DNA of 64,000 bases from Rhodamnia argentea (taxonomy: Eukaryota; Streptophyta; Magnoliopsida; Myrtales; Myrtaceae). The stretch covers positions 4,092,001 through 4,156,000 of the forward strand of contig NC_063154.1 of assembly GCF_020921035.1 (NCBI RefSeq), in the 5' to 3' direction. Below the pieces are notes generated by a model. That model was given only the letters and a program-made list of their open reading frames with translations, was not told the origin of the DNA and did no database searches. Of this stretch, positions 1 through 64,000 are shown in pieces. The position numbers and the translations under genes were made by a program. Positions within the stretch are counted from its first letter, which is position 1; the number at the start of each line of letters is the position of its first letter.

Positions 1-82
1 AGAGATAAAACCCCACGACGAGGCCAAGAGGGAGGCCGATCGCAAATCCAAGAATTCCAAAGATGGTACTCAAGAACCCCAT
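1..82 (-). CDS. Synaptotagmin (SYT1/2/3-type), first coding exon, partial
   Basis: Read on the minus strand from the ATG at 82, the 27 codons before the window edge begin MGFLSTIFGILGFAIG and continue as a Gly-rich hydrophobic segment, with no stop. This matches the N-terminal membrane anchor of plant synaptotagmins SYT1, SYT2 and SYT3 (known family: N-terminal TM helix, SMP lipid-transfer domain, two C2 domains, ER-plasma membrane contact sites). Only the anchor is visible; the SMP and C2 domains must lie left of the window. The start is the first ATG after a long stop-rich leader. Which paralogue it is cannot be decided from 27 residues, and another short hydrophobic N-terminus remains possible. 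Confidence 0.68.
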   Translation of the reverse strand, partial: MGFLSTIFGILGFAIGLPLGLVVGFYL

Positions 83-700
83 CTTGTTCCTCTCCCGGTA
101 GTGCTGACTCCAAGAAGCTGGAGATGGTGTTCAAGAAGAGAAAAAGAAGAAAGAAAGCACTCGCGAGCGCATGAAGAAGAAGAAGACGAAACAGAGGAAG
201 CCGAAGGTGGCGGCTTTATGGAGGACGAAGGTGGCGATTACAACTAAGAGGAACGCCCGCTTGGGATTTTCTGAAAAAGACAATGGATGAATTCGCCGAG
301 AGGAAGAAGCGTTCTCTCGCTTCTGCTCTACGACTCTTGGAAAAATGGAAGCGCGCCTCTGCTCCGAGCTTCCAAGTGGTGATCGTCCCTCGTCCTCGCC
401 CACTGATTACGATTCACGACCCACAACGGGCGCATCGAGCGGGCAATGACCATTTTGTCCCTGCATGTTGCTCTCCTCTCTCTCTCTCTCTCCTTTCCCC
501 TTCTCTTTCCATGGGAGTGGTGCTTGGACGATTCAATTCGGCCAACCGCGGAAGACTATGTACCGAAGAACATGTGCAGAATATTTCTTTTGTTTTTTTG
601 GTAGAATTCAAAGAAAGACGCATAATGTGTTGTCTATGCTCCGTCCTTAATTTGGTAAATCGATAGCGGGATCCTCTTATGTGGAGGTTATCATCGGGCT
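83..700 (-). promoter_or_regulatory. Probable 5' leader and promoter of the synaptotagmin gene
   Basis: This lies immediately upstream (minus sense) of the synaptotagmin ATG. It is rich in AAGAAGA/GAAG runs at 130-330 and holds a CT-rich tract at about 467-515, which reads as a GA-rich tract in the sense of the gene. Such GA/CT tracts are common in plant leaders and core promoters. No convincing TATA box or transcription start was identified. Short open frames here are low-complexity and look like chance. Confidence 0.35.
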
Positions 701-3006
701 TGATCGTTGCAAGGATCTGTCTTTTTCCCTTGAGGCCTGAGAGGACCAACCGAGCCGCCTCTTCGGCCCCGCCCTGTTCGCTTGTTGATCAAATCTACGC
801 TTGGAACGATAAAAAAAAATCGTTGTTCGTACATACGCACCAGCACGACATTTCAAGGCATTGAATATTAAGAACAAACAAAATCTTTCGGAGCCAAAAA
901 AAAAAAGGTCTCAATTGATTAGTCCATTTTCTTCCTAGTGAACGACTTAGCACGCTAATGGGTGAAGAGGGCAGAGCACCAATGCCTAAGATCGAACCTG
1001 GGCCAGATGCAGACCTAACCTGCGACAGACGCTAAACACGCGCACACGACCCCGAAAGCTTTTCTGATTTTCGTTCGGGGAGTCCGATGCTCGGAATCGT
1101 AGGGTGGTTTCTGCACTTTTTGCTTAATCATTGTTTGTTTATGTGGGGTTTGGTTGTACTTTTTTGTGGAGCAGGGGAACGTGACAAAGCAGAGATACTC
1201 GCCTTTGTCTGCAATTTCACATTCTCTCCAAAAGCTGTGGTTTCGTGCTGTTGTTGGCCCACTTGTGAAATTCCGGTCTCTCGGGTTTGTCGACGGTATA
1301 TCTTAGAATGCGATTGTTTCACGAAAAATAAATAATTTTAAAAAAATATCGAAACGATCACTTGTTTCGTCAACAAAAGTGAATAAATGAAAAAAATATT
1401 TTTTTCGTCCATGAAATGTTTAAATGTAAATTATTGCCAATGATGAAAATATTTTTCGTTGACTAATTATCACAAGCAATATAGCAATTGTTTTTAAAAA
1501 AAATTATTTTACAAATCATTCATTCATCTCTCTAATTTCTCTTTTTTTCGCGAATTAAATCGGCATTCTTGTTATGCTAACAGGTTCCTTTCTTAATAGG
1601 AAATACTTCTCCGACAATACTATTAGAAACGGTACAATCTCAATCGTAGATCCACACACTATCACCACTTGTTTTATATAAAGCACTCATTGATTGTGAG
1701 ATCGTATGATAAAAAATAAACCATAATACTATCAGACTGTTAGGTTAGCGACTTCTTTATCTTAATAAGTAGTTACATGCACTTGCTAAACTAGTGATAG
1801 CATTCGATGCATTGCCCTTTTCAAATCATGCATAATCGATATTTTAATTATATTTATGGGTTCACCCTAGTGTGAACGCATGGGTGAAACGTGCTCTTGG
1901 GCAGAGAGATGTTTTAAATGCTAAAGATGACACGCGATTAATTAATAATTAATCTCAGAGCAAAACGTCTTCCCGATCTCTTAAGCTTTTACTAATCGTA
2001 GTTTTGCTTTGGGACGTGGAAATCCTGAAAGTTTTTGCATTTTCTTCCCTTTTCTTTTCTTTTCTTTTCTTTTTGTCTGATGTGACCAATGACACCTTGC
2101 CACGTGTGAGGGGAGCCCCTTCACGAAATCTTTTATCCGCTATATCGAGTAAGAAATTGGGTCTAATTCATTTGGCCAAGAAATCAAAATGTCTACTTCG
2201 ACAAGATTAAGGATCGTGGAGGAGCAAATGTCAAGATGAGATGCTCCAATCAATCTCTTTCGTGCCCGCTTCTAGAAAAAGGAAAAACAAATAAATAAGA
2301 CGCGAATCAAATCTCTTCTTGACGAAGAATTGTATCGATGACCAAACTAGTTACCAATCGCAATCTTATTCATATGCACACTTAAAAAAATAAATATTAT
2401 TGTTCTTCTAGAAACACATACGCGGTCGGAGTTTGAACCCTTGCACTTGATCTCGATTCTAATATGTTTTCGATAAATTCGAGCTTGACTGTGCTCGGAC
2501 TCGACGCGATTGACTAATAAATCTCACTCGACACTCGAATTAAGCTTGAGCTCGAGCTCAAATTCCAAAAGAACACAACAAAAGAAAAAAGTTAACAGCT
2601 TTCATCTATTAATTCGCACTAGCAAATGAACATACCCAAGATGTATCAATGATTATTGGGTTACGCTCTCAAATTGTGCGACGGGCTTGCGGATAATGGG
2701 GAGAGAAGATGGACTTATTACGCGATGAGGACGAGAGGATTACTTAAGATCCAAGTAAAGGGAGCATTCGGGCAATGAATAGCATGATCTGTAAATTAAT
2801 TAGTATAATCTCCAACTAAGCTCAGCCTTTTTAGTCCCAACACGGCCAAAATCACAATCTGAATTAAGTCGCACGATCAGCCAATTGTCTCCAACTGTTT
2901 CCACCTAATCCATGTAAAATCGGTGGGGGCCATCTGCCCGCTTTTTCGTTGGTCTTCGACGTTAGGTGTTCCTCATAAACACGTGTAACCATCTCTTAAT
3001 AACGAA
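701..3006. other. Intergenic, no gene recognised
   Basis: AT-rich spacer. No frame longer than about 80 codons has gene-like composition. Around 2410-2570 there is a stretch of alternating GAGCTCGAG/CTCGAACT-type words that looks like an old degraded repeat. No RNA gene or recognisable element ends were found. Confidence 0.5.
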
Positions 3007-3525
3007 GAAAAATTATCTAAAGAGTCCTAAACTTATTGTACTTTGGCTAATTTAGTCATAAACATTTTAATTTTACCAATTGAGTTATAAACATTTTAAC
3101 ACTTTACCAATCGAGTCTATCCAACTAATTATAATCGAAAATCGTTGATTTAGATATTGACGGTGCAACATAAAATGGCTAGCGCCGACGAAGATAATTT
3201 TTTTATAATTATTTTAAAAGTGATTTTTTTTTTGTTTCCTAATTTTTTTTCTTTCTTTTCCTATTTTTCCTTTCAAGTCTAACGAGGGTTGGCCGGTGAA
3301 TCTCGTCATGCTTGACAGAAAAAAAGAGAAAAAAAAAGAAAGAAAAAAGAAGAAAAAATAATTTGTTGTTCCACGTAAGACGTCTAGTGGCCGCACTAAT
3401 GATTTCCAGCTAAAGTTCACCAAGTTGACTTAGTTGACAAAGTATTAAAAGGTTTAGGACTCGGTGGCAAAGTTTAAAAGTTTAGCATCGAATTGGCAAA
3501 AGTGTGACATATTTAGAATTTTTTC
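3007..3525. mobile_element. Non-autonomous element with long inverted ends (family 1, copy A)
   Basis: The left end (phrases such as GTCCTAAACTTATTGTAC, ATTTAGTCATAAAC) reappears as imperfect reverse complement at the right end (GGTTTAGGACTCGGTGGCAAAG and following). The inner part is A/T-rich with poly-purine runs. The same end sequences recur at 29.1, 32.7, 34.8 and 51.2 kb, so this is a dispersed family. It has no coding capacity. Long-TIR MITEs of this build are usually filed with Mutator-like elements, but no clear 9-bp target duplication was found here, so superfamily is inference and the ends are approximate. Confidence 0.55.
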
Positions 3526-4026
3526 CTTAAATTAATGATGTATGGTAGAATACGGACAACCTTAATGACCAATTAGCCCAAGACTCCTCGTACCATAAGA
3601 AAGTTGATTAGTCGCTAATCCATAGGCTCCCAACACTATAAAATCTTTTCCTGACCTGCGTTAACGTCGTACCATAAGTTTAATCAAGATATGACAACAA
3701 GAAAGATTTAGAAAACGAGAATTCCAGGGCTAAATAGCTCCCTCGAACGAAGAAATATGCCGAGACCTAATCCTTTGCTCACAATGGATATGCTATTGAC
3801 TAATTCTTGATCACAATGTTTTACTTTGGATATGCTATTAACTTAACTATATAAATCGTTAGTGCCGAGTAGAACGGACCGTGATGAACTCCCAAAAGAA
3901 ATTTATCACATTCCGTACGAAAGAAATGAAAGGCTTCGTGATAACTTTAGTACAATAACGATTATATCATATGATTTTCTAAGCGTGTAAGCCATAGATA
4001 GACCGTTCATAATTTGAAAACAGGAT
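3526..4026. other. Intergenic, nothing recognised
   Basis: AT-rich DNA between a family 1 element and the left edge of the large duplication. No frame, RNA gene or repeat could be supported. Confidence 0.5.
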
Positions 4027-6765
4027 TTGAGAATAAATAAGTAATTTCAAATGTAATCTGGAGGAAAAATTGATAACTCCTTCGTGATTATAGACCAACG
4101 CATAATTGTACTATTACGCGGTGAGGATTGTAACTACCCATGAATTTCCTACAAGATGGAACTTTGCTTATTTCTTTTTCTGAGAATTAACGAATCAAAT
4201 GATATTTTTGTTTCAGTTTTTGCCTCTTCTTTTCCCTCTCAATCAAATTTTTCCTTGCCATAATGGTTCGGTTCCTATTAATATTAATGATAGAAGGCAT
4301 TTTGGGCTGAACTTGGAGGAAAGGTCATTAATTATATTGATACCTTAATTATCAAGAATGCTATGAATCCGAGCAGGCCCGTAAAAAGCTGAAGAGGAAA
4401 CAGGGGAAGGAATTCCCCAGTATGGTAGAAAGATTTCCCTATAAGTTCTCTCCGTATTCCCTCTCTTATAGGAAGAAAAAGAATTGAAGGAAACTTAGGA
4501 GCCTATTGCCGGGGAAGGAAGACCTCAGGTCAACAAGTAGATATAGTAGCCTCTCATGCATAAAGTCATGTAAGGGAAGTTTCGGCTTCCTACTAGGTCA
4601 ATCCGTGCTTCGCACAGTATCTTTCAATCAACTTGTCGACCTAGTACCCCCGGTTAAAAGACACTGTGCGCATAACAAGGATGCTTCTCTTTCCTTTTTC
4701 TTTTTCTTTTTTTTCAGTCAGTTTTCAATTTTGACCTTGCATGGTCACTATCACCGGGTTCGATTTCATGCAAACTCACGAACGACTCTGTCGGAAAAGT
4801 GGACAATTTCTTCCGTGCTACTGTCGTTGAGAACGAAAAAAACACGAGACTGGTTAATTTAACCATTTTTTTTTTTTTTTAAAGATGCCATTTCCACTTT
4901 ATTTTATGATTTTAATTACCTCTTTTTCTCTTGCTTTTTCTTGCAAGTTACTTCTCTAATATGGGCTTCTAGACGAAGGAGGGTTTGGCATGCATTCAGT
5001 CTAACTTGATCCGGATTTTCTCGATATCTAAAGTGTAAATATACAAGTACCCAAAATACGTAAAATAAGTACATAAATTCCCTTCTTTTTTTTTTTTGTG
5101 GAGTTATCAAGAAATCTGATGGATGGAGACACCCTTTGGATTCTTGGTCAAAATATGCAGCACTTCTCGAGCTCTCGATTAATCTCCGCCAGATTAGCTA
5201 GCCATCCCGACTCAAATAGCACGCGGTCGACGGTACATTATAGGTTCACACTCCCGACGACCATCTCGAACACCAATTGCTTAATCCACGAATTAGGTTC
5301 GAGTTTGGCCATGGTTTGATTGAGTCGGGTGATTAGCTGCCCGCCTGGTGACTCCAACCAACCAAATCAAACATTAATTAAGAACTCGGGAAACATTGGT
5401 ATCCCATTACTTGCTTTGTTCATCTGACCCGATTGAATATTTGCGTCACCCCTTTTGTCCTAGAAGCTTTTGAACCTACGTTGGATGTTAAAATTTCTTA
5501 CTGCCTTCACCAACTCAAAGGAAACTGCCAATTGGTGGTAGGTGGTGACTCTTTCTTTCTTTTTCCCCCTTGTTGGTCATGTTTTTTAGCTTAATTTTTG
5601 TTTGATTTTTTTTTGTTCGAGGTTGGTGGTAATTGGTAGGCACGACTTTATTAAATTATATGTAACTACCACATAATGTAACTCGAGCTTCATAGGCTGC
5701 TTCTTGGCTTAATTACATCTGAATGTGGCCTGGTTGACCGCATCCGAATTGAATTTAATCAAAATGGTGGAAGGATAAAGATATTCGTTCTTTGGATCGG
5801 GTGGACGAATTTATAATCCCCAGCTAATCTCTATTAATTAATTAATCGATTGATTGATTAACGCAAAAAAAGAAAAGTGCATCCGAACTTGCACTTTTGT
5901 AACTCAGTCAAGTATTACCAAAAAATGCGGGTATGAATAGCATGGCAGAGTCTGAAAAATCAATTTCGGTTCGAGGAAAGGAGACTATTGTTTCTTAAGC
6001 TTTGGCCTTATGTAAAATGTTGTCGTTGGATTTTTTAATTCGTTTAATGCGATCTTCTAAATATCGGTAAAAGTTCAATGTAATATCAGAATTTTTGGGT
6101 TTGCTCAATCCAAATCTTAGACTTTTTCACACAGTCAAATCAATCATTTATTGATATTCACATTTTCGGATGATTACGTTATTACCCAGATTTCAGAATA
6201 TCTTTTCGTTTGCGAGGAATAGCAAAGAAGGACATAACGTGAAATTGGTTCTCTTTGGTTCAACAAACTCAACATGAGATTTTGGAACAAAACTTTTCAA
6301 ATTAAATACAGACAACAAGTTCAAAATGTAAAGTAAAGATGTAACTGCTTCAATACATTAGGACAACATCGTTTCTATCTTCATTCATCAATAATGTCCT
6401 TCCTAAATTCATATGCTAATCAATTTGGCATATTTAATCTCTATATAGCTTAATGAGCTACCTGCGGGCTGCCGAAGATAGGTTTTGTGGCGATTTCAAA
6501 CATGAAATATCACGGATATATGAGAGAATTGATAACTTCAAGCGGCACGGACCGTACACAAATTGTGTAAGAATTTAATCGAGGACAAAGCCTGAGGACG
6601 TAAATCACTTCAAATGAGACTGCACGTGCACAAGCTATGCCTATATTCAATTGGCGATAAATACCAAGTGAAAGAAACTTTATAGTTCCAACGCTTCGAT
6701 TGTCGCCGGGTCCTGCACAATCAGAGTCTCGAAATTGAATCATTCAAATAAAATATACTCGACAG
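4027..6765. other. Duplicated intergenic block, no gene recognised
   Basis: Closely matched by 15,694-18,525. It contains a compositionally distinct, less A/T-biased part at about 4380-4690 that might be organelle-derived (inference). There is a TTAATTAATTAATCGATTGA microsatellite near 5835-5860. At 6510-6740 a pair of diverged, roughly 100-bp related segments occurs, each with a CACTTCAA or ACTTCAAG word followed by a GCACGNNC-like word. Open frames on either strand change or break between the two units and are not supported as genes. Confidence 0.5.
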
Positions 6766-7519
6766 ATGTCCACGACTTTCGTTACGGGCTTTGTTAATCA
6801 GTACCCGACGTGCTTATTGAGTGTATTTAATAAAGAAATTATTCGATTTTTAGAGAGTATTAACCGTAGTATTAAGAGAGAAGTTGGTGCATTGAAAGTT
6901 ACATTAATTTTTCTTTTTATTGAAATTTACTTTTTAATTTTTCATCAAATGTCTTCGGGGACCCGCGTCGGTGAAGCCCCGTTCGTGGTTTATCCATTCC
7001 TCTGCTCAGTGGAAGAGGCTACCAACCCCGATCCACATTGGTTTGGTTGGTGGGAAGAATGTCGTGCTCTCTCCCCTCTCTCGAACGACATTGTGGGAAC
7101 CAATTTCTTAATTTTTGCAAACGGGGAATGTTTCCATAACAAAGCTCCGTTAATTTCCGGAAAACAAAACTTGGCGCTGCGGGCTCGCGGAACTCATTAT
7201 GCCCGCCCTCAACGAAGTCCCGAATCCCCACCGGTTCAGGACAGAAGCGAACACGATGGCAATTTTCACGCATTATGCCGCACATCTCGTATGGAATATC
7301 GAAAGGTCGATCCTTAAAAAAAATGTGGATTTGTTAAAAAGCCAGAGGATTTTGGACCAGTTCTTAGCGCAAAATGATGATGAGTTGGAATGTTTCGATG
7401 ATTTGGGAAGCGCAATTGTCAAAAGTAGCGGGGTTGGTGACCATAAGACGACGTCGGCTCACGCCATGCGCGTTAATATCATGGAGTCAACTAAGACCAC
7501 TTCGGACCAAAAAAACTAA
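6766..7519 (+). pseudogene. Unrecognised ORF-bearing segment, copy 1 (183-codon frame then overlapping 106-codon frame)
   Basis: An open frame of 183 codons starts at the ATG at 6766. An overlapping frame from about 7199 encodes a charged stretch (for example LKSQRILDQFLAQNDDEL). In the second unit the first frame changes at about 7203 through a one-base difference, and the frame containing NPDRFGTD continues. The two frames together may be one broken coding sequence. No family was recognised. Bases 6824-7137 are identical to unit 2. It could be a remnant of an organellar or mobile-element gene, or chance. I give no function. Confidence 0.3.
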
Positions 7520-8800
7520 GACCACTTCGTAATAATCCCACTTATACTTCAAAAATATTGAGAAGATTCTAAAAAAAAAAAAAAATTCACCAAATAGGAG
7601 AAACGAATATTTTACCAAAAAAGACAGAAATAACGAGAAAAAAGAAGTGTCCGAAACAAAAATGAAGTAAAGCTTGATAAAATAATTATCACGGAAACGA
7701 TCAAGTCGATGATTCATTTTAGATATTGTCATAAAAAAAATGAAATTTGTCTTCGACATTACTTGTGAAAGCAATCTATGTCGTAAAACACTATACAAAT
7801 CCCTCCATTTCAAATGGTACATTTCGCTAATATGCATGCGGCCCTGCTTGTAAAGAAATTGAGAGGGTGGAGACGCTAGTATGTCACAAGCGCGGGGCTC
7901 GACTCCCGCGCTCCGTAAAGAGGCATAACAAAAATCGAAAAGAAGAGAGTTAGAGATTGGACGGATAAAGAAAAAATAGTACAGCTTCGGGTCTTCCTCC
8001 CCCCTGATGCAACGGTAAACACATTTGCATTATTTCTCAAAACGGCGAAGCAATTGCGGGGGAGACAGGGTCAATGTGTCTATCGCCACTTATCCGCCAA
8101 TTCCCTCCTATAATTACCCAATCAAAACTCCACCTAATCGGAAATTTAAATCCGGCAGTTGACTCCTACAACGAAGCATCGTCTTATTTGCCTGTGGATA
8201 CCAACTACGTAGAGAAATTATAATCATGTGTGTACAAACGAGACGACTCTTTCTAATAGCAACATGGTTCAATAGAAAAATTCGACCAAACAAAAAAATG
8301 ATCCAAATAATTTCTAAACTTTGACTCCATATGCAGTGCGATACATGAATTTTTAATCATCTCAATATAGTCATCAAATTTTTAAAACCCCAACATTAGA
8401 CATTTTCATATAATTAGAGACTAAATTGAACATAAACAAAAATTTTGTTGACCACATTGGATAAATTAAAAGTTTATAGATGACATTACACGTTATTCAG
8501 AGATTATATTAAATAAATTAAAAGTTCACGAATCATATCTCGCATTGAGCTAAAGTGAGAGAGGGAACTCGTGCGGTTAGCTGTGCAGCTGCATGTCGTT
8601 TTTGCGCCCATGACGTGATGCTTTCGTGCGTCCAGTGAGTCCTCCTCTCACCAACCCCCAATGGCAATGTCCCCAAAAAAAAAAAAAAAATTCCCCACCA
8701 CCGTTTGACGAGTAAACGCCTGCGTTTGGTCCTTTTTTTTGCCCTTTTTTCCTACAGAGAATCACCGAGGGGCCAAAGAAATTTCCTACAGACATTACAT
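7520..8800. other. Intergenic upstream of PAL copy 1
   Basis: It contains A-rich runs and, at about 8290-8570, a degenerate dispersed repeat built from phrases like AAATAAATTAAAAGTTCA and CTAAACTTTGACT (family 2). The same repeat recurs in unit 2 (20,040-20,300), in the spacer (15,170-15,590) and near 29.1/29.7 kb. No gene was seen. Confidence 0.5.
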
Positions 8801-9153
8801 GCAGACATGTCGTCCACGTGTCGAGATCCCGTCCGTCCGGGCACCGTGGGGCCATCCGACGGCCACGGCAAACTCTCAACAAACCCATCGGCCCAACCTA
8901 CCCAACACTCAATGACCGGAGCCCCACTATTTAAAGGGTCCAGTTTGCAGGTGAGCAGACTCAGGAAATTCACTTAAAACATTTTTTTTTTAAGTTCCTG
9001 AATTTCCATTCGAACGGACACGAGCCGCAAACCCGGCCTCGTCCAATCATCACTTCTTCTTCTCGATTTCGAATTTCGATCTCCGTTCTCGGGTCGGAAG
9101 CTGCTCCACATTCGCATTCTGCACCTCACTTAAGCCTCGAAGTGATACGAGCG
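8801..9153 (+). promoter_or_regulatory. PAL copy 1 promoter and 5' leader
   Basis: In order: a G-box-like CCACGTGTC at 8814-8822; an AC-I element ACCTACC at 8896-8902; and a TATA-like CTATTTAAAG at 8927-8936, followed by a leader of about 190 bases to the ATG. AC elements are known binding sites for R2R3-MYB factors that drive phenylpropanoid and lignin genes, and they sit close to the TATA box in many PAL promoters. Motif presence is seen directly; function is inferred. The same block, with changes, precedes PAL copy 2. Confidence 0.7.
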
Positions 9154-12100
9154 ATGGACGTGGAGACATCTCGCGGCGGGGCGGCGGCAGCGTGCAACGG
9201 CAACGGCAACGGCAACGGCTCTCTCGGGCTCTGCAAGGGCCGCGACCCGCTCAACTGGGGTGCCGCCGCCGAGTCCCTCGCGGGGAGCCACCTCGACGAG
9301 GTGAAGCGCATGGTCGAGGAGTCCCGGAGGCCCGCCGTCCGCCTCGGCGGGAGGACGCTGACCGTGGCGCAGGTCGCGGCGATCGCCGGGCGGGGCGCAA
9401 GTGGCTCGGCGGCGGTGAAGCTGGCCGAGTCGGCCCGGCCGGCGGTCAAGGCCAGCAGCGACTGGGTCATGGAGAGCATGAGCAAGGGCACGGACAGCTA
9501 CGGGGTTACCACCGGCTTTGGTGCCACCTCGCACAGGAGGACCAAGCAAGGCGGTGCTTTGCAGAAGGAGCTCATCAGGTAAAAAATAAAAAAATAAAAA
9601 AAATGTCCCGCCTAGTATATTTCTTCAAATAATCTCCCTTCTTCATTCGATGTTTTTGTTAACAAATATAAGTAAAGATCCCCGAAAACACTAATTAAGC
9701 AATTAAATCACGGAGAAAATGCCAACCTTCGATGTTAATTACCAGCATTTCTTCATTCAATATATATATATATCCGAGAGTTTCTACATGATAATTTGAC
9801 GGTGTTGTCATTTTTTCTAATCTCACGATTTTTTAATTAGTGAGTGCTTTATGTAAAATACGCAATGATGGTATGTGAATCTATGATTAGAAATAATTAT
9901 CATATTATTATAAAAATATTATATATATATATATATTTGTTGGGAAATATATAGGTAAAGAAAAATGAGCTGTAATGTTTTTATGCACAAGTTTCTCCAT
10001 CTAGGTGGAGGGTTTATTACAATTGAAGTTGACCCATAAAGTGGGCCCGGCAAGGAGTAATTATCCCAATGCTGTCGTGTACGTGAAATATTTATTGTCC
10101 AAGATTTCTGGAATTTAGTCCTTGTCTCTCACTTTAATTAGACAATTATCCATTTACCAAAATCAGAGTCCATCCTCAATAGTAAAATTTCACCCGACAC
10201 AATCGATGGACATTTTGTCCAATTCACCGAATGATTTGGACGAATAGGCTTTGCTTAATACGTGGTTACAAGCGTTAGATTAACACTTATTAGATGGATT
10301 TGATGAGATAGAGAGGACAAGAATCTTTGCAAATTTAGGATAATAAGAAGTTGGTCTTGCATATAATTAAAAGTCGTGTGGAGACATATGCTCGTGTTAA
10401 TTAACGTTTATTTGACTATTTGAACCTCCGCCCTTTCGATAGGAAATGAATATTAGCCAGAAACCCAAAAAAAAAAAAAAATTGATTGCCCTCTATATTC
10501 ATTTTTCTGCATAAATAGCCGGAAGAAGAAAAATACTAATATTGCGGGACTTTATCGAGTTCTCATACTTTTTATTAAATTATTTTGTGTAAATAACTTG
10601 AAAGACACCGAAAAATTAGCAAAATGTATGAAGCCTAACTCGCCAGTTGTGAGAGATTAGTCTACTTTTAGAGACATTACCTCGCGTCTTTCATTTTTCA
10701 AAACATGTGCAGACATTATCCGCAAGTTCACATGAGGCAGGAGACACAAGTACCAATCAAGCACATTGAATTTAATAAAGTAAGACAACCGGTTAGTCGG
10801 TCCCCATCGCCCCATCCTCGCGTCGAATTTTAAGAGAAAAATTAATAAGTCGAGTAAAAAAAAAAACTCTTATTTTAATTTGAAATTTATATTTTTGCGG
10901 TCTTTGGTGTAATTGTCCTCCTCGTGAAGGGACTGCCAAGTGTCGGCTTAGCAGACTTAAACGTGCACGAATCAGCCCAGGAGGCCAAAAGTTAAATTTC
11001 TAAAAGTTTTTCAATTTCTAGACGATCCAAAAATCAAATTTATTAATTTTGGAAGACCTAACTTCCCATTTTGTCAATCAATGAACCGAAGCAGTTGGCA
11101 GTCTCGATCAAATCCCGAGCTTAAAACATGAACGATTCCTCATTCCCTTTTTGCTATGAATGAATATGTGGCTGACGGAATTCCGATTGGGGCCAGGTTC
11201 TTGAATGCCGGTGTTTTCGGCAACGGGACCGAGTCATCCCACACGCTGCCCCACTCGGCGACCCGGGCCGCGATGCTTGTGCGGATCAACACGCTCCTCC
11301 AGGGCTACTCGGGCATCCGGTTCGAGATCCTAGAGACCATGGCCAAGTTCCTCAACCACAACATCACCCCGTGCCTGCCTCTCAGGGGCACCATCACGGC
11401 CTCGGGCGACCTGGTCCCACTGTCCTACATTGCCGGGCTCTTGACAGGCAGGCCCAACTCGAAGGCCGTCGGGCCGAATGGGGAGTCCGTGAACGCCGTC
11501 GAGGCCTTCCGTCTCGCCGGGATCGAGCACGGGTTCTTTGAGCTGCAGCCCAAAGAGGGCCTCGCGATTGTGAATGGCACGGCGGTCGGGTCTGGGCTCG
11601 CTTCCATTGTCCTGTTTGATGCGAACATTCTGGCCGTCCTCTCGGAGGTTTTGTCGGCGGTTTTCGCCGAAGTCATGCAAGGGAAGCCCGAGTTCACCGA
11701 CCACTTGACCCACAAGCTCAAGCACCATCCTGGACAAATTGAAGCTGCAGCCATAATGGAGCACATTTTGGACGGGAGCTCCTACGTGAAGGAGGCTCAA
11801 AAGCTCCATGAGATCGATCCTCTCCAGAAGCCGAAGCAGGACCGATATGCCCTCCGCACGTCCCCGCAGTGGCTTGGTCCCCAGATTGAAGTGATCAGGG
11901 CCGCCACCAAGATGATCGAGAGGGAGATCAACTCAGTCAACGACAACCCGCTGATCGATGTCTCGAGGAACAAGGCCCTCCATGGAGGGAACTTCCAGGG
12001 GACCCCGATCGGTGTTTCCATGGACAACACCCGTCTCGCCATCGCCTCAATTGGCAAGCTCATGTTTGCGCAGTTCTCGGAGCTCGTCAATGACTTCTAC

Positions 12101-12946
12101 AATAACGGGCTGCCCTCTAACCTGTCCGGGGGAAGGAACCCGAGCTTGGATTATGGTTTCAAAGGAGCCGAGATCGCCATGGCCTCGTACTGCTCGGAGC
12201 TGCAGTTTCTTGCCAACCCCGTGACCAACCACGTCCAGAGTGCAGAGCAACACAACCAGGACGTGAACTCCTTGGGCTTGATTTCATCGAGGAAGACCGC
12301 GGAGGCCGTGGACGTGTTGAAGCTCATGTCCTCCACTTTCCTCGTCGCCCTGTGCCAGGCCATTGACCTGAGGCACCTGGAAGAGAACCTCAAGAGTGTG
12401 GTCAAGAGCACGGTGAACCAAGTGGCCAAGAAAGTCCTCTACGTCGGGTCCAACGGTGAGCTCCACCCTTCGCGGTTCAGCGAGAAGGACATGATCAAGG
12501 TGGTCGACCGGGAGCAAGTCTTCGCCTACATCGACGACCCCTGCAGCGCCACATACCCCCTAATGCAGAAGCTGAGGCAAGTCCTGGTGGACCACGCGCT
12601 GAACGACGTCGACCGAGAGAAGAATCCTAGCACCTCCATCTTCCAAAAGATTGGGGCTTTCGAGGAAGAGCTCAAGACCCTTTTACCGAAAGAGGTCGAG
12701 AACGCGAGGGCTCAGTTCGAGAGCGGGAATTCCGAGATTGCCAACAAGATCAGAGGATGCAGGTCGTACCCACTGTACAGGTTCGTCAGGGAAGGGCTGG
12801 GGACAAGTTTGCTCACAGGAGAGAAGGCGGGCTCACCAGGTGAGGACTTTGATCTGGTCTTCTCTGCAATGTGCCAAGGCAAGCTGATCGATCCTTTGTT
12901 GGAGTGCTTGAAGGATTGGGATGGTGCTCCGCTTCCTATTTGTTAG
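9154..12946 (+). CDS. PAL: Phenylalanine ammonia-lyase, copy 1 (canonical active site)
   Basis: Deaminates L-phenylalanine to trans-cinnamate, the entry step of phenylpropanoid metabolism, as a cytosolic homotetramer. Coding exons are 9154-9578 and 11197-12946 (724 residues, usual length). The single 1618-nt intron splits the Arg codon at ELIR/FLNAG, the classic plant PAL position. The MIO-forming Ala-Ser-Gly triad is at 210-212 ([12 protein letters not shown]). The catalytic Tyr is at 116 (SYGVTTGFG) and Phe143 at the FLNAG selectivity switch indicates Phe rather than Tyr use. The segment [12 protein letters not shown] carries Gln356, Tyr359 and Arg362. The start is the ATG after the TATA leader; an in-frame ATG four codons earlier is absent. 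The N-terminus has an NG repeat (NGNGNGNG) that is shorter in copy 2. The in-frame ATG at 11,156 lies in the intron and is not a start. Confidence 0.97.
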
Positions 12947-13800
12947 AAATTGTTAATCACTGAGACTGCTTCAGATTGATTTGCTCTATTCTTGGTTATG
13001 TACTTAAGAGAGTTTCATGGTCAAGTGGTCCACGCCTCAAAAAGCTGGGGTGACTGTAATGTCTATGTCTTTGTTCAGTTCTTTCTTCTTTCCCTGTCCC
13101 CACAAGGATTATATGTACTTGAAACTTCAGTGAAACAACAATGTTGATATACGTGAAGGAAAGATTACATAGCATACATTTTGTTATATTGTTCGTTCTC
13201 TTAAAGGATCAGAGACATCTGCCCTGGATTGCCATTTGCCAACCGTGCGATCATCTCCAATAAATAGGCCAAGAGGAAAAACTTTAGCGTGAACTATTTA
13301 TTTTCGAATATATCTTATTGTTTCTTCTAACTTGACATGGCCGACTGCAAATAGAGTTACCACCGGTCGGTCCGCGAGTAGTCTAAAGACGTTTCACATA
13401 CAAAAATGTTGAGGTTGCTTATGTTTGTCTTAGGCCTAGTGGGCGATGGGCATGACTATTGGAGCAGGTTGACCTACAAAGTTAGAATATTTGTAAGGGT
13501 TGGCCCCAAAAAACGCAAGAAGTCATTTGGGACGCAATATTCCAATTGAAGATAAATATCACTACTTCAGATTTTCCTCGTTCCACATTTGCATGTCCGA
13601 AAATCAAGTGACCAACACATTTGCATGTTTTGGACCAAGTAAAAAAAAAAAACACATTTGCATGTCCGAAAATCGCTTCTTAATGTCAAAGGATTCCAAA
13701 TTCCGACGTGATGAGGTTTCATGCATTACATGTTGCTTTAATCAACACTTGTGCATGTCGATGTGAAGTCGCAAGCGGTTCCGTGTGGGAGATATTAAGC
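12947..13800. other. PAL copy 1 3' UTR and downstream spacer
   Basis: The first 200 bases after the TAG are closely matched after copy 2 and probably include the 3' UTR. At 13,586-13,680 the word ACACATTTGCATGT is locally repeated about three times, with an A-run between. This is specific to unit 1; in unit 2 a different 0.6-kb sequence occupies the neighbouring position. No gene was seen. Confidence 0.5.
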
Positions 13801-14090
13801 TTGAGTCACAAAAAACAGATCTGGAAGATGGAATCCGTATTTTTTCTGAAAGATGGAGGCAGAATTTCAGTCAAAGTTGATGGAAATCTGGTAATGGTAT
13901 TTAAAGTTTCCATCTCAACGTGGGACGTCCTTCATGCTCAACTTGGATCCACTATTAACATGATCTAGCAGGGTATTCACAGGTAATACTGCCAAACTTT
14001 CCGTGCCCTTTTGGGGACTTCACTGTTATCAAATTAGAATTAACCGAGTTTATATCAAGGTTAAACTTGTGCAGCTTGTGTAATCAACAG
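13801..14090 (+). pseudogene. Plastid rpoC2-like remnant, copy 1 (internally deleted)
   Basis: This is the counterpart of the 107-codon frame in unit 2 (26,050-26,373). The open frame here ends early because about 47 bases, encoding the GTQLTL-TF part, are missing at about 13,963. The following GGGTATTCACAGGTAATACTGCC is still recognisable. It is a decayed copy with no expected product. The plastid origin is argued under the unit 2 copy. Confidence 0.35.
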
Positions 14091-14187
14091 ATTGATAAGC
14101 ATATTAGGTGGGCCACCATATCGTGTAATGGTGGATTCTCTGTCTAGCTGAACCTAAGACTAGTCATGAGATGTTTTGTCTAACTTT

Positions 14188-14753
14188 TAGGGCATGTTTG
14201 GTAACGTTTCTGTTCCAAAAAAATGATTCTGATTAGAATCAATTTTTTTGACTTTGTTCCCTAGATGAATTTAAGAGAATTAGAATGCGTTTGGTAACTA
14301 TGTAAAATTTTTGTTCCCGAAACAAAAACGTGTTTGGTAACTGTACAAAATTTCCATTCTGAAAAATGATTTCTCTTCCCAATTTGTCATTTAAATCAAG
14401 TAATTACATAAGCACTTTTGATGAATTTCCTTAGACCCCACAATTGCAATCTTCTTGCACCATGACATCTTTTTGGCCAAAATATGGATGCTTTAGATTT
14501 GTTCCTTGGAATGATAATACGCTAAAATTGTTTTTCCATACTTCTCTTGAGGCTATGCATATGTCAATGATGAAAGAGGTGACTCTTATTATCTTTTATT
14601 GCTCAATGAATAAAATCTATCTCTGCTGTATAGGTGGCTTAGTTTTACCCTTGGATACTATGCGGATAGTTACTAATGCAGCATGATACTCCGACAACAA
14701 ATCAGGCGGGGCTTAGGAAAAATTGAAAGGTAAAATCATCAAAAACAGGATTT
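14188..14753. mobile_element. Left part of inverted-end element, truncated by the duplication edge
   Basis: It starts AGGGCATGTTTGGTAACG, the same end as the complete element at 26,485 in unit 2. Homology to that element stops at about 14,753, so the right end is missing. Short frames within it are not gene-like. Confidence 0.55.
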
Positions 14754-15693
14754 CAAATCTTCAAATAATCTTCACTTTTCGTAAGTACAATCAATTTGTA
14801 TCGAGTATTTACATCGATCTCTCCTTCCCATTGTTTAATCATTCAAATGTTTGGTGACAAACTTAATCTTTCAGTTGTCAATTTCCCGCACCCGCACAAT
14901 GCGTTTCCATGTTTGCTAGTGAGAATCATCTCGCACGATCGATGTTGGGCAATCTGACCACATGCGGCTGAAACCTAGGCTTGTGAAAAAGATTTTTTAC
15001 TAACCAGGAACACAATTTCTTATCAACGTTCGATTACGGTCATTTATTTTTTAGTGAAAAAAAATCACGCTCTAAGCATTATTTGAGGTGTGACATGATT
15101 GTCCATGCTAGATTAGTGTGTTGGTTTATCAAATAATTAGGTATGATAATTTGGGGGATAATGATATAAATTATTCTTGATCTTTGACACAATGTGAAAT
15201 GTGGTTCATGAACTTTTAATTATTCAACAATATACTTCGTCACCTATATGAAAATATTCAATATTGTCATTGCATTAATTTAAAATCCTGGACCACATTG
15301 AACACTTTCATGTAATACATGAATTAAATTGAACATGTACCAAAAGTTCAAAAATTAAATTGAAAAAAATTGACGTTCGGGGATCACATGGAACATTGCA
15401 CTAAAATTTAGAGATCATAGTAAATAAATTAAAAATTCAGAGATCACATCGTCCATTGTGCTAAAGTTTAGGGACCACATTAAATAAATTAAAAGCTTAG
15501 GAATTACATTAAACAAACTAAAAATTTAAAGCCCACATTGCACGCTAATCCAAAATTTAAGGATCGTTTATGTCGTTTTCTCTTAACTTGCAGTTGACTT
15601 AAGGGCAAGGATCTTTTGCTCCACATTGTCGACGCAAAGATCATTTGCTCATCAATAATGGTCAAATCGAGAAGAAGAAGAAGTAAGTGAGCG
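14754..15693. repeat. Spacer between duplication units, mostly family 2 dispersed repeat
   Basis: Unique to this position. From about 15,170 it consists of degenerate, partly tandem phrases (AAATAAATTAAAA, GGACCACATT, TTTAGGGACCACATT) shared with 8.3, 20.1, 29.1 and 29.7 kb. A GAAGAAGAAGAAG run at 15,670-15,683 touches the start of unit 2. No gene. Confidence 0.5.
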
Positions 15694-18525
15694 TTGAGAA
15701 TAAATAAGTAATTTCAAATGTAATTGGGAGGAAAAATTGATAAATCCTTCGTGATTATAGACCAACACATAAGTGTATTATTATGCGGTGAGGATTATAA
15801 CTTTCCATGAATTTCCTACAAGATGGAACTTTGCTTGTTTCTTTTTTTGAGAATTAACGAATCAAATGATATTTTTGTTCCAGTTTTTGCCTCTTCTTTT
15901 CCCTCTCAATCAAATTTTTCCTTGCCATAATGGTTCAGTTCCTATTAATATTAATGATAGAAGGCATTTTGGGCTGAACTTGGAGGAAAGGTCATTAATT
16001 ATATCGATACCTTAATCATCAAGAATGCTATGGATCCGAGCAAGCCCGTAAAAAGCTGAAGAGGAAACAGGGGAAGGAATTCCCCAGTATGGTAGAAGGA
16101 TTTCCCTATAAGTTCTCTCTGTATTTCCTCTCTTATAGGAAGAAAAAGAATTGAAGGAAACTTAGGAGCCTATCGCCGGGGAAGGAAGACCTCAGGTCAA
16201 CAAGCAGATATAGTAGCCTCTCGTGCATAGAGTCATGTAGGGGAAGTTTCGGATTCCTACTAGGTCAATCCGTGCTTCGCACAGTATCTTTCAATCAACT
16301 TGTCGACCTAGTACCCCCGGTTAAAAGACACTGTGCGCATAACAAGGATGCTTCTCTTTCCTTTTTATTTTTTTTTTATTTTTTCAGTCAGTTTTCAATT
16401 TTGACCTTGCATGGTCACTATCACCGGGTTCGATTTCATGCAAACTCACGAACGACTATGTCGGAAAAGTAGACAATTTCTTCCGTGCTACTGTCGTTGA
16501 GAACGAAAAAAACACGAGACTGGTTAATTTAACCATTTTTTTTTTTAAAAAGATGGCATTTCCACTTTATTTTATGATTTTAATTACCTCTTTTTCTCTT
16601 GATTTTTCTTGCAAGTTACTTCTCCAATATGGGCTTCTAGACGAAGGAGGGTTTGGCATGCATTCAGTCTAACTTGATCCGGATTTTCTCGATATCTAAA
16701 GTGTAAATATACAAGTAAGTACCTAAAATACGTAAAATAAGTACATAAATTCCCTTTTTTTTTTTTTCTGGAGTTATCAAGAAATCTGATGGATGGAGAC
16801 ACCCTTTGGATTCTTGGTCAAAATATGCAGCACTTCTCGAGCTCTCGATTAATCTCCGCCGGATTAGCTAGCCATCCCGACTCAAATAGCACGCGGTCGA
16901 CGGTACATTATAGGTTCACACTCCCGACGACCATCTCGAACACCAATTGCTTAATCCACGAATTAGGTTGGAGTTTGGCCATGGTTTGATTGAGTCGGGT
17001 GATTAGCTGCCCGCCTGGTGACTCCAACTAACCAAATCAAACATTAATCAAGAACTCGGGAAACATTCGTATCCCATTACTTGCTTTGTTCATCTGACCC
17101 GATTGAATATTTGCGTCACCCCTTTTGTCCTAGAAGCTTTTGAACCTATGTCGGATGTTAAAATTTCTTACTGGCTTCACCAACTCAAAGGAAACTGCCA
17201 ATTGGTGGTTGGTGGTGACTCTTTCTTCTTCTTTTTTCGCTTGTTGGTCATGTTTTTTAGCTTAATTTTTGTTTAATTTTTTTTTTGTTCGAGGTTGGTG
17301 GTAATTGGTAGGCACGACTTTATTAAATTATGCTTAACTACCACATAATGTAACTCGACCTTCATAGGCTGCTTCTTGGATTAATTACATCTAAATGTGG
17401 CCTGGTCGACCGCATCCAAATTGAATTTAATCGAAATGGTGGAAGGATAAAGATATTCAGTCTTTGGATCGGGTGGACGGATTTATAATCCCCGGCTAAT
17501 CTCGATTAATTAATTAATCGATTGATTGATTAATTAATTTTGCTTCTAAAAAAAAAAAAAGTGCATCCGAACTTGCGCTTTTGTAACTCAGTTGAGTATT
17601 ACAAAAAAATGCGGGTATGAATAGCATGGTAGAGTTTGGAAAATCAATTTCGGTTCGAGGAAAGGAGACTAATGTTTCTTAAGCTTTGGCCTTATATAAA
17701 ATGTCATCGTTAGATTTTTTAATTTGTTTAATGCGATCTTCCAAATATCGGTAAAAGTTCAATGTAGTATCAGAATTTTTGGATTTGCTCAATCAAACCC
17801 TTAGACTTTTTGACAAAGTCAAATCGATCATTTATTTATTTATTTATTTTTTGGGTAAGGTAAGTGATCGATCATTTATTGATATTCACATTTTCGGATG
17901 ATTACGTTATTATCCTGATTTCAGAATATCTTTTCGTTTGCAAGGAATAGCAAAGAAGGACATAATGTGAAATTGGTTCTTTTTGGTTCAACAAACTCAA
18001 CATGAGATTTTGGAACAAAACTTTTCAAATTAAATACAGACAACAAGTTCAAAATGTAAAGTAAAGATGTAACTGCTTCAGTACATTAGGACAACATCGT
18101 TTATTTTTGGTAAGGAAATTAGGACAACATCGTTTCTATCTTCATTCATCAATAATGTCCTTCCTAAATTCATATGCTAATCAATTTGGCATTTTAATCT
18201 CTATATAGCTTAATGACCTACCTACAGGCTGCTGGAGATAGGTTTTGTGGCAATTTCAAACATGAAATATCACGGATAGATAAGAGAATCGATAACTTCA
18301 AGCGGCACGGACCGTACACAAATTGTGTAATAATTTAACCGAGGACAAAGCCTGAGGACGTAAATCACTTCAAATGGGACCGCACGTGCACAAGCTATGC
18401 CTATATTCGATCGGCGATAAATAACAAATGAAAGAAACTTTATAGTTCCAACGTTTCGATTGCCGCTGGGTCTTGCACAATCAGCATCTCGAAATTGAAT
18501 CATCCAAATAAAATATATTCGACAG

Positions 18526-19270
18526 ATGTCCACGACTTTCATTACGGGCTTTGTTAATCAGTACCCGACCCGCTTATTGAGCATATTTAATAAAGAAATT
18601 ATTCGATTTTTAGAGAGTATTAACCGTAGTATTAAGAGAGAAGTTGGTGCATTGAAAGTTACATTAATTTTTCTTTTTATTGAAATTTACTTTTTAATTT
18701 TTCATCAAATGTCTTCGGGGACCCGCGTCGGTGAAGCCCCGTTCGTGGTTTATCCATTCCTCTGCTCAGTGGAAGAGGCTACCAACCCCGATCCACATTG
18801 GTTTGGTTGGTGGGAAGAATGTCGTGCTCTCTCCCCTCTCTCGAACGACATTGTGGGAACCAATTTCTTAATTTTTGCAAACGGGGAATGTTTCCATTAC
18901 AAAGCTCCATTAATTTCCGGAAAACAAAACTTGGCGCCGCGGGCTTGCGGAACTCATTATGCCCAGCCCTCGACGAACTCCCGAATCCCGACCGGTTCGG
19001 GACGGACGTGAACACGATGGCAATTTTCGCGCATTATGCCGCACGTCTCGTATGGAATATCGAAAGATCGATCCTTAAAAAAAAAATGTGGATTCGTTAA
19101 AAAGCCAGAGGATTTTGGACCAGTTCTTAGCGCAAAATGATGATGAGTTGGATTGTTTCGATGATTTGGGAAGCGCAATTGTCAAAAGTAGTGGGGTTGG
19201 TGACCATAAGACGACGTCGGCTCACGCCATGCGCGTTAATATCATGGGGTCAACTAAGACCACTTCGTAA
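18526..19270 (+). pseudogene. Unrecognised ORF-bearing segment, copy 2
   Basis: Duplicate of 6766-7519. The frame from the ATG at 18,526 is 161 codons. It follows copy 1 closely until a one-base difference near 18,965 sends it to an early stop, while the overlapping frame (NPDRFGTD, then VWNIERSILKK) stays open. The 314 bases 18,584-18,897 are identical to copy 1. No protein family was recognised and no transcript signal was seen. Confidence 0.3.
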
Positions 19271-20540
19271 TAATCCCACTTATACTTCAAAAATATTGAG
19301 AAGATTCTAAAAAAAAAAAAATCACCAAATAGGAGAAACGAATATTTTACCAAAAAAGACAGAAATAACGAGAAAAAGAAGTGTCCAAAACAAAAATGAA
19401 GTAAAGCTTGATAAAATAATTATCACGGAAACGATAAAGTCGATGATTCATTTTAGATATTGTCATAAAAAAAAATGAAATTTGTCTTCGACATTACTTA
19501 TGAAAGCAATCTATGTCGTAAAACACTATACAAATCCCTCCATTTCAAATGGTACATTTCGCTAATATGCATGCGGTCCCGCCTGTAAAGAAATTGAGAG
19601 GGGTGGGACGCTAGTATGTCATAGGCATGGGGCTCGACTCCCGCGCTCCGTAAAGAGGCATAACAAAAATCGAAAAGAAGAGAGTTAGAGACAGGACGGA
19701 TAAAAAAAAAATAGTACAGCTTCGGGTCTTCCTCCCCCCTGATGCAACCGTAAACACATTTGCATTATTTCTCAAAACGGCGAAGCAATTGCGGGGGAGA
19801 CAGGGTCAATGTGTCTATCGCCACTTATCCGCCAATTCCCTCCTATAATTACCCAATCAAAACTCCACCTAATCGGAAATTTAAATCCGGCAGTTGACTT
19901 CTACGAGGAAGCATCGTCTTATTTGCCTGTGGATTCCAACTACGTAGAGAAATTATAATCATGTGTGTACAAAAGAGACGACTCTTTCTAATAGCAACAT
20001 GGTTCAATAGAAAAATTCGACCAAAAAAAAAAATGACGCAAATAATTTCTAAACTTTGACTTCATATGCAGCGCGATACATGAATTTTTAATTTATTCAA
20101 TATAGTCATTAAATTTTTAAAACCCCAACATTAGACATTTTCATACAATTAGAGACTAAATTGAACATAAACAAAAACTTTATTGATCACATTGGATAAA
20201 TTAAAAGTTTATAGATGACATTACACGTTATTCAGATATTATATTAAATAAATTAAAAGTTCACGAACCATATCTCGCATTGAGCTAAAGAGAGAGAGAA
20301 CTCGTGCGGTTAGCTGCGCAGCTGCATGTCGTTTTTGAGCCGATGACGTGGTGCTTTCGTGCGTCCAGTGAGTCCTCCTCTCACCAACCCCCAGTGGCAA
20401 TGTCCCAAAAAAAAAAAAAAAATCCCCCACCACCGTTTGACGGGTAAACGCCTGCGTTTCGTCCTTTTCTGGCCTTTTTTCTTACAGAGAATCACCAAAG
20501 CGGCCAAGGAAATTTCCTACAGACATTGACATGCAGACTG
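19271..20540. other. Intergenic upstream of PAL copy 2
   Basis: Counterpart of 7520-8800, with the same family 2 repeat at about 20,040-20,300 and a poly-A run near 20,406. No gene was seen. Confidence 0.5.
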
Positions 20541-20900
20541 CAGACATGTCGTCCACGTGTCGAGATCCCGTCCGTCCGGGCACCGGGGGTCCATCCGACG
20601 GCCACGGCAAGCTCTCAACTAACCCATCGGCCTAACCTACCGGTCCTACCCAACACTCAATGACCGGAGCCCCACTATTTAAAGGGTCCAGTTTGCAGGT
20701 GAGCAGACTCAGGAAATTCACTTAAAACATTTTTTTTTAAGTTCCTGAATTTCCATTCGAACGGACACGAGCCGCAAACCCGGCCTCGTCCAATCATCAC
20801 TTCTTCTTCTCGATTTCGAATTTCGATCTCCGTTCTCGGGTCGGAAGCTGCTCCACATTCGCATTCTGCACCTCACTGAAGCCTCGAAGTGATACGAGCG
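20541..20900 (+). promoter_or_regulatory. PAL copy 2 promoter and 5' leader
   Basis: It has the G-box-like CCACGTGT at 20,553-20,560, AC-I ACCTACC at 20,635-20,641 and CTATTTAAAG at 20,675-20,684. Compared with copy 1 there is a 9-base local duplication, so CCTACC occurs a second time (20,645-20,650) before the CAACACTCAATGACC block. This alters AC-element number and spacing relative to the TATA box. The leader to the ATG is nearly identical to copy 1. Confidence 0.7.
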
Positions 20901-23900
20901 ATGGACGTAGAGACATCTCGCGGCGCGGCCGCAGCAGCGTGCAACGGCAACGGCTCTCTCGGGCTCTGCAAGGGCCGCGACCCTCTCAACTGGGGCGCCG
21001 CCGCCGAGTCCCTCGCGGGGAGCCACCGCGACGAGGTGAAGCGCATGGTCGAGGAGTCCCGGAGGCCCGCCGTCCGCCTCGGTGGGAGGACGCTGACCGT
21101 GGCGCAGGTCGCGGCGATCGCCGGGCAGGGCGCAGGCTGCTCGGCGGCGGTGGAGCTGGCCGAGTCGGCCCGGCCGGCGGTCAAGGCCAGCAGCGACTGG
21201 GTCATGGAGAGCATGAGCAAGGGCACGGACAGCTACGGAGTCACTACCGGCTTTGGTGCCACCTCGCACAGGAGGACCAAGCAAGGCGGTGCTTTGCAGA
21301 AGGAGCTCGTCAGGTAAATAAATAAATAAATGTCCCGCCTCATATATTTCTTCAAATAATATCCCTTCTTCATTCGATGTTTTTGTTAACAAATATAAGT
21401 AAAGATCCCCGAAAACACTAATTAAGCAATTAAATGAAGGAGAAAATGCCAACTTTCAGTGTTAATTACCGGCATTTCTTCATCCAATATATATATACAT
21501 GGGAGTTACTACATGATAATTTGAGGGAGCTATCATTATTTTTAATCCCATGATTTTTCAATTAATGAGTGTTTTATGTAAAATACACAATGATGATGTG
21601 TGAATTTATGATAAAAATAATTGTTAAACTGTTATAAAAATATTATATATATTATATCGTGGAAAATATATACGTAAAGAAAACCGAGCTGTAATGTTTT
21701 TATGCACAAGTTTCTCCATATCTAGGTGGAGGGTCTATTACAATTGAAGTTGACCCATAAAGTGGGCCCGGCAAGGAGTAATTATCCCAATGCTGTCGTG
21801 TACGTGAAATATTTATTGTCCAAGATTTCTAGAATTTAGTCCTTGTCTCTCACTTTAATTAGACAATTATCCATTTACCAAAATCAGAGTCCATCCTCAA
21901 CAGTAAAATTTCACCCGACACAATCGAATCTACTTGGACATTTAGTCCAATTCACCGAATGATTTGGACGAATAGGCTTTGCTTAACATGTGGTTACAAG
22001 CGTTAGATTAGCACTTATTAGATGGATTTGATGAGATAGGGAGGACAAGAATCTTTGCAAATTTAGGATAATAAGAAGTTGGTCTTGCATATAATTAAAA
22101 GTCGTGTGGAGACATACGCTCGTGTTAATTAACTTTTATTTGACTATTTGAACCTCCGCCCTTTCAATAGGAAATGAATATTAGCCAGAAACCCAAAAAA
22201 AAATAAAAATCGATTGCTCTCTATATTCATTTTTTTGCATAAATAGCCAGAAGAAGAAAAATACTAATATTTTGGGGACTTTATCGAGTTCTCATACTTT
22301 TTATTAAATTATTTTGTACAAATAACTTGAAAGACACCGAAAAATTAGCAAAATGTATGAAGCCTAACTCGCCAATTGTGAGAGATTAGTCTACTTTTAG
22401 AGACATTACCTCGCGTCTTTCATTTTTCAAAACATGTGCAGACATTATCCGCAAGTTCAAATGAGGCAGGAGACACAAGTACCAATCAAGCACATTGAAT
22501 TTAATAAAGTAAGACAACCGGTTAGTCGGTCCCCATCGCCCCATCCTCGCGTCGAATTTTACGAGAAAAATTAATAAGTCGAGTAAAAAAAAATCCCTAT
22601 TTTTTAATTTGAAATTTATATTTTTGCGGTCTTTGGTGTAAATTGTCCTCCTCGTGAAGGGACTGCCAAGTGTCGGCTTAGCAGACTTAAACGTGCACGA
22701 ATCAGCCCTGGAGGCCCAAAAATTCATTTTCTAAAGTTTTTCAATTTCTAGACAATCCAAAAATCAAATTTATTAATTTTGGAAGACCTAACTTCCCATT
22801 TTGTCAATCAATGAACCGAGGTATTTGGCAGTCTCGATCAAATCCCGAGCTTAAAACATGAACGATTCCTCATTCCCTTTTTGCTATGAATGAATATGTG
22901 GCTGACGGAATTTCGATTGGGGCCAGGTTCTTGAATGCCGGTGTTTTCGGCAACGGGACCGAGTCGTCCCACACGCTGCCCCACTCGGCAACCCGGGCCG
23001 CGATGCTTGTGCGGATCAACACGCTCCTCCAGGGCTACTCGGGCATCCGGTTTGAGATCCTAGAGACCATGGCCAAGTTCCTCAACCACAACATCACCCC
23101 GTGCCTGCCTCTCAGGGGCACCATCACGGCCTCGGGCGACCTGGTGCCACTGTCCTACATTGCCGGGCTCTTGACAGGCAGGCCCAACTCGAAGGCCATC
23201 GGGCCGAATGGGGAGTCCGTGAACGCAGTCGAGGCCTTCCGTCTCGCCGGGATCGAGCCCGGGTTCTTTGAACTGCAGCCCAAAGAGGGCCTCGCGATTG
23301 TGAATGGCACGGCGGTCGGGTCTGGACTCGCTTCCATTGTCCTGTTCGATGCGAACATTCTGGCGGTCCTCTCGGAGGTTTTGTCGGCGGTCTTTGCCGA
23401 GGTCATGCAAGGGAAGCCCGAGTTCACCGACCACTTGACCCACAAGCTCAAGCACCATCCTGGACAAATTGAAGCTGCAGCCATAATGGAGCACATTTTG
23501 GACGGGAGCTCCTACGTGAAGGAGGCTCAAAAGCTCCATGAGATCGATCCTCTCCAGAAGCCGAAGAAGGACCGATATGCGCTCTGCACGTCCCCACAGT
23601 GGCTTGGTCCCCAGATTGAAGTGATCAGGGCCGCCACCAAGATGATCGAGAGGGAGATCAACTCAGTCAACGACAACCCGCTGATCGATGTCTCGAGGAA
23701 CAAGGCCCTCCATGGAGGGAACTTCCAGGGGACCCCGATCGGTGTTTCCATGGACAACACCCGTCTCGCCATCGCCTCAATTGGCAAGCTCATGTTTGCG
23801 CAGTTCTCGGAGCTCGTCAATGACTTCTACAATAACGGGCTGCCCTCTAACCTGTCCGGGGGAAGGAACCCGAGCTTGGATTATGGTTTCAAAGGAGCCG

Positions 23901-24676
23901 AGATCGCCATGGCCTCGTACTGCTCGGAGCTGCAGTTTCTTGCCAACCCCGTGACCAACCACGTCCAGAGTGCAGAGCAACACAACCAGGACGTGAACTC
24001 CTTGGGCTTGATTTCATCGAGAAAGACCGCGGAGGCCGTGGACGTGTTGAAGCTCATGTCCTCCACTTTCCTCGTCGCCCTGTGCCAGGCCATTGACCTG
24101 AGGCACCTGGAAGAGAACCTCAAGAGTGCGGTCAAGAGCACGGTGAACCAAGTGGCCAAGAAAGTCCTCTACGTCGGGTCCAACGGTGAGCTCCACCCTT
24201 CGCAGTTCAGCGAGAAGGACATGATCAAGGTGGTCGACCGGGAGCACGTCTTCGCCTACATCGACAACCCCTCCAGCGCCACATACCCTCTAATGCAGAA
24301 GCTGAGGCAAGTCCTGGTGGACCATGCGCTGAACGACGTTGACCGAGAGAAGAATCCTAGCACCTCCATCTTCCAAAAGATTGGGGCTTTCGAGGAAGAG
24401 CTCAAGACCCTTTTACCGAAAGAGGTCGAGAACGCGAGGGCTCAGTTCGAGAGCGGGAATTCCGAGATTGCCAACAAGATCAGAGGATGCAGGTCGTACC
24501 CACTGTACAGGTTCGTCAGGGAAGGGCTGGGGACAAGTTTGCTCACAGGAGAGAAGGCGGGCTCACCAGGTGAGGACTTTGATCTGGTGTTCTCTGCATT
24601 GTGCCAAGGCAAGCTGATCGATCCTTTGTTGGAGTGCTTGAAGGATTGGGATGGTGCCCCGCTTCCCATTTGTTAG
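20901..24676 (+). CDS. PAL: Phenylalanine ammonia-lyase-like, copy 2 (altered active site)
   Basis: Exons 20,901-21,313 and 22,927-24,676 give 720 residues with intact frame and splice sites. The intron is 1613 nt at the same Arg-codon position. It differs from copy 1 by about 17 substitutions and a 4-residue deletion in the N-terminal NG repeat. The MIO triad ASG (206-208), catalytic Tyr112 and Phe139 switch are kept. In the active-site segment copy 2 reads [13 protein letters not shown]. The Gln that is conserved in PAL is Lys352 (AAG at 23,567) and the conserved substrate-carboxylate Arg is Cys358 (TGC at 23,585). From knowledge of parsley PAL (Gln348, Arg354) this should impair or change catalysis. 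It may be a recent non-functional copy, an altered enzyme, or a non-catalytic subunit in mixed tetramers; sequence alone cannot decide. Confidence 0.95.
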
Positions 24677-25267
24677 AAATTGTTAATCACTGAGACTGCT
24701 TCAGAGTTCAGATTGATTTGCTCTATTCTTGGTATGTACTTGGGGAGTTTCACGGTTAAGTGGTCCACGCCTCAAAAGCTGGGGTGACCGTAATGTCTAT
24801 GTCTTTGTTCAGTTCTTTCGTCTTTCCCTGCCCCCACAAGTATTATTTGTACTTGAAACTTCAGTGTAACAACAATGTAGATATACGTGAAGGAAAGATT
24901 ACATAGCATACATTTTTGTTATGTTGTTCGTTCTCTTAAAGGATCAGTGACATCTACCCTCCATTGCCATTTGCCAGCCGTCCGATCATCTCCAACAAAT
25001 AGACCAAAATGAAAAACTTTAGCGTGAACTAATTATTTTCGAATATATCTTATTGTTTCTTCTAACTTGACACTGCCGACTGTAAATAGAGTTACCGGCG
25101 GTCGGTCCGCGAGTAGTCTAAAAACGTTTCACATACAAAAATGTTGAGGTTGCTTATGTTTGTCTAGGCCTCGTGGGCAATGGGCATGACTATTGGAGCA
25201 GGTTGACCTACCAAGTTAGAACATTTGCAAGGGTTGGCCCCCAAAAACGCAAGAAGTCTTTTGGGAC
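24677..25267. other. PAL copy 2 3' UTR and downstream spacer
   Basis: Close match to the region after PAL copy 1, including the TGTACTTGAAACTTCAGTG block that probably lies near the polyadenylation region. No gene was seen. Confidence 0.5.
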
Positions 25268-25884
25268 ATGCCTAGGCCATGAGTAGGACATTTCTGTCCA
25301 AAATGGTAAACAAGCTAGTCGATCCTAGCTAGTATAACAAAATGTCACATGGATCTACTTACGACATGTCAAGATCAATTCCTAATATACAGATCTCAAA
25401 ATTATGGCCCAAAAGCCTAGAAGAATCTCAAGAATCTTTTTTTTTTTTTTTTGTCGGGTCAAAAGAATCTCAAGAATTCAATAGACGGGTTTCATCCTAG
25501 ACGTGAGCCCAGCCCAAGAGAAACCATGGACCAAGCTTAAAAAATTGAGTCTTTTGGTAGATAAGATGTGATGAGGAGACTGAGGTTTATATAGGAGAGT
25601 ACAGGAGTGAATGGTATTTCAATGAATAATAATGAGGCATTTTGGTAGCCTTGTGGAAGTTTCAAATGACATGATAAAAAGAGTGGTAGAGGTATATTTC
25701 TGAGCATGATGAACAACAGGCAAGAGTCATGAAGATTGTTGTTTGTTTATGTATGTGCCCCATCAAGTGAAAGTGTAGTTATCAGAAACAAAAGGGCAGT
25801 GAGATCATGGGGAAACTCATAGAATACAAGTTGCAATGTGTTTTGAGAGAGAGAGAGAGAGATTCCCTCCAAGTTCTTGGTATA
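25268..25884. other. Unit 2-specific 0.6-kb block
   Basis: Copy 1 has about 70 different bases at this position. The block contains a T-run at 25,438-25,453 and a GA microsatellite at about 25,844-25,861. No inverted ends, target duplication or coding frame were recognised, so insertion in unit 2 versus replacement in unit 1 is open. Confidence 0.45.
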
Positions 25885-26049
25885 GTATATCAAGTGACCA
25901 ACACATTGGCATGTCGGAAAATCGCTTCTTAATGTCAAAGGATTCCAAATTCCGACGTGATGAGGTTTCATGCATTACATGTTGCTTTAATCAACACTTG
26001 TGCATGTCGATGTGAAGTCGCAAGCGGTTCCATGTGGGAGATATGAAGC

Positions 26050-26373
26050 ATGAGTCACAAAAAACAGATCTGGAAGATGGAATCCGTATTTTTTCTGAAA
26101 GATGGAGGCAGAATTTCGGTCGAAATTGATGGAAATCTGGTAATGGTATTTAAAGTTTCCATCTCAACGTGGGACGTCCTTCATGCTCAACTTGGATCCA
26201 CTATTAACATGACAGTAAACTTAGGGACTCAACTAACTTTAACAACTTTTCGTACTGGCGGAGTATTCACAGGTAGTACTGCCGAACTTTTTGCGCCCTT
26301 TCGTGGACTTCACTGTTATCAAACTAGAATTAACCGAGTTTATATCAAGGTTAAGCTTGTGCAGCTTGTGTAA
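26050..26373 (+). pseudogene. ORF with plastid rpoC2-like segment (possible NUPT)
   Basis: A 107-codon frame from the ATG at 26,050. Its middle (bases about 26,224-26,286) reads GTQLTLTTFRTGGVFTGSTAE. From memory this closely resembles the conserved plastid RNA polymerase beta'' (RpoC2) stretch of the form GTQLTLRTFHTGGVFTG. The rest of the frame is not recognised as RpoC2 and is far too short. A nuclear insertion of plastid DNA that has decayed is the simplest reading. It precedes a duplicated, internally deleted copy in unit 1. No function is expected. Confidence 0.4.
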
Positions 26374-26484
26374 TCAACGGATTGATAAGGATATTAGGTG
26401 GGCCGCCATATCATGTAATGGTGGATTCTCTGTCTAGTTTAGCTGAACCTAAGACTAGTCACAAGATATTCTCTCCAACTTTTA

Positions 26485-27594
26485 GGGCCTGTTTGGTAAC
26501 GTTTTTGTTCTAAAAAAGTGATTCCGATTAGAATCAATTTTTTTTATTCTGTTCCTTGGATGAGTTTTAGAGAATCATAATGCGTTTGGTAACTGCGTAA
26601 AATTTTTATTCCCGAAATAAAAACTCGTTTGATAAGCGCACAAAATTTCCGTTCTGAGAAATAATTTCTCTTCCTAATTTGTCATTCAAATCCAGTAATT
26701 ACATAAGCATTTTTGATGATTTTCCTTAAACCCCACAATTGCAATCTTCTTGCACCGTGACATCTTTTTGGCCAAAATAAGGATGCTTCAGATTTGTTCC
26801 TTGGAAGAATAATATGCCAAAATTGTTGTTTTTCCATACTTCTCTTAAGGCTATGCATATGCCAAGGATGAAAGAGGTGACTCTAATTATCTTTTATTGC
26901 TTAATGAATAAAATCTATCTCTGTCGCATAGGTGGCTGAGTTTTACCCTTAAATACTATGCGGATGGTCACCGATGCAGCATGGTACTCCGACAACAAAT
27001 CAGGCGGGGCTTAGGAAAAATTGAAAGGTAAAATCATCAAAAACAAGATTGGCCAGTTGAATGAACCAATTTCCTACTTTTTGAGATTTTTTTGGAATTT
27101 TCGGGATTTTTCGAAACAATTTGCCCATGATGGGAAAAATCGTCATTTGGGAGAAATCGGAAGGAAAAATCATCAAAAATAGAATTGGCCAGTTGAAATA
27201 ACCAAACTCCTAATTTTTGAGATTTTTTTAGAATTTTTGTAATTTTTGCCCATTTTTTAAGAATTTTTATGAATTTTCCATTTTTGAATTTTAAATCATT
27301 TTATTTTTTTTATTAATTTCAAAAAAATTACCCGGACCAGATCGGGTTGACCTGGCCCATGCCTCGTGGGTGCCGAACAAAAGTGAAAGAAGACTATTGT
27401 TGTCTTTTTGATTCTCAAAAGTGTTCTTTTTTTGGAGAACCAACTTTTTTTTTGTTTTTATTTTTTGTCTAAAAGTGTTCTCGGGAGCAAAATCAGAAAC
27501 AGAATCATTTACGTTATCAAATATGGTTCTGATTTTTTTTTTTGTTTCGTGGAACAGAATCGGAGGAATAGAGTCGTTATCAAACAAGCCCTTA
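26485..27594. mobile_element. Non-autonomous inverted-end element (GTTTGGTAACG ends), complete copy
   Basis: The left end AGGGCCTGTTTGGTAACG is mirrored at the right by CGTTATCAAACAAGCCCT (27,577-27,594). The interior is poly-T rich and carries short repeats (GGCCAGTTGAA twice, near 27,051 and 27,188). It has no coding capacity. Similar elements are often placed with hAT-type MITEs, but no clear 8-bp target duplication was found. Confidence 0.55.
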
Positions 27595-27598
27595 ATCT

Positions 27599-28406
27599 CT
27601 AAGGCTGTGTATGGTAACGTTTGCGTTCCTGAAATAACTTTTGGAGCAGAAATACTTTTTCCATTTTTGTTCCCGGCAACGATTTTCGGGAACAGAAACG
27701 CATTTAGTAATTTCAAAAAAATTATGTTCCCGTAACAAAAAAAGAGCAAAAAAGCATTTGGTAACTGCAAAAAAAATTTGCTCCTAATTTTTTCATTTAA
27801 TTAAGGGGACTATATATATATATTAAAATTAAGATGTCTTTATCTTTTTAACTTACTCAATCAAATTAAATCTCATTTGTTCAATTTACTAAATCAAATT
27901 AGACTAATATATGTATAAGTAATTTAAGCATGATTTATCAAATTACAATATGGACAAGATCGACTATAAAAAAAAAAAAACTGAAAGAGAAGACGAATTG
28001 GAATTGAACAATAAGAAAATCAAAAATGTTTTCCATAGATAGGAAAAATTACAATTATGAGTCATACATAAATGTTCCCAAGTAGTTAAAAATATGATTA
28101 CATAATTGAAAAATACAAAATCATGGAATTTCGGGCATATTGTAGTTCCTTGCCATTTTATTTGCAATACTTTTCCTAAGCATGTTCAATAACAAAAGTG
28201 TTCAAGAACAAAAGTGTTCCCAATTTTGTCTAAAAAATGTTCCAAATGTGTTTTTAAAAAGTGATCCGGGAACACAAAAGCAAGTTTTTTTTTTTTTTTT
28301 TTATTTCTGCTTCAAAAGTGTTTGTTTCTCAAAAGTGTTCTCGGAACACTTTGAGAACACTTTTTCACCCTACGTGTTTTTGAAGCGTTACCATATGCAG
28401 CCTAAG
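27599..28406. mobile_element. Second inverted-end element adjoining the first
   Basis: The left end AAGGCTGTGTATGGTAACG is mirrored at 28,388-28,406 (CGTTACCATATGCAGCCT). It shares the GGTAACG core and the inner GTTCCCGG/GGGAACA-type words with its neighbour, so the two are related. It lies almost end to end with the previous element. Short frames inside are low complexity. Confidence 0.55.
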
Positions 28407-29139
28407 AAGCTGTCAAAACCACAAACATAGTTACCTATGATCTTCCCACGACAGTTTGAGGTCCATCCGCCCACCTCAAGCTTTCATTTTGTACTTGAAT
28501 CTATATACACACATAGGAGATTGAATCTGGACAGATGGGTGTATGTCCGGGGAATCATGAATTGTCTGAGTCCCTGACAGATTTCATCATTTGGTGCCTT
28601 TCTGTTTGTGGAGAGTTTCTTGTGCAGCCTTAGCGTGGAGGAGCACACAGTTTCAGCTCCCTGAGGACAAGTTTTCTAGGGCAAATAGGAACAGGAAGGG
28701 AAGGTCCTCGTCGAGGCACATCACTCCAATGTAAGCAACCGACAGATTTTTCTCCATACGTGGGATTTCCAATCATTCCTAATCCTCAGAGCGGTCGGAT
28801 GTTAACGTGTGTGTCTCTCTCTAGCTCTCTCACATAATGCTTTCAATGTGTCTCGCTTTATGTCTTCAAACTGGGGTTTGCCTTGATCGGGAAGCATATG
28901 CCTCATTCTTCTGTAAAGATCGATTGAGCTTTATCGAAGTGAATTCGGGGTTTGTCTCTCCATCTCAAGATCAAGGGACATATGCTTCAATCGAACCGGG
29001 CGGGTGAACTTTGAAGTGTTCTTGCCGTTTTGCTTTCTAACTTAGAAAAAAAACATAAAATGGTTTCTAAATTTTGATTCAATGTGCAATGTGGTCCATG
29101 AACTTTTAATTTCTTCAATGCAAAAATGCCGTCGGGGAC
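28407..29139. other. Intergenic, no gene recognised
   Basis: From 28,440 to 28,900 the composition is more balanced than around it, but no frame over 40 codons is convincing on either strand. The end (29,040-29,130) is family 2 repeat, which resumes at 29,690 after the element at 29,140. Confidence 0.45.
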
Positions 29140-29679
29140 GAGAAAAATTACGAAGAAAGTTCTATACATAATACAATTGTATTAATTCAGTTTTAAATTT
29201 TTTTTGTCAATTGAGTCTTAAATCTTTTGCATTTTTACCAATTCAGTCTATCCGGTCAATTTTACTAGAAATCGCTAACATTGACATTGGTTGTCCTACG
29301 TAGCGCGATCGGCACCGATGTGGACACATTTTAATAATATTTCATCATTTTTTATTTTTTTTCCTTCCCTTCTACCTCTAGTCAGATTGGGCAATGGCAA
29401 AAATCGGCGAAAGAGAGAAAGATGGAGAAAAAAAGGAAAAAAGAAAAATAGATAAAATATACAAAAATATTAAATTATTACTAAAAATTGTCCACATCGC
29501 GCCAGCCATGTCACGTAGGACAAATAGCGTCCATGCCCATAATTTTCATCCCAAATTGGCCGGATGGACTCAATTGACACAAATGCAAAATGTTTAGTAC
29601 TGAATTAAAAAAAATGGTTATGATTGGATTAACACAATTGCAATAGGTTTAATACTTTTTTTTTTTCATATAATTCTCC
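29140..29679. mobile_element. Family 1 long-TIR element, copy C, nested in family 2 repeat
   Basis: The left arm contains CAATTCAGTCTATCCGG, a CTAACATTGACATTGG block and GTCCTACGTAG. The right arm has the reverse complement (CACGTAGGACAAATAGCG, GGCCGGATGGACTCAATTG). The ends are GAGAAAAATTACG and AATTCTC. It has no coding capacity. Family 2 repeat lies on both sides, suggesting insertion into that repeat (inference). Confidence 0.6.
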
Positions 29680-30099
29680 TATAAGATGACATTACATATT
29701 GATATTGGGTCAAAGTTCAAGGATCGCATTAAACAAATTGAAAGTTTTTAGGCCAAAGTTCAGTGACCATATTGCACAAATTAAAAGTTCAAAGACTAAA
29801 ATGGACCAGAGTTTAAGGGGGGTTACACTATTATTCATTCTAACTTCTCTTAACAATCTTTGGTGGGACATAATTCCAATGTGGTCTTTCTGTAATGTGC
29901 TGACAATGGTGGCTATATTTTTGAATAACATCGCCAATGCAAGTGTTAAAGATATTGATTTTACTTTTTATGTTCGTGGGATGTCATGATGATAAATCAC
30001 TTTAATACTTCTATATAGTCGGAACAATAGCAGCATTCCACTGTCCCATGGCCAATATGGATTTTTTATTTTCTCTAGGTAAATTTGATTTCCCAAGCT

Positions 30100-30466
30100 A
30101 GATAAATATTAGGACTCATCCCCTAATTAAATCACTAAGGGAATTCTTTCTAGTTCAACTTAATACGGTTTTATACAGGTACAGCATTTGTGGTAAATTT
30201 AGAGGCTGGTTGAACTTCCCACCGATATAAGTAAAGGAAAAGGGAAAAATAAGACGTTTGTGCGATTCCATAATGCTGTAATGTGTCTCCATGATTTCCT
30301 CCAAGCCACCGGAAATCATTTTTTTAACAGCAATAACAAGCATTTACCTCTTGGCCAGCACAATTGTTTACACGTTCAGTTAAAACTTAAGCCCTTCTAT
30401 ATAAATAGCATTCAAAGCCATCATTTGCAATCCAATTCAATAGAAGGATGGGGGGGAAAAAGGACA
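30100..30466 (+). promoter_or_regulatory. Promoter of six-cysteine peptide gene 1
   Basis: It carries TATA box TATATAAATA at 30,398-30,407, about 60 bases before the ATG. The block from about 30,100, including ATAACAAGCATTTACCTC, is conserved upstream of the other three copies. An ATG at 30,448, 19 bases before the gene start and in another frame, opens a 46-codon frame (30,448-30,588) that overlaps the coding region. Confidence 0.6.
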
Positions 30467-30730
30467 ATGGCAACGAGGAGCACAATTTTCACTATCGCCG
30501 TGATCGCCGTGCTTCTCACGGTACGTGTCGAGTCGGCGACACCGGAATGCGTCCGCCAGTGCGTGCCGAGTTGCACGGCATCAGGTAGGAGCAAGTTGGC
30601 GTGCGCCATGGAATGCATAGGGGCCTGCGGTAAAGTGCGGCCGGATGGCTTCGATGATTGGAGTTGGGGTTGGGGTTGGGGTTGGGGAGGGCTGGATAAA
30701 AAGGCACCCCATGCCCCTAAAAATCAGTAG
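30467..30730 (+). CDS. Secreted six-cysteine peptide with Trp/Gly tail, intact copy 1
   Basis: An 87-residue single-exon protein. Residues 1-24 form a signal peptide (TIFTIAVIAVLLTV core, likely cleavage near VESA). Cysteines at 28, 32, 36, 46, 50 and 54 give C-x3-C-x3-C-x9-C-x3-C-x3-C, a spacing expected of a two-helix hairpin with three disulfides. I recall this spacing for Ole e 6-like pollen proteins and some plant thionin-family peptides (inference; no close match identified). The tail DDWSWGWGWGWGGLDKK is coded by a GGGGTT-type hexamer repeat. The start is the first ATG in frame after the TATA box that gives a signal peptide. Role unknown; reproductive signalling or defence are the usual roles of such secreted peptides. 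Confidence 0.78.
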   Translation: MATRSTIFTIAVIAVLLTVRVESATPECVRQCVPSCTASGRSKLACAMECIGACGKVRPDGFDDWSWGWGWGWGGLDKKAPHAPKNQ

Positions 30731-31600
30731 ATGATTGTCGGATTAAACTTTCTCAACCGATCACAAAAGTGATCATACTTGTATCGGCCTCGAGTGAAGG
30801 CAAGGTTGCTCGTGTTGTGATAAATTAAGGCCAAATGTATGCATACCCCAAAAAAGATAATGGAATGAAGAAAATGATGTTCTCCCCAATATAATCACGT
30901 TGAATAACAATCCGTTTATCCCGATCCATCTCTCCTTGATTTTCTTACTTTTGTTGGAGAATCTTCCAGTAACAGTATGCCAATAATTTGATATCTTTTG
31001 CTCAATTGGTAGGGCAAGATTCATACTGATTAGTGAATAACCCCGGCATATATGGTCTGTGAGTAAAAATTGGAACATTATGCCTTGCATATAAAGAAGG
31101 TGTACAGAATTTGATGTCCAATGTGATGCGACAAATGCTTATAAGGTGCTTGAAAAGATCTAACTATGAATCACTTTAAAATTACCGTGCCATGATGTAA
31201 ATCTGATGACCAATATGATGCGACAGAATTTCTTACTCAAATTGGACGCACAATCGATCAATTGGATTAGCGGTGTGTATTCGTTTATTGTGTAAGCACT
31301 GCTAACGGTTATATTCAATGAGAACATTCAACTTTCCAATGGCCAATGCAGGTAAATTTGAATGAGTATTGTCAAGAAAAAAAAAAGAAGTTACTAAAAG
31401 AAGATGCCCGTAACTTTTTTGGTTCTTGATTACTTGTCTGTGCTTGCCCAAATGACTCTTTTTTCGGCTTCTTTTGACTTTTTTTTTTTAAATTCTCATT
31501 TTTTGTGGGACACTTTTCACCGTTGCGTCCTTTGCAAGAATAATATGAAAAATTGCACATTAGTGTTTTTGTTATTGGAATTGGATGAAGCAAACAGAAG
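30731..31600. other. Spacer between peptide copies 1 and 2
   Basis: The first 370 bases are related to the 3' flanks of the other copies (AAAGATAATGNAATGAA words). From 31,260 it carries a single copy of the roughly 338-bp repeat unit (GGTTCTTGATTACTTGTC at 31,421) seen as a tandem array at 35.6-36.9 kb. No gene. Confidence 0.5.
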
Positions 31601-31876
31601 TACTCGATTGTAAGAACTAGATAAATTTTAGGACGTATTCCCTAATTAAACCTAAAAAGGGAATTCTTTCTAATTTAACTAAATATGGATTTACACAGGC
31701 AAAACATTTGCGGTAAATTCAAAGGCCGGTTCAACTTCCCAACAAGGTATGTATAAAAAAAAAAAAGAAGAAGGAAAAATGAGACATTTGCGAAACTCCT
31801 AATGCCCTCATATGTCTCCATGATTTTCTCCAAGCCATAGAAAGTCATTTTTTGCAACAAAAATAACAAGCATTTC

Positions 31877-32065
31877 ATGGCACATGCCACGTCCGCAACA
31901 CCGGAGTGTGTCCGAGAGTGCGGGCTAGGTTGCATAGTGTCGGGAGAGAGCAAACTCACGTGCACAAGAGCGTGTACAAGAACTTGCGACAAACTGCGAT
32001 CGGAAGACAACGATTGGGGTTGGGGGTGGGATAGCGAGATACCCCGGGTCCCTAAAAATCCTTAG
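31877..32065 (+). pseudogene. Six-cysteine peptide copy 2, 5'-truncated
   Basis: The frame (62 residues from the ATG at 31,877) keeps all six cysteines with the same spacing and the Trp/Gly tail (DWGWGWD). About 165 bases present in copy 1 are missing: after ATAACAAGCATTT the sequence jumps to CATGGCACATGCC, removing TATA box, leader and most of the signal peptide. Any product would lack a signal peptide, so it is probably a pseudogene although the mature part is undamaged. Confidence 0.7.
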
Positions 32066-33160
32066 GTGACTTATGCTATGTTAAACATTTTTGCCCTATC
32101 ACGAATGTATTAGCCTCAAGTGAAGGCAAGGTTATACTCATGTTGGGATAAATTAAGGTGAAATGTATGCATACCACAAAAAGATAATGCAATGAATAAA
32201 ATGATGTTCTCCCCATTATAATAATGCTGAGTAACACTCCTTTTATCCCTACCCATCTCTCCTTGATTTTCTTACTTTTGTTGGAAAATCTTCAAGATTC
32301 ATACTTATAAATGAATAACCCGGAACGCATGGTCTGTGAGTAAAGCTAGAACCTAAGGCTTGCATATAAAGAAAGTTCACAAAATTTGATATCCAATATG
32401 CAGCGACAAATGCTTATAAGTTGCTTGAAAAGATCTAAATAATAATCACTTTAAATTAACCGTGTCATACTGTAAATCTAACTCGCAAGCTAGTTTGAGC
32501 CTATTGTCCCAACAATACTCTAGAACGATCCTACAAGTCCTTGAGTTTGAGATGCAAACCATAGGGTGCAATTTAATCGATTGATCTGTTTAGCGATGTG
32601 TGTTCATTTATTGTGTAAGCGGCACTAACGATTATATTTAGTGGCAGGATTGCACTTTCCCATGGCCAATGCAGGCAAATTTGAATTAGTGTTGTCGAAA
32701 AACGGTAAAATTGTCAAAAAGAAATTCTAAACCTATTTCACTTTTGTCAATTCAGTCTTACACTTTTTAATTTCGTCAATTAACTCCTAAACCTTTTGCA
32801 TCTGTGCTAATTGAATCCATCCGGCCAACTTTGCTTGGCCAATGCTAACATGGATGCCGGCACTGATATTGACAATTTTTAATAATATTTTAATATTTTT
32901 AGAATTAATTTTTTATGATTTATTTTTTCTAATGCGGCACCTTTCACCTTTGAATTACGTGCAAGAATAATAAGAAAAATGACACATCCATAATGTCTGT
33001 TACTCGAATTGGATGAATAACTAATCGATCGATATAGCGATGATGATCGTTTATTACGTAACTGGTGCTAAGATTATATTCAATGAACAACATGCAACTT
33101 TCCCGTGACCAATGCAAGTAAATATGATTGAGTGTTTGTCAAATAACCATTGTTATAAAA
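32066..33160. repeat. Spacer with half family 1 element and cluster repeats
   Basis: 32,705-32,930 is the left arm only of a family 1 element (CCATCCGGCCAACTTTGC, GGATGCCGGCACTG), cut off where a partial copy of the roughly 338-bp cluster repeat begins (TAATGCGGCACCTTTCACC). The rest resembles the 3' flank of peptide copy 1. No gene. Confidence 0.5.
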
Positions 33161-34848
33161 AGATGACCGCAACCTTTTGGTTCTTGATTACTTGTCTTAT
33201 TTGCCCAAATGAAATTTTTTTCAGCTTTTTTGACTTTTTTTTTTAAATCTTTTTTAACGTGGCACCCTTTTTTTTACCATTGCGTCATGTGCAAGAATAA
33301 TAAGAAAAATGATAAATAGGTATTTTTTATTACTCAAATTGGATAAAACTAACAGATGTACTCGATTGTAGAAACTGGATAAATTTTAGGACTTATCCCC
33401 TAATTACATGAAAAAAGGTAATTCTTTCGAATTTAACTTAATATTGTTTTATAGGGGCAAAGCATTTGTGGTAAATTTAAAAGCAGGTTCAACTTCCGAA
33501 CAAGATAAGTAACAAAAGGAAAAATGAGATGTTTGCACAACTCCATAATGCCCTAATATGTCTCCATAATTTTCTCCAAGCCACAGAAAAACCATTTTTG
33601 TAACAGTAATAACAAGCATTTCCCTCTTGTCTAGCACGGTTGTTTACACATTTAAGTTGAGACTTAGCCCTTCTATATAAACCCTACTAGGGTTTCACCC
33701 AAATTATTCAAAGCCCTCATTTGCAATCCAATTGAGCAGGAGAGGAGTGGGGGAAAAGACAATGGCCACGAGGAACACAATTTTCGCTTTTCGCCGTGAT
33801 CGCCGTGCTTCTCATGGCACGGACCTTGTCCGCGACGCTGGAGTGCTTCCCGGGGTGTGTGCCTACTTGCACGAAGTCGGGCCAGAGCGAGCAGGTGTGC
33901 ACCAAAGCGTGCACCGGGGCCTGCGACAAAGTGGGGAAAAATGGCTTCGACGATTGGGGCTGGGGTTGGGGGTTAGATAAAAAGTTACCCCAAGTTCCTA
34001 AAAATAAATAGATGATTTATGGTGTATTAAACTTTTTTCACCCTATCACAAAAGTAATCATACATGTATTAGCCTCCAATGAAGACAATGTTATGCTTGT
34101 GTTGGGATGAATTAAGGTGGAATGTCGGCATACCACGAGAAAGATAATGCAATGAATAAAATAATAATGTTTTGCACCAGTTTGCAAGTTCTTTTATACC
34201 TAAAGCTTCTTCTCTTTTATTTTTTGTTCTTCTGGCTCAATTGATAGAGCATGATTCATGCTAATCGGTGAGTTACCCTCGGCAGTGTGTATTCATTTAT
34301 TGTATAAACGGCGCTGGTGATTATATTCAAGCGTACTTAAATAATGATGTATAGATTGAGTGCGGTCCGAATTCGAATTTTGATGAGCATTACCTTGGTA
34401 AAAAATGTCCGATTTGGCCAAATGAATAGATTGTGGAAATGCACCAAGATTTAACTTCTTGCTTGATGCTAGTCAACGCAAAGAATCATTGCACCTAAAG
34501 CTATGCAGAGTTTAAAGTGCTCCGTGCGCCTTGAGCACCTCAGTCATTTCTTTGGAGTTCTTTTTCGTGGGATCTATAATTTAACATCTCTCGACGTTCG
34601 TCGGGTGGAAAAAAAGGCAATAAATTTCATTCTTTGTAAAGTTCATAAATGTCCATGCTTTACGGTGTCAAAAAATTTAAAATGTTACGACGCGTTACAT
34701 TCTGAGGATTTACCTGTCGGTAGAGCACAGAGCTCCAGTGACGTTAGGAGACATTAGAAAAAAAAGGGGAAGAAAAAGCCTAAAGACCACGAGCTTTATC
34801 GTGCAATACAACACAGGGAAGCATAGACCCCACGCACCACTCACAGCA
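33100..34848. repeat. Segmental duplication, left unit (peptide copy 3 plus ELF6-upstream-like DNA)
   Basis: Matches 36,590-38,333 in direct orientation at a spacing of about 3.5 kb (peptide ATGs 33,762 and 37,257; the GACATTAGAAAAAA word at 34,749 and 38,248). It includes a peptide copy, its promoter and 3' flank, and a block (34,500-34,848) matching DNA that lies directly upstream of the ELF6 leader. Confidence 0.85.
33762..34011 (+). pseudogene. Six-cysteine peptide copy 3, frameshifted in the signal peptide
   Basis: TATA box TATATAAA at 33,674-33,681 and the ATG at 33,762 are kept. One extra T in the run at 33,788-33,791, compared with copies 1 and 4, shifts the frame in the signal peptide, so the ATG frame reads into an unrelated sequence. 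Downstream in the ancestral frame all six cysteines (C-x3-C-x3-C-x9-C-x3-C-x3-C), the DWGWGWG tail and the stop at 34,009 remain. An in-frame ATG at 33,814 would give a peptide without signal sequence. Confidence 0.72.
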
Positions 34849-34849
34849 A

Positions 34850-35600
34850 AAAAGGTGCCAATTCAATCATACGTCTTTTAATTTTGTCAATGAAATCATA
34901 AACATTTTTCATTTGTGCCAATTTATTCCATTCAATCAATTTTTCTCCGCCAATGTTGACTTGGACATCGGCACTAATATGGATAATTTTTAATAATATT
35001 TTAATATTTTAACAATTATTTTTTGTTTTTATTTTTTTTTCTTCCTTCCTTTTTCTGTTTTTTCTTTCTTCTTCCTCTAGCCCATTGTCGGAGGCAATCA
35101 GCCAAAAGCTAGGGCTAGCGAGGTTCGCCCCAACTAGCCGCTAGGGCAAGCCTCCCGAGTGTTGAAGAGGTGTCGGCCTAATCGACCCTAACTTATGGCT
35201 GATCGCCGATAAGAAGAAAGAAAAAAAAAAGGAAAGATAAAAAATAAACAAATAAAATTAATTCGATAAAATATTAAAATATTATTAAAAATCTTCCACA
35301 TCGGCGTCAATCGACCAAAGTCGACTAGATAGAATGAATTGCCACAAATGAAAATGGTTTATGATTGAATTTGCACAAAAAAATATATTAAGATTTAGAA
35401 CTAAATTAGCACAAAAAAGTTTTAGGACTAAATTGACACAAATGATAAAGGTTTAGGACTGAACTAGCACAAAAAAAAGGGGTTTATGACTCAATTGGCA
35501 CAAATGCAAAAGGTTTATGACTTAATTGACAAAATTGAAACGTTTGTGACTAAATTGCCAAAAGTGAAATAGGTTTATGACCTTTTTTACAATTAACCCG
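34850..35600. mobile_element. Family 1 long-TIR element, copy E, with expanded right arm
   Basis: The left arm begins GGTGCCAATTCAATCATACG and contains GACTTGGACATCGGCACTAA. The right arm has CTTCCACATCGGCGTC followed by several tandem variants of GGTTTAGGACTNAATTGNCAC. The centre (35,080-35,215) is GC-richer, with GGCGATCAGCC-type words in inverted orientation. The left edge coincides with the right edge of the 33.1-34.85 kb duplication unit. Confidence 0.55.
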
Positions 35601-35609
35601 TAAAAAATA

Positions 35610-36950
35610 GTTCTAAAAAAAAAGGTGACCGTAACTTTTTCGGTTCTTGATTACTTGTCCGTATTTGCCCAAATAACTCTTTTCCGGCTTCTTTTGACTT
35701 TTTTCTATAAAATGAATCTAATTATTTCTAATGTGACACATTTTCACCGTTGACTCCTGTGCAAGAATAATAAGAAAAATGACACATTAGTATTTGTTAT
35801 TACTCGAATTAGATGAATAATCGATCAATCGGCTTAGCGGCATGTTCATTTATCGTGTAAGCGGCGCTAACCATTATATTCAATGGCAGCATTCAATTTT
35901 CCCATCGCCAATGCATGTAAATTTGAATGAGTGTGTTGTAAAAAAACCCTTGTTAAAAGAAGGTGGCCATAACTTTTTTGGTTCTTGATTACTTGTCTCT
36001 ACTTGCTCAAACGATTCTTTTTCCGGCTTTGACTTTTTTTTTAAAATATATATCTCTTTTTTTTCTGATGTGACGCCTTTCACGATTGCATCCTATGCAA
36101 GAATAATAAGAAAAATAACATATCAATACTTCCTATTACTCGAATTAGATAAATAATCAATCGATTGGCTTAGGAGTGTGTATTCATTTATTTTATGAGC
36201 GGCGCTAAAGATTATGTTCAATGATAGCATTCAACTTTTCCATGGCCAATGCAGGTAAATTTGAATGAGTTTTGTAAAAAAAAAAATCGTTGTTAAAAAA
36301 GATGGCGTTAACTTTTTTGGTTCTTGTTTGTCTTTGCTTTGCAAAATGACTCTTTTTTCAGCTTCTTTTGATCTTTTACAAAAAAAAATATTATTTTTTC
36401 TAATGTGGCACCTTTTACCTTTGCATTATGTGCAAGAATAATAAGAAAAATGACATATATGTAATGTCTGTTACTCGAATTGGATGAATAACTGATGGAT
36501 CGATATAGTGATGTGTGTTCATTTATTAGGTAACCGGTGCTAAGATTATATTCAACGAACAGTATTCAACTTTCCTATGGCCAATTTTGGTAAATATGAT
36601 TGAGTGTTTGTCAAATAACCATTATTAAAAAAAAAGATGAATGTAACTTTTTAGGTTCTTGATTATTTGTCTTATTTGACCAAATGACATTTTTTTCACC
36701 TTGTTTTGACTTTTCAAAAAAAAAATAATTTTTTTAATGTGGTACGTTTTTTTTTTTTCACCATTGCATTATGTGGAAGAATAATAAGAAAAATGACAAA
36801 TCGGTATTTTCTTGTACTCGAATTGGATGAAGCTAATAGATGTACTCAATTGCAGAAACTAGAAAAATATTTGGATTTATCCCCTAATTGCATCAAAAAA
36901 GGTAATTCGTTTGATTTATGACAAACCGGTTTTATGCGGGCAAAGCATTT
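35610..36950. repeat. Tandem array of an approx. 338-bp repeat, about four units
   Basis: The marker GGTTCTTG occurs at 35,642, 35,980, 36,319 and 36,654, a spacing of 338, 339 and 335. Each unit then has a poly-T/A run, a GTGGCACCTTTCACC word, GCAAGAATAATAAGAAAAATGACA, and ends in TTCAACTTTCCCATGGCCAATGCAGGTAAATTTGA-type sequence. Single copies lie at 31,421 and 33,179 near other peptide genes. Non-coding. Confidence 0.75.
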
Positions 36951-38333
36951 GTGGTAAATTCAGAAACAGGTTCAACTTCCCAACAAGATTAACTTAGATA
37001 AGTAACAAAAGGAAAAATGAGATGTTTGCGCAACTCCATAATGCCCTAATTTGTCTCCGTGATTTCCTCCAAGCCATTTAGAAAATCATTTTTTTAACGG
37101 TAATAACAAGCATTTCCCTCTTGGCTAGCACGGTTGTTTACACATTAAGCTGAGACTTAGCCCCTCTTATATAAACCCAACTTTGGGTTTCACCCAATTT
37201 ATTCAAAGCCATCATTTGCAACCCAATTGAACAGAAGAGGAGTGGGGGAAAAGACAATGGCCACGAGGAACACAATTTTCGCTTTCACCGTGATCGCCGT
37301 GCTTCTCATGGCACGGACCTTGTCCGCGACGCCGGAGTGCTTCCCGGGGTGTGTGCCTACTTGCACGAAGTCGGGCTAGAGCGAGCAAGCGTGCACCAAA
37401 GCGTGCACCGGGGCTTGCGACAAAGTGGGGAAAAATGGCCTCGACGACTGGGGCTGGGGTTGGGGGTTAGATAAGAAGTTACCCCAGGTCCCTAAAATTA
37501 ATTAGATGATTTATGGTGTATTAAACTTTTTTCACCCTATCACAAAAATAATCATACATGTATTAGGCTCCAATGAAGACAATGTTATGCTCGTGTTGGG
37601 ATGAATTAAGGTGGAATGTCCGTCGTACCACGAGAAAGATAATTCAATGAATAAAATAATGTTTTGTACCAGTTCGCAAATTCTTTTATACCTAAAGCTT
37701 CTTCTCTTTTTTTTTTTTTTTTTGTTCTTTTGGCTCAATTGGTAGAGCATGCTTCATGCTAATCAGTGGATTACCTCGGGCGGTGTGTATTGATTTATCG
37801 TGTAAGTGGCGTTGGCGATTATATTCAAGCGCACTTAAATAATGATGAATAGATCGGGCGGGGTCCGAATTTGAATTTCGATGAACATTACTACCTTGGC
37901 AAAAAAATGTCCGATTTGGCCAAATGAATAGATTGTGGAAATGCACCGAGATTTGACTTCTTGCTTAATGCGAGTCAACATCGCCCCTAAAGCTATGTAA
38001 AGTTTGAAGTGCTCCTTGCGTCCTAAGCACCTCACATATCTCTTTGGAGTTTTTTTTTTTTTCGAGGGATCGATAGTTTAACATCTCTCGATGGCCGTCC
38101 GATGAAAAAAAAAAGGGCAATCGTTCGTCCGTCGTAAAGTTTACACATTTCTGTGCTTAACGACGTGGAAAAATTTAAAAAGTTACGACCCGTTACGTGC
38201 CGAGGATTCGCCGGTCGGTGGAGCATAGAACTTCCGGTGACGTTAGGAGACATTAGAAAAAAGGGCACGAGCTTTACCGTGCGACGCGACACAGGGGAGC
38301 GTAGGCCCCACTCGCCTCGCGGCAGAAAAGGTG
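36590..38333. repeat. Segmental duplication, right unit (peptide copy 4 plus ELF6-upstream DNA)
   Basis: Direct repeat of 33,100-34,848. Homology ends near GGCAGAAAAGGTGATC at about 38,333, only about 130 bases before the CT tract of the ELF6 leader, so the unit reaches into ELF6 promoter territory. Confidence 0.85.
37257..37505 (+). pseudogene. Six-cysteine peptide copy 4, nonsense mutation
   Basis: TATA box TATATAAA at 37,168-37,175, start and signal peptide are intact, and the frame runs to TAG at 37,503. Codon 41 is TAG (37,377-37,379) where copy 3 has CAG, a C-to-T change that stops translation between the third and fourth cysteine. The remaining three cysteines and the DWGWGWG tail are present downstream. 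A product ending at codon 40 could not form the six-cysteine fold. Confidence 0.78.
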
Positions 38334-38461
38334 ATCAAATCGTAAGGACGATAAACAGTGAACCTCACCGTGCGCATGCACCTGCGGCTCATAATAAACC
38401 GTCCTCCTGCATATGGCTAACCTGCGCCTCGTCGGAATGTCACTCGAAACCTAGACACGCC

Positions 38462-38504
<43 letters not shown>

Positions 38505-38825
38505 TCTTGCTGGCGCTCTCGTCTCGCTCGCTCGCGAAGGCGAATTCAACTCACCGATTCATGAAGTTACAGGTTCTACCGCAGAATGTTTTCGTAATTT
38601 ACGTTCGCAGTCTCCTGCCATTTCATTACTTCTTGAGCTTCGTGTAGTTTGTACGGGAATTAGTTGCGGAGAGGTCGTTGATTGGTGCTGAAATACTCGG
38701 TTAGGGTTCTGATTCTGCTGCTGGCGTTTACGGCTTTCGTGTGACGTTGTTACCTAATTCGAGCGTCGCACGATGTCAGCCGGTATGTTCTTATAGCGGT
38801 TTTTTTTTTTTTCCGTTGATCCGTC
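38334..38825 (+). promoter_or_regulatory. ELF6-type gene core promoter and 5' leader
   Basis: A pure CT microsatellite lies at about 38,466-38,501, followed by CTTCTTCTTGC, typical of TATA-less housekeeping leaders. Upstream ATGs occur at 38,561 (about 27 codons, stop TAG near 38,645) and at 38,773 (7 codons, ends TAG at 38,796), both before the main ATG at 38,826. A leader intron is possible but was not assigned. Confidence 0.55.
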
Positions 38826-47768
<8,943 letters not shown>

Positions 47769-49410
47769 AGAAGGTGACTGAAGAAAAAAAAAGTCGACAT
47801 TTTTAATGTGGTGAAATGAAATGAAAAAGATTCCAAGTCGCTGTTTTGTGTTTCTTATTAGGTCTAATCCGGTATGTTGTTTCGTTGGGGAATTCTGGAA
47901 TTGTCGTAAAGTGGGTCGATGAGAGTCTGTCGTTTGTGTTAACTTCTGAAAGCAATCGAATGAACTCGAAGTTGTCTCTGTTTCGGCTTCTTTGTTAGCA
48001 GCATCTGCAGGTGTATTTAGTGCGGTTCAAGCGTGTCTGGAATTCCAAGCTAATTCGATTCGGAAGCGAAGTCTGTATTGGGCATCTACTTTGTTTTTCT
48101 CCTCTGCTGCGATTTGGGCTTTGTCTTCGTGTTGGACTTTTTGGGTAATCCGATGATGACATCGTGCGTGCTTGTGTGCCTAAAATTTGACTTGTAACAT
48201 TAGCCAAGCCCCACTAGCCTTTTGTGGTCAACGCACTTCCTTTCAGTTATACTGATCGGTTTCGAGAGCCGTCCTGTTCTATCAACTGTGTGTGGAGCAT
48301 TTGAGGATTGCAGAAGCCAAAACCCAGCGACATGGATGGACCATTGGTCGCCCTTAATATCGGGATTTTGTCTCCTGAGTTCTGCCCTTGTTAATGGCTG
48401 AAGTGAAGAGCCAAACCTTTCTGGTTTCGAAGCTTTCTTACAATGATAGAAATGCTCGTTCCGTTTCTCTCTCTCTCTTCAACAGTGATGAGGTTGGCAT
48501 ACCATGGCCAGCGATTTGGTCTAACATATGGTTTCTTTAGTGCCGCCTTCTTCTTTTAGATAATGTAGGAGGCGAGGACAAGAAACTCCCTACCCCGTAA
48601 TAAAGGGACGGTAGAGAAGAACACGACAACTCAATTCTGAGACGAATACAGGATTTCTTGGCCGAACAAGATAAGAGCTAGAAGAGAGAGAAAGGTATGG
48701 AAAATCAAAAAAAAAAAAAAAGATCAGATTTTTAAAGCGAATTTTGATTTTTTCGGCCATTAATAGAAAGAGATCGGATGCATATTGTTCGTGCCAAAAT
48801 GCAAGAAGTCTAATACAAAATGCATTCTATTTTAGGATGTACAATTGGACCGGATTTATCTGAATCGGATCACTCGACAAAATTGGTTCGGAAATCGATT
48901 TTTTAGTTGAGGGGTCAACGTTTTTATCAATTTGACGTCGCCAATACTATAAAAAAACTCCGCAGGATCAGACGACACGACACCTGAAAATGACTTCACT
49001 CCCGTGCATCTTCTGAAAACCAATTACGACCGCCTCCCACCCGAAACGAATAACTCAAAAGTCAGAGACTCATACTAGAGGAGAAGAAACTTTGAACAAA
49101 GAACTCATACTGGATTTTAAAAAAATCATAAGCCCAAGGACAAAAAGCTGGCGAGGAAAGAAACATTCCTCCATTCTTGAGCTACGGTTGTGCTACTACG
49201 ACGCCCATCGGCCTCCCAGCTTTCTTCTATCTCGATCTCCCCCACCGCAGAAGGCGGTTCAGTTTGTGCCGCCGCTGCCGGCGGTTTCAGAATCGAGGAA
49301 TCCTCGGGTTCTTTTACCCCGCCACCGAAAAGACGAAACTTTTCTCTTGCAATTCGAGACGACTGACAAATCTTGATTCCGCCCATTCAAAAATCTCTAT
49401 CTCCTTCCTC
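47769..49410. other. GNAT 3' UTR, spacer and leader of the kinase-like gene
   Basis: Probable 3' UTR to about 47,860. The rest is spacer without a supported gene. The final 230 bases stay open upstream of, and in frame with, the kinase-like ATG at 49,411, but have no ATG of their own in that frame and are taken as leader. Confidence 0.45.
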
Positions 49411-50861
49411 ATGTGCAGATCAAGAAAAGCCACAGACTCGATCCAACCCAACCTGAAGTGCCCAAGGAGAGCCCCCTCTTCCTCCTCCAAAGCCTCCTCG
49501 ATTGACCCATCATCGTCGTCCAACTTCTTCACCGTCACTTCCACCGCCACCGCCTCCTCCTCCTTCAACAACCGCCACCACCGTTCCTCCCCCTCCGACT
49601 CGTCCTCCCTCCCCACCACCCCGTCCTACTCCCTCCCCGCCCACCTCAAGCACCACCTCCACGACACCCCCAAGATATACCCCCTCTCCGACCTCTCCTC
49701 CGCCACCGGCAACTTCCTCCTCCGTCGCCTCTCCCCCTCCTCCTCCGCCTGGCGCTGCTCCCTTCGCGGCCGCGACGTCGCCGTCTTCCGCCGCGGGCTC
49801 CGCCGCCCCGTCGGGCTCCCCCGCCTCCGCGAGCTCCTCGCCTCGATCTGCAGGAGCCACCACAGCAGCGTCGCGAAGCTACTCGGCGCGTCTCTCTCGG
49901 AGAGCGATGTCTACCTGGTTTACGAGTACGTGAAGGGCGCGAGCCTCTGCGATTGCCTCAGGAACCGGGTCAACCCGGACTACTCGGCGCTCGCTAGCTG
50001 GGCCTCGAGAATGCGGGTCGCGACGGACGTGGCTCATGGGTTGGAGTACATCCACCACTGCACGGGGATGAACGGGTCAGGCTTTGTCCATAACCGGATC
50101 AAGAGCTCCAGCATCGTCGTCACCGAAGATTCGTTGAGCGCCAAGATCTGTCACTTCGGTACGGTGACCCTCCCACACGAATCTTTTTCCTGGTTTTTCC
50201 GTTTGCATCTTCCGATGAAAAACAAATCGTACGAAAGTGTCGTTTTCTTTTCTTGTGCCCCCTTTCTGTTTGAATCTGGTGTGATTTGCGAATTACTATA
50301 TTAACCTAGTACATCTGCTAACTGATATCTATAGGTATGGCGGAGCTGTGCGGCGAAGTGGCGGAGGAGGACGAGCCTCTGTCGTCCCCAGACACAGCCA
50401 AACCGAAGAGAACCAACAGCAGCGCAATGAAGTTTGAGGGAACGAGAGGCTACATGTCACCGGAGTTCCGTTCCACGGGGACCCCGACCCGGAAGTCCGA
50501 CGTCTATGCATTCGGAGTCGTGGTGCTCGAGCTGTTGTCCGGGGAGGAGCCGCTGAAGTACTCCTTCGACGGAGAGAGCGACGAGCTCAGGAGGACGAGC
50601 GTGATTGAGGGGGCGAGAGAGGCGGCGGCGGGAGCGAGCTTGAGGCGGTGGGTGGACAAGAGGTTGAAGGACTCGTATCCAGTGGAAGTCGCGGAAAAGA
50701 TGGTGGAGTTGGGGTTGGAGTGCGTCGACGACGACCCGGAGAAGCGGCCCGACATGGGTCGGGTCGCCGGTAGGGTCTCGAAGTTGTATCTGGAGTCCAA
50801 GAAGTGGGGTGAGAGGTTTGCTCTGCCCCAGGATTTTTCGGCCTCCATGGCACCGAGGTGA
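49411..50861 (+). CDS. Receptor-like cytoplasmic pseudokinase
   Basis: Exons 49411-50158 and 50335-50861 give 424 residues. There is no signal peptide or TM helix; the N-terminus (1-75) is Ser-rich. The kinase-like domain spans about 90-405. All three catalytic signatures are changed: the VAVK lysine is Phe126 (RDVAVFRR), HRD is His227-Asn-Arg229 (FVHNRIKSSSI), and DFG is His248-Phe-Gly (KICHFG, split by the intron). The Gly-rich loop lacks glycines. Structural motifs are kept: GYMSPEF activation-segment end, KSDVYAFGVVVLELLSG, and the final KRPDMGRV. A phosphotransfer role is unlikely; a scaffold or regulatory role, probably with a receptor kinase, is inference. I recall a similar plant group annotated as LysM-RLK3-like kinases, but I cannot confirm it. 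Confidence 0.85.
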
Positions 50862-51245
50862 CCATGATATGTTTGGCTTGGTCCGATCCAAATAGATCCA
50901 TTTTAACTCGTTTACCTATCCATTTGCAGTAAATAGGTTGAGATTTGTGAATATGGTGGATTTTTCACAGGGGGTTTTTCCTTTCGGATTCACCATGAAT
51001 GGTCATGGTTTGGTTTCTTATTTTATTTGCTGGCCTAATATTTCCAGCTTCTTCAACTCATTTCTCATATAAATGCCAACGTATTCTGCGTCATTCAAAA
51101 CATCTGAGCATAAACTCCGTCTTCTGATTTTATATGTTTCGCGGTTTTTGCTTTGCCCGAAAAACCTGATAATCTTTATCCTCGCGTAGAATCGTGTATC
51201 TCATTCATAGAACAGAATATCTATCTAATGTCCAATTAAAAATTA
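50862..51245. other. Kinase-like gene 3' UTR and spacer
   Basis: AT-rich, with a probable 3' UTR over the first 200 bases. No further gene was seen before the family 1 element. Confidence 0.45.
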
Positions 51246-52380
51246 GGATATATTCACTGAAAGTCTTAAAACTTGTCACGAAAGTATAATTAAGTTACAA
51301 AACTTGCAAAAAGGACAATCGAGTCATTCCCTTAACTCCGTCCAACTTGATTAACGAAAAATGCCGACGTGAATTTTTTTAATATTTTCTCTCTCGTATG
51401 CGGAGATAACGTGGCTAAAATAATATTATTTTGGTCCGAATTTTGATTTTTAATATAATTTTTACTTAACTTGATTTAATAAATAAGTTAAAATGCCTCC
51501 GTAAAAAAACAAGGACCAGAACCAGCGATGAGAGGTGTTGCCGCCGTCGACTCCATCCTCGGAATTGCAGAAATCGCTCACAACTCAATTCAGAGCTTCA
51601 ACCAAAAATAAAAAAAAACTTCTCACACAACTCATCTAGAGGGGCACGAAGAACAAGACATGGTGGGGTTTGTTCTTGGATGGGGCGGGGCGGGGCCACC
51701 ACCCCACCCCTCGCCGGCGAAGGCTGTAAAGCTGGAAGTGATTCTTCTTCTTCTTTTTTTCTTTTTTTGAACAAAACTGGAAGTGATTCAACCAATGGCC
51801 ACTGCGGTCCGGGCTTATTCGTGTCAAAACCGGGGACCAATCACGGTGATGGTGCTGAGAGTTGAAGATGGCGGCTAGTGGAGATGAAATCTTACGCCAC
51901 ACGAGTTGGAATGTTCTCAGGCCCAATTGTTTTTGAACGGAGCCGTATCTTGTGATGATTCGGATGGCGGCGTGTGTCCAGAGGTTGAAGAAGAGGAGAT
52001 GAGGAAATAGGGCGATGCAAAGAGATTGTCTCTTTCCGTGTCTTTATCGATCTGAGTCCACCCTCGTCTTTAGCCTCGAATTCATAAAGAAGATCCAGCA
52101 ATCATGACCTGATCTGAGTGAGGGCCGCGGCCCTCATCCAGATCTAGGCCATTATCTGCGGTCGGCGACCTTCTTCGACCACTTCCTCATGTCGCCGACC
52201 CTTTTTCTAGAATGACGTCGTTTTAGCCACGTCGTCGTTGTTATGAGAGAAAATATTAAAAAGAAATTCATGTCACAATAAATCTAACAAGTTTTAAAAT
52301 TCAATTACACATTTTATAAATTTTAAGAATCAATTACACTTTTCATAACAAAAATCTTCAAATTTTTTGTCAACATATCC
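51246..52380. mobile_element. Family 1 long-TIR element, copy F, with GC-rich interior
   Basis: The left end GGATATATTCACTGAAAG and right end (reverse complement GGATATGTTGACAAAA) are related, as are inner blocks such as ATATTTTCTCTC and the GCCACGT words. The interior at 51,520-52,210 is GC-richer (GCCGCCGTCGACTCC, GGTCGGCGACC) and may be captured host DNA. No product was recognised. Ends are approximate and no target duplication was found. Confidence 0.5.
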
Positions 52381-52696
52381 CGGGAAAAAAATTGTATTTT
52401 GATCCAATGAAAGAAACTGCCCGACAAGTCAATCCATAAAAAATTAACTATTACGAAAAAAAAGGAAAAAAAATCATTTTCACGTCCATAAATGCACTTA
52501 ATAATAAAGCACGCCCTCTTTCATTAATATTAAAAATAACTAACTTGTCGTTCACGAAAGCCCTTCGATAAAGAGTTGAAAATTTGAGGTTTTATCCGGC
52601 TCGTGCAGCAATCACCACAAGCGGCGCCGACTCGACCAGGACTGGGTTGTCCCCCACCGATTTCCCACCTTCAATCGGCTGAAGAGAACGATCCCC

Positions 52697-54398
52697 ATGG
52701 CGGCCGCTGGTGTCGGGAAGATGTTGCAGAGGCGAATCCTCTCTCTGTTCGCCTCTAATCGTGCCCGGAATCTTCCTCCCACTGGTTGGTCTCTCCTCTC
52801 TCGCTCTATGCGTCGTTCGTGGACACGGAACGGAAAGAGCAAACCCTAATCGCACCAATGCCCGTCGAGCATCGATTCCTTCTCTCTCCTTGACGATTTG
52901 GACGCGTGCGTTTTGTTTCGATGGGCTTTTAACTCTTTTTTTTTTAATCGAAATGATGGGCTTTGTTCATTGAAGTCTGTCGCTTTTATCCCCGCTCTCT
53001 GGTTCTGTGTTTAGATCTCTTCCTTGGAACTGAAGGGTCATGTTCAGCTGGAGCTTTAGATGAGAGTCGTTTCCGGTGCTTATTTTGATCATGTTCAGCT
53101 GAAGGGTGGTGAGAGGTTTACAGGGGCCCCGATTACCTTGTCCAGAGGATGGTCGCATTGAGCTCTCCTATGATTACCTTTAGGACAGGGAATTGCGAAA
53201 TTTTCTAGGGAAAACGAAGCAGCAGTGGTGCCCCCATGAACATTGGCTGGGAAGCCCTTCCTGTTATTTTGAATAGTTTTGTTTTGTTTTGTTTGTTTGA
53301 ATTTTGTAGGAGTTAGGAACATTGAGAAGAATCCCTCTTTTTGAAACAGGAGTTGCCTTGACAGTAGGATTGCCGGCCTAGGTAATTTTGGATTGGGATC
53401 GAAAGCAAGACAGACATAGCACTTCACGGAAGGATTATGTCCACTCAGATTAGAGGCCTAGTTGACTACCCGCTTGTTGAGTAAGCCGTATTGACTGGAC
53501 ATGTCTTACCCTTACTTGATGCAAGCCAGTAGAATGAGATGCTGCTACAGATACCACATTAAAGATTTGGGCCTGGTAACCTGCAGAAATGGGAGGTGTC
53601 GAATGATTTGATTACTTTGGGAATCGAATGGATATATCACTCTTAAGTAGTCGCAGATTGCGATGGATGTACGAACCAGGACATGTAGAGGAAAATTTAC
53701 TCCTTCCAATCGATCTTCATAACCTTTGGCCAGCCAGCCAGCCACCACCCAGTTTCAGTCTCCATTGCCCGACATTTTTCAATGCATGCCCAATCAATCT
53801 GCATCTGCAAGCTCTCGCGCACTATACTTATGTCGTTCACATCATCCTTGAATGCAGAGCATCATGTGTTGATGCTCTTTTTAACTTCTGCTGTTGCTGC
53901 TACTTACACCACTTTCCCATTGCAGAAGCCTCGCAACATATGCTTCCTTCTGCAAGTACATTATTCAGTAGACACAATCTTTTTGAAAGAAGCTTGAAGA
54001 CTCAAGCAGAGGCCATTGTGGACTGGAAAAAACAAGTCAGGGGCAAAAGGAATACCGACAAACAGGAGCAGGAGAGCAATGACAATTCCGAAGGCAAGTA
54101 CTCCGTCGTTTCCAACTTGAAAACTTCTTCAAGGCATGATCTTGCCCTGGTCTTTACTTGCAAGGTCTGCGAGACAAGATCGGTGAAGACGGCTTGTCGT
54201 GAATCATATGAGAAAGGCGTAGTCGTGGTTAGATGCAGCGGCTGCAATAATCTACACCTGATAGCAGACCGGCTTGGGTGGTTCGGAGAGCCTGGGAGTG
54301 TAGAGGATCTGTTGGCTGCTCGAGGAGAGGAAATCAAGAAAGGCTCTGTTGATACCTTGAATTTGACTTTGGAGGATTTAGCTGGAACCAGAAATTGA
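52697..54398 (+). CDS. DNL-type zinc-finger protein (Zim17/HEP1, HSP70 escort)
   Basis: Exons 52697-52784 and 53926-54398 give 186 residues. Residues 1-50 are basic and Ser-rich without acidic residues in the first 29 (MAAAGVGKMLQRRILSLFAS), like an organellar targeting peptide, probably mitochondrial. The DNL domain has zinc ligands Cys108, Cys111, Cys133 and Cys136 (FTCKVCETRS, VRCSGCNNLHLIAD). The name-giving Asp-Asn-Leu is Asp144-Arg-Leu. Family members keep organellar HSP70 soluble and support protein import and folding. The 1141-nt intron was placed because the Gly-to-Glu codon joins in frame (G + AA) at GT-AG borders. The N-terminal exon is the least certain part. Confidence 0.82.
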
Positions 54399-55140
54399 GA
54401 ATGCTTCTGAATGTTGCTCATGTGAATCACATGTTTTCCCTTTAGAAAAAATTCGAACCTTGATCTTCTCACTTGTTGGCAGTTGCTTCGGTTGTAGGTA
54501 GAATTACTGAAGCCTCTTCAGTGAATTTTGGATATTATGAGAACAGTAGCTTTGTCATTACCACCTTACTCTCTAAACTCTCAATTCGCTATGTATTCAT
54601 TGATTCATTAGTTCTGGAATAAGTAAGCAATTAATTTGGTCTGGAGAATGCTTCTGAATGTTGCTCGTGTGAATCACACATGTTTTCCCTTTAGAAAAAA
54701 TTTGAACCTTGATCTTCTCACTTGTTGGCAGTTGCTTCAGGTTGTAAGGTAGAATTACTGAAGCCTCTTCAGTGAATTTTCGCGGATATTATGAGAACAG
54801 TAGCTTTGTCATTACCACCCTTACTCTTTAAACTCTCAATTCGCTATGTGATTCATTGATTCATCAGTTCCTGGGAATGAGAGAGCCGCGAGAGCAATTA
54901 ATGTGTGCGTCTGGAATGCTTCTGAATGTTGCTCGCGTGAATCAACTGTTTCCTTTAGAAAAATTTGAACCTTGATCTCTACTTGTTGGCGTTGCTTCGG
55001 TTGTAAAGTGAATTACTAAAGCCTCTTTATTTTCGGGATTTATGAGAATAGTAGTTTTTTTCCTTTGATTCGTTGTTTCTTGATTTAGTTCTGGGAATGA
55101 GGAGCGTGAGAGCAATTAATGTGTGCGTCTGGATTATGCG
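54399..55140. repeat. Three tandem repeats of about 245 bp starting at the Zim17 stop codon
   Basis: Units begin at 54,399, 54,644 and 54,912 with GAATGCTTCTGAATGTTGCTC, and contain GAACCTTGATCTTCTCACTTG, GGTTGTAGGTAGAATTACTG and AGAACAGTAGC. The third is the most diverged and shortened. The first unit starts right after the coding stop, so the 3' UTR is probably repeated. Confidence 0.85.
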
Positions 55141-55811
55141 ATGATCATATGATGCATTTTCCAATGTGGGGTGCATCCGATGGATCAAGGAAATGGCCGT
55201 GATGATCGGGCGAGCCTTTGAGCTTCTAAATGTCTAAATTTCTTGAACACTCTTACAATACTCTTAAGGGCAATATGAAAAAAGCACCCATGCGTATTTC
55301 CTCGAGTTAATATGGAAAATAAGCACTTATATTTTAACAAAACTTCTATCAATTTTCACTGTTAGATCTGAATTGTGCAAATTGAAAAGGGAAAAAGATG
55401 GAATAATTAGGAATGACATTGAACTCAATTGATTTATTTACAAATTATTCGTCAAAGAAAAGAAAACGAAAGATTTAGTTGATATAATAGAAATCAAATA
55501 AAAGAAATGATTTTTGACTTCGAAAATAAGTATAAATGTTAATTCTAATGAAAGAACATTTTGTATTCGAGTATTAGCATCAATGAAAACATTTGTAGTG
55601 ATAATAAGTAGCCACTGTACATGAAAATCTGTCAGAGCAAGAAAACTTTTTTGTTTTTTTCTAATCTTTCCACCGTGCACAATCTGTCCTCGTCCCTTTC
55701 CGGGGCTTACTAGAAAGAGAAACGCACGCATGGTCCTGAAGCCGAAGGACTCTCTCGGACGAGACACACTGTGCCTCGCTCCTTCGCACAAGAGAAAGAA
55801 GAAGGGACGAT
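55141..55811. other. Spacer and GET3 leader
   Basis: AT-rich until about 55,640, then a balanced leader with AGAAAGAAGAAGGGACGAT just before the ATG. No separate gene was recognised. Confidence 0.45.
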
Positions 55812-58800
55812 ATGGCGACAGCTCCATGTATGCCCTCCATTTCTTCACCTACTTTTCGCAAACCCACCACCTCCATTGAACCCATTAATCCGCTTTCTCA
55901 TCTTCCCAAAACACTGAGACCGACGAATCCTTTTCGCAACAAGTTCGTCTCACTTTCCATCGCTAGAAAGACTCGGAGGAGTTCTTTTCGAGGTAATTCA
56001 ATCAGTGCCCACTTCGCTGAATGCTCGAAAGCGGTTGCGCTGAATCAAGTTTTTCATCTAAGTGGTTCCTAATTGTTAATTTCCCCTATTTTAGCTAAAA
56101 GAACCTTCCGCTTCTGTGTTTAGGTGGCTTATCGTAAGAACTGGTTGTGTTCCTGGAATTTTAATCTGCAAAGTTTGGATTTTTCGATAGTTGTGTGGAG
56201 TAGACGGTTTTCAGGTGTATTGGTTGCTGTACTTGCTCATAAGTAAACACTGTGGAGGTTTGGCTTGCATTAAACAAGAAATTAGAAGATTGACGAGCTG
56301 GATATTTCTTTCGTTAATCAAATTAATGAGCTAAAGAATTCCCTTTACTTTATTTGGCCAAAAGTAGGGATGAACTTAGCTTTGGATTTTCCCTTTTCTT
56401 CTTAACTAATGCCGTATGTATCAAACGCGTACTCAATGGAAGTTGGTGTCCCCACTGAAAGAACTGTCTTTATTGGCATACAACTTGTTGTGCGTCTGTG
56501 CAAGAATCTTTCAGTGTGATAATGAACTGGTACCAATTGTATAGTAGAATTTCCTCGAATGCATGGATGATTAATTCCACTAACATAATGCATGAGAATG
56601 TGATCAACAGGTGTTTGGGTATGTGAATCTGCATACTCCTAATGAACGTGTAAAATGACTGGTAATTCTTTTATATTTTCACGAGTTACACAGTTAGATG
56701 AAGTTTACTCCGGAGAAACAAATATTAATCGAACCTATACTTCCACACAAGTAGTATAGTCTATGAACACCTGAAGTGGTACACTGAAGATTGAACTAAA
56801 AGAGGAAGAAAATTTGAAATACTATTTTTTCTTAATTCTGTTCTTCCTCTGAAGTCCTTGAGCACTTCTTACTGAATGTCTGGATGGCATCAATTTTCAA
56901 CTTTAGTTGAATGTCAGATTGGGTTCAGACCTAGCGAAGAAGGAGAATAGAATCCGTCTTTGCTTGATCGGGGATAATATTTAGGAAGATCAGACACTCT
57001 CTCGATGGTGTCTGATACAAATAATTCTTGTAATCTCTCATGTCCATAGGGAGAGGCATTTTCTCTACATTGATGCTCTTCCATTTTGTCTTTTGTATCT
57101 TTATTCAGTGAGGGCAGTGGCAGCCCCTGCAGAAGGTGTTGCAGTCTTTGATGAGATGGTTTCGGGGACTCAGCGCAAGTATTACCTGCTCGGTGGGAAA
57201 GGAGGTGTTGGTAAGACGAGCTGTGCTGCATCACTTGCTGTAAAGTTTGCTAACAATGGACACCCCACTCTTGTTGTGTCGACTGATCCAGCCCACTCTT
57301 TGAGTGATTCGTTCGCGCAGGTTCATCCTATCGGTACTTTCTTAGTTTCTTTGCTGCTACTTTGCCCAATTGTGCTAGTAGCTGATACTGCATTTCTATC
57401 TGTTTGCAATATGTAGGATTTAACAGGGGGTGTGCTAGTACGTGTTGAAGGACCTGATTATCCACTTTTTGCTCTTGAGGTATGTAGCAACAGCATATGA
57501 TTGTTGGAATATCTGTTGGTACATGTTGTGTGTCCTTAGAGATAATCTGGTGTTCTATTAAAGTTCATTTGTTAATGCAGATAAATCCTGAAAAAGCTAG
57601 GGAAGAGTTCCGTAGTGCAAGTCAGACAAATGGTGGAACTGGGGTTAAAGATTTCATGGATGGAATGGGCCTCGGAATGCTAGTAGAACAGGTAAGGATA
57701 TATTTTCTGTATGGTTAGCCCAACAAAAACCACTTCACTTGTTTTTCCATTTGAGTTCAAGTTGATACAAGACTATGGTTAATTGTTCCTTTGTGTAGAA
57801 GCCTTCTGCTATATTTTGAAAAAATTGTTGCTTCTTAATATTTGTGATATTTGAATATAAGTTACTTTATCATTTGTGTTTGGAGCTTCTTTTTGACAAA
57901 AAGACCAATAGAAAATCAATCCCCTGGAAATTGTATGATTGTGTAACTATAATGAGGCCCTGTTGACCTTTTTCAAGCTTGGTGAGCTTAAGCTGGGAGA
58001 GCTGCTTGATACACCACCACCTGGACTGGATGAAGGAATTGCAATTTCAAAGGTTTTATTTCCTCTTTCGGAAGTTCCTTGCACTATAGCTTAGTAATAT
58101 CGATATTATATCCATCACATGTTTAATGATTTTGAAATTTAAAATGTTCCAGGTGATGCAATTCCTTGAATCACCAGAATATAGCATGTTTACACGAATC
58201 ATATTTGATACTGCACCCACGGTAAGGAAATTGAACAGCCAATGTTTGTCAATCACTGGATCTATTATCTTATTGGCAGTTTTTCAACAGGGTCATACTC
58301 TGCGGCTGTTGTCTTTGCCTGACTTTCTGGATGCATCAATAGGCAAGATATTGAATGTAAGAGTTTGAATTTGTGAATGGCTGCCAGCTCCTTGGCGATT
58401 CAATTTGAATCAGATTCATTTTGGTCAAATGAAAAAAAAAAGGATGCGAAAGTCCTTGCAATCAAACTAAGAACAACTCAACCAAAAAAAAAAAAAACCT
58501 AAGAACAACAAATAAGTGTGTTCATGTATCTTGGCAAGTAGCTCTCTTGAAGAGGTTGCAGTGAATTAGATGGCTTACGCCAAATACTTTGGTTGTTCCT
58601 TCTTGATGACAACTCTTCCCCTGACTCTGTGATATTACTTACATAAATTTGTTATTCACAGTTATTATGGTTCACTAAGTATAGGAACAACTCTGCATTA
58701 AAAATGAAGAGATCGACTATTGGGCTCTATAAAGCCGATAGGACTCAATCTATGTTTCATTGGGTCCCTTCTCAAATTTTTGTATATCTTCTGTTACAGC

Positions 58801-59616
58801 TCAAGCAAAAAATTTCATCAGCTACCTCTGCCATCAAATCTGTTTTTGGCCAAGAAGAAAATAAGCAGGAGGATGCCGTAAGTGAGGAGATACTTAATTT
58901 GGGACTATTTGTCTTGATATTTTAATCAGAATGATTGATAGTTATACCTTGTTATGCAGGCTAACAAGTTGGAGCGTCTAAGGGAAAGAATGGTGAAAGT
59001 GCGTGAGCTTTTCCGTGACACTGATTCGACAGAATTTGTGATAGTAACAATACCAACGGTAATGAGCTCTAAGAAGTCTACCCTACCTGTATAATTCAAT
59101 TGCTATAAAGAGAAAAAAAAAAAAAAAAAGGCTAATTAGATCAGTTATTTAATTGCCGTTCTCTGGCTTATCCATATCTAACGTAGTGGGTGAAGTTTGG
59201 TCATACATCTCTTGGTTCTTTCTTTGTAGGTGATGGCAATTAGCGAGTCTTCCCGGTTGCGTGCATCTCTGAAGAAAGAAAATGTTCCGGTCAAGAGGCT
59301 GATTGTTAATCAGATTCTACCTCCATCTGCCTCGGATTGCAAGTTTTGCGCAATGAAAAGGAAGGTAACCCATTTCCTAAATTCCAGGAAATGATTTGTT
59401 CTTAGTTGCTGTGTTATTACTTGTGCGGTTATCAAAGTTATGCTTAGATGCTGACTAACACTTCCTTGAATATTTCAGGATCAGATGCGAGCTCTTGATA
59501 TGATCCAAAATGATCCAGAACTCTCTGGCTTGAATCTAATTCAGGCACCTCTTGTTGATGTAGAGATAAGAGGTGTACCGGCTCTTAAATTTATGGGTGA
59601 TATCATTTGGAAATGA
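55812..59616 (+). CDS. GET3B: GET3/ArsA-type ATPase, plastid form (GET3B-like)
   Basis: Eleven exons (55812-55992, 57109-57320, 57417-57479, 57581-57691, 57978-58052, 58153-58221, 58291-58356, 58800-58877, 58960-59058, 59230-59364, 59479-59616) give 408 residues; all junctions after the first are phase 0. Residues 1-62 are Ser/Thr/Arg-rich with few acids, a transit peptide. The deviant P-loop GGKGGVGKT is at 89-97, switch I is [12 protein letters not shown], switch II is FDTAPTGHTLRLL (spanning an exon junction), and CKFC in exon 10 is the zinc CxxC. GET3 proteins are dimeric ATPases delivering tail-anchored membrane proteins; the transit peptide and match to Arabidopsis GET3B support a stromal role. 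Exon 1 is assigned by frame (G + TG = Val). Confidence 0.92.
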
Positions 59617-59693
59617 CTATACGTAATTGTAGGCCCTCTTCTTCTTGGATTCTACTTTCTTCATACCAGCTTTAGTTCTCAAGACCAGAAATG

Positions 59694-60492
59694 GGGATAA
59701 GTGTACCGCAGTGTGCCATAACTTTTGTACGGCGTTCACTTGAATGCCATAACTTTTTTTTTCGCTCACTTGAGTGCCATAATTTTGAAAAAACGATCAT
59801 TTAAATGTCATCGCTGATTTGCCTCGCCGGAAATCCTACGTGGACGCCAGAAATTTGACGTGGCATTGCCGGACCAATTTTTTGAATTTTTCAATATACA
59901 CGTGGATTTTTATTTTATTTTTTAGTTATTTTGAATTTTTTTGGGTTTTTTTTTTATTTTTTCCTTGGCCGGCGAGGGTCACCGTGAGGGCCCTCGCCAT
60001 CCACGGCCAGCCAGCTCAGGGGGGAGGGCCGCCTCGCCCTCGGCCGGGGGGGGCGCGACGGCCTTGGGCGACGGTCGTCGCGGCCCCGGCCGCCGCTGGC
60101 GAGGGCGAAAAAGGCCCTCGCAAATCTAGGCAAGGGCCCTTGAGGTCCCGCTGGCCATGGGCGAGGCAGCCCTCACCCGGACTTGGAGAGGGCCGTTGGC
60201 ATCACCAGCTGCCCCCAAGCCATCTTGGCCCCCCCCTATCGAGGACAAGACGGCACCCCCCCCGAGCTGGCCGGCCATGGGGAAATTCAAATTTTTTTTT
60301 TCAGACATATCAAAATAAAAAAATCAATAAAATATTAAAAAAATCCACGTGTCACTGAAAAATAAATAAAATAATAATAATAAGTCCACGTAAGACGATT
60401 TGCTGGAAATGACACTTAAGTGAATGATTTTGTTCGATATGGCACTCAAGTGAACGAAAAAAAAGTTATGGCACTCATGGTGTATTTATCCC
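59694..60492. mobile_element. Mutator-like non-autonomous element downstream of GET3B
   Basis: A 799-bp element. The ends GGGATAAGTGTACC and (reverse complement) GGGATAAATACACC are followed on both sides by GTGCCATAACTTTT and CACTTGAGTGCCATA. Flanks CCAGAAATG (59,685) and TCAAAAATG (60,493) agree at 7 of 9 positions, fitting the 9-bp target duplication of Mutator-like elements. The interior is GC-rich (GGCCGG, GCGAGGGC words). The 179-codon frame inside comes from this composition and is not a gene. It lies 77 bases after the GET3B stop, so it is probably in or next to the 3' UTR. Confidence 0.75.
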
Positions 60493-62089
60493 TCAAAAAT
60501 GTAAAATAAGGAAATTTTTTAAGCTTTTAAGGTAATATGTGACTGATTTTATCTGGTGCTGTAGCGAAAGAAAGGAATGGACTCCTTTTGTGGTCAGGAA
60601 TCTTTCTGTGGTCTTGGTACCGTGTTTAAAGTTTCTTACGTTTGGTCGTTTGAGGATCATTCGACTTAGAATCTAGTATTTTATTTTTTTTTAAGTATTG
60701 AGAGGGCCTAGTTTCATGTATCTAGATGTTGAGACCATTGCTTTGACTTTAATATGCTTCCTCGTTTTTTAAGTCTGATATATGCCTGATTAGCAGAGGC
60801 CGTCTTTTCTGTTTGATTTCCACATTCAGATTCAGATGCCATGTCATGCCATGTCATGCCGCAAGAGCAGAGGCCAAGTCTCGGAAGACTGCCGGAGACG
60901 TTTTGGTTACGGGGCCTACTTTTGCCTTAGCGGTTCAGCTTTCTTGCTCCAAATGACCGAAACTTCATAACCAATTGGCATGATCATAAGTTGGAGCCCT
61001 TTCACATAGTAAGTTCGAGCTATCGCAAGGCATAGTCTCGAGGATTGTGCAGCGAGGATTTCTCTTGTTGTTTATTGGCTTTGATGTATACAATGTGTGA
61101 CTCAAGTAGTTCACTTCTTGTTTTACTGTATGTGATTGGTTTTTGTACCCAAAAAGGTCAAGGGAAGAGGACACCACTGTACAGGAAACACTTTTTTTTT
61201 TTTGGTTACATACAGGAAACACTTTAAACGCCATCATTGATAGAAATTTCATGCTGCGAATGCATGATTCTGTGTGAAGATTGGTTTTTTGCTGGTGGAA
61301 TATATACTTCAATGTGTTGAAGTATGAACCGTGAGATAGAAAATGGAAGAAAAACGAGAAAAGAACAGCTAACTCTGCTTTACACTGCCAACTTTGGTAC
61401 TATTATAGCAGTACCACTCTTGAACTTGAATTTCTTAGATTATAAATAGTTGCCTGAAGAGCTCCATATGTTTCATTGTTATCTTTCTTCTTATAAATTA
61501 AATGGGTTCGTGACAATTAGCTAGCTATGCATTCTTCAAAGTCAAATTCTTTACTTCAGCTAAACATCAATGGATGCCATCTATTTTTCCTGACTGAGAT
61601 TGCATGTTTAATCACGCATAAACGTTGTTAAATCGAAGATTGAATATTTGTTGTTCCTTAGGCCAGATATTTCTGATGCCAAAGAAGCTTGAATTTTTTC
61701 CAAAATGAATGCAATAGTAAGATGTTGCTAAGATGTTGCGACTCCATTGCACTAGCCAACATTCTATAGAATATCAAATGGGTATGTATGGTATGTACTT
61801 GTACCAGAACAATTTCCCTAGGATTTCGAGTACAGAATGGTTGAGCAGTAACTCTCCCCAAATCAGATAAAGAATGTGGATGGACCAATTTCGCCGAGGA
61901 TGGCCGACCTCATATACTCCGTGTAGAAAGAGATGAAGCAATTCCGAGAAAGCTAATAATGATCCAGAGAAACCCTCCTCTCCGAAGGGTTGCACATTTC
62001 CAAATATTTTGCCCGATTAAAACTGCTCAAAGCTGCGAATGCTTCTGTGCACAGAGATATGATGATGGGGAGGTTATCACTGCTTGAAC
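60493..62089. other. Spacer between convergent GET3B and ABCG genes
   Basis: No gene was supported. The part nearest 62,089 is probably the 3' UTR of the minus-strand transporter. A short tandem GCCATGTCAT repeat lies at about 60,838-60,861 and a T-run at 61,191-61,203. Confidence 0.5.
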
Positions 62090-64000
62090 TTACTTCCTTT
62101 GGAAAATCAACATGCCGAAGAAGGCTATGGCACGGCCAAGTACGCCAATGAAGACGAGGATAAATATACATGTACCCCAATTATTAAGATCGTAACCACT
62201 TCTGAAAAGCGCACCACACCGAGTAATAAGCCAAACTCCGTAGTATCTGCAGCGGAAAAATAAGCAATACGATTAACATTTCTCTGGAAAACTAACATTT
62301 CTCTGTATGGTTTTCCATAACATGATCACTTCAACGTCTAAACCAATTTGTGAGGATGTTGGCTACCACTGAGTAAGATCTAATGGTCTCTCCACATTGT
62401 TGGACCTTGAAATAATTTGTGAGGATAGTATACGTCTATGTTAAAGGATAAATGAACAGTGGATGAGTTAACCATTACCTTTCGGCATTTGCAATCACAA
62501 ATGCTTGCAGAGCCCACTTAGGGTAGCAAAAGTCGGATAAGATTTTCGAAATACCACCACCATTCCGTGTTGCAATGAGAGTCAAAATCACAGGAAGAAG
62601 AACTGACCACTGTAATCATCAAGAGCATGCGTGACAATTAGAAGTAAAGCAGGCATTATTGGCATACATTATAGAGCTTCTCATTACTGAAAATAATAAA
62701 AACAAAATACAAACATTCTGAATATTACTTACCAACTGGGCAGTGCTGGCTTCAAAGAAGATGGCCAAGGCATAGGCGATACCAGTCACGCAGTATACAA
62801 GGCACAGAAGAACACTATAATTGTCAGCAAAGGAAGATCTCGGATTGGTGAAGAAATAGAATGTCGATAAATACACCACTGGTTTGATCACTGTATTGAA
62901 GTGGTCCATTGTGTCTTTTGCAAGAAAATAAGCCAAGCTGCTCATCCCAGAAGAACTTTCTCTCCAGTGCTGCAATTTATCTAGAGAAAATGACCTCAAA
63001 GCCGAGATTTTGCACAGAAGGGCTGAAGACAAAAAACAGTTACCTTTAGTCACAAACACAATGCAGAAAAATACGATAGAACGTGTACGAACAAGAGCTT
63101 ACATAAGGAACATCACGAATGTTGGGGAAGGTAGAGTCATGGGGTCAATATTAACAAAGTCAAATAAAGATAAGACATGTAATGAATGGTCGGGAAACTT
63201 CCAACTTACAGACGGCAATTATGGTGTAAGTATAACCAGCAGCTCCAAATGATTCATCACCCGCATTAGTAAGTGTTCCTAAGCAGGCTCCAGCGAGTAA
63301 TAAGATTAGATAGTCTGCTGCTTGTATTCTAGCATCACGTAATCTCTGTTTACCAACCCTGGAAATTGTCAACAACGTAGAAATGAGAAAAACTTCTCAC
63401 CTATTGTACAAGCTTTCCACGAGACAAATAAGTGGATGATTATGAAAAGACACGTGATTTCCCTGACAAGCCTTGAATAGAAAGTAAAACAAAATCAATT
63501 TGATTTGGGTTCTTTGTTTAGTAAAGCCATCTTGAACTAAGCAAGCAGAAGCTCCGCGTTCACAACACATTCTAACTCATATAAGTTCATCCTTTTGACC
63601 CGTATAGAAGAATCATAGGACCAGAACTTTTTCTGCCGATTAATAGTTCTCACCTCCCAAGAAAGTATCTGTACTGCGAGATTACGCCTGCAGTTTTCCG
63701 ATGGGATAAGTCCCTGGACCTCAAGAAATTGAGTCGTATCTTATCCCGCTGCCTCTCAACATTGCTCCTCACATCTTGCCATATTTCACCGGCAAAAGAT
63801 TGCTCCTCGGTTCCAACTCTAGGGGCATTAAGTCCAACAACTATACCCGCGCCTCCACTGGTCAAAATGGCTCCCGCATCCTCCTTCATATCTGGAGGTA
63901 TCGGATACCCATTGTGAATCATCCACCTGATAGGAAGGTCTTTATAATTCACGCCGGAGCTTGTGCTTGGAGTCACAATGCCCTCTAAAATGTCAATAAA
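62090..64000 (-). CDS. ABC transporter G family half transporter (ABCG24/ABCG28 type), C-terminal part
   Basis: Five exons on the minus strand (64000-63654, 63358-63210, 63022-62733, 62609-62479, 62246-62090) encode the last 357 residues and the stop at 62,090-62,092. They start [23 protein letters not shown], then [52 protein letters not shown] and the closing [10 protein letters not shown], with several hydrophobic membrane segments. This is the transmembrane domain of the WBC-type ABCG24/ABCG28 group, known from pollen tube and polar-growth studies for ABCG28. The nucleotide-binding domain lies beyond the right edge. Splice phases join cleanly (AG/G, T/CC, 0, AG/A). Paralogue assignment between ABCG24 and ABCG28 is not settled. 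Confidence 0.9.

Follow-up and report, generated by a model that had tools for sequence, protein, structure and literature searches.

A tandem PAL gene with an intact frame carries Lys and Cys at the two carboxylate-binding positions and is probably a recently crippled duplicate

The second of two tandem PAL genes in the window, the 64,000-base stretch of DNA that was analysed (bases 4092001-4156000 of contig C5), encodes what is, on its sequence, a natural double mutant at the carboxylate-binding pair of the active site. The gene, referred to here as copy 2, has lysine and cysteine at the positions of Gln348 and Arg354 of parsley PAL. We consider it fairly probable that copy 2 is a constrained tandem duplicate that was crippled recently, and that it now represents either an early functional pseudogene or a non-catalytic PAL subunit. 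PAL starts lignin and flavonoid synthesis and also feeds salicylate synthesis, and plants keep several PAL copies. With an otherwise whole gene that is missing the two carboxylate-binding residues, it would be possible to ask cleanly if PAL tetramers tolerate dead subunits, benefit from them or are harmed by them.

The genome (346.7 Mb, 74 contigs) was searched with the PF00221 profile and only the best candidates were scored. The nine matches corresponded to at least five PAL genes, of which two lie in the window, two on contig C8, and one, which is intronless, on contig C4. The two genes in the window are complete, are located 11.7 kb apart, and belong to the two units of a tandem duplication (Table 1). 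Copy 1 encodes a protein of 724 amino acids. The copy 2 protein comprises 720 amino acids, and no loss of the frame, start, stop or splice sites was found in this copy, which has no internal stop codon and an intron bounded by GT and AG. The two-exon structure is common to both window genes and both C8 genes, and differs from that of the C4 gene (L009, G000:C4:13910000-13918000), a divergent PAL of 689 amino acids in which the Gln and Arg residues are kept. The introns of copies 1 and 2 were 5.5% different, with eight indel events. Upstream of copy 2, a CACGTG box is kept at position 20554, and directly upstream of the ATG the two copies differ by one substitution in 199 aligned bases and one indel.

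Table 1. Coordinates, within the window, of the duplicated units, the two PAL genes and the sequence elements discussed in the text.
Feature	Position	Strand	Remarks
Tandem duplication, unit 1	4027..14752	+	Alignable to 15694-27050; start approximate
PAL copy 1, exon 1	9154..9578	+	CDS, active-site residues intact
PAL copy 1, exon 2	11197..12946	+	CAG at 11837-11839, CGC at 11855-11857
Tandem duplication, unit 2	15694..27050	+	Start approximate
TATTTAAA promoter box, copy 2	20676..20683	+	Kept; copy 1 counterpart at 8928
PAL copy 2, exon 1	20901..21313	+	CDS
PAL copy 2, intron	21314..22926	+	GT..AG
PAL copy 2, exon 2	22927..24676	+	Stop included
AAG codon, Lys352 of copy 2	23567..23569	+	Replaces Gln (parsley Gln348); CAG in copy 1
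TGC codon, Cys358 of copy 2	23585..23587	+	Replaces Arg (parsley Arg354); CGC in copy 1
425-bp stretch identical to copy 1	23597..24021	+	Begins shortly after the changed codons

Several other features were observed in the window. A cluster of direct repeats, about 74-88% alike, extends from 30095 to 38262 and contains several copies of a short peptide gene. The repeat-borne gene at about 30467-30730 encodes a small Cys-rich peptide, probably secreted, with a Trp/Gly-rich tail. Relatives of this gene were identified by eye near 33.7 and 37.2 kb, at least one of them apparently out of frame. Pfam analysis of one copy of the Cys-rich peptide returned no match over the cut-off, the best weak match being to Ole e 6 (E 0.076). 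At 35618-36831, a unit of 335 bp is repeated in tandem about 3.6 times, with 75% matches. In the region 38820-54398, a Pfam match was obtained for six of the ten open reading frames tested, and the genes there encode a JmjN/JmjC protein, a C2H2 zinc-finger protein, a GNAT acetyltransferase, a two-piece protein kinase and a DNL zinc-finger protein.

The initial annotation of this DNA had reported that CAG is changed to AAG and CGC to TGC in the second PAL copy, at sites corresponding to parsley Gln348 and Arg354, in a frame that is intact. Re-reading of the window sequence confirmed both codon changes, the 720-residue frame agreed with the third statement, and counting of positions along the alignment to the parsley structure (1w27) placed the residues as described. 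Among the five PAL genes found in the genome, Lys and Cys at this pair are present in copy 2 only. Copy 1, the two C8 genes and the C4 gene are of the same family, but have the Gln/Arg motif intact. The remainder of the copy 2 active site is preserved, including the MIO-forming triad (A206, S207 and G208) and the catalytic Tyr (Y112). Alignment columns showed that copy 2 retains Ala-Ser-Gly, Tyr110, Asn260, Tyr351, Asn384, Phe400, Glu484 and Gln488, and Phe137 and Leu138 of the RFLNAG motif were read from the translation. The MIO triad, catalytic Tyr, Phe switch (Phe137), promoter and splice sites had all been described as kept, and all were found to be so.

The two copies differ at four positions within the 30 bp that hold the changed codons, a density that is ordinary for exon 2 (P 0.27), and a mutational hot cluster was ruled out on this basis. 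It is extremely improbable that the two codons reflect an error of assembly or sequencing. The codons AAG and TGC are absent from these sites in the four other PAL genes found, and mixed-in reads from a paralogue were therefore ruled out as their source. Furthermore, the same 30 bp hold two more synonymous differences of an ordinary kind, the longest run of equal bases there does not exceed four, and copy 2 is distinct from copy 1 over most of the duplicated unit.

To address how strictly the two positions are conserved, homologues were collected from bacterial and archaeal genomes using as the query a stretch that ends before the motif, in order to avoid selection by the motif itself. The first set consisted of the best 80 of at least 559 relatives, chosen by the patterns YGVTTGFG and ELIRFLNA. 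The PF00221 profile added 11 loci from six genomes, and a phylum sample (PF00221 matches in 123 of its 296 genomes) added 30 high-scoring loci and 20 weaker matches among those listed. The resulting 141 loci represented 136 distinct proteins, all of them prokaryotic. One of these is cut off, and the site could be read in the other 135. Arg354 was Arg in all 135 proteins, and Gln348 was Gln in 134 and His in one. Neither Lys at 348 nor a residue other than Arg at 354 was observed in any of the 135 readable prokaryotic homologues. Other columns of the active site vary, with Ser at Ser203 in 118/136, Asn at Asn260 in 117/136 and Tyr at Tyr351 in 121/136, although, for the more distant proteins, the alignment underlying the counts around the MIO triad is uncertain. 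Some of the distant prokaryotic PF00221 proteins (within loci L012-L152) apparently have no MIO Ser, Asn260 or Tyr351, yet keep Arg354. These may be MIO-free or non-lyase proteins, the alignment of their MIO columns being uncertain.

The plant comparison comprised this genome, the parsley, Joinvillea and sorghum PALs (Protein Data Bank chains) and one published conservation statement. The three Protein Data Bank enzymes retain both Gln348 and Arg354. The nine strictly conserved residues given in PMC4102242, after conversion to parsley numbers within this analysis, include both positions. Copy 2 departs from this list at these two positions (Lys and Cys), and the other seven residues (Tyr110, Ser203, Asn260, Tyr351, Phe400, Gln488 and Leu138) are present. 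According to PMC11374720, Glu occupies the Gln348 position in EncP, a related enzyme, and this position is therefore not absolutely fixed in the family. The description of both sites as conserved active-site residues is thus borne out by the counts of 135/135 for Arg and 134/135 for Gln, and no other PAL with Lys and Cys was identified among the five genomic, three plant and 135 prokaryotic sequences.

The roles of the two residues have been described in several enzymes. Arg354 hydrogen-bonds the substrate carboxyl group (PMC11427684), and Gln311 and Arg317 of the Anabaena enzyme AvPAL are the two carboxylate-binding positions (PMC5651878). Based on the aligned ranges and the naming used in the papers themselves, the pairs Q311/R317 of AvPAL, Q274/R280 of GkHAL and Q319/R325 of the Taxus aminomutase TcPAM are taken as equivalent to the pair changed in copy 2, and mutants at these positions are less active. 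The AvPAL R317K mutant converted most substrates poorly and showed some beta-amination, and the F107C-R317K mutant had no activity (PMC6413883). In GkHAL, Q274N and R280K were active but weaker, with the efficiency of R280K reduced by two orders of magnitude and a new activity on histidinamide (PMC11432326). TcPAM R325K and Q319M were beta-selective and less efficient, and the Q319M/R325K double mutant is reported as completely inactive (PMC11374720, citing Wu 2012). The initial annotation had suggested changed or lost activity for copy 2, and the conservation data, together with the analogy to these mutants, support that prediction well.

Copy 2 scored above the cut-offs of the PAL family profiles (TIGR01226, 1137.8 bits against 519.15; PF00221, 498.8 bits against 27.3), and below that of the Taxus-type phenylalanine aminomutase profile (TIGR04473, 622.6 bits against 1250). 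The family profile score thus labels copy 2 an ordinary PAL despite the lost residues. The possibility that it is a normally active PAL which tolerates both changes is nevertheless highly improbable, even though the TIGR01226 score and the low mean omega obtained under a clock (below) would be consistent with it. The family score is blind to single residues, Arg354 is Arg in every one of the 135 prokaryotic homologues, and a mere change of R to K costs much of the activity in AvPAL (PMC6413883) and GkHAL (PMC11432326). Copy 2 is, from its sequence, a plant PAL by descent and by family profile, but two of its conserved residues are replaced and it should not be described as active.

Changed chemistry, in which Lys348 would hold the carboxylate in place of Arg354 and the enzyme would act on another substrate or with another regiochemistry, was also considered and appears unlikely. 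Both sites bind carboxylate (PMC5651878), the paired change preserves the net charge, and published mutations at these positions push TcPAM (PMC11374720) and AvPAL (PMC6413883) toward beta-amination, while in GkHAL the R280K change brought activity on the substrate's amide (PMC11432326). However, Lys348 or a loss of Arg354 was seen in none of the 135 readable prokaryotic homologues, the TcPAM double mutant at the equivalent pair is inactive (PMC11374720), and all other listed catalytic residues of copy 2 are unchanged. The charge swap is, moreover, a guess made without a structure, and a single-sequence AlphaFold model of exon 2 alone (mean pLDDT 36) was set aside. That the two replacements compensate each other in a working MIO enzyme, shifted from lyase toward mutase-like chemistry and performing, for example, beta-amination or acting on a neutral amide-type substrate, is quite unlikely. 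If true, copy 2 would stand alone in the sample studied here in doing without Arg354, and Lys in place of Arg would constitute a new mode of holding the carboxylate in a family whose Arg is invariant in that sample.

The coding sequences of the two copies showed a dS of 0.063 and a dN of 0.0104 (dN/dS 0.165, bootstrap 0.086-0.283). The noncoding divergence was 4.5%, with 5.0 indel events/kb (upstream flank and intron, 4,363 aligned bases), a yardstick that omits the more divergent 3' flank (9.6-9.9%). Only one indel, of 12 bp and in frame, was present in the coding sequence, compared with 10.9 events expected (P 2e-4), and the copies differ by 17 replacements, far fewer than the 52 that neutrality since duplication predicts for the branch of copy 2 by itself (P 2e-8). 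A codon model with a clock (equal branch time) assigned copy 2 an omega of 0.149 and copy 1 an omega of 0.076, and an omega of 1 for copy 2 was rejected (p 5.5e-8). Under the clock, neutral coding evolution of copy 2 since the duplication is thus excluded, and together with the count of 17 replacements against 52 this ruled out an old pseudogene.

Without the clock, an omega of 1 for copy 2 was not rejected (p 0.74 with C4 dropped and 0.76 with C4 included). The C4-inclusive run gave an omega of 0.40 for copy 2, with copy 1 tied to the background and the C4 branch at its bound. With outgroups this remote, synonymous changes cannot be assigned to branches, which makes the no-clock estimate uninformative for copy 2. 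The case for past constraint therefore depends on the clock, an assumption that comes naturally for tandem copies. Omega did not differ between copy 2 and copy 1 (p 0.25 with the clock, 0.71 without). Taken together, the two copies evolved at a higher rate than the remaining PAL branches (p 0.001 under the clock), relative to a background of 0.03 obtained from saturated branches, and the relaxation may therefore extend beyond copy 2. Gene conversion, with copy 1 as the donor, could also have inflated the apparent constraint on copy 2. The stretch of identity to copy 1 next to the changed codons (Table 1) is the longest run without a synonymous change (P 0.063, not significant), and is no more than suggestive of a gene-conversion tract. 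As a separate observation, the two copies deviate together at 12 columns in which four other PALs do not vary (one case being Thr to Tyr at residue 553 of copy 2), and their common ancestor had therefore probably diverged before the duplication.

Derived replacements were polarised by eye from the outgroup residues. Nine were assigned to copy 2 (L43R, R76Q, I137V, Q352K, R358C, R564Q, D585N, C587S and M696L), with G80C as a probable tenth, and two or three to copy 1, while the remaining differences between the copies were unpolarised. This asymmetry was not significant (9:2, p 0.065; 10:3, p 0.092). Five of the nine (or ten) changes of copy 2 occur at columns that are invariant in the five outgroup PALs, where 369/720 columns (51%) would be the random rate, and none of the copy 1 changes do so. 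Without the divergent C4 PAL, which leaves 479/720 columns invariant, six changes of copy 2 and one of copy 1 occur at such columns, so that the contrast between the copies is blurred. As the replacements in copy 2 strike invariant columns at about the random rate, the sequences suggest that the constraint on this copy lapsed recently. With the counts taken at face value and under the clock, copy 2 would have been released for roughly 8-23% of the time since duplication, a figure that varies with the assumed background.

The annotation's view of copy 2 as still maintained is therefore upheld in part. The mean constraint since duplication agrees with it if the clock is shared, and the recent lapse suggested by the changes at invariant columns speaks against it. 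Two of the nine changes derived in copy 2 affect the nine listed catalytic residues, which is more than random placement would usually give (P 0.005, or 0.006 if there are ten changes), but this value is post hoc, since the finding was selected for hitting catalytic residues. Read with that limit, the excess counts against pure decay and in favour of changed chemistry.

In the recently crippled duplicate that we favour, L-Phe would not be positioned over the MIO once the salt bridge to Arg354 and the contact with Gln348 are gone, so that a tetramer of copy 2 alone would be expected to have little or no PAL activity. The intact residues suggest that the protein would still fold and form its MIO. 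The pathway would be supplied by the four remaining PAL genes found, copy 1 among them, all of which have intact frames, and this would allow a late relaxation of selection on copy 2, in keeping with the counts under the clock. Copy 2 would then not have been selected for a new reaction. If expressed, it would probably join mixed tetramers with copy 1. The PAL active site is assembled from several subunits, and tetramers of copy 1 and copy 2 would thus be expected to keep some working sites. In such a tetramer, a copy 2 subunit could contribute its MIO to active sites that copy 1 completes, and could ruin other sites. From among the options offered at the outset, a very young pseudogene or dead subunit gives the best fit, and an enzyme with another substrate fits less well.

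It is doubtful that copy 2 is instead kept by selection as a non-catalytic subunit which lowers or tunes PAL output in copy 1 tetramers. PAL heterotetramers in tobacco have reportedly been the topic of one study. The intact frame, promoter boxes and splice sites of copy 2 and its mean omega of well below 1 under the clock would be consistent with such a role, as would the statement in PMC4560161 that plant PALs form homo- or heterotetramers. However, constraint that predates the two changes accounts equally for the low omega, and a protein under present constraint would not be expected to gain changes at invariant columns about as often as chance predicts.

A limited search of the literature on both residues and on inactive PALs, as far as the retrieved excerpts extend, identified no natural PAL with these two replacements. 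The engineered MIO enzymes carry Met, Asn and Lys through changes of Q to M, Q to N and R to K, whereas copy 2 combines a natural change of Q to K with one of R to C. Tandem PAL copies with lost or doubtful function have already been published in poplar and willow (PMC4560161). PtrPAL5 of poplar, the tandem neighbour of PtrPAL4, has Tyr110His and has lost the four residues before Tyr110. These changes are described there as likely to affect activity, and an earlier report of activity was argued to concern a PtrPAL4 allele. PtrPAL5 resembles copy 2 in being a recent tandem duplicate of a woody-plant PAL with an altered catalytic element, but it is the catalytic Tyr loop that is altered in PtrPAL5, whereas in copy 2 this loop is intact and two carboxylate-binding residues are altered. 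Similarly, SpPAL2-1 of the willow Salix purpurea has an early stop codon and is likely losing function (PMC4560161). Like copy 2, it is one of two tandem PAL copies that is likely to be losing function, through an early stop in SpPAL2-1 and through replacement of active-site residues in copy 2.
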